Shown here in pieces: positions 1 to 64,000 of a stretch of 64,000 bases of DNA. The DNA comes from Candidatus Pyrohabitans jungbluthii (GTDB taxonomy: Archaea; Hydrothermarchaeota; Hydrothermarchaeia; Hydrothermarchaeales; BMS3B). Position 1 is the first letter of the stretch. Each line of letters starts with the position of its first letter. Position numbers and translations under genes: made by a program. Location of the stretch: the NCBI GenBank assembly GCA_002010065.2, contig MTMD02000002.1, positions 186,001 to 250,000 of the forward strand, written 5' to 3'. Below the pieces are notes generated by a model, which saw only the letters and a program-made list of their open reading frames with translations, did no database searches and was not told the origin of the DNA.

Positions 1-867
1 GAGGTGCTTGCCCAGGCTCTGCCCTACATTGAAAAATTCTATGGTCACTACGTGGTTATCAAGTACGGCGGGCACGCGATGTTGGACGAGGAAGCTAAAG
101 CGTGGACCATTCGCGATACTATACTCCTGCGCTATGTGGGCATGAAGCCTGTGGTGGTGCACGGCGGCGGCCCCGAGATAACTAGGGCGATGGAGAAGAT
201 GGGAAAGACGCCTCGCTTCGTCGCTGGTTTGCGCTATACCGACGAGGAGACTCTGGATATAGTGAAGATGGTGCTGGTGGGCAAGATAAACACAGAGCTT
301 GTTTCCATGTTCAATGCTCAAGGGTGTAAGGCTGTGGGGCTCTCTGGCAAAGATGGAAGCCTCATCGTTGCAAGAAAGCGAGCAAGCATGCTTGTGAGAG
401 AAGGAGGCGAGGAGAAGGAGGTGGACCTGGGCTTAGTGGGTGAGACGGAGCGGGTTAACCCTGAGATAATTCACATCCTGAGCGAGCGAGGGTACATCCC
501 TGTGATCTCCCCCATAGGTTTGAGCCACGATGGGACAAGCCTGAACCTCAATGCAGATACCGTCGCTGGCGACATCGCAGCTTCGCTCAAGGCAAAGAAG
601 CTTATAATCCTCACCGACGTGCCGGGCGTGCTGCGCGACCTGAGCGATGAGTCGAGTGTGATAAGAGAGCTGAAAACCACCCAGATTAAGGGCCTGATAA
701 AGAGGGGGATAATCAAGGGCTCCATGCTGCCCAAGGTTGAAGCGTGTAAGCGCGCTCTCCTTGGCGGGGTTGAGAAGGCGCACATCATAGACGGTCGCCT
801 CAAGCACGCGATTCTGCTGGAGCTGTTCACCGATGAGGGTATAGGCACGATGATCGTCAAGGGCTGA
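1..867 (+). CDS. argB: Acetylglutamate kinase, 5' end outside window
   Basis: N-acetyl-L-glutamate kinase, the second step of arginine (ornithine) synthesis, which phosphorylates N-acetylglutamate with ATP in the cytoplasm. The protein opens directly in the family's N-terminal segment (ALPYIEKFYG) followed by the nucleotide-binding VIKYGGHAM, the GGGPEI glycine loop, and the later NLNADTVAGDIA and LTDVPGVL substrate/ATP motifs of the amino-acid kinase fold. The frame is still open at base 1. A GTG exists at 4, but family members usually carry several more residues before this point, so I treat the gene as cut by the window edge. Its TGA (865-867) is one base before the ATG of the next gene, which implies co-transcription with the TruD-like gene. 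Identity is secure; the true start is not visible. Confidence 0.95.
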   Translation, partial: EVLAQALPYIEKFYGHYVVIKYGGHAMLDEEAKAWTIRDTILLRYVGMKPVVVHGGGPEITRAMEKMGKTPRFVAGLRYTDEETLDIVKMVLVGKINTELVSMFNAQGCKAVGLSGKDGSLIVARKRASMLVREGGEEKEVDLGLVGETERVNPEIIHILSERGYIPVISPIGLSHDGTSLNLNADTVAGDIAASLKAKKLIILTDVPGVLRDLSDESSVIRELKTTQIKGLIKRGIIKGSMLPKVEACKRALLGGVEKAHIIDGRLKHAILLELFTDEGIGTMIVKG

Positions 868-868
868 G

Positions 869-2041
869 ATGATAAGAGAAAAGAGGCTCTACAAGCTGCG
901 CTCCCGCGATGAAGATTTTGTTGTGGAGGAGCTTATCGACCTGCCGCAGGTAGAGGATGGACGCTACGCTCTTTACCGAATGACAAAGCGCAAGCTCACA
1001 ACGCTTGAGGCGCTGAAGATTCTGGCGAGAAGGAAACGTGTACCTTTGAGCAGGATATCCTATGCGGGCTTGAAGGACAAGCACGGCATAGCGGTGCAGC
1101 ACCTCTCCTCGCCGAGAGAGTATGACCTCAGCATTGAGGAGAGGAACTTTAGGGTGGAGTTTCTCTACTACACCGACGAGAGGCTCCGCCTTGGCATGCA
1201 TCTCGGCAATCGCTTCACCATAACTTTGCGTAAGGTGCGCCGTCCTGCGTACAGAAAATTCCTCGCCAACGTGCCGCGCTTCCAGGAGGCGGAGATACCC
1301 AACTACTACGACAGCCAGCGCTTTGGCTCGCTTCGCGGCGCTCAGCGCTTCCTTGCGGAGGAGGTTATGAGGGGCAACTATGAGGAGGCGTTGAAGCTTC
1401 ACCTGACATCAGCGTATCGCAAGCAGAAGAGCTACATTAAGAGGATAAAGCGCTTCATCGCCGAGCAGTGGGGCGACTGGACTAAGTGCAGGAAATTCCT
1501 GGAGCAGGAGCGGCGCTATGAGAATTTTTTAGAGATAGTTGCCTTTCTGGAGAAGAGCGAAGATTTCGTGGGTGCCCTGCGCTTAATACCTGAGCAGCTG
1601 CGCATGCTTTACGCTGCGAGCTATCAGAGCTTTCTGTGGAATGAGGCGCTGAAGCGCATGCTTCTCTCGGCGCTGGGGAAGGAGGCGCTGGAGGAAGTTG
1701 AGTACCTTGCGGGGAGCCTTTACTTTCCGAAGGGAGAGCATGTCCACGCCCTGCGGGAAGCTCTCCCTAAGCCTAAGCTGGAGATGCCCTGTCCAGAGAG
1801 CAAGGAGCGCATATACAGGGTGCTCCTGAGAGAACGCGGGCTAAGGCTTAGAGACATGCGCAGACTTGAGAAGCTTGGCATGCCTATAGCGAGGAATGAG
1901 CGCAACCTGCTTTTTTCAGCAAGGGAGCTTTGCATCAAGGAGAAAGGCGTTGAGGGTAACTACCCGTGGCTCACCCTCAGCTTCTGGCTACCGCCTGGAA
2001 GCTACGCAACCATTGTGCTTAAGGCGCTGGTAAGCGCGTAA
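869..2041 (+). CDS. truD: TruD-family tRNA pseudouridine synthase, first paralogue
   Basis: Pseudouridine synthase of the TruD/Pus7 family, which in known members modifies U13 of tRNA. The 390-residue protein has the catalytic-aspartate segment YAGLKDKHGIA near residue 70, the core motif IPNYYDSQRFGS near 150, and the family C-terminus FWLPPGSYATIVLKAL. The middle carries the insertion domain typical of the family. It begins one base after the argB stop, so it is probably translationally coupled. It differs clearly from the second TruD at about 12.3-13.4 kb (GLKDKHG here, GTKDKRA there; NYYDSQRFGS here, NYFGYQRFGT there), so the two are old paralogues or one was acquired. Which of them makes tRNA Psi13 cannot be told from sequence alone. 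Confidence 0.9.
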   Translation: MIREKRLYKLRSRDEDFVVEELIDLPQVEDGRYALYRMTKRKLTTLEALKILARRKRVPLSRISYAGLKDKHGIAVQHLSSPREYDLSIEERNFRVEFLYYTDERLRLGMHLGNRFTITLRKVRRPAYRKFLANVPRFQEAEIPNYYDSQRFGSLRGAQRFLAEEVMRGNYEEALKLHLTSAYRKQKSYIKRIKRFIAEQWGDWTKCRKFLEQERRYENFLEIVAFLEKSEDFVGALRLIPEQLRMLYAASYQSFLWNEALKRMLLSALGKEALEEVEYLAGSLYFPKGEHVHALREALPKPKLEMPCPESKERIYRVLLRERGLRLRDMRRLEKLGMPIARNERNLLFSARELCIKEKGVEGNYPWLTLSFWLPPGSYATIVLKALVSA

Positions 2042-2094
2042 ATGCCCCTCATTTCTGGGAATAATCTTCTAAACCCAGGATTTTGTATTGCGAG

Positions 2095-2697
2095 TTACTC
2101 CTCCACTTCAATTACAAACTCGTCCCCCTCAAGCCTGGTTGCGGCGATTCTCGCACGCTTTGGTATCGAGAACAGCGTGAAGTATGCCTTGTCCTGGGCG
2201 TAGGCTCTGACCTCCACCGACTCCCTCAGCCTCTGCACGTCTATATCCTCCTCGCTTTTTACGCCAGGTACCTTGATACGGTAAATTACCCTGTTGCCTC
2301 TGCGCTCCACCTTTGTCTCTGGCTCCTCCGTCACCTTTGGTGGCAGGCGCTGTGCCTTTGGCTTTGCCTCTTTCACGCCCAGGCGCTGCAGTATCTCTGG
2401 CTCCTTATCCTTGAAATCCCCAAAGGTGCGCACCTCCACGCGTGGCTCTTTTCCAGGCTCTGAGCTGATCTTTATGCTTACACCGCCCCCGCGCCGCTCT
2501 CTAGGAGGGGGCATGGTAAATCTGCGAAACATGCGCTCTATCTCGCGAAACTCGCGGTCTATCTCATCGAAGATGCTGCTGAAGTCGAGTAAGCCCGGAT
2601 ACTTCTCATAGGCGCGCCTTCTGCGCAGGTTTACGCCGCAGTTGGGGCAGTAGTTCCAGTTCCTGCGGACCTCCTCATTGCAGTTGAAGCAGCGCAT
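2095..2697 (-). CDS. Zinc-ribbon protein with C-terminal Hsp20-like domain
   Basis: A 200-residue protein with an N-terminal zinc ribbon (CFNC then CPNC, residues about 3-18), a charged linker containing helix-forming DEIDREFREIERMFRRF, and a C-terminal beta-rich region (roughly 120-200: VIYRIKVPGV, then IDVQRLRESVEVRA) resembling the alpha-crystallin/Hsp20 fold. Function is not established; a chaperone-like role is an inference from fold. The open frame extends upstream to 2760, but I chose the ATG at 2697. It is directly followed by the zinc ribbon, and a TATA-like TTATATTA lies about 23 bases before it, the spacing expected for a leaderless archaeal mRNA. The longer start would overlap tatD and adds an unlikely N-terminus. 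Confidence 0.65.
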   Translation of the reverse strand: MRCFNCNEEVRRNWNYCPNCGVNLRRRRAYEKYPGLLDFSSIFDEIDREFREIERMFRRFTMPPPRERRGGGVSIKISSEPGKEPRVEVRTFGDFKDKEPEILQRLGVKEAKPKAQRLPPKVTEEPETKVERRGNRVIYRIKVPGVKSEEDIDVQRLRESVEVRAYAQDKAYFTLFSIPKRARIAATRLEGDEFVIEVEE

Positions 2698-2734
2698 GCT
2701 TCTACTTTTCTCCCCTGTCGTAATATAATTTTCC

Positions 2735-3484
2735 TCAGATTCCGTAGAACCTCCTCGCATTCGCAGATACTGTGCTTCTCACTTTCTCCTCGCTCATGCC
2801 CTTGAGCTCAGCCAACGTCTCAACACTCGCGAAGATGAACACCGGCTGGTTGCGCTTCTCTCCCTTAATTGGTGAGAGGTAGGGGGAATCTGTCTCCAGG
2901 ATTATGCTCTCAAGGGGCAAGGCACGAGCAAGGCGCTGCTGATGCTCCGAGAAGCACAGGTTCGTGGCGAGGGAGATGCTGTAGCCGCTTTCTAGGATTC
3001 TTATAGCCGTCTCCACACTTCCGCCGTAGCAGTGGAAGAGTGCCTTCTCCACCTCAAGATTGAGAAGCATGCGAAGCGCCTCTTCCTCCGCTTCCCGTGC
3101 ATGCACCACCAGGGGGAGGGAATGCTCCTTTGCTAGAGTAGCCACAGCCTCAAAAACTTCCTTCTGCCTCTGCACATTCTCCCTGTCCAGGTGGTAGTCT
3201 AATCCCGCTTCGCCCAGGGCAACAAGCTGGTCTATGCTCTTTTCTATGCGCTCAAGCATTGCCTCAACGGCGCTCCTCTCCATCTTCGCCGCTTTGTACG
3301 GGTGAATGCCCGCAGTAGTGTAGATGAACTTATATTGCTGGGAGAGCTCCAGGGATTTGGCTAAGGTCGCCTGGGTAACGGCGCAGTCAACAACGCTTAG
3401 CCTTGCGCGCCTGCATCTCGCTATAACCTCTTCGCGGTCGCGGTTGAACTTCTTGAATGAGAGGTGGGCGTGGGCGTCCAGCAT
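2735..3484 (-). CDS. tatD: TatD-family metal-dependent hydrolase
   Basis: TIM-barrel metallohydrolase of the TatD family; characterised members are 3'-5' DNA/RNA exonucleases or deoxyribonucleases. Metal ligands are visible in order: DAHAHL at residues 3-8, GEAGLDYH near 96, VVHARE near 130, FHCYGG near 155, and ETDSPYLSP near 200. Length (249 aa) is normal for the family. It is transcribed leftward from the region it shares with the nickel transporter operon and stops about 40 bases before the zinc-ribbon gene start. The substrate in this organism is unknown. Confidence 0.9.
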   Translation of the reverse strand: MLDAHAHLSFKKFNRDREEVIARCRRARLSVVDCAVTQATLAKSLELSQQYKFIYTTAGIHPYKAAKMERSAVEAMLERIEKSIDQLVALGEAGLDYHLDRENVQRQKEVFEAVATLAKEHSLPLVVHAREAEEEALRMLLNLEVEKALFHCYGGSVETAIRILESGYSISLATNLCFSEHQQRLARALPLESIILETDSPYLSPIKGEKRNQPVFIFASVETLAELKGMSEEKVRSTVSANARRFYGI

Positions 3485-3526
3485 GCTGCTCCTTCTGCTC
3501 CGAAGGATAAAAAGGTATCCTGCACA

Positions 3527-3582
3527 AAATTTATATAGTATTACTTTTTACTGCAAAAGTAATACTTAATATGAGGAGGTGA
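3527..3582 (+). promoter_or_regulatory. nikMNOQ promoter with NikR-like operator and strong ribosome site
   Basis: Seen directly: a perfect inverted repeat with arms GTATTACTTTT (3538-3548) and AAAAGTAATAC (3555-3565), separated by six bases. It starts right after a TATA-like TTTATATA (3530-3537) and covers the expected transcription start. A Shine-Dalgarno GAGGAGGTG follows at 3574-3582. The outer hexamers GTATTA-N16-TAATAC have exactly the spacing known for NikR operators (GTATGA-N16-TCATAC in E. coli). That match plus the downstream transporter makes nickel-responsive repression the best inference. No nikR gene is in the window. Confidence 0.7.
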
Positions 3583-3588
3583 AATAGT

Positions 3589-4221
3589 TTGCATATTCCC
3601 GATGGGTTCATACCCCTGAGTCAGGCTGTGATTTATACCATAGTTGCCATTGCATTTATTGCACATTCCATCAAGTGGGCGCGGGAGGAGTTTCATGAAG
3701 TCCCCCTCTTTGCCACCCTCGCTGCAGGCATATTTGCGATTCAGGCGCTCAACATACCCATACCCTGGGGTACCTCCGGGCACATGACCGGTGGTGTTCT
3801 CGCTGCAATACTCCTGGGCTCCCCCTGGGCAGGTGTGTTTCTCCTCACCCTGGTGCTGGTGGTGCAGGCTCTTTTCTTTGCCGACGGCGGCATAACAGTG
3901 CTCGGAGCGAACATTCTAAACATGGGTGTTATTTCAAGCTTTGTTGGGTACTACATCTACGTTGCCTTGAGAGGCAGAATAGGCATCGCCAGTGCCAGCT
4001 TCATTGGAGCATGGCTTGGCCTTGTCACAGCTGCCCTCGCCACTGCAGTGGAGTTAGCGATCGCCGGCACCTTTCCACTGCGTGAGGGTTTGCTGTTCAT
4101 GGGCCTCTACCACATGGTGATAGGCTTGGTAGCTGAGGGCACACTTACAGCGCTTGTGGTTACCACTGTGCTCAAAGTCAGCCCGGACATGCTTCCTGCC
4201 AAGGCAAGGGAGGTGGTGTAA
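3589..4221 (+). CDS. nikM: ECF transporter substrate-binding membrane subunit, NikM/CbiM type
   Basis: Integral membrane S-component that binds Ni2+ or Co2+. The mature N-terminus reads MHIPDGF, the family signature in which the amino terminus and His2 coordinate the metal. Several hydrophobic segments follow over 210 residues. The start is a TTG at 3589, chosen because it places the MHIPDG motif exactly at the N-terminus and lies seven bases after a strong GGAGGTG. It is the first gene of a four-gene operon (M, N, O, Q), with nikN starting immediately after its TAA. Sequence alone does not separate nickel from cobalt. The NikR-like operator and the presence of CO dehydrogenase, a nickel enzyme, favour nickel. 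Confidence 0.9.
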   Translation: MHIPDGFIPLSQAVIYTIVAIAFIAHSIKWAREEFHEVPLFATLAAGIFAIQALNIPIPWGTSGHMTGGVLAAILLGSPWAGVFLLTLVLVVQALFFADGGITVLGANILNMGVISSFVGYYIYVALRGRIGIASASFIGAWLGLVTAALATAVELAIAGTFPLREGLLFMGLYHMVIGLVAEGTLTALVVTTVLKVSPDMLPAKAREVV

Positions 4222-4506
4222 ATGCTGCAGGAGCGCAGGTATCTCCTAGCGCTGGGTATTGCCTTTCTTATAGCAGTGCTTGCGCCTTTTCTCGCTTCGC
4301 CCAATCCCGACGGCCTGGAGAGCACCGCTGAGAAGTTTGAAAGCGCTCAAGATAAGGAGCTTGAACTTGTCTCCTCGCCCTTCCCGGACTACACCATACC
4401 TGGTATTGAGGGTAGCGCTTCAGAGGTTGCGGCGATGCTCATTGGCACAGCGCTCATCTTCATCTTAAGCTTTGGTGCTGCTAAGGCTCTGGCGAAGGCG
4501 GGGTAA
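4222..4506 (+). CDS. nikN: ECF transporter auxiliary subunit with PDGLE motif, NikN/CbiN type
   Basis: Small membrane protein of 94 residues with one transmembrane helix at each end (about 8-25 and 70-90) and an extracytoplasmic loop. The loop begins with PNPDGLE, the hallmark of the PDGLE domain found in NikN and in CbiN-like partners of NikM/CbiM. These subunits assist metal loading of the M component. ATG at 4222 directly abuts the nikM stop codon and its own stop abuts the ATPase gene, so the operon is tightly coupled. Confidence 0.85.
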   Translation: MLQERRYLLALGIAFLIAVLAPFLASPNPDGLESTAEKFESAQDKELELVSSPFPDYTIPGIEGSASEVAAMLIGTALIFILSFGAAKALAKAG

Positions 4507-5346
4507 ATGCACATCATCGAAACCCAGAGGCTGTGCTACAATTACCCCGACGGAACTACAGCGCTTCGCCAGGTTGACTTCATAGTAAACAGAAGCGAGA
4601 TAGTTGCAGTACTCGGAGCCAACGGCGCGGGCAAGACCACGCTGCTCAAGCACCTCAATGGTTTGCTAACCCCAACCTCCGGCAGGGTGCTCGTCGCCGG
4701 AGAGGAGATTACCAGGGAAAATCTGCTGTGGGTTCGCAAGACTGTGGGACTGGTCTTCCAGAACCCGGAGGAGCAGCTTTTTGCACCGAGCGTGGAAGAG
4801 GACGTAGCCTTTGGGCCGAGAAACCTGGGGTTGAGCGAGGACGTGGTGCAGCACCGCGTAGAGGAGGCACTGAAGCTGGTGGGCATGCAGGGCTACGAGG
4901 AGAAGGCGCCCCACAACCTGAGCTATGGAGAGAAGAAGCGCATCGCAATCGCTGGTGTGCTCGCCATGGAGCCCCAGGTGCTTGTGCTGGACGAGCCCAC
5001 CTCTGGCTTGGATCCTCTTGGCGTGGAGGAGCTGGTAAGGCTTCTCAAACGTCTGCGCAGGCTGGGGCTCAGCCTGGTAATCGCCACCCACGACGTTGAC
5101 CTCGTGCCAATGCTGGCTGACAGGGTGTACCTGCTCCACAGGGGCAGTGTTGTGGGCGAAGGTACTGCTGAGGAGATATTCACGAGGGTTGTTCGTGGTG
5201 CGCCGGAGAGGTATAACCTGCGCCTGCCCTACGTTGCCCAGCTTTTGCTCAGGCTGCAGGAGATGGGCTTTGATGTGGAGGTCAAGCTTACTGTTGAAGA
5301 CACTGCGCAGGAGGTAGCAAGGCATCTGGGAGCAGGAAATATTTGA
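4507..5346 (+). CDS. nikO: ECF transporter ATP-binding subunit, NikO/CbiO
   Basis: ABC ATPase that powers nickel/cobalt import. Walker A is GANGAGKTT (about residues 37-45), the Q-loop is FQNPEEQ, the ABC signature is LSYGEKKR, Walker B is VLVLDEPTSGLDP and the switch histidine lies in ATHDVD. The C-terminal 50-60 residues are an extension like that of CbiO. The ATG abuts the nikN stop. The 3' end (TGA at 5344-5346) overlaps the reading frame of nikQ, which is open from 5318. Confidence 0.93.
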   Translation: MHIIETQRLCYNYPDGTTALRQVDFIVNRSEIVAVLGANGAGKTTLLKHLNGLLTPTSGRVLVAGEEITRENLLWVRKTVGLVFQNPEEQLFAPSVEEDVAFGPRNLGLSEDVVQHRVEEALKLVGMQGYEEKAPHNLSYGEKKRIAIAGVLAMEPQVLVLDEPTSGLDPLGVEELVRLLKRLRRLGLSLVIATHDVDLVPMLADRVYLLHRGSVVGEGTAEEIFTRVVRGAPERYNLRLPYVAQLLLRLQEMGFDVEVKLTVEDTAQEVARHLGAGNI

Positions 5347-5347
5347 G

Positions 5348-6130
5348 ATTGAGAGAGAGGCGCTCAAGCATAGCTTAATCCACGGCATCGACGCGAGGGT
5401 AAAGCTCTTCTCCACCCTCTCCTTAATTTTGGTGGCAGTGTTTCTTGGGCGAAGTGAGGAAATTGAGCTTAAGAGTAAGATGCTGAGCCTCGCGCTGCTC
5501 CAGACTTACATAGTGCTCCTTGTCCTCCTGGCGAAGCTCAACCTCCGCTTCTTTTTTCTGCGCGTCGCCTTAATTTTGCCCTTTGGGGGGAGCATCGCTT
5601 TGCTGAGGCCTTTCTTCGAGCCCGGAGAGGTGATTTTCTCATTTTACGTAATTAATGTTACTCGGGAAGGCGTTGCTGCCGGCGCTGTGCTGCTTGCGAT
5701 AATTGTTGTAAGCGTCTCAGCGGTGGTGCTGCTCTCCTCAACCACGCGCATGCAAGCGCTCATCGCAGCCCTGCGCAGCTTCCGCGTACCGGGCGAGGTT
5801 GTGCTCATTCTGGGCATGACATTGCGCTTCATTTTCCTGTACATGCGGAGCTTTCAGGAGGTGGTTCAGGCGCAGCGCAACCGCGCCTTTTCCCTGCGCA
5901 GCAAGCGGGTTAAGCGAAGCCATGTGCTTCGCGTGCTCGCTTACACGGCGGCGATGATATTCATACGCGCTTATAAGCACGGAGAGGCAATTTACCAGGC
6001 GATGCTGAGCAGGGGGTATAATCCAGAGATGCTGCGTTCATGGCAGGCGAAGAAGCTCCGCGGGCGGGACTACCTCTTCGCGTGCGTTAGCCTTGCCGTC
6101 TTCGCCCTCGCAGCTTGGGTGGCGTTTTAA
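5348..6130 (+). CDS. nikQ: ECF transporter transmembrane T-component, NikQ/CbiQ; start codon unclear
   Basis: Multi-pass membrane subunit that couples the ATPase to the M component. Visible are several hydrophobic segments and the cytoplasmic coupling region with MLSRGYNPEM and, before it, RAYKHGEAIYQAM. The first ATG/GTG/TTG in frame is the TTG at 5429. However, the frame is open back to a TAG at 5315, and the upstream translation (HGIDARVKLFSTLSLIL) matches the conserved N-terminal LDPRVKL segment of CbiQ proteins. Coding therefore very probably begins before 5429. I set the start at the ATT 5348, just after the nikO stop, as the least unlikely option; it gives 260 residues. A non-canonical start, frameshifting from nikO or a sequence error would each explain it. 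Confidence 0.8.
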   Translation: MEREALKHSLIHGIDARVKLFSTLSLILVAVFLGRSEEIELKSKMLSLALLQTYIVLLVLLAKLNLRFFFLRVALILPFGGSIALLRPFFEPGEVIFSFYVINVTREGVAAGAVLLAIIVVSVSAVVLLSSTTRMQALIAALRSFRVPGEVVLILGMTLRFIFLYMRSFQEVVQAQRNRAFSLRSKRVKRSHVLRVLAYTAAMIFIRAYKHGEAIYQAMLSRGYNPEMLRSWQAKKLRGRDYLFACVSLAVFALAAWVAF

Positions 6131-6136
6131 CCAAAC

Positions 6137-7126
6137 TCACTCCATCTCATCCATCTCGTAAGCTTCCCAGCTTCGCTCGCCCAGCACAATTTCAAGCTCC
6201 TGTGGGGTGAGCATGGGCTTGGGGAAGCGTGGGGCATCTTCAATGGTTATGCGGGGGCACGCTGTATTAACGAATGCGTCAAGTTTGCGGAAGTAGATGA
6301 GATTCTCAGGGGTAATCTCAGCCAGGTGAATTAGGTACGCCTCCCTCTTAAGCTTTTGAAGCTTCTGCCTTATTCGCCTCGCCAGCGCAAGGCGACGCTG
6401 CCCCTGCTTCTCGCCTACGATTATTCCGAAGCGCTTTGCTTCCCTCGCTTTGGCTATTGAGGCGAAGCGCTGCCTCAGGAAGCGTTCCTTTTTCTCCTCC
6501 ATGCTTCTAACCTGTCCGTGGAGTATGTCGAAGGCAACCACAGGCTTAGCCGTCGCAAGAGCAACGCCCAGAGGGTGAAAATCACCGCTGCCTATGTAGG
6601 CAAAGCAGTCCACTTCGCCTGCGATGCTCTTCGCGCAGGCGAAGGAGCAGCCCAGCACTTGCCCTGGGTAGCGCACCCTCCCCCGAGGCTCGCCTATGTG
6701 CACCTCATACCCATGAGCCTCTAAAAACTCCTTAACCTCTGGAAGCAGATGGACGTGCTGTACCGTCGTAATTAAACCCACGCGCTTGCATAGCTTGTCT
6801 AAGTGCTTCTCCAGCAGGGGTATCGCCTGTGCGTTAAGGCGCACCTCAATATAGTGCACAGGTATTTTTGTCTTTCCCAGTAGCTGCGCATGCCCGAAGT
6901 GGAAAAGCGCTTCGGCGCCCAGCTTTGCGGCAGCCTCGTCAGCCAGGTCGCAGGCGCCGTAGCAGGGGTTCGCGGAGATAAGCACCTCCGCACCGGTGAG
7001 AGCCTCAACCTTGGATGCAACCTCCGCAGCGTAGTCGCGCAGCCCCTCCGGGAACTGTAAGCTTACCCGGGAGTACCCTTTTGCTCTGATAATATCTGCG
7101 ATGCGCTCAACTTCAAAATCGTACAT
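6137..7126 (-). CDS. dph2: Diphthamide biosynthesis enzyme Dph2
   Basis: Radical enzyme that transfers the 3-amino-3-carboxypropyl group of SAM to a histidine of elongation factor 2, the first step of diphthamide synthesis; found in archaea and eukaryotes. The three cysteines that bind the 4Fe-4S cluster in the archaeal homodimer are visible in NPCYGACD (about residue 58), LGCSFACAKS (about 160) and NTACPRI (about 285). Length of 329 is typical. The gene is convergent with nikQ, whose stop lies only a few bases away. A TATA-like AAATATAAATTT sits about 60 bases upstream of the ATG on the minus strand. Confidence 0.93.
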   Translation of the reverse strand: MYDFEVERIADIIRAKGYSRVSLQFPEGLRDYAAEVASKVEALTGAEVLISANPCYGACDLADEAAAKLGAEALFHFGHAQLLGKTKIPVHYIEVRLNAQAIPLLEKHLDKLCKRVGLITTVQHVHLLPEVKEFLEAHGYEVHIGEPRGRVRYPGQVLGCSFACAKSIAGEVDCFAYIGSGDFHPLGVALATAKPVVAFDILHGQVRSMEEKKERFLRQRFASIAKAREAKRFGIIVGEKQGQRRLALARRIRQKLQKLKREAYLIHLAEITPENLIYFRKLDAFVNTACPRITIEDAPRFPKPMLTPQELEIVLGERSWEAYEMDEME

Positions 7127-7278
7127 TGCTCTCTAAGCAGGGATTAACATGGAAAACCTGCGAAGATGTTTCGAAATCCGTAAGTAAAAATTTATATTTC
7201 TGAAGGAAGCCTAAAATTTAAAGGGAGCGGGTGGAGCCGGCAGGTTTACTGTCACCTCCTCTACTCCACCTCCTTTTT

Positions 7279-7791
7279 TTAAACCCCAAGCTTCTGGCAC
7301 AGCTCTTCCAGGTAGTCCAGCCAGGCTTCTTCGGTGAGGTTGGGGAAGGAGTAGGTGGCGTTCACCATGAAATAGCGGTCTATGCTCAGCGTCTTAACAT
7401 CTGAGAAGTTCTTCAGCGTCTGGAAGGTCTGGTTCTCTAGGTCGAGGTTAATCGCGAACACTATCAGCAGGTCTGGCTTACCTTTACCGTCGAAGCCTTC
7501 CCAGTCCGGGTCTGTGAGCAGGTGCGTCGCTTCAACCACGCCCGCCTTATGTGCGGGAATCCCGCGCTCAGAGGTGTACCTTATCGCGTGGGCGGTGGCG
7601 ATAACAGCAACACCAGCGTTGCTTAGCCTTTCCACCACGTCGATGAGCTTCTCGTGCTCAGTTATGCGCGCGCCTATGGCTAGAGCGGGGCGTGAAGCCT
7701 GCTTTATTATGCGCGCCGCGAAATCACCATTAACCGGCTTCGCCTTCGTGGGTCCTGCTTCCATAGTTAAGCGCCAGGAAGTGGCTCTCAT
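7279..7791 (-). CDS. cdhB: CO dehydrogenase/acetyl-CoA synthase epsilon subunit
   Basis: Small (170-residue) epsilon subunit that pairs with CdhA in the archaeal CO dehydrogenase component of the acetyl-CoA decarbonylase/synthase complex. Features include IKQASRPALAIGARI, the DPDWEGFDGKGKPDLLIVFAI region and the C-terminal NLTEEAWLDYLEEL. The raw open frame extends upstream into cdhA. I chose the ATG at 7791 because it overlaps the cdhA stop as ATGA, gives the family length, and everything upstream is out-of-frame cdhA sequence. A second ATG at 7764 is possible but lacks a ribosome site. It is the last gene of the frhB-like/cdhA/cdhB unit. Confidence 0.92.
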   Translation of the reverse strand: MRATSWRLTMEAGPTKAKPVNGDFAARIIKQASRPALAIGARITEHEKLIDVVERLSNAGVAVIATAHAIRYTSERGIPAHKAGVVEATHLLTDPDWEGFDGKGKPDLLIVFAINLDLENQTFQTLKNFSDVKTLSIDRYFMVNATYSFPNLTEEAWLDYLEELCQKLGV

Positions 7792-10148
7792 TTCCCAGCC
7801 CCCTTCTTCTTCATTATCATCCTTGGAAGCATCGTCGGGTCTGGAATCTTGCGCTCCTTCCAGCCCTTCTCCTTGAGTATCTGCAGTATTTCCTCCTTGG
7901 CGTTTATGGGGATGTCGCTCTCGCTGCGCACGTACAGATGGAGGTCCTCCGGCATGGTGCCGAAGTAGCGCCTGTGGAGGTCTATATAGTGCGCCAGCTT
8001 TATCTGCCTGCCTTTCGTGGTGTCGTTGGGGCGCATCACAAGTTTGGCGATAGCCACCATAGCTTCTTCCTTGCTCTCCGCAACGTAGGCAAGGTGCTCC
8101 GGTGCGGGGTCTGTGACGAGCTTCTCCCCCGTCTTTGCATCGTAAATCTCCCACTTCTCAGGTATATCCTTTCTGCCCAGGTAAAGCCTGCGATACTTAG
8201 TGCCCGTCGGACCCATGATGACAGGGATACCCCAGCGGTTTAACCCTGTGCCTATGGAGAGTGCCTTCGCGGACATTGCACCCCACACAACACCGACGGC
8301 GCCAACGCGGTGCAGGATGTAATCTGCGATCTCCTCAAAGTTTGCACGCAGGCTTCGGCGAGCGAAGATGTAGGGTATCTTTATCGCCGCCCCCAGAATG
8401 TGTGCGTTCGCAACGCAGGAACCAACGTTCACAAGTCCGCCAGCATCGAAGATGCCGGGATAGCGCTCGTACAGCGTCTCGCCGTTCTCGTCCTTGTAGC
8501 GTGCTATTGCCATGGCGGCGCAGCCAGAGGTGACCACGATAAAGTTGCGCTTAAGGAACTCCTCTGCCATCTCAGCAACTTCTATAGCGCCGTTGGCGAA
8601 GTTGGTGCAGCCAGCGAAGGCGACCACGCCTGGAATCTCGCCAAACACGATAGGTGCGCCCACATTGCGAATCTCAGTGTCGAGAATTGGTCCTCGCCCA
8701 ATGCGTATCTTGTAGCTCTGAGAGTAGGTTTCGCCCTCAGCAGCCTTCTCCATCAGCGAGACTATCTTTATATCCCGCGGGCACGCGCTCTCGCAACGCA
8801 TGCAGCCCACGCAGAGCTTGCGAAGAGAGGCGAGCTTCTCAAAGCTGCCCTTCGCAGCCTCTTTAAGCGCCGCCGATATGTGCAGATTCACAGGGCACGC
8901 GCGCTGGCATTTTTCGCAGCTAACACAGCGCGCGCTCTCATTGCGAAGTTCCTCCTCCTCGGGCAATGCTTTGCCCTTAAATTCAGCGCGCTTCGCAGCT
9001 ATGCGCTCCGCCACCTTAACGGCGACCTCGCCAACCTTCTCTGGCTTGTGTATGAATACGCCGGGCAGGCGGTAGCTCACCAGGTCTTCTACTATAGCCT
9101 CGGGATCATCGTCGGTGCGGTCCGGCAAGCCCAGGCCCATCTTGTCGTTTGTCGCTATTACAGGGGTGCGAACCTTCATCGCCTCTTCCAGAATGTCGGT
9201 GCGCACGCACTGCTCATCCACCACTATCACATCGGCGATGCCGGAGCGCACAAAGCGAATCTGCTCGCTCAGCGGACCAATGATCTTGGCGCTCTTGTCG
9301 CGCCGTTGCAAATCGTGGGCGGTGCAGCAGATGCCTGCGATTTCAACTTTATCCGCCTTGCCGTAAGCCTCGGCGTAGGTTATGACCTCCGCGCCTGGTG
9401 CAACATTGTGCCCTATGAAGAGGATTAAAGGCTTGTCCTTATCTACGCTGCCGTAGCCAAGCTCGGCAAGGGGTGCGTCGGGATCGCCCTTGGGGAAGTC
9501 GTAGCCCACTATCTGCGCTAGGTCGGCGATCTCCTTAACCAGGTTGTCTATCATGCCCGCGTGCAGCGCCTTGGACTCGAGGTCGAGGTGGTCGCCTTCT
9601 TGCCCAGTGTGCACACTCGAGAGCAGATTCTGGATTTCGCGCTCCGCATACTCCATACCTTCGAGCAGGTCGCCCAGAGTCTGGGGCTTCTTGCCTATTA
9701 TGGTGCGGTAGATGGGCGCCTCGGTTTCAATGTTTAAGCCAAGGTCTATCCTGTAGTCGGCGCCCAGGCGTTCAATCTGGTGCTCAAGCATGTGCCTTGC
9801 ATGCGCACCATGACAGGCGGCGCCTATCACGCACTCGAGCAAGATTAACCTCGCCTGCTGCGCGCGCTGCGTAATCCCGCAGGCGCCCTTCTTATCCTTG
9901 GTGAGGTCACACTTGCCGTAGCTGCACAGACAGCACATGTCGCAGGTGGGCGAATAGAAGGGCTCATAACGGTTGAGGAGCTTCTTGTCCCACTCGCGCA
10001 GCTCAACCCAGCTTGGCTTTGGAGTTGGACCCATGGGCTCAGCCCAGGTATCCTCCTCAATCTCGCCTATCTCAATAACCAGGTCTCCAATCTTAATCGT
10101 GGGGGACTCAGCTTTTGTAATCTTGACCTTTTTGGGCTTTGTGGCCAT
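7788..10148 (-). CDS. cdhA: CO dehydrogenase/acetyl-CoA synthase alpha subunit
   Basis: Catalytic Ni-Fe-S CO dehydrogenase subunit of the archaeal ACDS complex, interconverting CO2 and CO for acetyl-CoA synthesis or breakdown. The N-terminal cysteine cluster CDMCCLCSYGKCDL ligates the shared and B-type clusters. Two ferredoxin-like 4Fe-4S motifs follow (CVSCEKCQRACP and CVGCMRCESACP, about residues 410-460), a feature of archaeal CdhA. Cysteine/histidine ligands of the nickel cluster lie in segments such as IGAACHGAHARHM, GICCTAHD and FAGCTN. I use ATG 10148 (786 aa) since GGTGAGG stands five bases before it; a GTG nine bases upstream has no spaced site. The other ACDS genes (cdhC, D, E) are not in this window. 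Confidence 0.97.
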   Translation of the reverse strand: MATKPKKVKITKAESPTIKIGDLVIEIGEIEEDTWAEPMGPTPKPSWVELREWDKKLLNRYEPFYSPTCDMCCLCSYGKCDLTKDKKGACGITQRAQQARLILLECVIGAACHGAHARHMLEHQIERLGADYRIDLGLNIETEAPIYRTIIGKKPQTLGDLLEGMEYAEREIQNLLSSVHTGQEGDHLDLESKALHAGMIDNLVKEIADLAQIVGYDFPKGDPDAPLAELGYGSVDKDKPLILFIGHNVAPGAEVITYAEAYGKADKVEIAGICCTAHDLQRRDKSAKIIGPLSEQIRFVRSGIADVIVVDEQCVRTDILEEAMKVRTPVIATNDKMGLGLPDRTDDDPEAIVEDLVSYRLPGVFIHKPEKVGEVAVKVAERIAAKRAEFKGKALPEEEELRNESARCVSCEKCQRACPVNLHISAALKEAAKGSFEKLASLRKLCVGCMRCESACPRDIKIVSLMEKAAEGETYSQSYKIRIGRGPILDTEIRNVGAPIVFGEIPGVVAFAGCTNFANGAIEVAEMAEEFLKRNFIVVTSGCAAMAIARYKDENGETLYERYPGIFDAGGLVNVGSCVANAHILGAAIKIPYIFARRSLRANFEEIADYILHRVGAVGVVWGAMSAKALSIGTGLNRWGIPVIMGPTGTKYRRLYLGRKDIPEKWEIYDAKTGEKLVTDPAPEHLAYVAESKEEAMVAIAKLVMRPNDTTKGRQIKLAHYIDLHRRYFGTMPEDLHLYVRSESDIPINAKEEILQILKEKGWKERKIPDPTMLPRMIMKKKGAGK

Positions 10149-10157
10149 TTTCCTCAC

Positions 10158-11288
10158 CTAAAACTTCATGTTCCTGTATGGTGGGGGGAGAATCTGGCGT
10201 ATTCTACGCCTTATCTCCTTCTTTGCGTTCTTCTCCTTCCTCTGCTGAAGCTTGCGCGCTATCTCTAAGCCTTTCTCCTCTTTCAGTTCGACGGTGTCGA
10301 AGAGCCCTGCGTTGAGCATCTCATCCAGAAGCTTCGCTGCTTCTTCGCTTCTCGCGAGCACAGTTGTGTAGCCAGGAGGCGAGCCCACGCTTCCCACGGC
10401 GAAGTCCGCCAGCCTTCCTGTAAAGTCGGTGCACACCTTGCAGGGCTCGCGCTTGTACTTGTACGCCTCCTTCAGGGGGATCTCCACCTTGCTTCCGTCG
10501 CGGGTGTAAACTAGGAAGTGCTTGCCCTTTATGTCCACCTTAACTACGTCCTCCAGGCTAACCCCGTAGCTGCGCTGCACAAGCTCTGTCATTAGCTCAT
10601 AAAGGAAGTTTGAGGAGCAGAAGATGGATATGGTGAGCTTTATCCTGCGCGCCAGATCCACATCTTCCACTGGGTAAAACTGAAGCTTCCGCGCAGCCTC
10701 TATCTGACAGGGTACGCCCACTATGGCGAGTTTCTCAAGCTTAGCCTTCTTCGCCTCCTTCAGCGCCGACAGGTTGGGGGAGTTGGAGTAGCGCGTTCCA
10801 GCGGTGGCGAGAAGCTCCTCTGGCTCAGTCACAAGCCTCGCTTCGGGGTACCATAGCGTGCCCTCTTTTACTCCGCCAACTATGGCGCCGTCTATAATCC
10901 CCTTCTCAAGGGCATATTTAAGCAACGCCGTTACGAAGCCGCCGTCCTGCGCAGCCTTTGCTATGCCCTCGTCTTTAGTTTTAACCCCTATGCGCTTTAG
11001 CACGAAGCCCAGCTCGTCCTCAGTAATGCTTCCAAAAAGCTTCTCCTCTATCTCATCGGCGTTGAAAAAGCTTCGAGGGCACTGCATTAGGCAATAACCG
11101 CACTCTGTGCACTCACCCACAAGGCGGGGGAACTCGTCGACGCGAATCACATCCTCAGGGCAAACAGCCTCGCAGTTTCCGCATCCACAGCACAGGTCGC
11201 GAAATATAACCTCATGCTCTAGCCCAGTGAAGCCCTCCTCTCGCCCAAGCCAGAGGTACTCAAGAAGGTCCTGCTCCGCAACAACCAT
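10158..11288 (-). CDS. FrhB-family F420-dependent iron-sulfur protein linked to cdhAB
   Basis: A 376-residue protein with two N-terminal 4Fe-4S motifs (CCGCGNCEAVCP and CTECGYCLMQCP, about residues 32-75) followed by the FrhB/FdhB domain that in characterised relatives binds FAD and reacts with coenzyme F420 (GGFVTALLKYAL, GTRYSNSPNL, VGVPCQIEAA, and a C-terminal CKVCTDF with DFAVGSVG). The stop is ten bases before the cdhA ATG, so the three genes form one transcription unit. This suggests that CO dehydrogenase electrons pass to or from F420. That coupling is inference from context; the family assignment is secure. Start at ATG 11288 is supported by GGAGGA about eight bases upstream, although the frame stays open to 11384. 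Confidence 0.88.
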   Translation of the reverse strand: MVVAEQDLLEYLWLGREEGFTGLEHEVIFRDLCCGCGNCEAVCPEDVIRVDEFPRLVGECTECGYCLMQCPRSFFNADEIEEKLFGSITEDELGFVLKRIGVKTKDEGIAKAAQDGGFVTALLKYALEKGIIDGAIVGGVKEGTLWYPEARLVTEPEELLATAGTRYSNSPNLSALKEAKKAKLEKLAIVGVPCQIEAARKLQFYPVEDVDLARRIKLTISIFCSSNFLYELMTELVQRSYGVSLEDVVKVDIKGKHFLVYTRDGSKVEIPLKEAYKYKREPCKVCTDFTGRLADFAVGSVGSPPGYTTVLARSEEAAKLLDEMLNAGLFDTVELKEEKGLEIARKLQQRKEKNAKKEIRRRIRQILPPPYRNMKF

Positions 11289-11424
11289 TCTTCTTCCTCC
11301 ACGCGCACTGCCCTTACGTTGAGGTTTCACCTCATGTAAATTTTGTGATTTTTCATGATTAACTATGACAAATCCCGTAGGCAAGCTTTTTCAGAAAAGC
11401 TACCCTTAAATCTTAAATATAGGG
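11289..11424 (-). promoter_or_regulatory. Putative promoter and structured leader of the frhB-like/cdhAB operon
   Basis: The A+T-rich stretch at about 11408-11421 contains TATA-like sequence readable in both directions. Between it and the ATG are two perfect short inverted repeats: AGCTTTT/AAAAGCT at 11384-11401 with a four-base loop, and TGAGGT/ACCTCA at 11320-11334 with a three-base loop. If transcription starts near the A+T-rich block, the mRNA would have a leader of roughly 100 bases, long for this genome where many genes look leaderless. A regulatory role is inference. Confidence 0.4.
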
Positions 11425-11517
11425 GGTAACCCGCAAACCCGCCGTAGCAACGCCCGGGATGAAGGTTTTGGAAGTGGTGAACAAGAGCATAGCGGGGGAG
11501 GTATCCTTAAAGGCCGG

Positions 11518-12216
11518 TCACCGCCTGCCGGAGTTTTCTTCCCTCTCCTTTTTAATAAAGAATCTGAAGGTATCACTGAGTTCAGCCAAATTTGACGCTA
11601 TTTTCTCCAAATATTCCGGAGACGCCTTTGCAAAATCAGTCACAGTTACAATTCCAACCAATCTACCCTTCTCAGTAACAGGAAGTTTCTTTATTCTTTT
11701 TTCCCTCATAATTTTTGATGCTTTTATTATGTTTGTATAATCTTCGGCAGTAATAACCGGAGAACTCATGATCTCCTCTACCTTCACCTTATCAGGGTCG
11801 CGCTTTGGCACAGAAACCTTTTCGACAAGGTCGCCACTGGTTATTATACCCTCTGGTTTCCCATCTCTATCCACCACAATAAGGCAGCTTATTCTCCTAT
11901 CTGCCATGAGTTTTGCTGCTTCATGGGCGCTTTTATCTCTGGAGATTGTTACTACGTCTCGAGACATTATATCGCAGAGCTTTGGTACGCCCCTGCTCTC
12001 GTAGTCAGAAATCCTTTTCAGAAGCTCGTAGTAGGCATCGTCGTCCAAATCTTTAGCCATAGCATACGTTTGAAGCAGGTGTATCCCCAAGCCGTTTTCT
12101 TTTTCCTCCCATGCGATTATGCAGCGGTTGCATACGTGAAGCGGCTTCCTGATGCCGCTTTCAAAAATCGAAATTGTCTCTGTGCCTTCACCGCATATGG
12201 GGCAGGAGACGCTCAT
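11518..12216 (-). CDS. Zinc-ribbon protein with paired CBS domains
   Basis: A 232-residue protein with an N-terminal zinc ribbon (CPICGEG ... CNRC, residues 5-31) and two CBS domains (about 84-145 and 148-205). The CBS repeats show DIMSRDVVTISRD, GIITSGDLVEKV, EIMSSPVITA and GIVTVTDFAKA. CBS pairs bind adenosyl nucleotides and regulate partner activity, but the partner here is unknown. It lies downstream of and parallel to truD (12265-13446), which ends about 50 bases upstream of its start, and may share its transcript. A gap of about 230 bases separates it from the frhB-like gene downstream. It is one of three small CBS proteins in the window (others at 24.9 and 56.5 kb). Confidence 0.8.
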   Translation of the reverse strand: MSVSCPICGEGTETISIFESGIRKPLHVCNRCIIAWEEKENGLGIHLLQTYAMAKDLDDDAYYELLKRISDYESRGVPKLCDIMSRDVVTISRDKSAHEAAKLMADRRISCLIVVDRDGKPEGIITSGDLVEKVSVPKRDPDKVKVEEIMSSPVITAEDYTNIIKASKIMREKRIKKLPVTEKGRLVGIVTVTDFAKASPEYLEKIASNLAELSDTFRFFIKKEREENSGRR

Positions 12217-12264
12217 GGAGACACCACATAGTTTTCTGAAAGGAAGGTTTTAAAATTTTTGCCT

Positions 12265-13446
12265 TCAGTAGTTCAGGGGCTCAGCTTTCATGTACTCGCG
12301 GAGCACCGTGGTTGCATAGCTCCCGGGCGGCAGGAAGAACCTGACCACAAGCTTCTTCATGCCCTCGTGGAGTTCGTCCTTGGCGAGGGTGTAGCTTATC
12401 TGTGCCTCTACCGCAGCTTTGCGCGTTGAGCCTGGCATCGCCAGCTCTGGCAGGGATTTAATCCTGAAGTTCTCCAGTGCTATACCCTCTTCTTCCAGCA
12501 CCTCCCGCTCTATCTCTCCCTGCCTGCCAGGCGAAAAGCTCGAATCGTAGCCGAATAGGGGTACCTCCCTGCCCCTGATATCCATCCCTTCTGCAATAAG
12601 CTTACTCAGGATTTTGTTGAAGAGGTAGCTCTGGTAGGCATGCACCAGCATTCGGCGCAGCTTCTTTGGCAGCCTCCGCAGTGCACCCGCGAAATCGCGG
12701 GGGTTCTTGCTCAGCGAGTCCAGCATGTTGCGCTCGTAGTGCAGCCTCGACGGGAAGAGCTCAAGCGCTTTACGATAGTCGCGCGTCTCATCCAGAAACT
12801 TTCTCGCCTCAAAGGCGTCGCTGCGCTCCCCCGGGTAAGGTCTTGCCAGGTAAAGCATAACCGCCTCTTCGAGATTGCCCTGCACTATAGCTTTGCCCAC
12901 CAGGTGGGTGTTTGGCCTCACAGTGCCGAAGCGCTGGTAGCCGAAGTAGTTTGGCACCCCGCGTTGAGAGAGCTGCGCCGTGGTTTCGGCAAGCGTCTCC
13001 TCCAGGTTCTCGCCCTGAAGGCGGCGTATGGTTATTGTGAACTCGTTGCCCAGAAGGTCGCCCAGGTTCACGCGCTCTCTGCACCGGGTGAAGTTGTATA
13101 GCTTCAGCCCGGGTATCGCGAGCTTGGCAAGCTCCTCCTCGCTAATCCGCCATGCAGAGACCCGCTGCCTTGTCAGGGCGCGCTTATCCTTGGTGCCCGC
13201 GTAGCCAAAGCGCTTAAGCGAGACGCGCAGACTGCGCGAGAGCTGAGTGATCGCTCGAATAGTATCCCAGTTGTACTTTTCTAATATAAAATGGACATAC
13301 TCACCCTCGCCGTCGTCGCATGGCTCAAAACGCTCCTCCACAATAAAATCCTCCACGCGAATGCGCAGCTTTCCATTTATCCCTGGGGTATCTGAGATGA
13401 AGTACTCCATTCCCAGAATGTGGTCAAGCTCGTAGGGACTGAGCAT
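12265..13446 (-). CDS. truD: TruD-family tRNA pseudouridine synthase, second paralogue
   Basis: Archaeal-type TruD/Pus7 pseudouridine synthase of 393 residues. The catalytic-aspartate motif is YAGTKDKRALT (about residue 85), followed by LGNEFTITIRR, VPNYFGYQRFGT, AYQSYLFN and the terminal FFLPPGSYATTVLREYM. The ATG at 13446 overlaps the TGA of the upstream DHH gene as TGATG, so translational coupling is likely; a GTG one codon earlier is the alternative. This copy looks closer than the copy at 869-2041 to what is generally annotated as archaeal TruD, judged only from motif wording. Having two TruD proteins in 13 kb is unusual. Confidence 0.92.
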   Translation of the reverse strand: MLSPYELDHILGMEYFISDTPGINGKLRIRVEDFIVEERFEPCDDGEGEYVHFILEKYNWDTIRAITQLSRSLRVSLKRFGYAGTKDKRALTRQRVSAWRISEEELAKLAIPGLKLYNFTRCRERVNLGDLLGNEFTITIRRLQGENLEETLAETTAQLSQRGVPNYFGYQRFGTVRPNTHLVGKAIVQGNLEEAVMLYLARPYPGERSDAFEARKFLDETRDYRKALELFPSRLHYERNMLDSLSKNPRDFAGALRRLPKKLRRMLVHAYQSYLFNKILSKLIAEGMDIRGREVPLFGYDSSFSPGRQGEIEREVLEEEGIALENFRIKSLPELAMPGSTRKAAVEAQISYTLAKDELHEGMKKLVVRFFLPPGSYATTVLREYMKAEPLNY

Positions 13447-15401
13447 CACTCTGCCCTCAGCTTTGCAATCTTCTCAGCGAGCTTCTCGAGCACCTGCCTG
13501 CGGTAGCCCTCGACAAACTTAATGCTCCCCGCCACCTCGTGTCCACCCCCCGTTACTCCTGCCCCCGGAAGCTCCTCCGCAAGCTCCGCAACAAGGTGGT
13601 TCAGGTTGAGCTTGAACTCAGCTGCAACGTCATCGGTGGCGCGCAGTATCGCAAAGTCCGGGCCATAACCGAGCGTTACAGTGCGTTTGCCCTCATTTTC
13701 CTGCGCCTTTGCATCGTGGAGCAACCCAGTGGTTTTCCCCGGCGGGGGATAGGTGAACTTGTGGGAGTAAAGCTCCAGGTCAAGGGTGTACAGCATTATG
13801 CCGTTAGGCAATCGCGCACTCTTAGCGTTCGCCAGCACAGCGCGAAGCTGCACCTCTTTAGCCTTCGAGGCTTCTTCGCCAATCGCTTCCATGAGCATGC
13901 GCTGCCTGTCCAGCCTGCCAAGCCCCAGTAAGTCCTCAATCAGCGTCTTGCCGTCCATGAAGCGCAGGTAGAAAGCCTCGAAGTCCACGCATTCTGCGAT
14001 ACGCTCCATATCTTCTACGCTGTACCCCTTCTCCTGGGCAAGAGCTATGTACGCCTCTGCTACGTCGCCCTTAACCCTGTCGGCGACGCAGGCTATGCCC
14101 GCGAGGTGCCGAAGCTTGTCGCTAAGCTCGGGGTTGATCAGGCGAGCGATTTCCACGCCCAGGCAGCCCGCGGTGAGGGAATAGTCTCCTTCTGCCAGGT
14201 AAGGGTTCACATGGATATCCACAAGCTCATCCACCTCGGCTTTGCCATCCCGCACCTCACCCGGGTAGTGGTGGTCCACCACTATAACTTTAGAACCATA
14301 AATTTTGAACTTACGTATTGCTGGCATGTCCTCGTAGGTGGAGCCGTTGTCTAGGATAACCACGAGGGGCATGCGCTGCCCAAATCTGCGAGCATCCTCG
14401 TGCGCATACTGCAGGTCGCGCACCACATCCTCCATCTCATAGAAGGGCGCTCTGCTGGGGGACCTTCGAAACAGATGCCACTCTGCTTCGCGATCTGGCG
14501 AATGCTCCCGCAGCAGAGGCAAGAGTGCCTGCTCTATTGCTACAGCCGCGACGAAGCCGTCTGTATCGCCGTGGTGGCGCAGCACAATAGGCACGCCCGT
14601 AAATACTGCTCTTCTCAGCTCCCGCGCAACCTCCCGCATCTTGGGGTAGAGTCTTTCCAGAACATCGCTTTTTACGAGAGGTTCAAGCTTAGCAGGCTCC
14701 GCCTTGGCCTCTATCGCTCTGTCTATCGCAGCCTTCACTTGGGTAAGCTCCGCCCCGTACAGCTTTTCCATGTCTTTAACTTCGACCTGCACGCGGTCAA
14801 GGCGGAACACAACCTCACCGCGCACCTCTACCACGCTATCAACGTCGATGCTCGGGTACGCTCTTTCCCCCTTTGCAAAGGCGACGCACTCGATGGCATC
14901 GCTCTCGTCGTAGACGGTGAATATCGTCGGTCCCGAGGTGCGCTGCACCTTAGCCACGATGCCACGGATGCGCAGCGCTTGTCCAACTTCGCCCATGCCT
15001 ATGTCCGCAATCTTCCACAGCTTCAGCGACTTCTTCAGCGGAATTAAGGTGTAGTTCTTCCCCTCCCAGGGCAGTAAATCAAGCTTGCCCTCGTTCAGGT
15101 TGAGCCTCCTCGCCTTTACCACCACCTCCTCGTTTAGGCTGTACTCCCGCTTTGCGTCCCGCTTGCGGAGCAGTCCGACTACGCTATCGTTTAGCGCAAT
15201 GAAGTACCCTATATCATGGATGCGCTTCACCCTGCCTAAGTAATTCCTGTTCAGCAGCACATCCTCGTAGCCCGCCAGAGGGTCTAACTCAAGCACTATC
15301 TCATGCTTCTTGTCGCAGGCGTCGCACACCAGAAGCTTTGTCTTCGCATCCAGGCTAGAGCCACACAACACGCAGCGCTTTGCCTCTCCATTCCCATTCA
15401 T
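13446..15401 (-). CDS. Archaeal DHH-family (RecJ-like) phosphoesterase with zinc ribbon and OB domains
   Basis: A 651-residue protein with an N-terminal zinc finger (CVLCGSS ... CDACDKK, residues 11-34), an S1-like segment (LGRVKRIHDIGYFIAL), an OB-fold (about 135-210), a DHH catalytic domain (RHHGDTDGF near 275, VILDNGST, VVDHHYPG near 355) and a C-terminal DHHA1 domain ending GGGHEVAGS. Relatives are archaeal RecJ/GAN-like nucleases and nanoRNases acting on single-stranded nucleic acid. Substrate cannot be set from sequence. It overlaps the downstream truD by one base. The region upstream of its ATG holds one of the 11-bp repeats that bracket the toxin-antitoxin cassette. Confidence 0.88.
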   Translation of the reverse strand: MNGNGEAKRCVLCGSSLDAKTKLLVCDACDKKHEIVLELDPLAGYEDVLLNRNYLGRVKRIHDIGYFIALNDSVVGLLRKRDAKREYSLNEEVVVKARRLNLNEGKLDLLPWEGKNYTLIPLKKSLKLWKIADIGMGEVGQALRIRGIVAKVQRTSGPTIFTVYDESDAIECVAFAKGERAYPSIDVDSVVEVRGEVVFRLDRVQVEVKDMEKLYGAELTQVKAAIDRAIEAKAEPAKLEPLVKSDVLERLYPKMREVARELRRAVFTGVPIVLRHHGDTDGFVAAVAIEQALLPLLREHSPDREAEWHLFRRSPSRAPFYEMEDVVRDLQYAHEDARRFGQRMPLVVILDNGSTYEDMPAIRKFKIYGSKVIVVDHHYPGEVRDGKAEVDELVDIHVNPYLAEGDYSLTAGCLGVEIARLINPELSDKLRHLAGIACVADRVKGDVAEAYIALAQEKGYSVEDMERIAECVDFEAFYLRFMDGKTLIEDLLGLGRLDRQRMLMEAIGEEASKAKEVQLRAVLANAKSARLPNGIMLYTLDLELYSHKFTYPPPGKTTGLLHDAKAQENEGKRTVTLGYGPDFAILRATDDVAAEFKLNLNHLVAELAEELPGAGVTGGGHEVAGSIKFVEGYRRQVLEKLAEKIAKLRAE

Positions 15402-15434
15402 CTTCAGCCTTTACCTCGCCGTGAGGTAACATTC

Positions 15435-15445
15435 GCAATGTTGCA
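15435..15445 (+). repeat. 11-bp direct repeat, left flank of vapBC cassette
   Basis: The sequence GCAATGTTGCA occurs here, one base before the vapC stop codon, and again at 16076-16086 on the far side of the cassette. The two copies bracket the toxin-antitoxin pair with its promoter and nothing else. The size suggests a duplication made on insertion or a recombination site, but short repeats can also be chance. Confidence 0.45.
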
Positions 15446-15446
15446 T

Positions 15447-15845
15447 CTACGCCAGCGGGTCTACCCTTGCTACCCCTTCAATTTCATCGAAAAGGGAGTC
15501 GGTGGACATAATCTTCTCTCCCTCGTGCAGAACGTGGGCAAGGTGCAGCGAGTCGAAGATGTTAAGCTTTGGATATTTCTCCAGAAGCTCCTTTGAAAGC
15601 TGGAGCACTTCCTCTGTCAGAGGGAGCACCTCTACTCTAAGCTCTCTTACTCTATCAAGCACATCAGTAGCACTGCTGCGCGAATCCTCCCTTAGAAGTA
15701 CTATCTGGCACTCCACTATGGTTATTGCGGAGGTTTTCAGCTTTTCATTCACCTCTCCAAGCTTTTTCTCGACACTTTCCTTCAGCCAGTCACGCTCTTT
15801 GAGCTGGGAAAGGATTACGTCAGTATCGAGGTACACGCCTCTCAA
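15447..15845 (-). CDS. vapC: PIN-domain ribonuclease, VapC-type toxin
   Basis: Single PIN domain of 132 residues; such proteins are Mg-dependent RNases that inhibit translation when freed from their antitoxin. Acidic active-site residues are visible in LDTDVIL (residues 6-12), TIVECQIVLL (about 42-51) and NIFDSLHLAHVL (about 94-105). It overlaps the 3' end of the upstream ribbon-helix-helix gene by about 26 bases, the classic antitoxin-toxin arrangement. The start is a TTG at 15845 with GGAG four bases before it; a GTG at 15836 is the alternative. The tRNA or rRNA target is unknown. Confidence 0.85.
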   Translation of the reverse strand: MRGVYLDTDVILSQLKERDWLKESVEKKLGEVNEKLKTSAITIVECQIVLLREDSRSSATDVLDRVRELRVEVLPLTEEVLQLSKELLEKYPKLNIFDSLHLAHVLHEGEKIMSTDSLFDEIEGVARVDPLA

Positions 15846-16038
15846 GCCTCTCCTTTATCATTTCATATGCGTACTCTTCCCCTCTCTCGTGGACTCTGCC
15901 CTCCACCAGCAAGAGCAGACGTGCGCCGTACCTCAGCGCCTCAGCGCGGGAGGAGAACATCCCCCTTTTAACCAGCTCGTCTATCTTCTTTACCAGCCCC
16001 TCAGGAAGAGGCACTGGCACAATCACGCGCTTGCCCAT
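15820..16038 (-). CDS. vapB: Ribbon-helix-helix antitoxin, VapB-type
   Basis: A 72-residue DNA-binding protein with an N-terminal ribbon-helix-helix (RVIVPVPLPEGLVKKIDELVKRGMFSSRAEALRYGARLLL, described in parts: beta strand 3-8, helices about 12-23 and 28-42) and a charged C-terminus that would wrap the toxin. I chose ATG 16038 because TTTTATAC lies about 27 bases before it, the leaderless spacing; a GTG at 16047 is also in frame. It precedes and overlaps the PIN toxin gene. Autorepression through the palindrome at 16051-16064 is likely by analogy with VapBC systems. Confidence 0.82.
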   Translation of the reverse strand: MGKRVIVPVPLPEGLVKKIDELVKRGMFSSRAEALRYGARLLLLVEGRVHERGEEYAYEMIKERLERRVPRY

Positions 16039-16050
16039 GACAACCACTTA

Positions 16051-16064
16051 TATACATATGTATA
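16051..16064. promoter_or_regulatory. Palindrome in the vapBC promoter, probable operator
   Basis: TATACATATGTATA is a perfect 14-base palindrome between the TATA-like element (about 16061-16068, minus strand) and the leaderless ATG at 16038. This is where a dimeric ribbon-helix-helix repressor would block transcription. Operator function is inferred from position and symmetry. Confidence 0.55.
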
Positions 16065-16075
16065 AAATACCATTT

Positions 16076-16086
16076 GCAATGTTGCA
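16076..16086 (+). repeat. 11-bp direct repeat, right flank of vapBC cassette
   Basis: Second copy of GCAATGTTGCA, identical and in the same orientation as 15435-15445. It lies just upstream of the vapBC promoter and about 30 bases before the ATG of the next rightward gene. Confidence 0.45.
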
Positions 16087-16116
16087 CCCGCAGTTGTTAA
16101 CCTTCCTGTATCTTAC

Positions 16117-16575
16117 ATGGAAGGAAAAGCATTCTCGCTCGCTGACAGAGAGGTGCTCCGCAGCTACGCCGCCTTCTTGGCAAGAGTGGAGCAGGCGATG
16201 GAGGAGCTAAGGAAGCGGCTCTCCAGGAAATTGGGGCTTATCCAAGCCAGCGATGTGCGCAGCGGGAGAGGTTACGTTTACTTCTGCTCCCTCCGCGGGG
16301 GCGCTGAGATCTGTCCCGGAATAAAATACGGGGAGGAGTTCATAATAAAGCCGGTGCTCTGGATAGCGACGCAGGCGCAGCTTGAAGCACTGGACTATGC
16401 AAGAGATGAGGAGTTTCCAGAGTACTACATTAAAGAGGGCGAGCTTGACGAAGCCTTCTTCGAAAAGAGCTTTGAAAAGCAGGTGGACGAGCTTGAGAGC
16501 TTCTTCGTAGAGGAGGTGCGCAGGCTGAAGCTTCTCGGGATTATAGACGATTTCTCACCCACAGCAATGGGCTAA
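16117..16575 (+). CDS. Hypothetical protein, 152 aa
   Basis: Not recognised. The N-terminal 45 residues are a charged amphipathic helix (LRSYAAFLARVEQAMEELRKRLSRKLG), the middle is beta-rich with two cysteines (YVYFCSLRGGAEICPG, about 52-68), and the C-terminal third is strongly acidic and helical. No signal peptide or membrane segment. It is convergent with the ribbon-helix-helix gene and their ends overlap by a few bases. The reading frame has a normal start, codon use like its neighbours and no competing frame, so it is probably real. Confidence 0.6.
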   Translation: MEGKAFSLADREVLRSYAAFLARVEQAMEELRKRLSRKLGLIQASDVRSGRGYVYFCSLRGGAEICPGIKYGEEFIIKPVLWIATQAQLEALDYARDEEFPEYYIKEGELDEAFFEKSFEKQVDELESFFVEEVRRLKLLGIIDDFSPTAMG

Positions 16576-17117
16576 CTCGAGCTTCCGATGCGTATCCTGA
16601 GCTTTGTCAGGTCTTCCTTAATCTCAACGTCAAATCCCATGCCTGCGAAGACCTCTTCCAGGAAGATCTTGACAAACTTCTTCGCTGTGTCGGACCCAAA
16701 AACTAGGGTGAATTCGTTCTCAGAAGGCGTGCTCAAGGTGAAGAAGTTGCACGCCTCTAAGCGAAGGATGACGTCCCGTGGTGACTTAACTTTACCCTGA
16801 AGCTGCTCCGCATGGGAGCGTGCAACCCTGCGGTGGTCCTCCCAGAACTTCTCGGGGTTGGGGCTCTCCTCTATCAGCTTGAGGAACTGCTGCCAGTGGT
16901 CCACGTCGAGAATAACATGCTCCCCTCCTGCGAGCATGTCTATGTAGAGGTCCAGCTTTTCTTTTTCCACGAGGCGATGCTTGCTGTGCTCCGCGTATAT
17001 TTTCAGCGCATTCCTAAATATCTCGCTCTGAGAAAGCTTTGTCTCCTTCTTAAGCCTTTCAAAAAGCTCTGCGCTCTTAGCGTCGAGGGCTATTGTGACT
17101 CGAGTTGGAACCTTCAT
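16572..17117 (-). CDS. Ribbon-helix-helix protein with a C-terminal archaeal domain
   Basis: Protein of 181 residues: an N-terminal CopG/Arc-type ribbon-helix-helix (RVTIALDAKSAELF then KLSQSEIFRNALKIYAE, about residues 5-45) followed by a larger unassigned domain (50-181) with ILDVDHWQQFLKLIEE and a beta-alpha region near the end. It lacks the metal-binding histidine/cysteine pattern of NikR, so it is not the nickel regulator. It is transcribed divergently from amt with about 190 bases between, which contain a 20-base tandem repeat. It could regulate amt, but nothing but position supports this. Confidence 0.65.
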   Translation of the reverse strand: MKVPTRVTIALDAKSAELFERLKKETKLSQSEIFRNALKIYAEHSKHRLVEKEKLDLYIDMLAGGEHVILDVDHWQQFLKLIEESPNPEKFWEDHRRVARSHAEQLQGKVKSPRDVILRLEACNFFTLSTPSENEFTLVFGSDTAKKFVKIFLEEVFAGMGFDVEIKEDLTKLRIRIGSSS

Positions 17118-17190
17118 CATACTAACTTCCTCTTCAGCCTTTTAAATATTTACTTCTTAACCTCTTGCAAAGCATGTGTATGTCGTACTT

Positions 17191-17298
17191 ATGAAAACCT
17201 CTTAATTTTTATGAAAACTTCCTAAAAATTTGTAATTTTTCTTAAATACCTTTTTATATGCCGATATCAAAAATTTGCCTGTAAAATTTCAAGGAGGT
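17191..17298 (+). promoter_or_regulatory. amt promoter region with 20-base tandem repeat
   Basis: Two imperfect 20-base direct repeats lie at 17191-17210 and 17211-17230, each starting ATGAAAAC(C/T)T. They are followed by a TATA-like TTTTTATATG at 17251-17260 and a strong ribosome site AAGGAGGT at 17291-17298. The repeats sit just upstream of the core promoter, a good place for an activator or repressor. I see no GGAA-N6-TTCC operator of the archaeal nitrogen repressor NrpR here. Confidence 0.55.
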
Positions 17299-17308
17299 AG
17301 AACAAAAA

Positions 17309-18947
<1,639 letters not shown>

Positions 18948-19076
18948 ATATACTTTTGCTTTTATAATTTATGTAAAGTTTATTACGCTTAGTACGTATT
19001 AAAATAAAATGTAAATCTTATTGAAACTCTAATATACCTAACATAACACCTTACTTTCTCTGTTGCACTTAGACTA

Positions 19077-19730
19077 TCACTTCACCCACACCCTCCGCCC
19101 CTCTACCATGTAAACTATCCTCGCCCCGGTCTTAGCTGCTATGTCGCCTATTCTCTCAAGATAGCGAGCCACGAAGAGCAGGTCAGTGGCGTCGTCTATT
19201 TTGCGCGGGTCGCGAACCATAAAGGAGATAAGCTCATTGTAGATCTGGGTGTAGAGATCGTCCAGCAGGTCGTCCTTCTCCACAAGCTTGTCTGTATCCG
19301 GCGAGACGTGCTTAGATATTGCCTCAAGGTCCATGTCAATCATCTCGGCTATCGTGGTTGCCATCCGCGGGATGTCGATCAGTGGCTTGAGCAGCTCCCT
19401 CTTCTCATACTTCTGCGCAATCTCCGCAATCTTCAACGCCAGGTCTGCGATGCGCTCAAAGTTGTCGCTGATCTTTATCATCGCATTCACAAAGCGCAGG
19501 TCTCTCGCCACGGGCTGCTGGAGCGCCATGAGCTTTAAAGCGCTTTCGTCTATGTTCAGGTTGAGAATGTCGCTCTTTTCCTCCAGCTCCCCCACTTTCC
19601 CGGCTTTCTCTACATCCCTCTCCTTAAGCGACTCCACGCTCAGAAGCACCGCCTGCTTCGCAATGCCTCCAAGCTCCAGAACCTCTTCGCGAATCTTCTC
19701 CATCCCCCGCTCTAACGGAGTTCTCGGCAA
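19077..19730 (-). CDS. phoU: Phosphate signalling protein PhoU
   Basis: Two-repeat three-helix-bundle protein of 217 residues that restrains the Pst transporter and phosphate signalling. Both repeats carry the metal-binding signatures of the family (ERIADLALKIAEIA near residue 93-106; YLERIGDIAAKTG near 188-200). Start is a TTG at 19730, supported by GGAGGG six bases upstream overlapping the end of the phosphatase-like gene. It is the last gene of the pst operon. Confidence 0.93.
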   Translation of the reverse strand: MPRTPLERGMEKIREEVLELGGIAKQAVLLSVESLKERDVEKAGKVGELEEKSDILNLNIDESALKLMALQQPVARDLRFVNAMIKISDNFERIADLALKIAEIAQKYEKRELLKPLIDIPRMATTIAEMIDMDLEAISKHVSPDTDKLVEKDDLLDDLYTQIYNELISFMVRDPRKIDDATDLLFVARYLERIGDIAAKTGARIVYMVEGRRVWVK

Positions 19731-19732
19731 TT

Positions 19733-20134
19733 TTAACCCTCCATCTCTTCAATCAGTCTGAGCACCCTCGTCTTAATCTCGTCTCTGACTCTGCGGAACT
19801 CCTCTATGCTCTTGCCCTTCGGGTCGGGAAGCGCCCAATCTTCGACCTTGCCACTGCTCAGCAGAAACGCAGGGCATGACTCTCGCGATAGGCAGCCCAT
19901 GGTTACTATTCGCTTTGCCACTGCCGCCATCTCCTGAGTCAGAAGCTTTGGCTTCTCATTGCTTATGTCTATGCCAGCCTCCCGCATGACCTCAATCGCC
20001 TTGCTGCTCACCCTCGGCGCAGGCTCTGTGCCAGCGCTCTCTGCACTGGTTCTCTTCGCAAAGGCGTTGTAAAATCCCTTCGCCATTTGCGAGCGAGCGG
20101 AATTGCCCACGCACACAAAAAGCACATCCATCAT
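19733..20134 (-). CDS. Low-molecular-weight phosphatase / arsenate reductase-like protein in the pst operon
   Basis: A 133-residue protein of the low-molecular-weight protein tyrosine phosphatase fold. The catalytic P-loop CVGNSARSQ lies at residues 8-16 and the general-acid aspartate region reads WALPDPKG near 101-108. Cysteines at about 82 ([10 protein letters not shown], with a second one near 88) resemble those of thioredoxin-coupled arsenate reductases. It overlaps the pstB stop (ATGA) and precedes phoU, so it is co-expressed with phosphate uptake. Arsenate enters cells through phosphate carriers, so arsenate detoxification is plausible; a phosphatase role is the alternative. Confidence 0.85.
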
Positions 20135-20883
20135 CCGAACCTCCCTGTAATGTAGTCTTCAGTGCGTTTATCTCTTGGATTTTCGAATATCTGCGCCGTC
20201 TCTCCATACTCTATAAGCTCTCCCATCAGGAAGAACGCTGTGAAGTCAGCGATACGCGCCGCCTGCTGCATGTTGTGGGTGACTATAACTATGGTATAGT
20301 TCTCTTTAAGCTCAAGTATCAAATCCTCTATTTTGGCGGTTGCCACCGGGTCTAAAGCGGAGCACGGCTCGTCGAAGAGTATCACCTCTGGCTCAACCGC
20401 GAGCGCTCTGGCGATGCAGAGGCGTTGCTGCTGTCCACCGCTGAGTGAGAGGGGGCTGTCCTTCAGCCTGTGCTTGACCTCGTCCCACAGCGCCGCCTTC
20501 CTGAGGCTATCCTCAACTATCTCGTCAAGCTTAGCCTTCATGCCGTGAATTTTTGGACCATAGGCGATGTTGTCGTATATGCTCATCGCAGGAAATGGGT
20601 TGGGCTTCTGGAAGACCATACCCACACGCCTGCGAATATCCACGGGGTCGACGTCGCTGTCATAGATGTTCTTTCCGTCCAGCAGTACCCTGCCATTGAC
20701 CCATGCACTGGGAACGAGTTCGTGGATTCTGTTCAGACAGCGTACAAATGTGCTCTTGCCACAGCCGCTCGGCCCTATGATCGCCGTAACCCTGTTTTTG
20801 GGTATGTTAATGCTAATGTTTTTGAGCACATGTGTGCTTCCAAACCCGGCATTTAGATCGAGCACTTCAATTTTGTTCCCCAT
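20131..20883 (-). CDS. pstB: Phosphate ABC transporter ATP-binding protein PstB
   Basis: ATPase of the high-affinity phosphate importer, 250 residues. Walker [10 protein letters not shown] (about 37-45), Q-loop VFQKPNPFP (the NPFP is typical of PstB), signature LSGGQQQR, Walker [14 protein letters not shown] and switch THNMQQA are all present. I placed the start at ATG 20883, six bases after AAGGAG; an ATG two codons upstream sits on top of that site. It overlaps pstA by one base. Confidence 0.97.
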
Positions 20884-21713
20884 CACCATCTCCTTCCTGC
20901 CGCGAGCTTAATGCCTATGTTCAGGACTAATATCATTGCCACCAGCACAAGGGCACTGCCCCAGGCTTGAGCATGCCAGTCCTCAAAAGGCGAAATAGCA
21001 TAGGTGTATATCATCACCGGCAGCGTTGCCACGGGGTTCATTACTCCGTCGAACCAGAAACGGTTGTTAAAGGCTGTGAAGAGCAGCGGTGCAGTCTCGC
21101 CGGCGATGCGCGCGATTGTTAAAAGCACGCCGGTGATGATACCAAACCTCGCCGTAGAGAGCACCACCGCCAAGGAGGTTTTCCACCTCGGCGCGCCCAG
21201 CGCGAGGGAAGCTTCTCTCAGCTCTGCGGGCACCAGCTTCATCGCCTCCTCTGTGGTTCTCACAATGAAGGGTATCATCATTGTAGCGAGGGCCACACCT
21301 CCGGCGAGAGCGGAGAAGCCGCCGAAACGCAGCACGATTAACAGGTAGGCGAAGATTCCTGTAATTATTGAGGGCACACCCGTTAGAACGTCGGCGGTAA
21401 AGCTCACAATTCTGCTCAGGCGAGAGTTTGGAAACTCGGCTAAGTACATCCCAGCACCTATGCCCAGGGGGATTCCAATAATGCTCGCTATCCCGACAAC
21501 AATGAAGCTCCCCTGAATCGCATTTCCAAATCCTCCACCTGCTTCTCTCGCTGGAGTGGGCAGCTTCGTCAGGAAGTCTATGCTTATTACGGAGAAACCT
21601 TTAACAAAAATGGTGTACAGCATGCTTCCCAGGGGGATTATTGCAAGCGCAGTGCTGGCGATGCAGAAGAATGTAAAGAGCCTGTCCATGGCTTTTCTGC
21701 TGAGCATATTCAA
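20883..21713 (-). CDS. pstA: Phosphate ABC transporter permease PstA
   Basis: Six-span membrane permease, 276 residues, with the phosphate-permease signatures [25 protein letters not shown] and the EAA coupling loop ([15 protein letters not shown]). The TTG at 21713 has GGAGGG six bases upstream and overlaps the pstC stop as TTGA; an ATG at 21707 is the alternative start. Membrane partner of PstC. Confidence 0.95.
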
Positions 21714-22675
21714 CTCAGACCCTCCTCAAGCTTGAGGTACTTCCAGGTAATCACCCTTGCTATGATGTTCACCACCATGGATATGGCGAAGAGCACCAGC
21801 CCAATTTCTATTAAAGCCGCGAGGTAGACGTCGTCGGTAGCCTCTGTGAACTCATTCGCAATAACCGCCGCCATCGTGTAGCCCGGGTGGAGTAGAGAGG
21901 TGAAAATCTGCGGGTTGTTGCCTATTACCATGGTCACCGCCATGGTCTCGCCTATCGCCCTGCCCAGGCCGAGCATAACCGCTCCGAATATTGCACCCTT
22001 TGCATAGGGGAGTACCACACTTATAATCGTCTCAAACCGCGTTGCGCCCAATGCAAGGGCGCCCTCCTTCTGCAAACTTGGCACTGCAAGAATAGCCTCC
22101 CTCGAAACAGAGGAAATTATGGGTATAATCATTATTGCAAGCACTAGGCCAGCGGTCAGCACGGAATAGCCGTACGCAGGCCCTTTAAATAATGGCAGAA
22201 AGCCCAGGTAATTCATTAACGGAGGGGCGAGGTGCTCCCTTACGAACGGTGCGAGCACAAATATCCCCCAGAGGCCTATAATCACACTTGGTATGGCTGC
22301 GAGAAGCTCTACCACCGGAGATAATATCGCTCTAACACGCGACGAGGCAATTTCTGTGAGGTACACCGCTATGCCTAGGCTGAGAGGTACGCCTATCAGC
22401 AGTGCGAGCATCGAAGATACAATGGTGCCGTAGATAAAAGGTAAAGCTCCGAACTCGCCGGTAACCGGATTCCAGGCGGTGCTGAAGAGGAACTCTAAGC
22501 CGAAGGTGGACAGCGCTGGCCAAGAACCTTTGATCAGCTCTCTTAACAGCAGGGCCGCTAAAACTATAACGCTGATTATAGAAATAACACCCAGAAATAT
22601 CTGAAATAAGGTATCATGGGTGAATTTCCAACTTTTACCATTTAAAATTGAAAAAGAAGGCACGCGAAGCTTCAT
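21710..22675 (-). CDS. pstC: Phosphate ABC transporter permease PstC
   Basis: Six-span membrane permease, 321 residues, with a somewhat long cytoplasmic N-terminus before the first helix. Conserved features include FLFSTAWNPVTGEFGALPFIYGT, GVPLSLGIAVYLTE, IPSVIIGLWG and the coupling loop LQKEGALALGATRFET. The ATG follows GGTGGGGAG directly after the short gap from pstS. Confidence 0.96.
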   Translation of the reverse strand: MKLRVPSFSILNGKSWKFTHDTLFQIFLGVISIISVIVLAALLLRELIKGSWPALSTFGLEFLFSTAWNPVTGEFGALPFIYGTIVSSMLALLIGVPLSLGIAVYLTEIASSRVRAILSPVVELLAAIPSVIIGLWGIFVLAPFVREHLAPPLMNYLGFLPLFKGPAYGYSVLTAGLVLAIMIIPIISSVSREAILAVPSLQKEGALALGATRFETIISVVLPYAKGAIFGAVMLGLGRAIGETMAVTMVIGNNPQIFTSLLHPGYTMAAVIANEFTEATDDVYLAALIEIGLVLFAISMVVNIIARVITWKYLKLEEGLS

Positions 22676-22684
22676 CTCCCCACC

Positions 22685-23770
22685 TTACAGCAGTGATTTG
22701 CCCTGGTAGGTTATTAACCTTATGGTTTCTTCGTTGAGTTTCACCACTTCTTCTGGCAGAGGGGCATAGTGAAGCTCCGGCGCATACTTCTGCCCGTCGT
22801 GGATAACCCACCACAGGAATTCCACTAGCGCTTTAGCCTTGGCTTCTGTCATGCCAGGAATCACCGCCAAATCCCTGTAGACCAGCAGATAGGTGAAGCT
22901 GGATATGGGGTATGCATTTTCTCCGGGAGCATTGACTATGCTCACCTTTGCCCAGGATTCGTCGCCCTTGGGCAGGGTTGCAACTGCACCCGCGGCAGCC
23001 GCGGCGACGCTTTCAATGCTGGGCTCGACGAAGTTGCCTGCCCTGTTCTTTATGCGCGCGTAGCTTATGCGGTTCTCAATCGCATACGCAAGTTCAACGT
23101 AGCCTATGGAGTAGGGGTTCTGCTTCACCAAGCCAGAGACGCCCTCGTTGCCCTTACCTCCCAAACCAAGAGGCCAGCTTAGAGACTTGCCCTTGCCCAC
23201 CTTCTCGCGCCACTCCGGGCTCACGGCGGAGAGATAGTCGGAGAACACGAAGGTGGTGCCGCTTCCATCACTGCGGTGCACCACTATTATCTGCTCATCC
23301 GGCAGGTCAACGTGCGGGTTGAGTTCCACTATTCTGGGGTCGTTCCACTTTGTTATCTTGCCCAGGAATATGTCGGCCACAACCTCGCCGCTGAGCCTTA
23401 GCTTGTTCTCAACCCCAGGCAGGTTGTACACCACCACGACGGCGCCGATGGTTTCGGGTATGTGAAGTATGCCCTCCATTTTGCGGTACTCTTCTTCCTT
23501 AAGCGGGGCATCGCTGGCGCCAAAATCTACTGTCTTCGCCATTGTCTGCTTAATCCCGCCGCCGCTGCCTATGCTCTGGTAGTTTATCTTAATATTGGGT
23601 TTCAGCTTGTGGTACTCATAGCTCCACTTGGATATCAGCGGGTAGGGAAAGCTTGCCCCCGCTCCGGTGATGGTTATCTCCTCAGCTCCGGCATCAGCTT
23701 TGCCACCATCTCCAGTGCAGCCAGCGAAGAGCAGCGCAGCAAGTAAAGGCAGTAGTAATACCCTGGTCAT
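22685..23770 (-). CDS. pstS: Phosphate-binding lipoprotein PstS
   Basis: Extracytoplasmic phosphate-binding protein, 361 residues. A hydrophobic signal ends in the lipobox LFAGC (Cys about 18), so the protein is probably lipid-anchored. The mature part has the family's phosphate-binding segments GAGASFPYPL, SIGSGGG, DFGASDAPL and HRSDGSGTT. First gene of pstSCAB-phosphatase-phoU. The ATG follows GGTGA; an AT-rich inverted repeat lies about 50-80 bases upstream. Confidence 0.97.
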   Translation of the reverse strand: MTRVLLLPLLAALLFAGCTGDGGKADAGAEEITITGAGASFPYPLISKWSYEYHKLKPNIKINYQSIGSGGGIKQTMAKTVDFGASDAPLKEEEYRKMEGILHIPETIGAVVVVYNLPGVENKLRLSGEVVADIFLGKITKWNDPRIVELNPHVDLPDEQIIVVHRSDGSGTTFVFSDYLSAVSPEWREKVGKGKSLSWPLGLGGKGNEGVSGLVKQNPYSIGYVELAYAIENRISYARIKNRAGNFVEPSIESVAAAAAGAVATLPKGDESWAKVSIVNAPGENAYPISSFTYLLVYRDLAVIPGMTEAKAKALVEFLWWVIHDGQKYAPELHYAPLPEEVVKLNEETIRLITYQGKSLL

Positions 23771-23815
23771 GTCTCGTCACCTCTCTTTTTATATGGGGTT
23801 GTGTAAGCGGAATTA

Positions 23816-23850
23816 TATATATTGTGTAAATACTATATATACAATATATA
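23816..23850. promoter_or_regulatory. AT-rich inverted repeat upstream of pstS
   Basis: Perfect 10-base arms TATATATTGT (23816-23825) and ACAATATATA (23841-23850) flank a 15-base spacer. The element lies 46-80 bases upstream of the pstS ATG and could serve as a TATA element, a regulator operator, or both. The long low-GC context makes chance symmetry possible. Confidence 0.45.
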
Positions 23851-24128
23851 CTTTAAAGAGATACATATAAGCTATTTATGCGCTGCTTTAGATGTCATAA
23901 AAACAGGTATTGAAAGCCAAAAATTGTATGAGCATATATGAATCCATAGGTTGAAGTATGAGCCCCTTCATATCTCCTGTGAAATCTTCTCAATTAACTT
24001 TATATTTGCTTTTCACCATTTTTGAGTAAAAAGTGGAAAGAATATGAGAGAATCAGTCGCTTTGGTTTGTGAAGCAGTATCCTTTGAAGCAATACCCTTT
24101 AAATCTAAGGCAGAAAGAGGCGAGCGCA
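23851..24128. other. Intergenic region between pstS and the MBL hydrolase gene
   Basis: With the pstS upstream sequence this makes a gene-free stretch of about 360 bases. I see a TATA-like CTTTATATTTGC at about 23998-24009 and, at 24071-24100, two 15-base tandem repeats differing at two positions (each beginning GAAGCA). No RNA gene or conserved small frame is apparent. Confidence 0.5.
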
Positions 24129-24818
24129 ATGTGCCGGGAGATTATTGAGGGGCTATACCAGATAAAGGCAAAGAAGCCGGGCTCTCATGCCTACTTAATA
24201 AAAGGAAAGGACCTCACCATACTCGTGGATTCTGGCGTGCATCAGCACATGGCAGAGCTTGAGGAGAGCCTGGCAAGCGCCGGCGTGGCAATAGGCGACA
24301 TAGATATTCTGATCAACACCCACGAGCATTTCGACCACATAGGCGCGAACAAGTTTTTCCAGGATAGCGTAATGGTTGCTGCACACAGAAGCGCGGCTGT
24401 GAAGATAGTAACGGGTGACGAGGAGGTGACCATGTGCAGGGCGCATGCCCAGCATGTGACAGGCTACAAAGTTCACATGTGGCTGAACAACGTAGATTTA
24501 ATCGACGCTGGCGATTTTAAGTTAAAAATTCTCCATACCCCCGGGCACACTTCCGGCTGTCTTTGCATCTATGAGCCCAGAAAACACGTCCTCATCTCTG
24601 GCGACACAGTCTTTGCCAAGGGCACAATAGCGAGTGTCTACAAGTCGGGCAGCCTTGGCGAGTACCTCAACTCCCTGCGCAGGCTTGCCACGATGAAAAT
24701 CCAGCTTCTCCTGCCGGGGCATGGTATAATTTCTGATAACGCCGAGGAAGACATAACAAAGGCGATTGAGAATGTGGAGACTCTCATGAATGAGAGGCGT
24801 AATGAATTACCAGGTTAG
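24129..24818 (+). CDS. Metallo-beta-lactamase fold hydrolase
   Basis: MBL-fold protein of 229 residues. The metal-binding motif HEHFDHIG (about 64-71), a histidine in HAQHVTG, the HTPGHTSG segment, SGDTVFAKG and LLPGHG are all present, so two metal ions should bind. Members of this broad group hydrolyse thioesters, lactones or other esters; the substrate is not predictable. The frame is open from 24069, but that extension encodes a repeated KQYPL and lacks a ribosome site. ATG 24129, after GAGGCGAG, starts at the conserved fold and is preferred. Confidence 0.82.
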   Translation: MCREIIEGLYQIKAKKPGSHAYLIKGKDLTILVDSGVHQHMAELEESLASAGVAIGDIDILINTHEHFDHIGANKFFQDSVMVAAHRSAAVKIVTGDEEVTMCRAHAQHVTGYKVHMWLNNVDLIDAGDFKLKILHTPGHTSGCLCIYEPRKHVLISGDTVFAKGTIASVYKSGSLGEYLNSLRRLATMKIQLLLPGHGIISDNAEEDITKAIENVETLMNERRNELPG

Positions 24819-24878
24819 TTTTCCAAACCGGAAACATAATCTTTATCTAATAAGGATAGTGAAGATACACCGAGGGGG

Positions 24879-25292
24879 ATGGTGGCTAGCGTAGAAGATG
24901 TTATGACACCGGCGGTTAAGACGGTAGAGCGCTACGCTTCAGTGCTTGAAGCAACCAAGATAATGGAGGATATGCTCCTCGGCGCTCTCGTAGTAGTGGA
25001 GCGCAGTAGAGCTGTGGGCATAATTACAGAGCGGGATGTTATTCATCGCGTGGTTAACGCTGGCCTTGACCCTAAGCGCACGAGCGTTGGCGAGGTGATG
25101 AGTTCGCCCGTTGTCACGATAACCCCTGAGGCTTCAATAGAGAAGGCAGCGCAGGTAATGGTGGAGAAGAGAATAAAGAAGCTGCCTGTGCTGAAAAATG
25201 GCCGTCTAGTGGGAATTATCACCGCCACCGACATAGTGCGCGAGGTTCCCCACCTGCGTGAGGAGATTCTCACCACATTTAAGAAGCTTTAG
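24879..25292 (+). CDS. Stand-alone paired CBS domain protein
   Basis: A 137-residue protein made of two CBS domains (about 5-60 and 68-128), with VEDVMTPAVKTV, GIITERDVIHRV, EVMSSPVVTI and GIITATDIVRE. It probably binds an adenine nucleotide or SAM and regulates another protein. Promoter TATA-like TCTAATAAG lies close upstream. No neighbour suggests a partner. Confidence 0.82.
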   Translation: MVASVEDVMTPAVKTVERYASVLEATKIMEDMLLGALVVVERSRAVGIITERDVIHRVVNAGLDPKRTSVGEVMSSPVVTITPEASIEKAAQVMVEKRIKKLPVLKNGRLVGIITATDIVREVPHLREEILTTFKKL

Positions 25293-25322
25293 GAAATAGT
25301 CCATCATTTCAATTGGCTTGTT

Positions 25323-25700
25323 TTATTTAGTGCAGTATTCAATCCATTCACACCTGCCGCAAATTTCAGGAAGCTCGCTCTTCGGAATTTTTTCGACGAG
25401 ATTTGAGACTTCCTGGTAGCTCATTTTCATTCCAATGCTGAGCTTCAGCTTTGATATAACCATACCGTCCAGCTCCCTGACCTTATCTTCGCTGTTCTCC
25501 GACTTCAGGCACTTTTCGTTCTTGAAATGCGGACAGGCTTTGCAAATCTCATCGCCGCCATCGACTATTTCAATTGCTGGATTTTGCTCTAGCCTTCTCA
25601 TAACTTCCCTGAAATTTTCAACAAAGCTCTCGCTGTATCCCTTGCCCTTAAACCCGCGGATGCAGAGCAGGTGGTGAGGGCGAAGCTTAATTGCGTCCAT
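25323..25700 (-). CDS. DUF1284 family cysteine-rich protein
   Basis: A 125-residue protein starting MDAIKLRPHHLLCIRGFKG, the conserved opening of DUF1284. Seven cysteines in spaced pairs (CKACPHF with CLKS in the middle; CGRCEW and YCTK at the end) suggest bound metal or an iron-sulfur cluster. Function is unknown. Start ATG 25700 is supported by a TATA-like ATTTTAT ending about 24 bases upstream; ATG 25715 or TTG 25721 would add five or seven residues. Confidence 0.75.
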   Translation of the reverse strand: MDAIKLRPHHLLCIRGFKGKGYSESFVENFREVMRRLEQNPAIEIVDGGDEICKACPHFKNEKCLKSENSEDKVRELDGMVISKLKLSIGMKMSYQEVSNLVEKIPKSELPEICGRCEWIEYCTK

Positions 25701-25862
25701 GTAGCTGAATTGCATATGCAACAGATAAAATTTTCATAACCTGAACTTTCCAGGCAGCGAATAAACATAGCTCATCGCATTGCAGAGAGGACTATTCGCC
25801 TTCCTTTTGTGTTTTTAATCCCTATGAAGTTAAATATATAAACCACGGAGTTAATCTAAAGC

Positions 25863-26606
25863 ATGGGCGATAGCATGATTATCGATGCTCATGTGCATCT
25901 GGGGGGTCCCGATAAGGGGGATGGCTCAAAGCAGAGTGTGGAGGAGCTTCTGGAGCGCATGCAGAAGGCTGGCGTTGATAAAGCTGTGGTCTTTCCCTTC
26001 AACGAAGCCGAGCCCGGTATAAGCTTTGCCAGCGCCAACAATTTTATAGCCAAGGCGCAGCGGGAGCATGCGGAGCGCATAATTGGCTTTGCCCGCTTAG
26101 ACCCGCACTTCCGCGAGGCGTCTATAATGGAGGCGAAGCGCGCCCTCCGCGAGCTTGGCTTAAAGGGCATTAAGCTGCACCCCGCGGCGCAGAAATTCTA
26201 CCCGGACCACCCCTTTGTGATTAGAATCATCGAAGCTGCGGCGCGCTTCTCTGCGCCTGTGGTCTTCGACAACGGCAAACCCGAAGCACAGAACATGGCT
26301 ATTGCAGCCCTCGCTGACCGCGTGCCCGAGGCTACGATTATCTTAGCCCACATGCGGGGCGAAGGGTTCATCGAGGCCTGCGAGGGCAGACCCAATGTTT
26401 ACCTGGGTACGGTTAAGGCAGACCCCAAAGATGTGCTGGAAGCTGTGGACAGGCTTGGGGCGGAGAGGATAATCGCTGGCAGCGATGCTCCGTATGCGAG
26501 CATGCAGTATGAGATGGTGGACAAGTTCGAGGAGCTTGAGAGCCTATCTGAGGAGGAGAAGGCGCTGATTCGCGGGGGCAACATTGCGAGGCTTCTCGGG
26601 CTTTAG
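25863..26606 (+). CDS. Amidohydrolase-family metal-dependent hydrolase
   Basis: TIM-barrel amidohydrolase-2 type protein, 247 residues. Metal-site motifs are IDAHVHLGG (residues 7-15), GIKLHPAAQ (about 100), ILAHMRGEG (about 160) and GSDAPYAS (about 202). Relatives include decarboxylases and lactonases of small acids; the substrate is unknown. A TATA-like TTAAATATATAAA about 28 bases before ATG 25863 fits a leaderless mRNA; an ATG four codons later is the alternative start. Confidence 0.8.
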   Translation: MGDSMIIDAHVHLGGPDKGDGSKQSVEELLERMQKAGVDKAVVFPFNEAEPGISFASANNFIAKAQREHAERIIGFARLDPHFREASIMEAKRALRELGLKGIKLHPAAQKFYPDHPFVIRIIEAAARFSAPVVFDNGKPEAQNMAIAALADRVPEATIILAHMRGEGFIEACEGRPNVYLGTVKADPKDVLEAVDRLGAERIIAGSDAPYASMQYEMVDKFEELESLSEEEKALIRGGNIARLLGL

Positions 26607-26888
26607 CTAGCCCCCTGCTATGGCTGGCACTATTGTTATTACGTCGCTGTCCTTTACCTCTGTATCCTCTCCGGCTAAGTGGTTTATTCCAACGCCGTTA
26701 ACCATGAAGATAAGCTCTCGCCTCAGCCTCCCATCCTTAAATAGAAGCTCATAAGCTTCGGGTTTCCCCTCGCACAGCCTGAGAAGCACTTCTTTAAGCT
26801 TCTGCTTCCCATTCACCGGGATTTCCACGCTTTCAGCCCCGAGAAGGTTCTGGAGCACATAGTGCAGGGATACTTCTATTTTAACCAT
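26607..26888 (-). CDS. MoaD/ThiS-like sulfur-carrier (ubiquitin-fold) protein
   Basis: A 93-residue beta-grasp protein ending in the diglycine AIAGG, as required for adenylation by a MoeB/E1-like enzyme and thiocarboxylate formation. The segment VNGVGINHLAGEDTEVKDSDVITIVPAIAGG, read in parts, follows the MoaD pattern. It could act in molybdopterin or tungstopterin synthesis, tRNA thiolation, or protein conjugation (SAMP-like). Start ATG 26888 follows GGTGAG; a GTG two codons earlier is possible. It is convergent with the amidohydrolase gene. Confidence 0.85.
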   Translation of the reverse strand: MVKIEVSLHYVLQNLLGAESVEIPVNGKQKLKEVLLRLCEGKPEAYELLFKDGRLRRELIFMVNGVGINHLAGEDTEVKDSDVITIVPAIAGG

Positions 26889-26963
26889 GCCCACTCACCC
26901 AAGCTCAACATAAGGAAATTTTATAAAGCATGATTGAAATACCAAAGCTAAGGAGGTAAGATC

Positions 26964-27431
26964 ATGGTCAAGATCAGCGTGGGAAGCAAGGAGGAGTGCA
27001 CTTGGGAGCTGCCAGATGAGCTTTACTACCATCCTAAGGACCACATATGGGCGAAGGTGGAAGGTGACCTTGTGCGCGTGGGTTTAGATGCCTTTGGCGC
27101 CTATGCCGCGGGCAGAATTCAACAGCTGAGAACATTTCCAAAGGGCAGGCAGGTGCGCAAGGACCAGGCGTTTGGAAACTTGGAGAGCGGGAAGTTTATA
27201 GGCCCCCTTCGCGCGCCTGTGGCGGGGGAGATAGTGGAGATAAATCAGGAGGTTGTGAGCAACCCCAGCAAGATTAACGACTCACCCTACGAGGCGTGGA
27301 TTGCTGTAATAAAACCTACAAACCTTGAGGAGGATCTCAAAGACCTTCCCCATGGCGAAGAGGGAATAAAAGCCTGGATGGAGAAGGAGATAGAGGAGTA
27401 CAAGAAGAAAGAGGTCCTCAAGTGCGACTGA
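26964..27431 (+). CDS. GcvH-like lipoyl-carrier protein
   Basis: A 155-residue protein with the H-protein fold: YYHPKDHIWAKVEGDLVRVGLDAFGAYAAG at the N-terminus, the lipoyl-lysine segment GNLESGKFIGPLRAPVAGEIVEIN (read in parts, Lys about 77) and WIAVIKP near 115. H-proteins shuttle the aminomethyl group in glycine cleavage, and relatives act as lipoate carriers in other redox systems. No gcvT, gcvP or lipoate-attachment gene is nearby, so its role is open. AGGAGGT lies seven bases before the ATG. A hairpin and T tract end the gene. Confidence 0.85.
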   Translation: MVKISVGSKEECTWELPDELYYHPKDHIWAKVEGDLVRVGLDAFGAYAAGRIQQLRTFPKGRQVRKDQAFGNLESGKFIGPLRAPVAGEIVEINQEVVSNPSKINDSPYEAWIAVIKPTNLEEDLKDLPHGEEGIKAWMEKEIEEYKKKEVLKCD

Positions 27432-27433
27432 AA

Positions 27434-27462
27434 GGGGTAGCGCCCTTTTAGCTACCCTTTTA
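27434..27462 (+). terminator. Intrinsic-type terminator after the gcvH-like gene
   Basis: GGGTAGC (27435-27441) pairs with GCTACCC (27451-27457) around a nine-base loop, and TTTTAT follows. Adjacent A and T residues can extend the stem. It separates the gcvH-like gene from alaX. Confidence 0.7.
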
Positions 27463-27505
27463 TCTGCGCGCCCCCGTTTAGCATCCTCTACTAGTGGCGA
27501 TTCCA

Positions 27506-28231
27506 ATGACAGAGCTTCTCTATCTCAAGGACAGCTACCTGCACACCTTTGAGGCGAGGGTGCTTCGAGGAGACGCTAGCAAGGTTGTGTTGGACCGCAC
27601 GGCCTTTTACCCCGAGGGTGGGGGACAGCCCACAGATACAGGCACTCTTATTTATGAGGGTGAGCGCTACCAGGTTTACAAAGTGAAGCGCGAGGGTGGC
27701 GAAGTGGTACACTACTGCGAGGGCGCAGAGCTTAAGGAGGGTGATGTGGTCAGAGGCGAAATCGACTGGCAGAGACGCTATACCTTCATGCGCTACCACA
27801 CTGCGCTGCATATCTTAGCGAAGGTGCTCTTCGACGAGTTTGGCGCCGTTGTGACTGGCAACCAGATTGGCCTAGAGAAGTCGCGCATGGACTTCGACGT
27901 GGCAAACTTTGACCGCTCTGTTCTGCCAGAGATTGAAGCAAAAGCGAACGAGGCAATCGCTCAAGGGCATGAGGTGAAGATATACACCCTGCCTAGAGAG
28001 GAGGCTTTTGAGAGGGTTAACCCAAGAAAGACCCGCATAGATCTAATCCCCAAGAGCATTCGCGAGATTCGCCTTGTGGAAATCGTCGGCTACGATATAG
28101 ACGCCTGCGGAGGTACGCATGTAGCGAACACCCGCGAAATAGGAGGTATAAAGATAAACAGCTTCAAGAGCAAGGGAAAGAGGAACAAGCGCATAGAGGT
28201 GGTGCTCAGCAAGAGTTCGCAAGGTGATTAA
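27506..28231 (+). CDS. alaX: Alanyl-tRNA editing hydrolase AlaX
   Basis: Free-standing editing domain that hydrolyses Ser-tRNA(Ala) (or Gly-tRNA(Ala)). Zinc ligands are in RYHTALHIL (HxxxH, about residue 92) and in CGGTHVANT (about 195), as in the AlaRS editing domain; N-terminal FYPEGGGQPTDTG is the glycine-rich motif. 241 residues, medium AlaX size. Start ATG 27506 matches the usual MTELLYL opening; a GTG four codons earlier (27494) is possible. Confidence 0.9.
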   Translation: MTELLYLKDSYLHTFEARVLRGDASKVVLDRTAFYPEGGGQPTDTGTLIYEGERYQVYKVKREGGEVVHYCEGAELKEGDVVRGEIDWQRRYTFMRYHTALHILAKVLFDEFGAVVTGNQIGLEKSRMDFDVANFDRSVLPEIEAKANEAIAQGHEVKIYTLPREEAFERVNPRKTRIDLIPKSIREIRLVEIVGYDIDACGGTHVANTREIGGIKINSFKSKGKRNKRIEVVLSKSSQGD

Positions 28232-28285
28232 GCGCAGGGAGGATACTCAGCAAAGTTTTTAAACGCCCCTTGCAAACAACTTACG

Positions 28286-29179
28286 ATGAATTTCCAACGC
28301 GAAAAGATTCCAAGAAAGAAAATAATACTTTCTTTTTTACTTGCTTTTGTAATCCTATATTTGATAATATCCAATATCTCCATAGATTTGCTGCTATCAT
28401 ACTTAAAGAATGTAAACCCGGTGTTGTATGTTTCTGGATTTGTGGCTTTCTACTTTTCAATATTTGTTAGAGGCATTCGCTGGAAATATCTCTTAGACAG
28501 AGTAAATATTCCATTAACATTATGGACAAACCTTAAGGTATATTTTCTTTCATGGTTCTTCAACTGTATTTTTCCGGCAAAAATGGGTGATATTTACCGT
28601 GGATACTATGTGAAATCCCACTTCTCAAAAATTATTGGCAGGATATTTTTAGAGAGAGTTGTGGATGTTTCTACGCTTATATTTCTGGTGGTCATTACTT
28701 CATTTTTATACCTTAAAAAAATACCCCATATTCTCTCCCGCCCCATGGAAATCGGAGTTTTACTTTCAATCGCAGCTATTTTGGCTATAATTGCAATTAG
28801 ACGTGTTTCATTATCGAGGAGATTCTTTATAGCATTTAAAGAGGGAGCATCTGTCAACCGGGGGGAGATACCTGTAATACTTGCGTTATCATTTCTCATC
28901 TGGATTTTGGAGTCTACACGGCTTTTCTTTGTGGCGGACGCTACCGGGATAGAGCTAAGTTTTGGTGTGGCTATTTTCATCGCCCTAGCAGCGTCTCTGC
29001 TCACGGCCTTTCCTACACCAGCAGGCTTAGGTGCTGTGGAGCTTGGAATCGCTGGCCTGCTTATCCTCTTTGGCATAGAAAAGGAGGTTGCCATCTCCAT
29101 TGCCCTGCTGGATAGATTAATAAGCTACTGGAGCATACTTGTGTTCGGTGGTATACTTTATGCGGCCAAAGGGAGATAG
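28286..29179 (+). CDS. Multi-pass flippase-like / LPG-synthase-type membrane protein (UPF0104)
   Basis: Integral membrane protein of 297 residues with about eight hydrophobic helices and the family motifs FVRGIRWKYLL (about 60-72), NCIFPAKMGDIYRGYYV (about 93-110), RIFLERVVD and PTPAGLGAVE (about 237-247). This family holds lipid-linked sugar flippase candidates, AglD-associated proteins and phosphatidylglycerol lysyltransferase membrane domains. It opens the AT-rich glycan island. The GT2 gene overlaps its last 20 bases, which fits a dolichol-linked sugar pathway. Confidence 0.8.
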   Translation: MNFQREKIPRKKIILSFLLAFVILYLIISNISIDLLLSYLKNVNPVLYVSGFVAFYFSIFVRGIRWKYLLDRVNIPLTLWTNLKVYFLSWFFNCIFPAKMGDIYRGYYVKSHFSKIIGRIFLERVVDVSTLIFLVVITSFLYLKKIPHILSRPMEIGVLLSIAAILAIIAIRRVSLSRRFFIAFKEGASVNRGEIPVILALSFLIWILESTRLFFVADATGIELSFGVAIFIALAASLLTAFPTPAGLGAVELGIAGLLILFGIEKEVAISIALLDRLISYWSILVFGGILYAAKGR

Positions 29180-29864
29180 CTTTTCTCTGGTAATCCCCGC
29201 TTACAACGAGGAGAAGAGAATAGAAGATGTTCTGAAGGCTTATAAGGACGTGGCTGATGAAGTGATTGTGGTAGCAAACGGTTGTACCGATGCAACCGTT
29301 GAAATAGTAGGTAAATTCTCTAAGAAATACCCGAATATCAAGCTCGTGGTGTTTGAAGAAAAGCTTGGCAAGGGTGGTGCGGTTATTGAGGGGTTTAAAA
29401 AGGCTTCTCATAGCATCGTCGGCTTCGTGGATTCCGACCTTTCAGTGCCCCCAGAGGAGCTGAGGCGTTTGGTCAGAATACTTAAAAAAAGCGGAGAGTT
29501 TGCAGGGGTGATAGGAAGTAGACGTGCGGAAGGTTCTGAGATTGTTATCAAGCAGCCATTTTTCAGGAGATTGTCGAGTAGAATCTTCAATTTGCTTGTG
29601 AGAACACTTTTTGGATTGAAATTCAAAGATACCCAGTGCGGGGCTAAGATATTTAGAAAATCTGCCATAGATGCTGTAATCGATTCTATTTATACCAAAG
29701 GCTATGAGTTCGATGTTGAGCTTCTGTGGAAGCTTGATAAGAAGGGTTTTGTGATTAAAGAAGTGGGTATTAGATGGAGACATTCCGGAGAATCAAAATT
29801 CAGACTTTCTTATGGTCCAGAGATGCTCATAAATTTATTGAGAATACGTTTTTTCAGTAAATAG
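29160..29864 (+). CDS. Family 2 glycosyltransferase, dolichyl-phosphate sugar synthase type
   Basis: Cytoplasmic GT-A enzyme of 234 residues: LVIPAYNEEKRIEDVL at the N-terminus, VVANGCTD, GKGGAVIEGF, the metal-binding FVDSDLSVPP (about 88-97) and the later DTQCGAKIF with YEFDVELLWK. These motifs match dolichyl-phosphate glucose/mannose synthases. No C-terminal membrane helix is present. ATG 29160 lies inside the end of the flippase-like gene, so the two are translationally coupled. The end overlaps the convergent gene to the right by 55 bases. Confidence 0.85.
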   Translation: MRPKGDSFSLVIPAYNEEKRIEDVLKAYKDVADEVIVVANGCTDATVEIVGKFSKKYPNIKLVVFEEKLGKGGAVIEGFKKASHSIVGFVDSDLSVPPEELRRLVRILKKSGEFAGVIGSRRAEGSEIVIKQPFFRRLSSRIFNLLVRTLFGLKFKDTQCGAKIFRKSAIDAVIDSIYTKGYEFDVELLWKLDKKGFVIKEVGIRWRHSGESKFRLSYGPEMLINLLRIRFFSK

Positions 29865-31429
29865 CCAACAAGAGCGAAAGCTGAAAAAATCGAGATAATC
29901 TTAGCCAACCGCCTAATCAGGGTATCCTCAAAGCTTATGTAGATTCTGTTGTAGCCCTCGGGTACGTAAAATGTGATTAGCCCACTCTCATCAGGATAGA
30001 GCATTGCCTTTGCACCATTAATTTCCACCTCCCAGCCGGGGAAGTAGAATATTGGGAGGGTGATGTTCTGCGCCTGTGTAAAGTTGCCCTCCATGTAGTA
30101 GCGGTTGCATCCCACAGGTGCGGCATCGAAAGGCCATGGGATTCTATCTCTCTGCCTCAGTTCTGAGTAATTGCTGACCCACCTTGGGAGGAGCTCATTC
30201 TCTCCTACAGTAGTTTTAGGTCCGATTTTCTTGACATACTGATAGTTGTACAATGCCAGCTTCTCATCTTGTACTGGAAGTATGAATAGAACTGGTATTG
30301 AATATAGAATAAAAATTATTCCAAAGAGTAGTGCAAAAACTTTTATCTCTCTCCCCCCTCTAAAGATTGTGAGGAAGGCAGCTGAAAGAAAAGATGCCGC
30401 GAAGGAAGCAATCAAAAGAAATCGCCATGGAAAAAGAACAAAATCAAAAAATGGTATAATATCCCATAAAATTTTTGACTGGTGTAGTGAAAAGAATATG
30501 GATATCAAAAGAGTTGACGTAAAATAGGCAATGTATCGTTTAAGATTTTTATTGCCCTTGTATAATAAGTATAGGGCTAACAGTGAGAATATTACATGGA
30601 TATCGCCGATTTGAAAGCTCATCCCATCTCCGGGGCCTGGTACACTTAACCCAAAACCCCATCTTTTTTCGAAGAGCTGGGAAAAATAAACAAAGTGGTC
30701 AGCATAATTAAATGTGGGGTTTGGATATAAGTATCTAAATTCTGCTATCGCCGGCAGCCAATAGAAGGCGCTTAGTCCCAGTCCGAGTAAAAGAAAAGCT
30801 GTGGTTTTCAGTCGTTCTTTCTGAAGCAACACGAAAAGAAAGATAAAGGGCGTTGAAATAAAGGCTGGAATGTTGTGGGTAAGTATAAGGAGTGCATAAG
30901 ACAAGGATATCAAAGGATAATACTCTGCTCTACTATTCGCCTTGAGGATGGAATAAAACACTAGCGGGAGAAATATAAAAGTGAGAAATTCAGGCAAGGC
31001 GCCTCTAACATAGGCGTCGAGGAGATGGTAGGGGGCGTAAATGTAGGCAACCGCCGCGACGATAGCTGGTGCTTCTCCCAGAATCTCCCTTGCAAAAAGA
31101 AACATTGCTATGCCAGAGAGCACAAAGCCAGCAATGAAGGTAGCGACTATCGCCTCAGGAAAGTCAACGCCAAGAATGTGAAAGACCTCTGCAAAGTAAT
31201 AGGTAAAGGGAGAATAGTAGTTAAAAAGAGGCATGCCATAACCATGCGCCAATTCCTGTATCCAGCGAGGGTAGAAGCAGCCTTCTCTTAGAGCATTGTC
31301 AAAGAGAATAAGCCTATCCAAATGAAAAAAAGTATCATGACTATAAAAGAATCTTATTCCCATAAATGGCTTCACAGCAAAAATAGCTGCGATTGCTGCG
31401 ACAATAGCAGATTTGTATGTCTCCTTCAT
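29810..31429 (-). CDS. Large multi-pass membrane protein, PTPS-related / GT-C-like
   Basis: A 539-residue protein with about 11-12 membrane helices and a C-terminal extracytoplasmic part of about 120 residues. The first loop has FFYSHDTFFHLDRLILFDNALREG (read in parts, aspartates near residues 32 and 38), then PRWIQELAHGYGMPLFNYYSP. These are marks of the membrane family annotated '6-pyruvoyl-tetrahydropterin synthase-related', which has a GT-C-like architecture. A lipid-linked sugar transferase role is an inference. AT-rich, as its neighbours. Convergent with the GT2 gene. Confidence 0.7.
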   Translation of the reverse strand: MKETYKSAIVAAIAAIFAVKPFMGIRFFYSHDTFFHLDRLILFDNALREGCFYPRWIQELAHGYGMPLFNYYSPFTYYFAEVFHILGVDFPEAIVATFIAGFVLSGIAMFLFAREILGEAPAIVAAVAYIYAPYHLLDAYVRGALPEFLTFIFLPLVFYSILKANSRAEYYPLISLSYALLILTHNIPAFISTPFIFLFVLLQKERLKTTAFLLLGLGLSAFYWLPAIAEFRYLYPNPTFNYADHFVYFSQLFEKRWGFGLSVPGPGDGMSFQIGDIHVIFSLLALYLLYKGNKNLKRYIAYFTSTLLISIFFSLHQSKILWDIIPFFDFVLFPWRFLLIASFAASFLSAAFLTIFRGGREIKVFALLFGIIFILYSIPVLFILPVQDEKLALYNYQYVKKIGPKTTVGENELLPRWVSNYSELRQRDRIPWPFDAAPVGCNRYYMEGNFTQAQNITLPIFYFPGWEVEINGAKAMLYPDESGLITFYVPEGYNRIYISFEDTLIRRLAKIISIFSAFALVGYLLKKRILNKFMSISGP

Positions 31430-31439
31430 TCCCGCCCAC

Positions 31440-32867
31440 CTAGCGATCTCTTAGGTAAATTACAGAGACGTTATCAACGTATATCCTTCTCCAAGAGGTA
31501 CTCTCATTAAGGTACAAATCTAAAGCAGTATCTTTATGAATTAGTATTAAAGAAATATTGTATTTTTTCAGTATTTCAGGCGCCTCAGGTTTTAAACTCT
31601 TCACTTTGTAGTACTCCTCGATGAAATCACCATATAGGTCTGCTCTTCCATCCACAAATACTTTATAGGTTGGGTAAAGGCTCCATATCAAATATCCACC
31701 CCACCCGTAGTTGTTGAACATGTTATATTTGCTTAATACCTCCTTATTCTGCAGAAGATATTCTGTAGCGTTCTTTGGAAATTTATCGTAAACTACAGGA
31801 GAATCTTCCAAATATTCCAAACTATTCACATAAAAATTGTATCCAAAGAGCGTTGTACCAATAAGAAGAAAAGCAATGGAGAAGGAAAGAGAAAAAGTTC
31901 TCAAAGCCGGTTGAGGAAGATTTAGCGAGGAAATCCTCTGTTCTACTAAAAGCTGGGCATACTTAAAGATTATCGGAACAACAACTAAAGCATAGATTGC
32001 CGTATTCCTAATGGCGAAGAGTCCAAGATGTGTGAATAGCAGGATCAGTACCATATCCAAAGCGTTTACCCCTTTTGAAAATGCTAGAACTATTATTGAA
32101 AGAAGCAGGACTCCCTCAAAAGCAGAGAAGGTGTGGAAGTTCGGTGATTGCCACTCCAAAATATACTTCGCATGCACACTTTCAGTGGCATATTGCAGGG
32201 GGTAGAGCAGAATTTCGTAGGTATTTGGATTTATTAGAGTTGCCGCTATAGATACAACTAGGATTTTGGACAGGTAGATGCCCTTTTTTCTATCGTGTAC
32301 CAGAGCGTTTAAGGTGTATAGGAAGAGTAAGAGTAAACCGAGTATGAAGCTTCCATGGAGATTGACCCAGATAATCATAATCAGGGGCATGCTCCAGAGA
32401 GTTTTTTTATCCCTTAGAATATAAAGGTCTAAGAGATAAATAGTTAGCGGGATGAACAAAAATATAAAAATTAGCGGTCTGCTAAGCCAGGAAACATGTG
32501 ATATCATCACTATGACTGCTATCGAGAAGACATTAAAGTATCCGTTTAAAAATAGTTGATTTCTTTTGTATATAATAAAAAATGACAGCATCAGCACAAA
32601 TGTCTTCAAAATTATGGGTCCATAAAATCCAAACAGCTTATAAGTAATGTAAAAAATTACCTGGGATAGCCACTCATGATTAGTCCAAGGTTCGCCTGCC
32701 TTCGTGTAGGAGAATATGTCTTTATCGGGTATATCCCAGCTCTGGTAAATTATCTCTCCAGTTTTAAGATGCCACCAGATGTCGTAATTTTTAATCGGTT
32801 GTAATGAGAGCAAGATTATTATAATAAATATTGCAACCGAAAGGATTTTCTGTGGAATCTTTTCCAT
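31440..32867 (-). CDS. Multi-pass membrane protein, GT-C-like
   Basis: About 475 residues with roughly ten membrane helices. The first extracytoplasmic loop carries NYDIWWHLKTGEIIY and WTNHEWLSQ (about residues 28-65), the D/WWH pattern of a family often annotated as glycosyltransferase-like membrane proteins, and the C-terminus is a soluble domain with NNYGWGGYLIWSLYPTYKVFVDGR. Probably an oligosaccharyl or polyprenyl-phosphate sugar transferase; no specific activity can be given. ATG 32867 is chosen for a GTGGTGA ribosome site about ten bases upstream. Confidence 0.65.
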   Translation of the reverse strand: MEKIPQKILSVAIFIIIILLSLQPIKNYDIWWHLKTGEIIYQSWDIPDKDIFSYTKAGEPWTNHEWLSQVIFYITYKLFGFYGPIILKTFVLMLSFFIIYKRNQLFLNGYFNVFSIAVIVMISHVSWLSRPLIFIFLFIPLTIYLLDLYILRDKKTLWSMPLIMIIWVNLHGSFILGLLLLFLYTLNALVHDRKKGIYLSKILVVSIAATLINPNTYEILLYPLQYATESVHAKYILEWQSPNFHTFSAFEGVLLLSIIVLAFSKGVNALDMVLILLFTHLGLFAIRNTAIYALVVVPIIFKYAQLLVEQRISSLNLPQPALRTFSLSFSIAFLLIGTTLFGYNFYVNSLEYLEDSPVVYDKFPKNATEYLLQNKEVLSKYNMFNNYGWGGYLIWSLYPTYKVFVDGRADLYGDFIEEYYKVKSLKPEAPEILKKYNISLILIHKDTALDLYLNESTSWRRIYVDNVSVIYLRDR

Positions 32868-32933
32868 ATTCAAGTTATCACCACGCTTCAATGATGGACA
32901 TGATTTATTTTTTATATCTTAAAAATATAAATT

Positions 32934-33845
32934 ATGAACCCAACCGCTTCGTATAATAATGGGAAAAATTTCTCTGGGAATAAATTTTGTATTGTGTTCC
33001 TCCTTCTAATAATTACATTCGGTGGATGCACTTATCCATCTGATAACTTTACAGGAAACGTTACGGGTGCAATAACTTTTGCGATTTATGGAGATAGCAG
33101 GGATAACTTCGAGATTCACAGGCAAATAGTTATGAAAATGCAGGAATACCATCCTCTTTTCGTCATACATACAGGAGATTTTGTAAATTCTGGAGATTCT
33201 ATATATGAGTGGAGGAAGTTCGAGGAGATAACCCAAGCATTAAAAATATACCCCACAGTAGGAAATCACGACTATCCCCTTGAAAATTACTTTAAAATAT
33301 TCGGAGTACCATCTTATTACTCTTTAGATTATGAATGCATCCATATGGTAAGTATCAATGCCTTTGAGAACTTATCTCCTGGAAGTCCTCAATATCGTTG
33401 GCTTGAAGAGGACCTAAATACCACTCCTCAATGGAAGTGGAAAATAGTCTTTCTTCATCTCCCTCCATATAGCTCGGGCAAACATGGTTCTAATATTTGG
33501 GTGCGTGAAAACTTAGTACCTCTCTTAGAAAAATACGCTGTCGACTTCGTCTTTTCAGGACATGACCACGGATATGAAAGGAGCTACCCGATTTTGGGAG
33601 GAGAGGTCAATGAGAGCGGTGTTGTGTACTTTGTGAGCGGCGGTGGAGGTGCAGATTTATATGGCTTTGGTTCCAATTGGTGGACAGCAAAGTCAAAAAG
33701 CACCCACCACTTTATTCTCGGTGAAGTCAACCTGACAATAGCGAGATTCATTGCTATTGATGCTCAAGGAAATGTTTTCGACATATATACCAAAGAGAGG
33801 GCGAAGCCCAGAGTTTTGTATACTATACCATATTGTAATGATTAA
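32934..33845 (+). CDS. Secreted lipoprotein metallophosphoesterase
   Basis: Calcineurin-like phosphoesterase of 303 residues. Signal segment FCIVFLLLIITFGGC ends at a lipobox cysteine (about residue 32). Metal-site motifs follow in order: IYGDSRDN, VIHTGDFVNSG, VGNHDYP, FLHLPPY and FSGHDHGYERSYP. The pattern resembles purple acid phosphatase-like enzymes acting outside the cell. It may remove phosphate from glycan or polyprenyl intermediates, given its position in the glycan island; this is inference. Divergent from the gene to its left. Confidence 0.85.
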   Translation: MNPTASYNNGKNFSGNKFCIVFLLLIITFGGCTYPSDNFTGNVTGAITFAIYGDSRDNFEIHRQIVMKMQEYHPLFVIHTGDFVNSGDSIYEWRKFEEITQALKIYPTVGNHDYPLENYFKIFGVPSYYSLDYECIHMVSINAFENLSPGSPQYRWLEEDLNTTPQWKWKIVFLHLPPYSSGKHGSNIWVRENLVPLLEKYAVDFVFSGHDHGYERSYPILGGEVNESGVVYFVSGGGGADLYGFGSNWWTAKSKSTHHFILGEVNLTIARFIAIDAQGNVFDIYTKERAKPRVLYTIPYCND

Positions 33846-35416
33846 TAATAATTTACTACTGCACCTAAAAGATGCGGATCCTTAAATATCATCCCAACAC
33901 TTTCGACAGCCAGATCATGTCTCATAAGCACCTCAATACTAACACCATTTTCTAGGATTTTAAAGTCTTTTACGCAAGGATGATTGGAGAGTTTATTTAT
34001 CTCTTGAGGGGTAACCTTCCTATTTAAAAAAATCACCACTGTTTTATTATCTCCAATTCTACCTGGGGAAACGCCATAAATCCCTCCATTGGAATTTCTA
34101 GCTGCTTTCACGAATTCCAAATTAATTATTTCCCCAAATTTAAATGGTTTATTTGAAGAGAAAGTACCAAATATGAAAGGGCCTTCTTTAAAAATTATCT
34201 TGATTTTAATCCCCTCAGATGAAAATATATTCTCAATTTCTTCTTGGGTTGAAGTTTCAAGAGCAGGAGAATATATGGTAGCATTCCAGACTCTACTCGA
34301 TACTATGCCATAATTTCTAAATCCTTTATACATAATTAAAAAACCTAAGGAAGATGCAGTAACTAACAGAACAATTAAGCATGCGGCGATTCTTATGCGT
34401 AATTTTTTATTTGCTGTCTGGAATGATTTAAAAAGCAGAAAGATAGACAGAATCGTTGGAAATAATAGCAGTGCCTGTGGATTGTTACTATTATCATATG
34501 CTGGAATTTTAAGTAGGACAATTGTGTAAATAACTAAAAGAAAAGGAAGTGTTGAAAATAAGTAAATTAGCGGTATCGAAAGCCAATTTTTTATATTTTC
34601 TTTTTTTGATATTAGGTACACCAAGAATGATAAGTAGGCTCCCAAACTGGCATATGAAAAGGATGTGAAAATTCCTCCATCAATAGATGTTACAAATATC
34701 CCAAAAGCGGGCACAGAGAGGACAAAGTAATGGGTAATGCCATATTCGCTGAGTGTCATATAACCAAGAATAACCCACAGTAAGAAGGACATTATAAGCA
34801 ATACCGCAGTAGCTTTATATACCTCTCCGGGGATAACGTGTGTCCACTCTAGAAAATCCACATTGAAAATTCCGTTGAGATAAAGCATGTCAAGGGCATA
34901 GGCAAGGGTTGGCTTTAATAGATGATGATGAAGCCAGGAATTTGGAGCACTATAACTTAATGAATTTATGGGAATTAAAAATTCTGCAGAATTCGGCAAT
35001 GCACGTGATTCTAATTCATGTTTAAACAAAAAAAATCCAACACCATAAAGCACAAGGTTAGGGAAGAGATATAGTAACATTAAATTTATAGGATTTCCGA
35101 TTCGGATTTCTATCTTTAGTTTATAGGTTATGGATCTTATAAATAAAGGAATTAGAATGAAAATAAAGAAAAACGAAATTTTTAGGCCACTAGATCCGCC
35201 AAAATATGGATACAGGACCATTTGTATGTAGTAAGCTGCCTTAACATCTAGATTAGTTATAATTGCCAGTATCATAACGGATAGAGTCGAAATAAGAATA
35301 AATTTTCCTGACTTAGATGTTTCCTCCATGTTCAATTTAACCCAAATCAATAAGCGCTGAAGTTGTTTTATCACACTTAGTGAAATCAACAATACCCAAT
35401 TTAAAATTTTCCGCAC
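33842..35416 (-). CDS. Large multi-pass membrane protein of unknown function
   Basis: Not recognised. 524 residues, about ten membrane helices to residue 370, then a soluble C-terminal domain of about 150 residues with alternating beta/alpha pattern. Overall plan matches the other GT-C-like proteins of this island, and WLHHHLLKPTLAYALD (about 160) could be the acceptor-side loop. An internal ATG at 35329 (MEETSKSG) is an alternative start that would drop an N-terminal 29 residues which is itself hydrophobic. Very AT-rich. Convergent with the phosphoesterase gene by four bases. Confidence 0.6.
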   Translation of the reverse strand: MRKILNWVLLISLSVIKQLQRLLIWVKLNMEETSKSGKFILISTLSVMILAIITNLDVKAAYYIQMVLYPYFGGSSGLKISFFFIFILIPLFIRSITYKLKIEIRIGNPINLMLLYLFPNLVLYGVGFFLFKHELESRALPNSAEFLIPINSLSYSAPNSWLHHHLLKPTLAYALDMLYLNGIFNVDFLEWTHVIPGEVYKATAVLLIMSFLLWVILGYMTLSEYGITHYFVLSVPAFGIFVTSIDGGIFTSFSYASLGAYLSFLVYLISKKENIKNWLSIPLIYLFSTLPFLLVIYTIVLLKIPAYDNSNNPQALLLFPTILSIFLLFKSFQTANKKLRIRIAACLIVLLVTASSLGFLIMYKGFRNYGIVSSRVWNATIYSPALETSTQEEIENIFSSEGIKIKIIFKEGPFIFGTFSSNKPFKFGEIINLEFVKAARNSNGGIYGVSPGRIGDNKTVVIFLNRKVTPQEINKLSNHPCVKDFKILENGVSIEVLMRHDLAVESVGMIFKDPHLLGAVVNYY

Positions 35417-35497
35417 TCTTGTTCATTATCTGAAAGGAAAATTCATATATCTGCAATATTATATGAAATGCCATAACTCACAAAGGAGTAAGATAAA

Positions 35498-36394
35498 ATG
35501 CTAAAAGAACTCATAATTTCGATGAGACCACAGCAATGGTATAAGAACTTAGTTTTATTTGTTGGTATTGTATTCTCCTTAAATCTCTTAAACTTTCAGA
35601 AATGGTTTGATGTAATTTCTGCATTTATTATATTTTGCATACTTTCCGGGAGTGAGTACATTATTAATGACATTTTAGACATAGAAAAGGATAGGAAGCA
35701 TCCCAAAAAGAGGAACAGACCAATTGCTTCAGGAGAGTTAAAAGTATCTCATGCTCTGTTATTTGCGGTAATATTGATTTTTGTAGGGGTATTGGGCGCC
35801 TATTTAATAAATATGTTATTTTTTGCAGTTTCAATAGCATATATTCTGTTAATCCTCTCATATTCGATGTTTCTGAAAAATATCATAATAGTTGATTTGC
35901 TGGTTATTTCTATTGGCTTTGTCATAAGAGCAGTTGCCGGATGCCTAGCTATAAATGTATTTATTTCTCCTTGGCTAATAATTTGTGCTTTTTTACTGGC
36001 TTTATTTTTAGCACTTTGTAAAAGGAGGCATGAATTGACATTACTTGGAGAAGAAGCTAGAAATCACCGTAAAATTCTTGGAGAATATTCGTCTAAAATG
36101 CTTGATCAGATGATTAATATCACTACTGCTGCATTAATCATGTCATATTTCTTATACACCTTTCTTGCAGATAATATTTGGATGATGATAACAATTCCTT
36201 TGGTATTATACGGTCTTTTCAGATATATGTTTTTGGTTTATGTAAAGAACATTGGGGGAGAACCGGAAATGCTGTTTAAGGATAAAGGAATGTTGATTAG
36301 TATAATTTTGTGGGTTGTTTTAGTTGTTATGATACTCTATGGTGCTCATTATGGAGTTTTAAGCATGGATTTGTACAGTTTAACAAAAACTTGA
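35498..36394 (+). CDS. UbiA-family prenyltransferase, decaprenyl-phosphate phosphoribosyltransferase-like
   Basis: Membrane prenyltransferase of 298 residues and about nine helices. The first aspartate-rich motif is NDILDIEKDRKHPKKRNRPIASGE (described in two parts: NDILDIEKD at about 57-65 and HPKKRNRPIASGE just after). The opening SMRPQQWYKNLVLF and the later LCKRRHEL match the subfamily of mycobacterial Rv3806c, which moves phosphoribose from PRPP to decaprenyl phosphate. It would thus supply a polyprenyl-phosphoryl pentose donor for the cell-surface glycan. The substrate assignment is inference from motif likeness. Confidence 0.8.
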   Translation: MLKELIISMRPQQWYKNLVLFVGIVFSLNLLNFQKWFDVISAFIIFCILSGSEYIINDILDIEKDRKHPKKRNRPIASGELKVSHALLFAVILIFVGVLGAYLINMLFFAVSIAYILLILSYSMFLKNIIIVDLLVISIGFVIRAVAGCLAINVFISPWLIICAFLLALFLALCKRRHELTLLGEEARNHRKILGEYSSKMLDQMINITTAALIMSYFLYTFLADNIWMMITIPLVLYGLFRYMFLVYVKNIGGEPEMLFKDKGMLISIILWVVLVVMILYGAHYGVLSMDLYSLTKT

Positions 36395-36593
36395 AAACTA
36401 TGATGATAAATCTGTTCCACCTATGGTAGAAATGTTCTATTTTTATCCTTAACACTGGGAGGTTTAAAAAAAGTTGGAGCGGTTTCCTTTAACTCTTGGG
36501 ATAATCTGTATTTTTATATTGAAAGTGCTAAATGAAAAATTTGGATATACACGAACATGGTAGTTGAATGTTTTAATAAAGGCTATATTATAA

Positions 36594-37550
36594 ATGGTGG
36601 GAAAGATGGAAATAAGGAACAAAATAATAATTTCATTACTAAGTGCTGTTGCGATATATACGACCCTTTCAATTTATGCAGACATTAATGATCTGATTAT
36701 CGTTTTTAGGGGCTTTAAATGGACATATATCCCTTTGATACTAGTACTAACCTTTTTGAACTATGTATTAAGATTTTTCAAGTGGGATTATTATTTAAGA
36801 TGCTTAAAAATCAACATAAGCAGGAGAGATAGTATGGCAATATTCTTAAGTGGATTATCTATGTCTGTTACTCCGGTAAAGTTGGGGGAGGCATTTAAAT
36901 CTTATCTATTAAAAGAATTGAATGGTGTTGAAATGAGTAAGACACTTCCGATTATATTTGCAGAACGTTTTACAGATTTAATTGGATTAATAATATTGGC
37001 TTCAATTGGATATTCTGTTTTCAAATACGGTAAAGAAGTACTTATAACTACAATTTTTGTTATTTCTATAATAATTATGATAATCCAGTCAGAAAAAATG
37101 TTTATAAAGTTAATAAATTTTAATTTTCCCTTTATATCAAGATTTACAGAAACAGTACAAAACTTGTATTTAAGTACCCATACACTCTTCAAAATAAAGA
37201 ATTTAACTATTGTAGTAGGAATAAGCGTTTTATCGTGGTTTTTCGAATGTTTAGCTTTGTTTTTGGTTATTGAGGGATTTGGACTAGAGATTTCCCTACT
37301 TTTACCTGTTTTCGCCTTCAGTTTTTCCACTATAGTAGGAGCGGTGAGCATGATTCCTGGAGGGTTAGGCGTCACTGAAGGTAGCATGGTGGGAATTTTG
37401 ATTTTCAGTGGTATTACCAAGACCGTTGCAATCGCTTCAACTCTGATAATCAGATTTTGCACCCTTTGGTTTGGTGTTTTAATTGGACTTTTTACGCTGT
37501 CTATTTTATCTATTTATGGTTTTAAATATGGTTTTAAAATAAAAGGGTGA
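36594..37550 (+). CDS. Second flippase-like / LPG-synthase-type membrane protein (UPF0104)
   Basis: 318 residues with about eight helices; motifs VLRFFKWDYYLRCL, LSGLSMSVTPVKLGEAFKSYLLKE (read in parts), IFAERFTDLIGL and MIPGGLGVTEGSMVGIL match the same family as the protein at 28286-29179, from which it is clearly diverged. Likely a lipid-linked sugar flippase or transferase. Start at ATG 36594 or 36606 cannot be settled: no clear ribosome site precedes either. The preceding 200 bases are AT-rich with no visible gene. Confidence 0.75.
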   Translation: MVGKMEIRNKIIISLLSAVAIYTTLSIYADINDLIIVFRGFKWTYIPLILVLTFLNYVLRFFKWDYYLRCLKINISRRDSMAIFLSGLSMSVTPVKLGEAFKSYLLKELNGVEMSKTLPIIFAERFTDLIGLIILASIGYSVFKYGKEVLITTIFVISIIIMIIQSEKMFIKLINFNFPFISRFTETVQNLYLSTHTLFKIKNLTIVVGISVLSWFFECLALFLVIEGFGLEISLLLPVFAFSFSTIVGAVSMIPGGLGVTEGSMVGILIFSGITKTVAIASTLIIRFCTLWFGVLIGLFTLSILSIYGFKYGFKIKG

Positions 37551-37554
37551 GGGA

Positions 37555-39174
37555 ATGATAAGGGTGACATTGTTAAGACATTGGCCGCTAATTATATCAG
37601 TGGGATTCCTTTTGGCAATAATAGCGGTATTGCTAAATGCTTCTCTTATTTATACTCATGGACATCTTGTCTACGCTCTTGATGACCCTTATATTCACAT
37701 GGCTATGGCAAAAAATTTTGCTCAACATGGGGTTTGGGGTGTGACTAAATATGAGTTTTCATCCTCATCCTCATCGTTACTTTATCCATTATTGCTATTC
37801 GTAATATTTTTCTTATTTGGGGTAAACGAAGCTGTTCCGCTTGTATTAAATGTTGTATTTGCAACACTCACAACGTATCTGATTTATATTTTACTTAAAC
37901 AATACAAATTTCCATCCATCTACAATTTTATTGTTCTGCTCTCGATAATATTCTTCACACCTTTTCCTGCGATTATATTTACCGGTATGGAACATATGTT
38001 ACACACACTCATCACAATTTTCTTTGCTTATCTTTCTGCTAAAATTTTATCAAAAGAGCGTTCTGATTTAAATAAAGAATTTTCATTTTTGCTAATATTA
38101 GCACCTTTACTACCCATGACTCGGTATGAGGGGTTGTTTTTGGTGATGGCTGTGAGCACCTTATTCATTATGAGGAAGCGGTTGCTTGAATCCTTCCTGT
38201 TGATCTCACTAAGTCTTGTCCCAATTGTAATATACGGTTTAATCTCGATCTCTAATGGATGGTATTTCTTCCCAAATTCAATTCTTATTAAAAATAATAT
38301 ACCTGTAATTTCTTCTGTAGGCATTTGGAATTTTATTTATCTATTTATTACTCGAATATCAGAATCCCACATTTTAATTCTCATATTTACCACTTCAATT
38401 CTTTTTATTCTGAAATTTATCAGGTCAAATACTCTCTGGAGAGAGCAAACGATCCTCCTTTTTATTTTTATTACGACTGCCTTTTTGCATATGTTATTTG
38501 CGAAGACTGGATGGTTCTATAGATATGAAGCCTACTTAATTGCCTTTGGTATATTTACCATCGCTCTAGAGGTACGGGAATATCTACCAGAAAAGCTATT
38601 GTTTGACAAATATTTAATTCCGAAATACATAGCAATGATACTACTTATCTTTCTCTTTATCTCACCATTTGCAATAAGGGGATATGTATCTTCAATAATT
38701 ACACCTCTTGCTACAAAAAATATCTATGAACAGCAGTATCAAATGGCTTTATTCCTTAAAGAATTCTATCAGGGAGAAACTGTTGCTGCAAATGATATCG
38801 GTACAATCAACTTTATAGCAGATATTAAATGCTTGGATTTAAAGGGTTTAGGTAGTTTAGAAGTAGCTAAAGCAAAAAGAGAGAGTTCTTATAATACTGA
38901 GTACATATACAAGTTAGCGAAGAACGAAGACGTAAAGATCGCAATTGTTTATGACCATTGGTTTGAGTCGTATGGTGGGCTTCCTCCCCAATGGATTAAG
39001 GTTGGAGAATGGAAAATCTCAAATAACGTGGTATGCGGAGGAGATACTGTTTCATTCTATGCAGTTGATCCTGAGGAGGAGGATAGATTGATCGAAAGCC
39101 TAAGAATATTTTCTTCAAAATTGCCAAAAAATGTTAAACAGATGGGAAAATACATTGAAATTAAACAAAAATAG
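37555..39174 (+). CDS. GT-C-type membrane glycosyltransferase candidate
   Basis: 539 residues with about eleven helices. The first loop shows YALDDPYIHMAMAKNFAQHGVWGV (aspartates at about 41-42) and YEFSSSSSSLLYPLLL, a pattern seen in GT-C proteins that use polyprenyl-phosphoryl sugars. The C-terminal 130 residues form a soluble extracytoplasmic domain. It starts four bases after the flippase-like gene and overlaps nothing, so an operon with the UbiA-like gene is likely. In actinobacteria a GT-C arabinofuranosyltransferase neighbours the phosphoribosyl transferase, which makes a pentosyl transferase a reasonable guess. Confidence 0.7.
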   Translation: MIRVTLLRHWPLIISVGFLLAIIAVLLNASLIYTHGHLVYALDDPYIHMAMAKNFAQHGVWGVTKYEFSSSSSSLLYPLLLFVIFFLFGVNEAVPLVLNVVFATLTTYLIYILLKQYKFPSIYNFIVLLSIIFFTPFPAIIFTGMEHMLHTLITIFFAYLSAKILSKERSDLNKEFSFLLILAPLLPMTRYEGLFLVMAVSTLFIMRKRLLESFLLISLSLVPIVIYGLISISNGWYFFPNSILIKNNIPVISSVGIWNFIYLFITRISESHILILIFTTSILFILKFIRSNTLWREQTILLFIFITTAFLHMLFAKTGWFYRYEAYLIAFGIFTIALEVREYLPEKLLFDKYLIPKYIAMILLIFLFISPFAIRGYVSSIITPLATKNIYEQQYQMALFLKEFYQGETVAANDIGTINFIADIKCLDLKGLGSLEVAKAKRESSYNTEYIYKLAKNEDVKIAIVYDHWFESYGGLPPQWIKVGEWKISNNVVCGGDTVSFYAVDPEEEDRLIESLRIFSSKLPKNVKQMGKYIEIKQK

Positions 39175-39184
39175 GGGCAGATAC

Positions 39185-40318
39185 ATGAAAAAATCAAGAA
39201 TTGCGGTGTTAAAAACATCACCTGGAAGGATCTTGGAGGACTACTCCAAATTGATGCGTATGATAGAATATGGAAAATTTTTATCTAAAGATGTGAAAAC
39301 AATTTTAAAACTCAATTTATCTTGGACTTTATTTTTTCCAGCATGCTCCACACCGCCATGGCAGCTTGAAGGTATACTGAAAACTCTAAAAGAAGATGGA
39401 TACAATGATGTTTTGGCTGTGGAAAATCAAACTGTGGTAACACATCCCTGGAAAGGTGCTTATTATAACAAATGGCTTCCTATTCTCAAGCAATATAAAA
39501 CTAGGTTCCTACCATTGACAGATGTGGAGTGGGTAAATTATGAACCCAAAACAGAGATGCTTGCTATGAAAGATATATTCGAAAAAATATTAATACCAAA
39601 AATTTTAATCGGAAGCAATATAATTCATTTACCAACAATTAAGACACATGGGCACACGACCACGACCGGAGCGATGAAAAATGCTTTTGGCGGTTTAATA
39701 CCGAAATATAGGCATCACGCGCACCTGAAGATACATGAAGTCCTCGTTGATTTATTAGCTATTCAGAAAGAGATCCATAAAGGAATTTTTGCAGTTATGG
39801 ATGGTTGTGTTTGCGGAAACGGTGCAGGTCCAAGAACTATGGAGCCTTTTATTGGTAATATAATACTAGCAGGTGGAGATCAAGTAGCTATAGATGCAGT
39901 AGCCGCAAAGATAATGGGATTTGATCCTATGGAAGTGGATTACATTAAAATAGCCCATGATAGAGGATTAGGAGTTGGAGATATTGACCAGATCGAAATT
40001 ATTGGTATTGATAAAAAAGATCTCGAAAAACTAAACTTTGGTTTCATAACAAAAAAAAGCCTGGTAATTAAATGGGATCAGATATTAAGAAAGAATACGG
40101 CAAAAATCAAATGGATACATTATCTTCTGTTTTACTCTCCCATATTTAAATTTTTTATCTTTTTATCAGAATTGTATCATGATTGGATTTGGTATAATTT
40201 AATCGGAAAAAGAAAAATAAAGCAGTTTATGATAACTGAGTGGGGAAAATTATTTAGCAAATACGAATACGGCGAATTTCCAAAATTTAAGGAAGTTAAA
40301 GACTGGAACCCTTATTAA
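39185..40318 (+). CDS. DUF362 domain protein
   Basis: 377-residue protein with the DUF362 pattern: KLNLSWTLFFPACSTPPW, HLPTIKTHGHTTTTGAMKNAFGGL (about 150-173, read in parts), HHAHLKIHEVLVDLLA, VMDGCVCGNGAGPR and AGGDQVAIDAVAAKIMG. Several histidines and cysteines could bind metal, but the C-terminal ferredoxin motif of some relatives is missing. Function is unknown. It ends the AT-rich island. Start ATG 39185 follows AGGGG; the open frame extends further into the preceding gene. Confidence 0.78.
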   Translation: MKKSRIAVLKTSPGRILEDYSKLMRMIEYGKFLSKDVKTILKLNLSWTLFFPACSTPPWQLEGILKTLKEDGYNDVLAVENQTVVTHPWKGAYYNKWLPILKQYKTRFLPLTDVEWVNYEPKTEMLAMKDIFEKILIPKILIGSNIIHLPTIKTHGHTTTTGAMKNAFGGLIPKYRHHAHLKIHEVLVDLLAIQKEIHKGIFAVMDGCVCGNGAGPRTMEPFIGNIILAGGDQVAIDAVAAKIMGFDPMEVDYIKIAHDRGLGVGDIDQIEIIGIDKKDLEKLNFGFITKKSLVIKWDQILRKNTAKIKWIHYLLFYSPIFKFFIFLSELYHDWIWYNLIGKRKIKQFMITEWGKLFSKYEYGEFPKFKEVKDWNPY

Positions 40319-40344
40319 GAAGTTGTCAACAAGCTATTCATAAT

Positions 40345-40581
40345 TCAAAGATTAGCTATCTCCTCCTTTACACTGTTCTGCGTAACTTTTCCCGTGAGAA
40401 TCACACTTTCGTTTGTTTTTTCAGCGGTTGTTTTTGCTATTTCTTTGTAAATTGGTATGAATATAATTGCAGCTACAATAATGGCACCAGCAATAAGTAT
40501 GTACTCTACTGCTCCCTGTGCTTTTGTTTCCAAAGCAAAACTGTAAATGTTCTTTATAATAAAATCTTTAAATGATGCCAT
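40345..40581 (-). CDS. Pilin-like protein with class III signal peptide
   Basis: 78 residues. Near residue 18-40 it has KAQGAVEYILIAGAIIVAAI, the class III (archaeal type IV pilin) signal: cleavage by the EppA-type peptidase before QGAVEY releases a hydrophobic assembly helix. The positions after the helix are short and polar with a glutamate/threonine-rich tail. ATG 40581 is chosen because GGGAGG precedes it. It is downstream of, and similar to, the pilin at 40640-40849, with a long N-terminal leader compared with that gene. Confidence 0.85.
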   Translation of the reverse strand: MASFKDFIIKNIYSFALETKAQGAVEYILIAGAIIVAAIIFIPIYKEIAKTTAEKTNESVILTGKVTQNSVKEEIANL

Positions 40582-40639
40582 TTGCCTCCCTACGAAATAA
40601 AAAAGTACATGCAAAAAAGAAAAAAAGGTAGTAGTTAAT

Positions 40640-40849
40640 CTAGCTAAGGTTTGCTAACTCGTTGTTTACCACATTGCCGACAACCGTAGCAGTCTCCTCG
40701 ATGGTATTCTTAGTCTTATTTCCAGCAGTCTGTGCGATATTCTTGTATATCACGAAGATAACCACTGCAGCGACTATAATGCCGCCCGCCAGCAGGATGT
40801 ACTCAATCGCGCCCTGAGCCTTTTCCTCTTTTAAAAATTTTTTTAACAT
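40640..40849 (-). CDS. Pilin-like protein with class III signal peptide
   Basis: 69 residues; MLKKFLKEEKAQGAIEYILLAGG gives a short positive leader, the QGAIEY cleavage signature and a hydrophobic helix to about residue 35. ATG 40849 has AGGAGGTG eight bases upstream. TATA-like CTATATATAA at 40901-40910 (minus strand) is the probable promoter and leaves a leader of about 30 bases. It lies just downstream of the TadC genes on the same strand and is likely a structural subunit of the same pilus. Confidence 0.88.
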   Translation of the reverse strand: MLKKFLKEEKAQGAIEYILLAGGIIVAAVVIFVIYKNIAQTAGNKTKNTIEETATVVGNVVNNELANLS

Positions 40850-40956
40850 GTTTCGGCACCTCCTGTGGGACAAGATTTAAAGAAAATTATAGTTTTGCGC
40901 CTATATATAACTCTCGGTTACGTGGATGTATATCCTGGGTTTACAGTAATGCACAG

Positions 40957-41919
40957 CTAGAAGGCGGCGAGCATCCCGGGCATAAGACTCTTTACTCCCC
41001 AGAAAACGATATATGCTACTACACCCATCGGTAGCGCGAATTTAAATCCTTTTTTAAAATCACCGTACATAACAACTCCCATCATTATCCCCCCGCTTAC
41101 AGCTTGAGCCACAACGTAGAAAGAGAGCGCTGTCATAATGGAGTTGATCTCCTCCAGTGGAAACTGCTCCGCTCCACCTGTACCAGCCATCGCCTGCGTC
41201 ATAATCGTTGGCAGCGCACCCACAACGCCCATCACGAAGGGCCCTGCCATTAAGCTAGCCATCGCAAGAAAAGAAACCTGCTGCGAAGTCAGAGACTTGC
41301 GTTCGCGCTGAATCATGCGCACTGCTCTAATGTCCTCGCTCACTTCCTCAAGTACATCGCTTATTGGGCCACCGCTTTCTATTCCTTCCAGAAGCAGACG
41401 CATCGCTCGCTCTATCTGCTTTGAGCCGGTTCGCTTGGAAAAAGCAATAAGCGCATCCTTAAGAGGTCTGCCTCTGCGCATCTCAAGGGTTATCTGAGCG
41501 AACTCGTCGCTGAGAGCGCCGTACTCTGCCTCTGCAATCTCCTGAATCACCGCTTCCAGCACCAAGCCCGTGCGGATAGAAACCGCCATGTGGTGCAACG
41601 CGTCAGGAAGCATCTCCTCTATCTCTGCCCTTCGCTTGTCTGCCTGCATTTTGGGTATTGCAACCATGAGCGCTTCTGTGAATATAAATGCCCCAAGTCC
41701 GGCAGGGAGGTTTACAATAAGCGAGATTAGCACAAAAAGCACAACTCCGAGGGCGAAGAATATACCCATCCACTCACGGGCAGAGAAAGAGATGTTTGCA
41801 TTTGCAAGCATTATCTCCATAGAGATGAGAAATCGCCTGGGAACGAGAAACTGGGGAATGCGAAGCTTTTCGAGGATACTTCGCAGCCTGTTAACCTTAA
41901 CTTCTTCTTTCTCTGCCAT
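40957..41919 (-). CDS. tadC: Pilus platform membrane protein, TadC/GspF family
   Basis: 320-residue membrane protein with the GspF/T2SSF fold: cytoplasmic four-helix segments (EMLPDALHHMAVSIRTGLVLEAVIQEIAEAEYG, read in parts) and membrane helices at about 45-80 and 235-310. It follows the larger family member directly; its ATG 41919 comes just after that gene's TGA at 41922-41924, with AAAGGTG before it. Together the pair forms the inner-membrane platform. The GTG at 41925 is a minor alternative. Confidence 0.88.
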   Translation of the reverse strand: MAEKEEVKVNRLRSILEKLRIPQFLVPRRFLISMEIMLANANISFSAREWMGIFFALGVVLFVLISLIVNLPAGLGAFIFTEALMVAIPKMQADKRRAEIEEMLPDALHHMAVSIRTGLVLEAVIQEIAEAEYGALSDEFAQITLEMRRGRPLKDALIAFSKRTGSKQIERAMRLLLEGIESGGPISDVLEEVSEDIRAVRMIQRERKSLTSQQVSFLAMASLMAGPFVMGVVGALPTIMTQAMAGTGGAEQFPLEEINSIMTALSFYVVAQAVSGGIMMGVVMYGDFKKGFKFALPMGVVAYIVFWGVKSLMPGMLAAF

Positions 41920-41921
41920 TT

Positions 41922-43058
41922 TCACACCTTTGGTTCAAAGCGTTTGACCATGAAGGACATGTAGATGCCAACACCGAAAAAGGCGAGGTAGAGTATCCAC
42001 ATCACATTCGCAGGTATTGGAAGCCCCTTCATCGCTATGCCCATGGCTATTACAAGGGTTGTTATAAGCACAGGTGCCACAACAAGTGCAAACATGTACA
42101 TCAGCGAGAATGTATTCAAAATCTGTATGTAGTCTTTAAGCTTCATTCTCATCTCGGTTGCAACTTCCTCGGCAATTATCTTTAGCGTGTTTGCAAGATT
42201 TCCGCCAGTTCGCAGGGTTGAAATTATCTGGCGGGAAGCCTTCTTTAGTCCGGGTGAGTCTATGCGCAGGTTCATCCTGTCGTAGGCTTCCTCTATGGTT
42301 GCGCCGCGCTCTATTTCAAGTATTGCGCGCCTGAACTCCTCGCTGAGCACACCGTAGCCGCTCTGGGCGACGCTACGCATTGTTTCCAGCAAACCCGCGC
42401 CAGAGGTGAGTTGCGTTGCCATGTGTCTAAGCGCAAAGGGAAGTTCCCTTGAAAAGGCATCTGAGCGCGCTTTGACCTTAGATTTTGGGTAGATTCTCGC
42501 GTAGAAAAAGACGAAGACTCCAAGCAGGGGGCCCAGCACTATGCCGATGAGCGAGCCCAAAGCGCCGAGAGTGGCGGCGAAGAGTATGCTGAAGAGCACC
42601 GCGGAGGCAATAGCAACAATAACGCTCGCCCCTATCGCAAAGGCTATGTATTTGGATGCTGGCATGAGGATATTCGCCTTGTACAGGTCTTCCTGAATAT
42701 TTGCGAAGAATGACGAGGGTGCTCTTGTATAACCCGAAAAGAGGTCTGAAACAATGTTCACCAGCCTAGTGGCGAAGGGTTCGCGTAGCTCCTCACGCTC
42801 CGGAACAATCTCAAAAGGCTCCTCGCCAGGAAGCTCCTCCTCCAGGGCAACAGCCTCGCGAAGCTTAAGGAGCTTCTCTTCAATGGCGCGCTTTCTCGCC
42901 TCCTTCTCTTTTTCTTTCTTCTCCCGGAGCTTTTTTGCAGCTTCTTCCTGCTCAGATAGAGCAAGAGATACCTCCTGGGCTCTCCTGGCTACGCTCTCTA
43001 CACCGGTTACCGTCAGTTCACCTATTTTTTCTATCAGCCTTAATATTGCATTTGCCAT
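41922..43058 (-). CDS. tadB: Pilus platform membrane protein, TadB/TadC-like, with charged N-terminus
   Basis: 378 residues. The first 85 residues are a highly charged coiled coil (EEAAKKLREKKEKEKEARKR), followed by the GspF-type domain with membrane helices at about 140-190 and 320-370 and the cytoplasmic motifs ELPFALRHMATQLTSG, LLETMRSVAQSGYG and LRTGGNLANTLK. It lies one base downstream of the tadA stop. The charged extension may contact the ATPase; that is inference. Confidence 0.88.
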   Translation of the reverse strand: MANAILRLIEKIGELTVTGVESVARRAQEVSLALSEQEEAAKKLREKKEKEKEARKRAIEEKLLKLREAVALEEELPGEEPFEIVPEREELREPFATRLVNIVSDLFSGYTRAPSSFFANIQEDLYKANILMPASKYIAFAIGASVIVAIASAVLFSILFAATLGALGSLIGIVLGPLLGVFVFFYARIYPKSKVKARSDAFSRELPFALRHMATQLTSGAGLLETMRSVAQSGYGVLSEEFRRAILEIERGATIEEAYDRMNLRIDSPGLKKASRQIISTLRTGGNLANTLKIIAEEVATEMRMKLKDYIQILNTFSLMYMFALVVAPVLITTLVIAMGIAMKGLPIPANVMWILYLAFFGVGIYMSFMVKRFEPKV

Positions 43059-43059
43059 C

Positions 43060-46000
43060 TTATTCCCCTATGCTCTTGTGAAGTTCAATCTCCTGCAGAA
43101 AGCCTTCGGGGTCTGAGTAGTACCTGTTGAATGTCTTCGAGACATCTCTTATGTCTGTTATATGATTCTCAACCATCCATGATAAGACTTTCTCCCTTCG
43201 CTTGAGCTCTTCCTCCAGGTCTTTCATGGAAATACCTTTCAAGCGGGCGATTTTCTGCTTCAGCACGCTTGGCTGCCCAGTCGCTACCAGGTCGTCCTTC
43301 TTGGGGTCCCACTCATAAACGTTGTTGAGGCTCACCTTTCCCTGATCGTCACTCACCACCTCTGCCACTTCGGTTATTCTTCGCAGAGTCTTGCCCTCGT
43401 GGTAAATCTTGTTCTGCATGAGTATTAAATCGAGGGCGGGGAGCATTATCTCGGGCACCTCCATGGGCGGGTTTGTGAGCCTTATCAGGGTCTCCTTGGC
43501 AGAGTTCGCGTGCACAGTGCCCATGCAGCCATCATGACCAGTGTTCATGGCAGTGAAGAGCGTCCTCGCCTCGCGTCCGCGAACCTCGCCCACAATAATG
43601 CGGTCAGGACGCATTCGTAGCGTGTTCTTCACCAAGTCGTCCATTGTAACCTCGCCCTCACCCTCAACGTTGGGCGGGCGTGTCTCGAGGCGAACTACAT
43701 GCTCAATCGGAAGTGTAAGCTCTGCGGTATCTTCAATGGTTATTACACGCTCAGTCTCGGGTATGAAGGAACACAGCACGTTGAGCGTTGTTGTCTTACC
43801 ACAGCCTGCACCTCCGGCGGCGAGAATATTGCCCGGCTTTATCCCCAGCCCTTCCACCACCAACCACAGGTAGGCAGCCACCTCTATGTTCAAGGTGCGG
43901 AACTCTATGAGGTTCACCACTGTCAAAGGCTGCGAGCGGAACTTTCTTATTGTTATTGTAGGCCCATCTAGGGAAATTGGGGGTATGGTTGCGTTCACAC
44001 GCGAGCCATCACTGAGACGGGCGTCCAGCAGCGGCGAAGATTTGTCTATCCTTCTTCCAACAGATGCAGCGATCTTCTCGATTATTCTTATTATCTCCTC
44101 ATCTGTATCAAAGACAATGTTTGTTTTGCAGTTTCCGTAATTGCGGTGGTTAACATAGACCGGCTTCTTCGTGCCTATGACCATTATCTCCTCAAGCTGG
44201 TCGTCGCTGAGCAGAAACTCAAGTAAGCTATAGCCCACCATGTTGTTGACCACAAGCTTGGCTATGTCCTTGCGCTTGGCCATGCGCACTTCTGGGAAGT
44301 AGCGCTCTATGACCTCGAGAACACGCTGCATGAATATTCGCTTTCTCTCCTCTCTGTCGGTTATGCTTTCCGGGTCTATGTTTATCTCCTTTACCGCGCG
44401 ATTCTCTATCTCCTCCAGGAGCTGCTTTTCGCGAGAGGAGAGCTTGGGTAAGGGCACGAGGTAGTGGGGATTTTTCTCATTCTCCAACTTCACTATCTTA
44501 CGATGTGCATTGTGGTCAAGCACTGTCTCCTTTACGTCTCCCTTCTCTGAACCCAAGAGAAGCAGATAGCTTCGCCTCCGCCTCTTTGCCTCCTCTTCTC
44601 CCACCTCTTTATCAGACTCTATCCCCTCAATCTCCTTGAGAAGCTGCTCGGGGTTAGTGTAATACTCCCTTATTACCCTCCCCACCTCCTTAATGCCGCG
44701 CAAGTTGTTCTCGACCATGTACTCCAGAACCTTTTTCCTGCGCTCTATCTCGGCGTCCACATCCTTAAGTGAGACGCCGCGAAGCTCTGCGATTTTGCTC
44801 TTTAAAAGGCAGGGCACTCCAGTGGGCTTTATGGTGTCATCGCGGGGGTCCCACTCGTAGATTATGTTTATTTTTACCTCTCCGTTTTCGATTCCAACAA
44901 CCTCGGCGATCTCAGTTATCCTTCTCACCGTCTTGCCCTTGTAGGAGAAGCGGTTCTGCATGAAGATGAAGTCAAGAGAGGGGATCATTATTTTTGGCAC
45001 ATTCATTGGCGCAGAGGTGAGCCTGGTTATGGTCTCTCGCGCTGTGTTCGCGTGCAGCGTGCCTAGGCAGCCGTTCTGCCCTGTGTTCATCGCCGCCAGC
45101 AGAGTTCTCGCCTCAGCGCCGCGCACCTCACCGACGATGATGCGATCGGGACGCATACGCAGTGTGTTCTTCAGCAGCATCTCCATGTTTATCTCGCCTT
45201 TGCCCTCCACGTTCGGTGGCCTCGTTTCGAGGCGAATCCAGTGCTCCAGAGGTAGCTGAAGCTCCGCCGTGTCTTCTATTGAGATAACCCTGTCTGCTGG
45301 GGGTATAAAGCTGCCCAGGCAGTTGAGCGTCGTCGTCTTGCCGCTGCCGGTGCCGCCGCTCACTAGGAAATTTGCAGGCTTTACGCCATAGCCCTCTGCG
45401 ACCAGCCAGAGAAAGGCCGCTAGCTCAGTGGTCATGGTGCCGAATTTTATTATGTCTACAACCGTGAGGGGGTCTTTCCTGAACTTTCTTATGGTAAGGG
45501 AAGGTCCGTCAAGAGAAACGGGACGAATAGTGGCATTTACACGCGAGCCGTCAGGGAGGCGGGCGTCGAGCAGCGGAGAGGTGAGGTCAACCCTCCTGCC
45601 GATGGTTCTCGCAATCCTATTTATTATCTTCTCAATCTCCGCGTCGCTCTCAAAGACAATGTTGGTTTTGCACATTCCGTGCTTCCTGTGGTACACGTAC
45701 ACGTGTTTTTTGGTGCCCACTACCATTACCTCTTCAAGGGCATCGTCGTTGAGCAGCGGCTCCAGTAAGCCATAGCCTATCATGTTCTGAACTATCAGCT
45801 CGGCGAAGGCGTGCTGCTTGTGCTTTGGTATATTGGGGTACTTCAGGTCAATTAGAGCCACAACTTCCTTGAGAAAAGCCTCTCTTCTCTTTTCTCTATC
45901 CAGAAAACTCTCAGGGTCAATGGTTATCTCGGCCACGGCACGACGTTCAATGTCTTTCAAAATCTTTTTGTCTTTCTCGGTTAATTCCGGCAGAAATACA

Positions 46001-46314
46001 ACGTATATTGGTAACTTTTCTCCAGGTTTTCTTACTATACGGTGGTCTTTTGCCTCCTCTAGGATCTCTCCGATCACCTCGTCACCGATTCGGCGAATTT
46101 TATCAAAGCTATCTAGGTAGCTGCCAGCCTCCTCCCTCGCAGCGTCCAGAAGACCACCAATCGAGCGCTGGGTGTGTGCTACCTCACCTCGTGTAACCTT
46201 GAAATCAAACCTATTTTTAGGGCTTTCTCCCTGAGCAGCTCCACTAAGAATTCCAGTAATATCTTTACCTTTTCCTTTTTTCTTTTTCTCAAAGTCAAAG
46301 AAGTCATAAGGCAT
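43060..46314 (-). CDS. tadA: Tandem TadA-type secretion ATPase, two complete modules in one chain
   Basis: 1084 residues, about twice the usual length of a type II/IV secretion ATPase. Module 1 (about 110-545) and module 2 (about 615-1060) each have the N-terminal EITIDPES-type helix, the DLTSPLLDARLPDGSRVNAT pattern (read in parts), Walker A (GGTGSGKT at 320-327; GGAGCGKT at 834-841), the Asp box, IIVGEVRG (Walker B region) and the TLHAN/TVHAN histidine box. The modules are offset by 514 residues. Both P-loops look intact, although the second has Cys in place of Ser. It drives the pilus with the two TadC-type proteins and pilins downstream. Confidence 0.95.
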   Translation of the reverse strand: MPYDFFDFEKKKKGKGKDITGILSGAAQGESPKNRFDFKVTRGEVAHTQRSIGGLLDAAREEAGSYLDSFDKIRRIGDEVIGEILEEAKDHRIVRKPGEKLPIYVVFLPELTEKDKKILKDIERRAVAEITIDPESFLDREKRREAFLKEVVALIDLKYPNIPKHKQHAFAELIVQNMIGYGLLEPLLNDDALEEVMVVGTKKHVYVYHRKHGMCKTNIVFESDAEIEKIINRIARTIGRRVDLTSPLLDARLPDGSRVNATIRPVSLDGPSLTIRKFRKDPLTVVDIIKFGTMTTELAAFLWLVAEGYGVKPANFLVSGGTGSGKTTTLNCLGSFIPPADRVISIEDTAELQLPLEHWIRLETRPPNVEGKGEINMEMLLKNTLRMRPDRIIVGEVRGAEARTLLAAMNTGQNGCLGTLHANTARETITRLTSAPMNVPKIMIPSLDFIFMQNRFSYKGKTVRRITEIAEVVGIENGEVKINIIYEWDPRDDTIKPTGVPCLLKSKIAELRGVSLKDVDAEIERRKKVLEYMVENNLRGIKEVGRVIREYYTNPEQLLKEIEGIESDKEVGEEEAKRRRRSYLLLLGSEKGDVKETVLDHNAHRKIVKLENEKNPHYLVPLPKLSSREKQLLEEIENRAVKEINIDPESITDREERKRIFMQRVLEVIERYFPEVRMAKRKDIAKLVVNNMVGYSLLEFLLSDDQLEEIMVIGTKKPVYVNHRNYGNCKTNIVFDTDEEIIRIIEKIAASVGRRIDKSSPLLDARLSDGSRVNATIPPISLDGPTITIRKFRSQPLTVVNLIEFRTLNIEVAAYLWLVVEGLGIKPGNILAAGGAGCGKTTTLNVLCSFIPETERVITIEDTAELTLPIEHVVRLETRPPNVEGEGEVTMDDLVKNTLRMRPDRIIVGEVRGREARTLFTAMNTGHDGCMGTVHANSAKETLIRLTNPPMEVPEIMLPALDLILMQNKIYHEGKTLRRITEVAEVVSDDQGKVSLNNVYEWDPKKDDLVATGQPSVLKQKIARLKGISMKDLEEELKRREKVLSWMVENHITDIRDVSKTFNRYYSDPEGFLQEIELHKSIGE

Positions 46315-46473
46315 GATATCAGCCTTAAAATGATTATCTAACTCGGGGGTTATTTATAACTTATCTCCCTCATAGGTGTGCGCTTACAACCCCATGCAGC
46401 GAAGATAACGACTCCAATAAAAAGCCAAAAATATATATAGCGATGCTGGAAGAAATCTCACTGGTGATCTCAG

Positions 46474-47697
46474 TTGGGACTGCCCACACTGGATGGAGCA
46501 AAGCTACAAGACAAGCGCGTCTTGATGCGCATCGACATAAACTCGCCAATTGAGCCGAGCACCGGTGCAATCCTCGACGACACAAGGATAAGGAGTCACA
46601 TCGCAACCATAGAAGAGCTTTCACATGCGAAGCTGGTTCTGCTTGCCCACCAGAGCCGTCCGGGACTTGAGGATTTCACTACACTAGAGGCACACTCGCA
46701 GCGCCTCGCGAAGCTTCTGGGCAAGGAGGTGCGCTACATTGATGACGTCTTTGGTAAAGCTGCGAGGGAGGAGATATTCCGCCTGAAGAGCGGCGAGGTG
46801 CTCATGCTGGAGAACGTTCGCTTCTGCAGTGAGGAGGTGGCAGAGGAGGTTAAATCAAAGCCTCCGGAAGCTCAGGCGAAGACAAACTTAGTGAGGAAGC
46901 TTTCCTCATACGTTGACGCGTACGTCAACGATGCCTTCGCAGTTGCGCACCGCTCGCAGCCAAGCGTTGTTGCCTTTCCAGTGGTTCTCCCCAGCTATGC
47001 TGGAAGGCTCCTCGAAAAAGAGGTGGAAAATCTGAGCAGGGTTTTGAAGAGTGACGCTGAGCCCAAGGTTTTCAGCTTTGGCGGAGCCAAGGCGAAAGAC
47101 TCCTTGAAGGTTATGGAGAAGCTTTTGAGTCGTGGCATAGCTGATATTATACTCACCTCAGGAATGGTCGCGAATGTGTTTCTCCTCGCGCAGGGTAAGG
47201 ACATAGGCGAGGTTAATCTTAGGGTGGTGAAGGAGAGGGGATTTGACACGCTTGTAGAGAAGGCAAAGAAGCTTCTGGAAAAGTACGGGGAGAAGATTCA
47301 GGTTCCAACAGACCTGGCTTTTAAAAGAGACGGCTCACGGGCAGAGACGAGCGTTGACAATCTCCCCAATCAGAAGATTATGGACATAGGCATCGATACC
47401 ATCGCAAGATATACGAAAATAATCGAAAACGCTGCCATAGTGGCTGCCAACGGTCCGGCAGGGGTTTTTGAGATAAAGGAGTTTGCCCTGGGAAGCCAGG
47501 AGCTACTGAAAGCTATGGCGAGGTGCAAGGGCTTTACAGTAATAGGCGGGGGACACCTCGCTGCTATAGCAGCGAAGCAGGGGCTGAGGGAAAAGATATC
47601 CTTCATAAGCACCGGCGGCAAGGCGATGCTTCTCTTCTTAGCTGGAGAAAAGCTCCCTGGTATAGAAGTGCTCAGGGAAGCGAGGGGCTATGACTAG
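46474..47697 (+). CDS. pgk: Phosphoglycerate kinase
   Basis: Glycolytic/gluconeogenic enzyme that interconverts 1,3-bisphosphoglycerate and 3-phosphoglycerate with ADP/ATP. 407 residues, with RVLMRIDINSPIE, HQSRPG, MLENVRF, the hinge region FSFGGAKAKDSLKVM and the C-terminal VIGGGHLAAIA nucleotide site. The start is a TTG at 46474, placed by GGTGAT a few bases upstream and a TATA-like AAATATATATAG about 35-45 bases upstream. Its 3' end overlaps the following minD by eight bases. Confidence 0.95.
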   Translation: MGLPTLDGAKLQDKRVLMRIDINSPIEPSTGAILDDTRIRSHIATIEELSHAKLVLLAHQSRPGLEDFTTLEAHSQRLAKLLGKEVRYIDDVFGKAAREEIFRLKSGEVLMLENVRFCSEEVAEEVKSKPPEAQAKTNLVRKLSSYVDAYVNDAFAVAHRSQPSVVAFPVVLPSYAGRLLEKEVENLSRVLKSDAEPKVFSFGGAKAKDSLKVMEKLLSRGIADIILTSGMVANVFLLAQGKDIGEVNLRVVKERGFDTLVEKAKKLLEKYGEKIQVPTDLAFKRDGSRAETSVDNLPNQKIMDIGIDTIARYTKIIENAAIVAANGPAGVFEIKEFALGSQELLKAMARCKGFTVIGGGHLAAIAAKQGLREKISFISTGGKAMLLFLAGEKLPGIEVLREARGYD

Positions 47698-48451
47698 GGT
47701 AATAGTGGTGGCCTCCGGTAAAGGTGGAGTGGGTAAAACCACGATAGCCGCGAATTTGGCGGTAGCGTTGAGCATGTTCGGGAAGCGCGTAGCCGTGCTT
47801 GACGCAGATGTGGTGATGGCAAACTTGGAGATAATTCTCGGGCTTAAAAATCCGCCGGTTGCGCTTATAGACGTGTTGAAGGGGAGGCTGGAAATCAGCG
47901 ATGTTATGTATGAAGGACCTGAAGGGGTTAAGATAATCCCTGCCGGCATAACCCTTGATGGCTTCAACGAAGAGAACATGGAGATGCTCAAGGCAGCGTT
48001 GCGCGAGATACCCAGGGACATAGAGATACTGGTGATAGACGCCCCCGCGGGTAGAGACGCTGCCATGGTCATGGACGAAGGGCAGGAGGTCATAATAGTA
48101 ACCACGCCTCAGGTTTCAAGCGTCTCCGACGCGCTCAAGATGAAGCTCCTGGCAGAACGTATGGGTGCGCGTACCATAGGGGCAATAATGAACATGGTCG
48201 AGGGCAAGCCTCGGGAACTCAGCGTGCAGGAGATTGAGAACACCCTGGATACAAACGTCATAGCAATTGTACCAGAGGACGAGGTGGTAAAGGAGGCTCT
48301 TGCCTATGAGGAACCCTTTGTGCTCAGGTACCCCTACTCTGAGCCGACGAGGGAGATAATGAAACTTGCCGCAGGTTTAATAGGTAGAAACTACTCGCCT
48401 CCGCAGCCCTCGCTGCTGGAGAGGCTAATAAACTTCCTGAGAAGGCGTTAG
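47690..48451 (+). CDS. minD: MinD/ParA-family ATPase, first copy
   Basis: Deviant Walker A ATPase of 253 residues. KGGVGKTTIAANLAVAL at residues 11-27, the Asp in VLDADVVMANLE, and the switch IDAPAGRD are canonical, and the C-terminus SLLERLINFLRRR is an amphipathic helix of the kind that targets MinD to the membrane. Archaeal MinD homologues position cell-surface machines rather than the Z ring. It overlaps pgk by eight bases and converges with the small-protein/minD unit on the other strand. Confidence 0.92.
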   Translation: MTRVIVVASGKGGVGKTTIAANLAVALSMFGKRVAVLDADVVMANLEIILGLKNPPVALIDVLKGRLEISDVMYEGPEGVKIIPAGITLDGFNEENMEMLKAALREIPRDIEILVIDAPAGRDAAMVMDEGQEVIIVTTPQVSSVSDALKMKLLAERMGARTIGAIMNMVEGKPRELSVQEIENTLDTNVIAIVPEDEVVKEALAYEEPFVLRYPYSEPTREIMKLAAGLIGRNYSPPQPSLLERLINFLRRR

Positions 48452-48633
48452 CTTCCCTTCTCCTTTATCTTCAGCAACCTGCTCTTTAACTTATTGAGCT
48501 CCTCCTGTGAGAGTTGCACCCCACCTTTAATCTCTCTGATTTCCTCTTTGAGATATTTAACCCTGAAAAGGAGCAGTACGTTGAATATAACACTTATAAA
48601 AAGCAGAATGTAGATTACAAGATAAATCCCCAT
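48448..48633 (-). CDS. Small membrane protein with coiled-coil tail, 61 aa
   Basis: An N-terminal transmembrane helix (IYLVIYILLFISVIFNVLLLF, about residues 3-23) is followed by a positively and negatively charged heptad-like helix (VKYLKEEIREIKGG, LSQEELNKLKSRLLKIKEKG). The ATG at 48633 overlaps the upstream minD stop as TGATG, so it is translated with that ATPase. It resembles no family I can name, but the coupling suggests a membrane partner of MinD. Confidence 0.7.
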   Translation of the reverse strand: MGIYLVIYILLFISVIFNVLLLFRVKYLKEEIREIKGGVQLSQEELNKLKSRLLKIKEKGS

Positions 48634-49412
48634 CAAACTCCCCCAAAGAGACCGTTTATCAGGCGCTTCATGAAACTCCTCTTCTTGGGAGTAGGAGGTA
48701 CGTACTTTTCTCCAATTAAATCTGCCGCAAGCTTCTTTATAGCAATCGACGCAGGTGAATCTGGTCTTCGAAGGATTACCGGCTGACCATAGGCGGTGCT
48801 TCTTCTCACCTCGGTGTCTTCCGGAATAGCTGCCAGCACGCGGGTCTCAAGTATCACCTCCACCTCCTGTAATGTCAGGTCGCTCCTGTCAAAGCCCACG
48901 CGGTTGAGCACCGCGCCGAGCACATTGCAACCCAGCTTTTTTGCAACTATCCTAGTCTTGAGAGCATCGCTCATGGAGGAAATCTCGGGGTTGGCTACCA
49001 GCAGGAGTTGCTCTCCCGCAGCAAGGGCTGTGACCACGGGCCTACCAAGCCCTGCAGGAGCATCTATAAGGAGGATTTCTGTTTCGCCCAGAACCTTGGT
49101 GAGCACAGCCTCAAGCCTCTCGGGGTCTGCCTTGCGCAGCCCGTCTAAGCTTATGCCTGCAGGCACAACTTTAACACCTGCCGGCCCCTCGTAAATCGCC
49201 TGAGAAACATCCGCTTCCCCTGCAAGCACGTCATGGAGGGTGACATTCATTCCCTCCATGCCAAGATGGAGTTCAAGATTCGCCATCTCTATATCGGCAT
49301 CTAAAATGGTCACATCCCTGCCAAACTGGGCAAGGGCAATGCCAAGGTTGCTCGTAAGCATTGTCTTTCCAACGCCGCCTTTTCCTGAGGCTATGGTAAT
49401 AGAAACTCCCAT
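48633..49412 (-). CDS. minD: MinD/ParA-family ATPase, second copy
   Basis: 259-residue homologue of the protein at 47690-48451, with [31 protein letters not shown] and IDAPAGLG. The C-terminus [16 protein letters not shown] is another amphipathic membrane-targeting helix. It is on the opposite strand to the first copy, with only the 61-aa gene between, and the two C-terminal coding ends face each other. The pair probably arose by duplication, but the sequences are quite diverged. Confidence 0.9.
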
Positions 49413-49487
49413 ATAAGCATCAACCTTCTTAGATTATATTCTATTACCTTTGCATACTTTTAAAAAGTTTTCCTAAGAAACCATTAT

Positions 49488-50351
49488 TTACCGGAGCACC
49501 TCCTTCAGAAGTTCCGGAATCTCCTGGGGAATCCTCGCCACCCTAGCTCCACTCTTCTCAAGTGCCTGAATCTTGCCTTCGGCGGTGCCTTTGCCTCTAG
49601 AGATTATTGCCCCTGCATGCCCCATGCGCTTTCCAGGTGGTGCTGTTAGGCCCGCGACGTAGCCAATGACTGGCTTGCTCATAGTCTTTATAAACTCAGC
49701 GGCGCGTTCCTCGGCGTCGCCACCAATTTCACCTATCAGCACGACGGCGCTGGTTTCCTCATCCTCCTCAAACATCTGTAGGACTTCCACAAAGCTGGTA
49801 CCCACGACTGGGTCGCCGCCTATACCCACGAGGGTGCTCTGCCCATAACCGGCTTCGGTTATCGCGAGGGCTATTTCATAAGCTAAGGTACCGCTGCGCG
49901 AGACCACGCCCACGTTTCCTTGCGTGAACACCTGCGCTGGCATTATGCCCAGCTTGCTTTTCCCTGGCGAAATTATGCCTGCGGTGTTTGGGCCAATAAC
50001 GCGGCTTCCGCAGCGCTCCGCGTAAGCTTTGATCTTCATTGAATCGTGCACTGGTATGCCCTCGGTAATTATCACCACAAGCTCCAGGTTTTCAACCGCC
50101 TCAAGAGCGGCGTCCATAGCAAAGGGCGCAGGAACGAAGATTATTGAAGCGTTGGCGTCATGGTGGCGAAGCGCCTCCTTCACAGAGTCGTATACGGGCA
50201 CACCATGGACCTCGCTACCCCCTTTGCCGGGGGTTACCCCTGCGACTATCTTGGTGCCGTATTCCAGCATCAGCTTTGTGTGGAAGCTCCCCTGCGAGCC
50301 TGTAATCCCCTGCACTATAGCTCGAGTGTTTTCATCGATGAGGATGCTCAC
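49488..50351 (-). CDS. sucD: Succinyl-CoA synthetase (ADP/GDP-forming) alpha subunit
   Basis: 287 residues, N-terminal CoA-binding Rossmann domain ([33 protein letters not shown], read in parts) and the phosphohistidine domain with SRSGTLAYE and GHAGAIIS (His about 240). It works with SucC as an acyl-CoA:nucleoside diphosphate ligase; in archaea it can yield ATP from succinyl-CoA or run in a reductive branch. It overlaps the end of sucC by four bases. Confidence 0.96.
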
Positions 50352-51436
50352 CTTCCCGCCTCCTTGCTCTTCTCAATCGCCAGCTTTGCGGCGGCGATCA
50401 TATCCCTCTCAACCCCTATTCCAGCGTCGCGTAGCAGCGCTATGCCTTCCTCTTCGTTTGTTCCGCGGAAGCGCACCACAAGCGGCAAGGCAATGCCCTG
50501 CCTCGCTGCAAGAATGCCTCTCGCAATCTCGTCACAGCGGGTGATGCCGCCCAAGATGTTTATGAATATCACCTTAACCTTGGGGTGTGCCGCCACCCTC
50601 AGCAAAGCTTCTCGCATTACCTCGCTTCCGGCTCCACCTCCTATGTCTAGGAAGTTTGCCGGCTCTCCCCCGAGGTGCTTGAGCGTGTCCATCGTAGACA
50701 TCGCCAGTCCAGCGCCATTAACTATACACCCTATGCTCCCATCGAGCTCCACGTAGGGCAAACCCCGAGCTTTCTTCTCAAAATCCTGCCTGAAGAGTGC
50801 ATCCTCGTCTATAACAATCTTGGCGTCTGCTGCAAACACACCTTCTTCAGCTATAACTAAGGGGTTAATCTCCGCCAGCTGGGCGTCTTTCTCAGAAAAG
50901 ACGCGGTAGAGCTTTAAAAGCACATCGCTTACCTTCTTAAAGCTCTCTGAGTCCAAGCCAAGCCCAGAAGCAAGCTCCCGAGCCATGTATGGATAAAACC
51001 CCACAAAGGAGTCAACGTGACGGGAGAATATCTTCTCAGGCGAGCGCTCTGCTACCTCCTCTATATCAACGCCTCCCTCGCCGCTCACCATGAAAACCGC
51101 CTTGCCCTCTGCCCTATCGATGGTTATCCCCGCGTATATCTCCCTGCGGATGCCCAGCTTCTGCTCCACCAGCACCTTTTCAACCTTGAAGCCCTTGAGC
51201 TTCATGGAGAGCAGATCTTTTGCCAGCCTGGCAGCCTCCTTAGGGGTATCTGCAAACTTTACCCCGCCTGCCTTTCCTCTACCTCCAGCGAGCACCTGAG
51301 CCTTGAGTACCACGCTTGTGCCCAGCTTCTCTGCTATCCTCCTGGCTTCCTCTGGCGAGGAGGCAACCTCACCTCGTGGCACGGGTATGCCATAGCGCGC
51401 AAAAATTTCCTTTCCCTGATATTCATAGAGGTTCAT
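50348..51436 (-). CDS. sucC: Succinyl-CoA synthetase beta subunit
   Basis: 362-residue ATP-grasp subunit: [22 protein letters not shown] at the N-terminus, [37 protein letters not shown] and the C-terminal [15 protein letters not shown] ([10 protein letters not shown] in this protein). Standard order sucC-sucD. The divergent region to its right holds two tandem TATA-like boxes for the next gene. Confidence 0.96.
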
Positions 51437-51543
51437 AGCCCAGCCTCGCTCATAGTAATCGCAAAGGAAATATAAAAATATTCTCCGATAGTTTTTATAA
51501 CTTATAGTTTTTATTTATAACTTGAGGAGGAAAGTAGAGGAGG

Positions 51544-52080
51544 ATGAAGAACCTGCGTCCTAGCTGGGAGGCTGCAAACCTGTATTCAGGTCAGCGCGTC
51601 GGCATCTTTGTTGATGTGCAGAACCTGTACTACTCCGCGAGGGCACTCTACGGCTCCAAGGTCAACTTTAAGGAGATTCTCAGGGAGGCGGTGCGGGGCA
51701 GGAGCTTAATAAGGGCGATAGCCTACGTGATACGCGCTGGAATAGAGGAGGAGCAGTCCTTCTTCGATGTGCTCCAGAACATGGGTTATGAGGTCAAGGC
51801 TAAGGACCTGCAGGTATTTCCGGGAGGTCACAAGAAGGGCGATTGGGACATAGGAATAGCTATGGATGCAATAGAGCTTGCACCGAAGCTGGACGTGATT
51901 GTTCTTGTAAGCGGCGATGGCGATTTTACCCCGCTGGTGGAGCACCTGCGCCGCGCCCTTGGGTGTCGAGTTGAGGTCATGGCCTTTGGCAGAAGCTGCT
52001 CCTCCAAGCTAATTCAAGCGGCAGACGAGTTCATTGATTTAGACCGCGAGCCTGAGAGGTTCCTGCTGGGGAGGCCCTGA
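51544..52080 (+). CDS. NYN-domain (LabA/DUF88, PIN-like) protein
   Basis: 178-residue protein with the NYN fold: VGIFVDVQNLYYSARALYG at about 20-38 (Asp about 24, Asn about 27), DWDIGIAMDAIELA around 100 and VLVSGDGDFTPLVEHL around 122, the acidic residues of a PIN-like nuclease site. Members are RNA-acting nucleases or RNA-binding regulators. It ends 13 bases before the probable promoter of sepS. GAGGAGG stands just before the ATG. Confidence 0.8.
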   Translation: MKNLRPSWEAANLYSGQRVGIFVDVQNLYYSARALYGSKVNFKEILREAVRGRSLIRAIAYVIRAGIEEEQSFFDVLQNMGYEVKAKDLQVFPGGHKKGDWDIGIAMDAIELAPKLDVIVLVSGDGDFTPLVEHLRRALGCRVEVMAFGRSCSSKLIQAADEFIDLDREPERFLLGRP

Positions 52081-52091
52081 AAAGCGAGAAA

Positions 52092-52100
52092 CCTTTATAT
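52092..52100 (+). promoter_or_regulatory. TATA box for leaderless sepS
   Basis: CCTTTATAT centred at about 52096 puts the predicted transcription start at about 52122, one base from the ATG at 52123. The leaderless fit decides the sepS start against the ATGs at 52105 and 52129. Confidence 0.6.
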
Positions 52101-52122
52101 CGCTATGCAGAGAGTATCCCTC

Positions 52123-53676
52123 ATGCGCATGTGGAACAGCAAGAAGCTCGCGAAGCTTGCCAGAAAGGACTTTGAAAAAGCATGGGAAGAGACGGCGAAG
52201 CTTATTCCTCAGCAAGGTGTGGGTGCCACCTACGAGGGTGTTGCTAGGGGGAAGCCCCACATACTCTTCGAGACGATTCAGAAGCTGCGTGAAGCCTACC
52301 TCAGCCTCGGGTTTGAGGAGGTGGTCAACCCCATATTCATTGAAGATAAGGAGGTCAAGCGCCAGTTTGGGCCAGAGGCTCTTGCAGTGCTCGATCGCTG
52401 CTTTTACCTCGCAGGTTTGCCCCGCCCTGATGTAGGGCTTAGCGAGGAGAAGCTTTCAAAGCTCCGCTCGCTTGGGGTTGAGGTGGAGGATAAGGAGAAG
52501 CTTCAGCAGCTGCTGCACGGCTACAAGAAGGGCGAGTTCGGGGGAGACGATTTAATATACAAGCTTTCCAGTGCCCTGGGCATAGACGACGCCCTTGCTA
52601 CTAAAGTACTGGAGGAGGTTTTCCCAGAGTTTAAGGAGCTCAAACCAGAGGCGACGACGCTCACGCTGCGCAGCCACATGACCAGCGGGTGGTTTTTAAC
52701 CCTTGCTTCCCTTTACGGCAGGCGAAAGCTGCCCTTAAAGCTCTTCTCAATAGATAGGTGCTTCCGCAGGGAGCAACAGGAGGATAAGACCCACCTGAGG
52801 AGCCATTTCTCTGCAAGCTGCGTTGTTATGGGCGAGAAGGTGAGCGTTGACGACGGTAAAGCCGTGGCTAAAGCTCTGCTCTCCCGCTTCGGCTTCACAG
52901 AGTTTGAGTTTCGTCCCGACGAGAAGCGCTCCAAGTACTACACCCCGGGCACGCAGACAGAGGTGTACGCTTACCACCCCAAGGTGGGCTGGGTGGAGAT
53001 AGCCACCTTCGGCATCTACTCGCCAGTGGCGCTTTCCCGCTACAAGATAGAAGTTCCTGTGATGAATTTGGGCATGGGCGTGGAGCGCCTTGCCATGGTT
53101 CTCTCAGGCAGTAGCGATGTGCGCGAGCTGGTGTATCCCCAGTTCTACGCAGAGTGGCACCTGAGCGATGAAGAGCTTGCGGATATGATTTACGTAAAGC
53201 GCACACCGGGGAGCGAGGAAGGGGAAAAACTTGCGAAGGCAATCGCTATGATAGCGCGGGAGAAGGCAGCCTCGCCATCGCCGTGCGAATTCGTCGCCTA
53301 TGAAGGCGAGTTGCTTGGTAGGCATGTCAAGGTGAAGCTGGTGGAACGAGAGGAGAACACAAAGCTCCTCGGTCCTGCGGCGCTGAACAAGGTGGTTGTA
53401 GCCGAGGGAAATATACTGGGAGTGCCTCCTGAGGAGGAAAAGGGTGTGGAGAGGATAACCTACCTGCAAGCAATTGCTCTTCTCGCGGCTGCGAAGATTG
53501 AAGAGGCGGCGAAGGCGGGAAAGCGCTTCGCCAGGGTGCGCGTGGGGATGGCAAAGAGCCTAGGGGACATAAACCTAACTCTGGACGAAGTCGCCAGGCG
53601 GTACATCACCTCAAAGGAAAAGCGCATCGAGGTGGGCGGACCAGTGTTCATGACCATAGAGGCAAGCTTTGAGTAG
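52123..53676 (+). CDS. sepS: O-phosphoseryl-tRNA(Cys) ligase (SepRS)
   Basis: Class II synthetase that charges tRNA(Cys) with O-phosphoserine, which SepCysS then turns to Cys-tRNA. 517 residues. The N-terminal RKDFEKAWEET, the class II motif 2 region LFSIDRCFRREQQEDKTHLRSHFSASCVVMGE (read in parts), TLRSHMTSGWF and the motif 3 segment NLGMGVERLAMVL are characteristic of this family, found in methanogens, Archaeoglobi and relatives. The start ATG 52123 gives a leaderless mRNA from the TATA box at 52094-52100. SepCysS is not in the window. This gene is the strongest lineage marker here. Confidence 0.93.
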   Translation: MRMWNSKKLAKLARKDFEKAWEETAKLIPQQGVGATYEGVARGKPHILFETIQKLREAYLSLGFEEVVNPIFIEDKEVKRQFGPEALAVLDRCFYLAGLPRPDVGLSEEKLSKLRSLGVEVEDKEKLQQLLHGYKKGEFGGDDLIYKLSSALGIDDALATKVLEEVFPEFKELKPEATTLTLRSHMTSGWFLTLASLYGRRKLPLKLFSIDRCFRREQQEDKTHLRSHFSASCVVMGEKVSVDDGKAVAKALLSRFGFTEFEFRPDEKRSKYYTPGTQTEVYAYHPKVGWVEIATFGIYSPVALSRYKIEVPVMNLGMGVERLAMVLSGSSDVRELVYPQFYAEWHLSDEELADMIYVKRTPGSEEGEKLAKAIAMIAREKAASPSPCEFVAYEGELLGRHVKVKLVEREENTKLLGPAALNKVVVAEGNILGVPPEEEKGVERITYLQAIALLAAAKIEEAAKAGKRFARVRVGMAKSLGDINLTLDEVARRYITSKEKRIEVGGPVFMTIEASFE

Positions 53677-53750
53677 TGTTACCTAATTCCGGTGAAGTGG
53701 TTATAACCGTCTACCTGGCTTTTGCCAAGCGGCGCCCTTCTCTGGGTTCG

Positions 53751-53828
53751 GATAGGGTAATCGGGGCGAGCACGGCGCCTCCTATATCGGCACGGAAGGG
53801 GTAATAGGGGCGGGGAAGGCGCCCCTAT
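53751..53828 (+). repeat. Hairpin repeat, GC-rich unit, left copy (with degenerate tandem unit)
   Basis: A 34-base unit at 53795-53828 recurs inverted and identical at 62505-62538. It holds a perfect hairpin: ATAGGGGCG (53804-53812), seven-base loop, CGCCCCTAT (53820-53828). A diverged tandem copy of the unit, about 35 bases, lies directly upstream at 53751-53785. The surrounding gene-free stretch from 53677 to 54018 also contains a 9-base hairpin (53875-53895) and the second unit at 53936-53974. Confidence 0.8.
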
Positions 53829-53874
53829 GGTTCCTATCTAGATGACGCTTGAATCTATGGTGGCAGGAGGTCTC

Positions 53875-53895
53875 GCAACTCTCTGCGAGAGTTGC
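53875..53895 (+). repeat. Hairpin within the intergenic repeat block
   Basis: GCAACTCTC (53875-53883) pairs perfectly with GAGAGTTGC (53887-53895) around a three-base loop TGC. No T tract follows, so it is not a standard terminator. It sits between two conserved repeat units. Confidence 0.6.
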
Positions 53896-53935
53896 TTCGA
53901 CTTCCCTCGCATACGCTCAGGAAGTAATAGTAACC

Positions 53936-53974
53936 CGCTGATGGTTACCCGGAAGCGAAGCTTCCGGCGTGACG
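53936..53974 (+). repeat. Hairpin repeat, GAAGC unit, copy A, 45 bases before SRP RNA
   Basis: A 39-base unit identical (inverted) to 62567-62605. Its centre is CCGGAAGC-GAA-GCTTCCGG (53949-53967), a perfect eight-base-pair stem with a three-base loop, and it continues into CGTGACG. A shortened, partly compensated copy is at 55692-55728. This is a dispersed palindromic element of the REP type; no transposase accompanies it. Confidence 0.85.
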
Positions 53975-54018
53975 TAGTTCCTATCATTTTGACTCGTTAA
54001 GCTTCTTTTAAATATCCT

Positions 54019-54335
54019 GCGGGCTAGGCCGGGGGGTTCGGCGTCCCCTGTAACCTGAAATCGTCGATATGCAGGGGCCGAAGCTCCGGGGGCGGAACGC
54101 TCAACCCCGCGTTTCAGCCCGCGGCACGGTGATGAAGCGTCGTCCCGTAGGACCGGTGGTTCCCCAGCGTGTCTCGGAGGAGACGCGTCAAGGGGATTTG
54201 CCCGCTGAACCCCGTCAGGCTCGGAAGAGAGCAGCGGTAGGCGGGACATGCGGTGCTTACGGGGGTGCGGCGCCAAGCTCGAGCCGCGGTCAACTGGCGC
54301 GGGTGAGAGGTTCCCACCCCGGGGCGTGCCCGCTT
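54019..54335 (+). ncRNA. Signal recognition particle 7S RNA
   Basis: Archaeal SRP RNA. Helix 8 motif is seen as GTCAGG (54214-54219), GGAAG tetraloop region (54223-54227) and AGCAGC (54230-54235). The 5' domain starts GGCCGGGGGGTTCGGCG, with the downstream GGGGCCGAAGC pairing back, as in helices 2-4. Ends GCGGGC (54019-54024) and GCCCGC (54328-54333) pair to form helix 1. A run of Ts follows. The exact 5' end is uncertain by several bases. The RNA binds SRP54 and SRP19 and targets membrane proteins to the ribosome-bound translocon. It is bounded to the left by a hairpin repeat. Confidence 0.93.
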
Positions 54336-54444
54336 TTTATTTATTGGTGATATCCTTTTTTTAATTTAAAAATTATTTGAAGACTTTTTGAATTAAAATT
54401 GAAAGCAAGGTTTATATTAAATGAGAACTAATAAAAAATTTTAT

Positions 54445-54834
54445 ATGGCGAGAATTCTCGTGGTTGACGACAACGAAGAGATAGCACACCTTGTGTCTAT
54501 CATATTAGCCCCTGAGGGTCATGAAGTTGAGGTTGCTCTGAGCGGGGAGGAATGTATTGAAAAACTAAAATCCTTTCGTCCAGACCTTATTTTAATGGAT
54601 TATTTCATGCCCGGCGGGGATGGGGTGAAGGTTTCAAAGTTAATAAAGAGTGATGAGAGGTTTAGAGATATCCCAATAATCCTCTTCACAATTATGAGCA
54701 TCGACGAAGGGTTGTATGAGGCTGTCGAAGAGGCTGGCGCAGTGGATTACATTCAGAAGCCCTTTAATATTAAAAAGATGGTGGGGAAAGTAAGGCGAGT
54801 GCTCTCAGCCACCGCCATGCTGCCTGCGGATTAG
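54445..54834 (+). CDS. Single-domain response regulator (CheY-like receiver)
   Basis: 129-residue receiver domain: acid pocket ILVVDDNEE (about residues 4-12), phospho-acceptor Asp in LILMDYFMPGGDG (about 52-60), switch Thr in LFTIMS, and the Lys in IQKPFN. No output domain. Start ATG 54445 is chosen because TTTATATTAA (about 54412-54421) lies 25-30 bases upstream; the alternative at 54421 would overlap that TATA box. No histidine kinase is nearby. Confidence 0.9.
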   Translation: MARILVVDDNEEIAHLVSIILAPEGHEVEVALSGEECIEKLKSFRPDLILMDYFMPGGDGVKVSKLIKSDERFRDIPIILFTIMSIDEGLYEAVEEAGAVDYIQKPFNIKKMVGKVRRVLSATAMLPAD

Positions 54835-55643
54835 TATAGCATCCTCTCCTCTACCTCAGAAATTTTCCGCACGTACTCGATTTTTATGCCCTCAACCTCA
54901 ACGCTTTCGCTTCCAGCGGGCACGAGAACAACGCTTATCCCCGCATCTCTCGCAGCAATCGCCTTTTCTCTTATCTGTGCAACACTCCTAATTCTCCCAT
55001 CGCGTGTTATTCTGCCTGTGACAGCAACGCTCTGATTTATATTCTTCCCGAGCACGGCAGCTATTATTGAGATTGTCAGCGCAGCACCTGCGCTACTCCC
55101 GTAGAGATAGGTAGCTTCATCACCTGAGCTAATCCGGAATATTATGTCCTTATCGCTGAGGTTGACGCCGGTTCTGTCCTGTGCGACCTTTTTTGCCAGG
55201 AGCATTGTCTCCTGAATGGTGTTGTCCAGAATCACCTCCCCCTCTATTTCGTGGAGCACCCTCCCAGCGCCGTGTCTCACTTCAGTTTCCAGGAGAAGCA
55301 CTACGCCTGAGCCGTCTCTTACACCAAGAATGTAGGTTTTCGCGCTGCCGGTGCTGCGCAGCAGGTTCACCTCTTGCCTCAGCACCTGAATGCTATTGTT
55401 CAGAGCAGAAATTCTGTTTTCCGCTTCCTCCAGCCTTGCCTCAAGCTCAGCCTCTCTGACATCTCTCACAGCAAGTGATTCGGAAAGGTTTTTCTCAAGC
55501 AGGTGAATCTCCCGCTCGAGCATAGCAATCGTCTCAGCCTGAGCTTCAATTCTCTCGCCAGTTTTTACAATTGTATAGGCATCTATCAAATTAAGCAAGA
55601 GAAGAATAGAAAGCATGATATACAAAAACTTCTCCCGATTCAT
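54831..55643 (-). CDS. Membrane-anchored Lon-like serine protease (S16 family)
   Basis: 270 residues. Hydrophobic helix near the N-terminus (FLYIMLSILLLLNLID), a coiled coil (about 35-105, ending EVNLLRSTGS), and a C-terminal protease domain with the catalytic Ser in YGSSAGAALT (about 196-205) and the catalytic Lys in REKAIAARDAG (about 232). This is the archaeal Lon/LonB-like S16 core but without an AAA+ domain, so it would rely on a partner or act alone on membrane-tethered substrates. ATG 55643 has GGGGAT upstream; the longer open frame crosses the tRNA gene and is rejected. Confidence 0.82.
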   Translation of the reverse strand: MNREKFLYIMLSILLLLNLIDAYTIVKTGERIEAQAETIAMLEREIHLLEKNLSESLAVRDVREAELEARLEEAENRISALNNSIQVLRQEVNLLRSTGSAKTYILGVRDGSGVVLLLETEVRHGAGRVLHEIEGEVILDNTIQETMLLAKKVAQDRTGVNLSDKDIIFRISSGDEATYLYGSSAGAALTISIIAAVLGKNINQSVAVTGRITRDGRIRSVAQIREKAIAARDAGISVVLVPAGSESVEVEGIKIEYVRKISEVEERMLY

Positions 55644-55691
55644 CTTATCCCCTGCAATAATAATAGTTAACCTCGATATGTTTTTGGCTAA

Positions 55692-55728
55692 GTTACCTGG
55701 AAGCCTCCGCTTCCGGCGTGACGAAGCG
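55692..55728 (+). repeat. Hairpin repeat, GAAGC unit, copy C, abutting tRNA-Ser
   Basis: Diverged copy of 53936-53974. The last 20 bases (55709-55728) are identical to the copy at 62562-62581 (inverted). The stem CTGGAAGC/GCTTCCGG is kept with one G-T pair and a four-base loop, which suggests the structure matters. It ends three bases before the tRNA. Confidence 0.75.
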
Positions 55729-55731
55729 TGA

Positions 55732-55814
55732 GTCGGGGTAGCCAAGCCTGGTATGGCGTCAGCCTGCTAAGCTGATGGGCTTTGCCCGCCGGGGTTCAAA
55801 TCCCCGCCCCGACG
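55732..55814 (+). tRNA. tRNA-Ser (anticodon GCT)
   Basis: Acceptor arms GTCGGGG (55732-55738) and CCCCGAC (55807-55813) pair fully; discriminator G at 55814. Anticodon stem TCAGC/GCTGA with loop CTGCTAA gives anticodon GCT, reading AGC/AGU. A long variable arm (TGGGCTTTGCCCG) and the T loop GTTCAAAT are standard for serine tRNA. CCA is not encoded. No intron. Confidence 0.95.
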
Positions 55815-55907
55815 CTAATTCTTCTTCGCAAGAAAAGACGTCGACCTTAAAACATATTTGTATACGACCACGCAAAGATTATTGGAAACGTCGTTTTGAG
55901 CGGTATC

Positions 55908-56360
55908 TTATTCTGCATACCTCCCAAGCCGCCTCAGTTCTGCAAGCATCTCCCCTTGGTAACCCCTGCTCTCAAGCTTCCTTGCCACAGCAGCGGCTAT
56001 CTCCCCAGTAAGGCGGAGCTGCGATTCTACCCACGCTTCGCTTTCTGTTACGTTTATTCCGGCCTCTAAAAGCTCCTCCCGATTATCCTTTAGGAACTGC
56101 CTAAACTCGAGGAGATGATTCTCCATTGCACGCAAAACCTCAGTAAGCTCCGTAGCGTACTCTATGTACTCCTCCTCGTCTGCCTCCGCGTACTTTTCAT
56201 TTATGCGTCCAATTTCCTCCATATCATCGTATACCTTTGCGACATACTCGTCATGCTTCCATTTATAAATCGTAGGGTCCTCCCCGATACACGCAGAAAT
56301 CACAGTAAGCACAAGCAGAAAGCACAAAAGTTTTATGCCTCGAACCCAACTTTCTACCAT
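55908..56360 (-). CDS. Putative lipoprotein, helical
   Basis: 150 residues after choosing the ATG at 56360: a signal helix IKLLCFLLVLTVISAC with a lipobox cysteine (about residue 24) and a long, charged, predominantly helical mature part (DDMEEIGRINEKYAEADEEEYIEYATEL, read in parts). No family recognised. GGTGGAGGAC precedes the ATG. The raw open frame extends to 56450, but the extension is a basic, low-complexity segment. Confidence 0.65.
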   Translation of the reverse strand: MVESWVRGIKLLCFLLVLTVISACIGEDPTIYKWKHDEYVAKVYDDMEEIGRINEKYAEADEEEYIEYATELTEVLRAMENHLLEFRQFLKDNREELLEAGINVTESEAWVESQLRLTGEIAAAVARKLESRGYQGEMLAELRRLGRYAE

Positions 56361-56469
56361 GTCCTCCACCACGACAAGCTTCCTCGCTTTCTTTCTCGCC
56401 ACCGTAGCTACTTTCATCTTCTTTCTGCTGGTGATGAGGTGGCTGTTCAAGAGAGAAGAGTCTAAGTGA
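56359..56469 (+). CDS. Possible 36-aa membrane peptide
   Basis: A short frame coding a 24-residue hydrophobic helix (SFLAFFLATVATFIFFLLVMRWLF, read as residues 7-30) and a charged tail KREESK. It lies directly opposite the lipoprotein start and overlaps the end of the adjacent CBS gene. A TATA-like AGTTTTATGCC about 25-30 bases before the ATG fits a leaderless mRNA. Small size and no family make it only a candidate. Confidence 0.35.
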   Translation: MSSTTTSFLAFFLATVATFIFFLLVMRWLFKREESK

Positions 56470-56863
56470 AGCTGTAGCTGCGCGGGTCTTCGCCTATACG
56501 CTCCGCCCTCACCAAATCGGTGGTGGTTATAATTCCCTCCAGCTTTTCCTCGCTCCCCACGAGAAGGCGCTTTATCGCGTGCGCCGCCATCTTCTTCGCG
56601 GCCTCCTTTAAGCTTGCGTCGCGGGAAATGAACTTTAAATCCCTGCTCATAACTTCCCGCACCTTCAGCTGGGGGGGGCGTTCCTCAGCTACGATTTTAT
56701 ACGCTAGGTCGCGCTCAGTGATTATGCCTATGGCTTTGCCCTCCTCCACCACCACGAGGGAGCCTATGTTGAATTTGCGCATTAGGCGAGCCGCCTCTGC
56801 AAGCGTTGCCTCGGGCGAGATTGTCCTTACGTGCGGGGTCATCGCCTCGGATACAGTTACCAT
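56462..56863 (-). CDS. Stand-alone paired CBS domain protein
   Basis: 133 residues, two CBS domains (about 5-60 and 67-125) with EAMTPHVRTI, GIITERDLAYKI, EVMSRDLKFI and GIITTTDLVRAE. Probably an adenosyl-nucleotide sensor. It is transcribed divergently from iorA, from which it is separated by about 85 bases. The closest motif likeness in this window is to the CBS protein at 24.9 kb. Confidence 0.82.
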   Translation of the reverse strand: MVTVSEAMTPHVRTISPEATLAEAARLMRKFNIGSLVVVEEGKAIGIITERDLAYKIVAEERPPQLKVREVMSRDLKFISRDASLKEAAKKMAAHAIKRLLVGSEEKLEGIITTTDLVRAERIGEDPRSYSFT

Positions 56864-56948
56864 GTTATCTACTTTGCCCCTCCTGTTATTTTAAACTTCC
56901 TTTCCGTTGTTGCTCTGCTGGGTAACTTTGCTTCTGTGAGGCTGAGCC

Positions 56949-58790
56949 ATGGCAAAGCTGGATATTGCTGTTAACGAACCGGGAATGCGAGTATTTCTTC
57001 TGGGCAACCTGGCTATAGCCAGGGGCGCCCTCGAAGCGGGAGTAAGAGTTGCCAGCGCGTATCCGGGCACGCCTTCAAGCGAAATCCTCGAGGCTATAGC
57101 TGGCGTCGCACCAAAGCTTGGGATACATGCTGAGTGGAGTACCAACGAGAAGGTTGCCCTAGAGGTGGCGATTGGTGCAAGCTATGCCGGTGCGAGAGCA
57201 ATGGCGGCGATGAAGCACGTGGGCGTGAACGTAGCCTTAGACGCCCTCGCTACGCTTGCCTACACAGGGGTTAACGCTGGTCTGGTGCTGGTGAGCGCTG
57301 ACGATCCCGGGATGCACTCCTCGCAGAATGAGCAGGACAACCGCCTCCTGGCGAGGTTTGCGAAGATCCCATGCCTAGAACCCTACGATGCGCAGTCTGC
57401 GAAGGACTACACAAAAGCAGCGTTTGAGCTGTCCGAAAAGTTCCAGACGCCTGTGATGTTGCGCACCACCACGCGGGTAAGCCACGCGAAGGGCGACGTG
57501 ACGCTGGGTGAGCTTCCTGATTATGAAAAACAGAAGCCTCGCTTTGTAAAAGATGCAAGACGCTACGTTTGCGTGCCCGCGCACTCGCGAGCGCTTCATC
57601 CTGTGCTAAATAACAAGCTTGCCCAGCTTGAGAAGTACGCCAGCGATAGCGAGCTGAATCGCATGCATCTCGAAGGCGAGAAAGGAATAGTCGTCGCAGG
57701 AGTGGCGCGCAACTATGTGCGCGAGGCGATTGAAAGCCTGGGCGTTGAGGTATCGCTTCTCGAGCTGGGATTCACCCACCCCTTACCCAGAGAGCTGGTG
57801 AAGCGCTTCTTGAGCAGCGTAAGCGAAGTGCTCGTGGTGGAGGAGCTTGAGCCCTTCCTTGAGGAGCAGATAAGGGCGATGCAGAGCGACATTGTGGTGA
57901 GGGGCAAGGATTTACTGCCCCGCGAGGGTGAATTTACACCGGAGCTTGTGGAGGAGGCGATTGCCCGCTTCCTTGGGGTTGAACACTCGCCTCCGCCCCG
58001 GCGAATGGCAAAACTTGAGCTACCCCCGCGTCCGCCGGTGCTCTGTCCCGGCTGTAGCCATAGAGCGCTTTTCTATGCCCTGAAGAGGGTCACAAGGCGA
58101 AAGATCTACGCGGGCGACATAGGCTGCTATACCCTGGGCGCTCTCGAACCACTGAAAGCGATGGACACCTGTCTATGCATGGGCGCCGGTGTGAGCCAGG
58201 CTCAGGGCTTCTACCATGCAGGCATAGACGAGGACGTGGTGGCGATAATAGGGGACTCCACATTTCTCCATGCGGGTATGCCCGCGCTCCTCAACGCCGC
58301 CTACAACAGCGCCGACATCCTGGTAATAATCCTGGATAATCGCACCACTGCGATGACAGGACACCAGCCCCATCCAGGCGTTGGGGTGACAGCCACAGGC
58401 AGCGAAACCAGACCGGTGGACTTCATTGCTCTGGCAAAAGCCCTGGGTGCCGAGTACGTGGCAAAGGTCAAGCCAAACGACTTTGAGGAAACGGTGCGCG
58501 TGCTTGAAGAGGCACTTTCCAGGCGAGGGCTGCGCGTGGTAATCGCTGAAGAACCCTGCGCTCTCCTTGGTAGAAAGCTGGGGCTGTGGAAGACCCCGCC
58601 CAGAGTTACTCCGGAGCGCTGCGAGGGCTACCTCTGCAGCGCGTGCAGAGCTTGCTTAAGGATTGGCTGCCCGGCGGTGGGCTGGGAAGATGGTAAAGCC
58701 AAGATAATAGAGGAGCTGTGCACAGGCTGCGGGCTCTGCGTTAGCGTGTGCCCAAATGAGGCAATCGTGGGAGGTGAGGAGGAGTGCTGA
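56949..58790 (+). CDS. iorA: Indolepyruvate:ferredoxin oxidoreductase alpha subunit
   Basis: 613 residues. The N-terminal pyruvate-ferredoxin-like domain (YPGTPSSEIL, HVGVNVALDALATLAYTG in parts), the C-terminal TPP-binding domain with CPGCSHRALFYAL and GDIGCYTLG ... GDSTFLHAG, and a final ferredoxin domain with CSACRACLRIGCP and CTGCGLCVSVCPNEA. It oxidises aryl-2-oxoacids from aromatic amino acids to acyl-CoA and reduced ferredoxin. ATG 56949 follows the divergent promoter region. Overlaps iorB. Confidence 0.95.
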   Translation: MAKLDIAVNEPGMRVFLLGNLAIARGALEAGVRVASAYPGTPSSEILEAIAGVAPKLGIHAEWSTNEKVALEVAIGASYAGARAMAAMKHVGVNVALDALATLAYTGVNAGLVLVSADDPGMHSSQNEQDNRLLARFAKIPCLEPYDAQSAKDYTKAAFELSEKFQTPVMLRTTTRVSHAKGDVTLGELPDYEKQKPRFVKDARRYVCVPAHSRALHPVLNNKLAQLEKYASDSELNRMHLEGEKGIVVAGVARNYVREAIESLGVEVSLLELGFTHPLPRELVKRFLSSVSEVLVVEELEPFLEEQIRAMQSDIVVRGKDLLPREGEFTPELVEEAIARFLGVEHSPPPRRMAKLELPPRPPVLCPGCSHRALFYALKRVTRRKIYAGDIGCYTLGALEPLKAMDTCLCMGAGVSQAQGFYHAGIDEDVVAIIGDSTFLHAGMPALLNAAYNSADILVIILDNRTTAMTGHQPHPGVGVTATGSETRPVDFIALAKALGAEYVAKVKPNDFEETVRVLEEALSRRGLRVVIAEEPCALLGRKLGLWKTPPRVTPERCEGYLCSACRACLRIGCPAVGWEDGKAKIIEELCTGCGLCVSVCPNEAIVGGEEEC

Positions 58791-59368
58791 CGAATGTGCT
58801 CATCGCCGGCGTGGGAGGGCAGGGCATAATACTGCTCAGCGACGTTCTTGGGAATGCAGCAATACGCTCCGGCCTAGGCGTTCGCGGGAGTGAGACCCAC
58901 GGCATGGCTCAGCGCGGGGGCAGCGTGGTGGCTCATATCAGGATAGGCAACGCAAGGTCGCCGCTTATACCAAAAGGAAGGGCAGATTATCTCGTAGCTT
59001 TGGAGCCCCTGGAAGCGCTCCGCTACCTGGATTACCTAGCTGAGCACTGCATCGCCGTGGTGAGCACCACTCCAATTCCGCCAGCATCTACCCATGGCAA
59101 GGTAGCTGGCTACCCCAGCGTTAAAGCGATACTGGATGAGCTTTCTGAGTATGCCGAGGTTTACCCCATTGACGCTTTAGCTCTGGCAAAGCGCGCGGGT
59201 AGTGTGCTCACCGGCAATGTGGTGATGCTCGGTGCCCTGAGCGCTCTTCGTGGTTTCCCCCTTAAGCAAGAGGTTCTTAAGGAGAGCATCGCCTCCCGCG
59301 TTCCCCTCAAAACCATAGATATGAACCTTACCGCCTTTAAGCTGGGAAGAAAGGCTGTTAAAGGGTAG
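58784..59368 (+). CDS. iorB: Indolepyruvate:ferredoxin oxidoreductase beta subunit
   Basis: 194 residues, the gamma/beta POR-like domain with NVLIAGVGGQGIILLSDVLG, GSETHGMAQRGGSVVAHIRIG (read in parts) and LVALEPLEALRYL. It pairs with IorA to form the active enzyme. A GTG start overlaps the end of iorA with GGTGAGGAGGA before it, so translation is coupled. Confidence 0.94.
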   Translation: MLTNVLIAGVGGQGIILLSDVLGNAAIRSGLGVRGSETHGMAQRGGSVVAHIRIGNARSPLIPKGRADYLVALEPLEALRYLDYLAEHCIAVVSTTPIPPASTHGKVAGYPSVKAILDELSEYAEVYPIDALALAKRAGSVLTGNVVMLGALSALRGFPLKQEVLKESIASRVPLKTIDMNLTAFKLGRKAVKG

Positions 59369-59443
59369 TGGTGTGCAAACTCATGCTCTGGGGAAGTTTT
59401 ATATAACTCAACGAGCAACTTTCCTTAGCCTGGAGGTCTTGCC

Positions 59444-60751
59444 ATGAAAGAGACCAAAGTACTCCTTGATTTAGACGAGATGCCGAAGAAGTGGTATAAC
59501 ATTTTAGCTGACCTTCCTGAGCCCCTGCCGCCACCTCTTGATCCGAAAACAAGGGAGCCGGTTAAGCCCGAGATGCTGGAGGTCATCTTCCCCAAAGAGC
59601 TCATAAGGCAGGAGGTTAGCCAGGAGCGTTACATTCGTATACCCGAAGAGGTGCGCGAGGCTTACTTCCAGATTGGCAGGCCAACGCCGCTGTATCGTGC
59701 CCGCCGCCTGGAGCGCTACCTCAACACACCGGCGAAGATATACTACAAGCGCGAGGACGTAAGCTTCGCGGGTTCTCACAAGCCCAACACGGCTATAGCC
59801 CAAGCGTACTACAACGTCAAAGAGGGTGTGGAGCGCCTCACCACAGAAACCGGCGCCGGGCAGTGGGGCACCGCTTTAAGCTTGGCAGGTGCGCTCTTCG
59901 GTATAGACGTCACCGTATTTATGGTGGCGATTAGCTATCACCAGAAGCCATACCGCAGGATTATAATGGAGCTTTACGGCGCGGATGTTGTGCCCTCGCC
60001 CAGCGACAGGACGGAGTACGGGCGAAAGGTTCGCGAGGAGAATCCTGACCACCCTGGTAGCCTTGGCATAGCGATAAGCGAAGCCATAGAGATGGCTGTC
60101 AAGGACGAGAAGACCAAGTACTCCTTAGGCTCGGTGCTCAACCACGTGCTCCTGCATCAGACCGTGATTGGCCAGGAGGTGCTCCTCCAGCTTGAGAAGA
60201 TAGATGTAACGCCGGACGTGATGATAGGCTGCGTTGGCGGGGGAAGCAACTTCGCTGGCTTCGCGTATCCAATGCTGGGCAAGAAGCTTCGTGGCGAGCT
60301 CGATGAGGTGCGCTTCTTAGCGGTTGAGCCGAAGTCCTGCCCCACACTGACAGAGGGCAAGTACGAGTACGACTTCGGCGACACTGCAGGCATGACGCCA
60401 TTGCTAAAGATGTACACCTTAGGTCACGACTTCGTACCTTCGCCGATTCATGCAGGCGGACTTCGCTACCACGGCGACGCCCCCTCGCTATGCCTTCTCC
60501 ACCACCTCGGCTACATCGACGCCGTAGCCTACGACCAGCTTCAGACGTTTGAAGCGGGTAAAATATTCACAAAGGCAGAAGGTTTAGTGCCCGCGCCTGA
60601 GACAACGCATGCGATACGTGCAGCCATTGACATTGCCCGCGAGTGCAAGCGCACCGGTGAGGAGAAGGTGATTGTGTTCAACCTTTCGGGGCATGGTTTG
60701 CTTGACCTTCAGGGTTACGCGGACTACCTAGCGGGCAAGCTGAAGCCCTAG
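59444..60751 (+). CDS. trpB2: Tryptophan synthase beta chain, TrpB2 type
   Basis: 435 residues of the TrpB2 branch, longer than TrpB1. The PLP lysine is in [14 protein letters not shown] (about residue 110), followed by [16 protein letters not shown], the glycine loop [11 protein letters not shown] and the C-terminal NLSGHG. TrpB2 may condense serine with indole, or work as a serine deaminase, in archaea. Next to iorAB it could link indolepyruvate and indole metabolism. An A+T promoter lies about 40 bases upstream. Confidence 0.92.
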
Positions 60752-60800
60752 CCACGCTTTTTTACTTCTTTTTTACAGCTTTTTATTATTTGGAAATATG

Positions 60801-60809
60801 TTTATATTG
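60801..60809 (+). promoter_or_regulatory. TATA box for the 51-aa leaderless gene
   Basis: TTTATATTG centred about 27 bases before the ATG at 60832, fitting a leaderless transcript. This is the main support for translating a short frame that would otherwise be ignored. Confidence 0.5.
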
Positions 60810-60831
60810 TGGATGGCTTTAATTTTTACAT

Positions 60832-60987
60832 ATGAGACTCCTTCCGCCAGAGAGTTTAAAGTATAGGGCAATAAGGGAGGCTGTGCTGTGGGAGGACAAC
60901 AACAATGCCTACCGTCGCTTTTTACTGTACATAAGGGCGAGGAGGGTAGCCAACATTCTTAAAGCACATGTTGAACAAACTCTATAA
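60832..60987 (+). CDS. Small basic protein, 51 aa, unrecognised
   Basis: Frame from ATG 60832 to TAA 60985-60987. The peptide is helical and basic (LPPESLKYRAIREAVLWE, then NAYRRFLLYIRARRVANILK). Neither a signal nor a membrane helix is seen. It lies between trpB2 and convergent ubiD. The TATA box at 60801-60809, 27 bases before the ATG, supports it. It resembles a compact archaeal helix-turn-helix or nucleic-acid-binding fragment, but I cannot name a family. Confidence 0.5.
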   Translation: MRLLPPESLKYRAIREAVLWEDNNNAYRRFLLYIRARRVANILKAHVEQTL

Positions 60988-61011
60988 AGGGAAGTGTTCT
61001 TAACAGGTAGT

Positions 61012-62463
61012 TTATTCAATCCCGTACTCATTCCAACGCCTGTCCACCAGGCGCTTTACCTCCTCGCTCATCTCCACGCTGGGAGGCCATTCTCTGGGGT
61101 AGCCCTCCTCCTTCCACTTGCGCGTCGCGTCTATTCCCAGCTTGGAGCCGTAGTTGGGGAGCGAGGGAGCGTGATCGAGGGTGTCTGTGGGCGTGCCCGG
61201 GATTATCACAACGTCGCGAGCTGGGTCAACACTGCTGCTCACCGCCCACAGCACTTCGCTGGCATTGTGCACATCCACGTCGTCGTCCACAACAACTATC
61301 GCCTTGGTGAACATCATCTGTCCCAGTCCCCACAGTGCGAACATCACCTTCTTCGCATGCCCGGGATAGCGCTTTCTGATGGAGACTATAGCAAGGTTGT
61401 GGAATACCGCCTCGACGGGCAGGTTGATGTCCACTATCTCGGGGAGTTGCATCTTTATTAGAGGTAAGAAGATGCGCTCCACCGCCTTGCCAAAGTAGGC
61501 ATCTTCCATGGGTGGCTTTCCTACCACCGTGGCAGGGTAAATCGCATCCTCACGGTGGGTGATGCAGGTGACGTGAAATACTGGGAAATAATCCGGCATA
61601 GAGTAGTAGCCTGTGTGGTCGCCGAAGGGGCCCTCAAGGCGCTCTTCAGCGGGGTCCACATAACCTTCTATTACAAACTCCGCCCACGCTGGCACCTCTA
61701 AGTCCACAGTTCTGCACTTCACAAGCTCTACACCACGCTTTCGCAGGAAGCCCGCGAAGAGAAGCTCATCAAAGCCTTCTGGGAGAGGGGCGATAGCAGA
61801 GAATATGGTCGCCGGGTCAGCGCCAAGTGCTACAGCCACCTCGAGGCGTTGCCCCTGCTCTTTAGCCCTGCGGAAGTGCTCTGCCCCATGCTTGTGAATC
61901 TGCCAGTGCATGCCGGTGGTGCGAGCATCGTAAACCTGCATGCGGTACATGCCCACGTTGCGCTTGCCCGTAGCAGGGTCCTTGGTGAACACCAGCGGTA
62001 GCGTTATGTAGCGCCCGCCGTCGAGGGGCCAGGTTTTCAGAATGGGAAGCTTCTCCAGGCTTGCCTCTTCTCCTTCAAGCACTACCTCCTGGCAGGGGGC
62101 GCGCTTCACCAGCTTTGGCGGGAAGGAGAGGGCCTCCTTAATCTTTGCCAGGCTTGAGAGCTTCTCCTTTATGCTTGCCGGCACATTCGGCATGAGCAAC
62201 TCAGCGAGAGATTCGCCTATGCTCTCAAAGCGATCAACACCCAGGGCGAGCTTCATCCTCTCATAGCTTCCGAAGAGGTTAGCTGCAACCGGAAACTCGC
62301 TCCCCTTAACATTCTCAAAGAGCAGCGCAGGGCCGCGGCGCTTGGAAACGCGGTCCACTATCTCAGAAATTTCAAGCACCGGGTCGACTTCTGCCTTTAC
62401 ACGTTTAAGCATGCCGCGTTCTTCCAGGGCAGCGATGAACTCACGGAGGTCGCGATATGTCAT
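61012..62463 (-). CDS. ubiD: UbiD-family (prenylated flavin) decarboxylase
   Basis: 483 residues. Typical UbiD motifs: the N-terminal YRDLREFIAALEERGMLKRV, then MYRMQVYDARTTGMHWQIHKHGAEHF (read in parts), GADPATIFSAIAPLPEG, EGPFGDHTGYYS near 275 with its catalytic Glu-Arg-Glu neighbours, and VVDDDVDVHN. It decarboxylates or carboxylates aryl/alkenyl acids with prenyl-FMN made by UbiX. A role in quinone-like cofactor synthesis is possible given the UbiE-like gene nearby, but other substrates are equally likely. Confidence 0.92.
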   Translation of the reverse strand: MTYRDLREFIAALEERGMLKRVKAEVDPVLEISEIVDRVSKRRGPALLFENVKGSEFPVAANLFGSYERMKLALGVDRFESIGESLAELLMPNVPASIKEKLSSLAKIKEALSFPPKLVKRAPCQEVVLEGEEASLEKLPILKTWPLDGGRYITLPLVFTKDPATGKRNVGMYRMQVYDARTTGMHWQIHKHGAEHFRRAKEQGQRLEVAVALGADPATIFSAIAPLPEGFDELLFAGFLRKRGVELVKCRTVDLEVPAWAEFVIEGYVDPAEERLEGPFGDHTGYYSMPDYFPVFHVTCITHREDAIYPATVVGKPPMEDAYFGKAVERIFLPLIKMQLPEIVDINLPVEAVFHNLAIVSIRKRYPGHAKKVMFALWGLGQMMFTKAIVVVDDDVDVHNASEVLWAVSSSVDPARDVVIIPGTPTDTLDHAPSLPNYGSKLGIDATRKWKEEGYPREWPPSVEMSEEVKRLVDRRWNEYGIE

Positions 62464-62504
62464 GAGTAAGGAGTTGCCTGTATGGTAATAAAACCTTTTG
62501 CCTG

Positions 62505-62605
62505 ATAGGGGCGCCTTCCCCGCCCCTATTACCCCTTCCTCACCATGATAGGACGCCTTCCCGCTTCGTCACGCCGGAAGCTTCGCTTCCGGGTAACCAT
62601 CAGCG
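62505..62605 (-). repeat. Hairpin repeat block, copy B, both units
   Basis: Inverted relative to the left block. 62505-62538 is identical to 53795-53828, and 62567-62605 is identical to 53936-53974; only 28 bases separate the two units here, against 107 at the left block. The second unit extends on one side to 62562, where it matches 55709-55728. It lies in the gap between ubiD and the EamA gene. Confidence 0.85.
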
Positions 62606-62650
62606 TTACCCGAGCATAGCGAGGGTGACAAAAGACGGAGCCCCCTCTTG

Positions 62651-63079
62651 CTACAGCCTTATGAGCACTATGGCAATAAACGCGAGGAGTATTCCCAGAC
62701 CCCTGGTAATGGTGAGCTTTTCCCCGTAAACCAGCAGAGAAACCAGCACCACGAGCATGCCGTTGAGGCTCATCACCGGCGTGGCGAGCGAGCCTGGGCC
62801 GCGCTGCAACGCAAGCTGGTAAAAAAGCGTCCCTGCTAAGCTGAAGACACCTATCGCCGCGCCTAAGGCGAGAGATTTCAGCGCCACACTCTTTTCTGGT
62901 TCAACTGCACCAACTGAGAGATAGTACACCACAGCCAAAACGCCTGCGGTTAAGTAGAGGGCAAGGGCTATAATCACCTCGTTTAGCTCGCTCTCTGCAC
63001 CAACCTTGAATAGAACATTTACCATGCCATAGGAGAGAAAAGAGCCCACGGCGAGCAGAAACCAGCCGGGATTTTCCAT
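62651..63079 (-). CDS. EamA-domain half transporter
   Basis: 142-residue membrane protein with five hydrophobic helices and the EamA/DMT pattern (FLSYGMVNVLFKVGAE, GTLFYQLALQRGPGSLATPVMSLNGMLVVLVSLLVYGE in parts, ITRGLGILLAFIAIVLI). A single EamA domain, so it would need to dimerise. Substrate unknown. ATG 63079 with GAGGTGG about five bases before; the upstream open frame is the divergent promoter region. Confidence 0.82.
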   Translation of the reverse strand: MENPGWFLLAVGSFLSYGMVNVLFKVGAESELNEVIIALALYLTAGVLAVVYYLSVGAVEPEKSVALKSLALGAAIGVFSLAGTLFYQLALQRGPGSLATPVMSLNGMLVVLVSLLVYGEKLTITRGLGILLAFIAIVLIRL

Positions 63080-63167
63080 GGATACCACCTCAAACTTTCT
63101 TATGTACTCATAATTGTTGCTGCGACTGAACATTAAGTTTACATAGCTCGCCTGCGTAATCGCATGC

Positions 63168-63875
63168 ATGCAGCTTGGCGAGGAAAAGCCGAAGTATGTG
63201 CGTAGGATGTTCTCCGCCATAGCACAGCGCTACGACTTGGCGAATTCTCTGCTCAGCCTGCGCAGAGATGCATACTGGCGCAGGTTCGCAGCAGACGTGG
63301 CAGAGCTCAGCGATGGTGGCATTGCCCTCGATGTAGCCACGGGCACAGGTGAGCTCGCCTTTGAGCTTGCTAAGCGGGTGAGCAAGGGAGGCGTAGTTGG
63401 CGTGGACTTCAATGCAGAGATGCTATCAATAGCAAAGCAGAAAGCAGAGCAGAGGGGGATTAAAAATGTGCACTTCACCCTGGGCGACGCGCTGCGGCTG
63501 TGCTTCCGCGATGAGAGCTTCGACGCTGTTCTCGTGGCCTTTGGCTTAAGGAACTTTGCGGAGATTGAAAAGCCTCTACGCGAGCTTGTGCGCGTGGCAA
63601 AGCGGGGAGGCAGAGTGGTTGTGCTGGAGTTCACCCTTCCGCCCAACAGGTTTCTGAGAAGGCTCTATTCGCTCTACTTCTTCCATGTGTTGCCCTTCCT
63701 GGGTGGGCTTATTACCGGCAAGAGGGAGGCGTATGCTTACCTTCCAGCGTCGGTGGCAGAGTTCCCTTCACCTGAGGAGATTTGCAAGCTTATGGAAAAG
63801 GCGGGGCTTGAGAATGTTAGATATCACCTTCTAACCTTGGGCACAGTTGCAGTTTACGTAGGGCGAAGGAAATGA
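63168..63875 (+). CDS. ubiE: UbiE/MenG-type class I methyltransferase
   Basis: 235 residues. MFSAIAQRYDLANSLLSL, the SAM motif I LDVATGTGELAFEL, GVDFNAEMLSIAKQK, GDALRLCFRDESFDAVLVAFGLRNF and a C-terminal YAYLPASVAEFPSPEEICKLMEKAG match UbiE/MenG quinone C-methyltransferases. It could make menaquinone or another prenyl quinone, or methylate something else. ATG 63168 fits a leaderless start after an A+T element. Confidence 0.85.
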   Translation: MQLGEEKPKYVRRMFSAIAQRYDLANSLLSLRRDAYWRRFAADVAELSDGGIALDVATGTGELAFELAKRVSKGGVVGVDFNAEMLSIAKQKAEQRGIKNVHFTLGDALRLCFRDESFDAVLVAFGLRNFAEIEKPLRELVRVAKRGGRVVVLEFTLPPNRFLRRLYSLYFFHVLPFLGGLITGKREAYAYLPASVAEFPSPEEICKLMEKAGLENVRYHLLTLGTVAVYVGRRK

Positions 63876-64000
63876 CGCGAAGGTTCTGCGTGAGGTGTGG
63901 GAAGCGGAGCGAGAGGCTGATTAACTCTCTCTGCGTGGAGTGCTACGTTGAGCGGGAGGTAGTTTTAGACCTGCCATCCAAAATTAAAGCCAAGGTTTGC
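63872..64000 (+). CDS. nmd3: NMD3 60S export-protein homologue, 3' end outside window
   Basis: Only the first 43 residues are visible. They carry the zinc-binding start MTRRFCVRCGKR, then SLCVECY, and a hydrophobic VVLDLPSKIKAKVC, as in the N-terminus of archaeal NMD3. The ATG overlaps the stop of the UbiE-like gene (ATGA). The identification rests on this short segment. Confidence 0.7.
   Translation, partial: MTRRFCVRCGKRSERLINSLCVECYVEREVVLDLPSKIKAKVC

Follow-up and report, generated by a model that had tools for sequence, protein, structure and literature searches.

A tandem KlbA/CpaF-type pilus motor ATPase with two diverged modules is conserved in Hydrothermarchaeales and may form an alternating hetero-ring

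The bacterial motor ATPase CpaF has been modelled in a 6:3:3 arrangement with its platform proteins, in which a single TadB-TadC dimer bridges two neighbouring subunits (PMC11300603), and independent work, arguing from PulF, has proposed that TadB-TadC heterodimers form a trimer (PMC10790770). An Asp in Loop 8 of CpaF and the motif E-G-S-G in its Central Loop are needed for function and were modelled touching TadB/TadC (PMC11300603). CpaF, PilB and PilT are thought to act with C2 symmetry (PMC11300603, PMC6858323), and archaeal GspE2 and one FlaI structure form rings in which open and closed states alternate (PMC6858323). A ring with three TadB-TadC pairs points to a gyratory mechanism, and a ring with one or two to a rotary one (PMC11300603, PMC6711533); a commentary on the superfamily counts heterohexamers and the way they are controlled among the open questions (PMC6711533). 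Two questions on the motors of type IV filaments concern us here: whether unlike ATPases sit in one ring, and how many TadB-TadC pairs a ring carries. Both questions become testable with a natural tandem of two diverged modules that has been retained across an order of archaea: each module can be mutated separately, and the stoichiometry would follow from the mass of a ring complexed with TadB-TadC.

We analysed a stretch of 64,000 nucleotides (the window) from Candidatus Pyrohabitans jungbluthii; positions below are those of the window, on its reverse strand unless otherwise stated. The open reading frame at 43060..46314, which has an ATG start and contains no Ns, encodes a tandem motor ATPase of 1084 aa, matched in two stretches by the Pfam family T2SSE (PF00437, E 2e-98). 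Internal and orthologue alignments placed module 1 at aa 93-563 (44626..46038) and module 2 at aa 607-1084 (43063..44496), and the orthologue alignment defined an inter-module linker at aa 564-606 (44497..44625). The spacer from the conserved Y551 to I607 ranged from 18 to 87 aa across orthologues, the shortest (18 residues) being that of G021, a genome of the sister order. The two modules are 59% identical over 489 aligned residues. The preliminary description of this DNA had reported two complete modules at an offset of 514 residues, and this offset was found for the P-loops (GGTGSGKT, aa 320-327, 45334..45357; GGAGCGKT, aa 834-841, 43792..43815), the Asp boxes (aa 345 and 859), the Walker B motifs (RIIVGEVRG; aa 395 and 909) and the THAN boxes (aa 419 and 933). 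The P-loops and Asp boxes are indeed complete in both modules, but HIS box 1 is not: at aa 411-423 (45046..45084) it has Gln413 in place of the first His and retains His421, whereas HIS box 2 (aa 925-937, 43504..43542) retains both His927 and His935. Modelling confirms the predicted FlaI/GspE2 fold for a single module; in the AF2 monomer model of the full tandem chain (pLDDT 72, pTM 0.62) the placement of the modules is not fixed.

The ATPase gene is followed after 1 nt by the gene for a TadB-like platform protein (378 aa, 41922..43058), which overlaps by 4 nt with that for a TadC-like platform protein (322 aa, 40957..41925). Each has one T2SSF domain, and both were identified by domain hit and as conserved neighbours. 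Two putative small pilins with class III signal peptides come next. The first, with the signal peptide AQGAIEYILLAGG (40640..40873), was identified from a weak Pfam hit (20.6 bits, below the cut-off of 23.7) and locus conservation, an equivalent pilin being found 3' of TadC in most orthologous loci; the second (40345..40614) was identified from a Pfam search and orthologous loci. The order ATPase-TadB-TadC is kept wherever orthologous loci reach far enough, with the pilins next in most.

Just downstream of the pilus operon lies a 12 kb region (window positions 28000-40000) in which the GC content, elsewhere about 54%, is down to 32-42%, which suggests an island. Two convergent genes encoding MinD/ParA-like ATPases also lie near the operon, at 47690-48451 on the forward strand and 48633-49412 on the reverse strand. 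Tad systems employ a ParA-like protein, TadZ, and by analogy these genes are possibly linked to the pilus system.

Sequence features and neighbours identify the tandem as the motor ATPase of a predicted archaeal type IV pilus, of the KlbA/CpaF type with separate TadB and TadC, and it is predicted to power pilus extension or retraction. The Walker A motif, Asp box, Walker B Glu and HIS box of PilT/VirB11-like (T2SSE) ATPases are all present, except for the first His of module 1. One module per chain is typical of T2SSE ATPases, although not sequence-defining, and the tandem departs from this in having two. Adjacent TadB/TadC, the Loop 8 Asp and E-G-x-G, and three arginine fingers, which mark the KlbA/CpaF type, were all found. 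The earlier label of "TadA" fits less well than that of an archaeal KlbA/CpaF-type motor. The NCBIfam models for FlaI, TadA, TrbB and VirB11 all scored above their cut-offs, each whole-protein score adding up the hits on the two modules. Identity with the archaellum motor FlaI/ArlI was rejected, as the NCBIfam pass is a sum over two modules, no flaH or flaJ adjoins the gene and the true archaellum locus is at L085.

Tandem relatives, which the preliminary description had suggested seeking in related archaea, do exist: an uninterrupted two-module ORF was found in 18 of 20 Hydrothermarchaeales genomes, a count which takes in a few genomes whose ORF leaves the contig inside module 2. The tandem of a nineteenth genome (G002) is cut at the contig end, and G015, which is 62% complete, is without it. 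Within the sister order, the tandem is present in G021 and absent from G020 and G022. When 394 archaeal genomes were searched with the junction, 350 gave some match, and there was no further tandem among the matches listed. Those very long ORFs outside the phylum which were checked were rejected as tandems, being single motors with long inserts at fixed motif positions; we read the inserts as inteins, one of which was confirmed by Pfam. The open-access papers searched did not describe any two-module motor of the PilT/VirB11-like kind. A Candidatus Pyrohabitans contig is 90% identical to the tandem. At 100% identity, this Hydrothermarchaeota tandem also matches the public contig MTLP01000018.1 (L001), whose title reads 'Thermococcus sp. 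JdFR-02' and whose organism label looks wrong.

An assembly error in the internal repeat, or a stop codon between the modules in other isolates, had been named beforehand as grounds for doubting the tandem, and neither was found. The longest exact DNA stretch common to both module halves is 14 nt, so the repeat could not mislead an assembler, and no orthologue has a stop codon between the modules; intact orthologue ORFs and this 14 nt maximum together rule out a frameshift or assembly error. At third codon positions the identity between the modules is no more than 39%, and the duplication is therefore old. Both modules are under strong purifying selection, with a dN/dS of 0.02-0.11 in each, these values being rough as synonymous sites are nearly saturated. 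We consider the chance that the tandem is an assembly artefact, or a pseudogene with one half decaying, to be negligible: nothing was found in its favour beyond the G002 copy ending at contig ends inside the gene, and it is contradicted by the short shared stretch, by the single open frame of orthologues from many separate assemblies and by the dN/dS of module 1 and of module 2.

Across the 18 orthologues, the Walker A Lys (Lys326 and Lys840), the Asp-box Glu, the Walker B Glu and the second HIS-box His are invariant in both modules, as are R258/R772, R276/R790 and R386/R900. Motif alignment to CpaF numbering equates the CpaF arginine fingers R217, R223 and R347 (roles in PMC12019362) with R252, R258 and R386 of module 1 and with R766, R772 and R900 of module 2. 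None of the 18 orthologues deviates at the equivalents of R223 and R347 in either module; R766 is replaced by Lys in G021. The Cys of P-loop 2, set against the Ser of P-loop 1 in the preliminary description as a notable difference, was rejected as a functional mark because the residue varies, orthologues having GGAGSGKT, GGSGSGKT, GGSGCGKT or GGSSSGKT.

The genuine asymmetry between the modules is the missing first HIS-box His of module 1. Of the 18 orthologues, 16 have Gln at this position of module 1, one has Leu and one His, whereas all 18 have His in module 2. Those platform-linked single motors which were examined have the His too, as do the two orphan clades of the class. The single module 1 His belongs to G016, where it was either regained or kept. 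Derived changes near the module 1 HIS box comprise L406, A407, L417 and T424. In PilB, the two HIS-box His residues sandwich a Thr which contacts the neighbouring subunit, and the second His touches the gamma-phosphate (PMC5424180). As module 1 has lost the first His and kept the second, Gln413 points, by analogy with PilB, to changed communication between subunits rather than to a dead site.

The same residue allows a reading in which module 1 is a regulatory or structural partner which binds but hardly hydrolyses ATP, giving three active sites per ring; this is compatible with an alternating ring and not exclusive of it. The first His has gone from module 1 in 17 of the 18 orthologues, together with the derived changes listed above, and is retained in module 2 and in operon-linked single motors, all of which would fit such a role. 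However, the Walker A Lys, Asp-box Glu, Walker B Glu, second His and arginine fingers of module 1 are intact, and its mean orthologue identity is slightly higher than that of module 2 (66.7 vs 65.2%). We regard a regulatory module 1 as possible but rather doubtful.

Trees of the modules placed the order-level module 1 sequences in one clade and the module 2 sequences in another, with the branching inside each roughly tracking the species. These separate clades indicate that duplication and fusion are older than the order, and we propose that an ancestral single-module motor gene would have undergone tandem duplication and fusion in the ancestor of Hydrothermarchaeales or earlier. The G021 tandem grouped with the same event in 66% of bootstraps; single and double origins gave AU p values of 0.38 and 0.40, so that an independent event in G021 is not favoured either way. 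Next to the tandem in the module tree are single-module, platform-less paralogues of the same class. In a distant genome, G044, two separate motor genes stand side by side ahead of tadB-tadC (L078:4082-9189); they possibly picture the pre-fusion state, and the pair looks like a duplication separate from that of the tandem. The first of these two KlbA-type genes contains a LAGLIDADG intein and is without the first HIS-box His.

It might be argued that fusion was accidental and neutral, with the tether doing no more than raising the local subunit concentration while mixed and like rings form indifferently. Only 7 sites are fixed differently between the modules at a strict threshold, most of them mildly, and neighbouring duplicates fuse by an easy mutational step. 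Against this, the fused state has been held across order-wide divergence without a split or reversion in 19 genomes, and the HIS-box asymmetry has a direction, and we therefore think a neutral accident unlikely.

The residues corresponding to the platform contacts of CpaF are kept in both modules, the Loop 8 Asp (D243/D757) and the Central Loop (E370G371xG373/E884G885xG887) being invariant. They are nearly invariant in platform-linked single motors, while the platform-less paralogues from these genomes conserve them less strictly (Asp 64% and 33%). This pattern suggests that both modules probably face and contact the platform, which in turn argues for one ring and not two stacked. Six chains could instead make two stacked homohexameric rings, with the module 1 ring atop the module 2 ring; double-ring machines are found among AAA+ proteins, such as p97 and ClpB. 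Linkers of up to 87 aa would allow such a stack, and one of PilU beneath PilT has already been proposed (PMC6762196). However, one ring alone could reach TadB-TadC, yet both modules keep the platform-contact Asp and E-G-x-G, and the linker is down to 18 residues in G021; a stacked arrangement thus appears quite improbable. Module-specific divergence of the platform-facing Helix 5 was no greater than average, and the idea of separate TadB and TadC partners for each module, as judged by wear of Helix 5, was rejected.

We infer that three chains form one alternating six-module ring on three TadB-TadC pairs, and give this reading a probability of roughly 60%. The preliminary description had suggested a pseudo-hexamer of three polypeptides; the platform-contact and arginine-finger residues kept in both modules fit the predicted mixed ring more readily than a stack of two rings or an inactive module. 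Modules 1 and 2 would alternate round the ring, at 3:3:3 with TadB-TadC, the equivalent of the 6:3:3 modelled for CpaF, and each neighbouring module pair beneath one TadB-TadC pair would be a single polypeptide. The ATP sites would each be completed by the other kind of module, with Arg386 of module 1 supplied to module 2 and Arg900 of module 2 to module 1. With Gln413 in place, the sites of modules 1 and 2 would most likely differ in hydrolysis or cooperativity, because the HIS-box neighbourhood relays nucleotide state between subunits in PilB. The arrangement is geometrically allowed, since open and closed states alternate round the rings of archaeal GspE2 and of one FlaI structure. As an obligate hetero-ring it would extend, and perhaps also retract, the small class III pilins encoded downstream. 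It should be noted that an alternating ring can mimic C2 symmetry but never exactly have it, which counts against the model. We place at even odds the stricter claim of an obligate hetero-ring of three fused chains in which canonical and HIS-box-modified sites strictly alternate, hard-wired to threefold symmetry and to three TadB-TadC pairs as a trimer. If true, such a ring could not run the exact C2 rotary cycle proposed for homohexameric CpaF and PilB.

Motor ATPases are also doubled elsewhere in these genomes. In the window's genus flaI is doubled between flaH and flaJ (flaH-flaI-flaI-flaJ; L085:5809-7434 and 7431-9125, G000:C6), with further adjacent flaI pairs at L154-L157 and L159 (window's genus and G018), and only one flaI is present in the family's other genera. 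The upstream copy in the window's genus has Arg, and the downstream copy His, where the first histidine of the HIS box is expected, and the G018 pair has His and Leu; single flaI genes all keep the His. Since some tandem-bearing genomes also have a duplicated archaellum motor, the pairing of motor ATPases happened more than once in the lineage. A rule that one copy of any adjacent ATPase pair is without the first HIS-box His agreed with the tandem, with the two G044 genes and with the doubled flaI of the window's genus and of G018, but was rejected when its advance prediction failed, the flaI copies of G158 and G097 all keeping the His. Both copies of the G016 and G015 pairs also keep it. Doubling of motor ATPases is therefore recurrent and HIS-box asymmetry frequent without being a rule; we claim the asymmetry for the tandem alone, its recurrence elsewhere being suggestive.

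Other unusual motors were also noted. At L083:3442-8323 (G000:C11) one platform-less single-module paralogue ends an apparent operon with a protoglobin-PAS protein, a histidine kinase and a response regulator, and is possibly a signalling-linked motor ATPase. Another, at L084:3256-5581 (G000:C7), overlaps a gene encoding replication factor C domains at that gene's 3' end, and its clade has degenerate residues in the platform-contact loop. Over-long FlaI proteins in G020 (L178:1012-3354, 781 aa), G022 (L179:253-2601, 783 aa) and G050 (L192:2741-6235, 1165 aa) have an insertion directly ahead of the HIS box, which is probably an intein.

Among known systems, the tandem resembles the single-module archaeal motors known as KlbA in the intein literature. 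Comparison with these relatives, as had been proposed, found 55-65% identity to either module and the same ATPase-TadB-TadC operon, a single-module motor occupying the same slot before TadB-TadC in other archaea. Unlike the tandem they have one module per chain, and their ATPase domains bear inteins in several lineages, whereas the tandem is without one. Bacterial TadA/CpaF (8rkd, 9e24), the best solved bacterial relatives, share TadB/TadC and the Loop 8 and Central Loop residues, but their ring consists of six identical single-module chains with C2 symmetry. PilT and PilU of type IVa pili are, like the two modules, paralogous motor ATPases working together; they are separate chains, however, for which heterohexamers are debated and stacked hexamers have been proposed (PMC6762196; PMC6711533). 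Archaeal GspE2 (2oap) and FlaI/ArlI (4ii7, 4ihq), the best Foldseek hits, have the fold of each tandem module but are single-module proteins, and FlaI is accompanied by FlaH and FlaJ, which the tandem is not. Several ATPase modules in one secretion-motor chain are also found in EccC of type VII secretion, where the modules are strung along the chain and belong to the FtsK family, a different family from that of the tandem.
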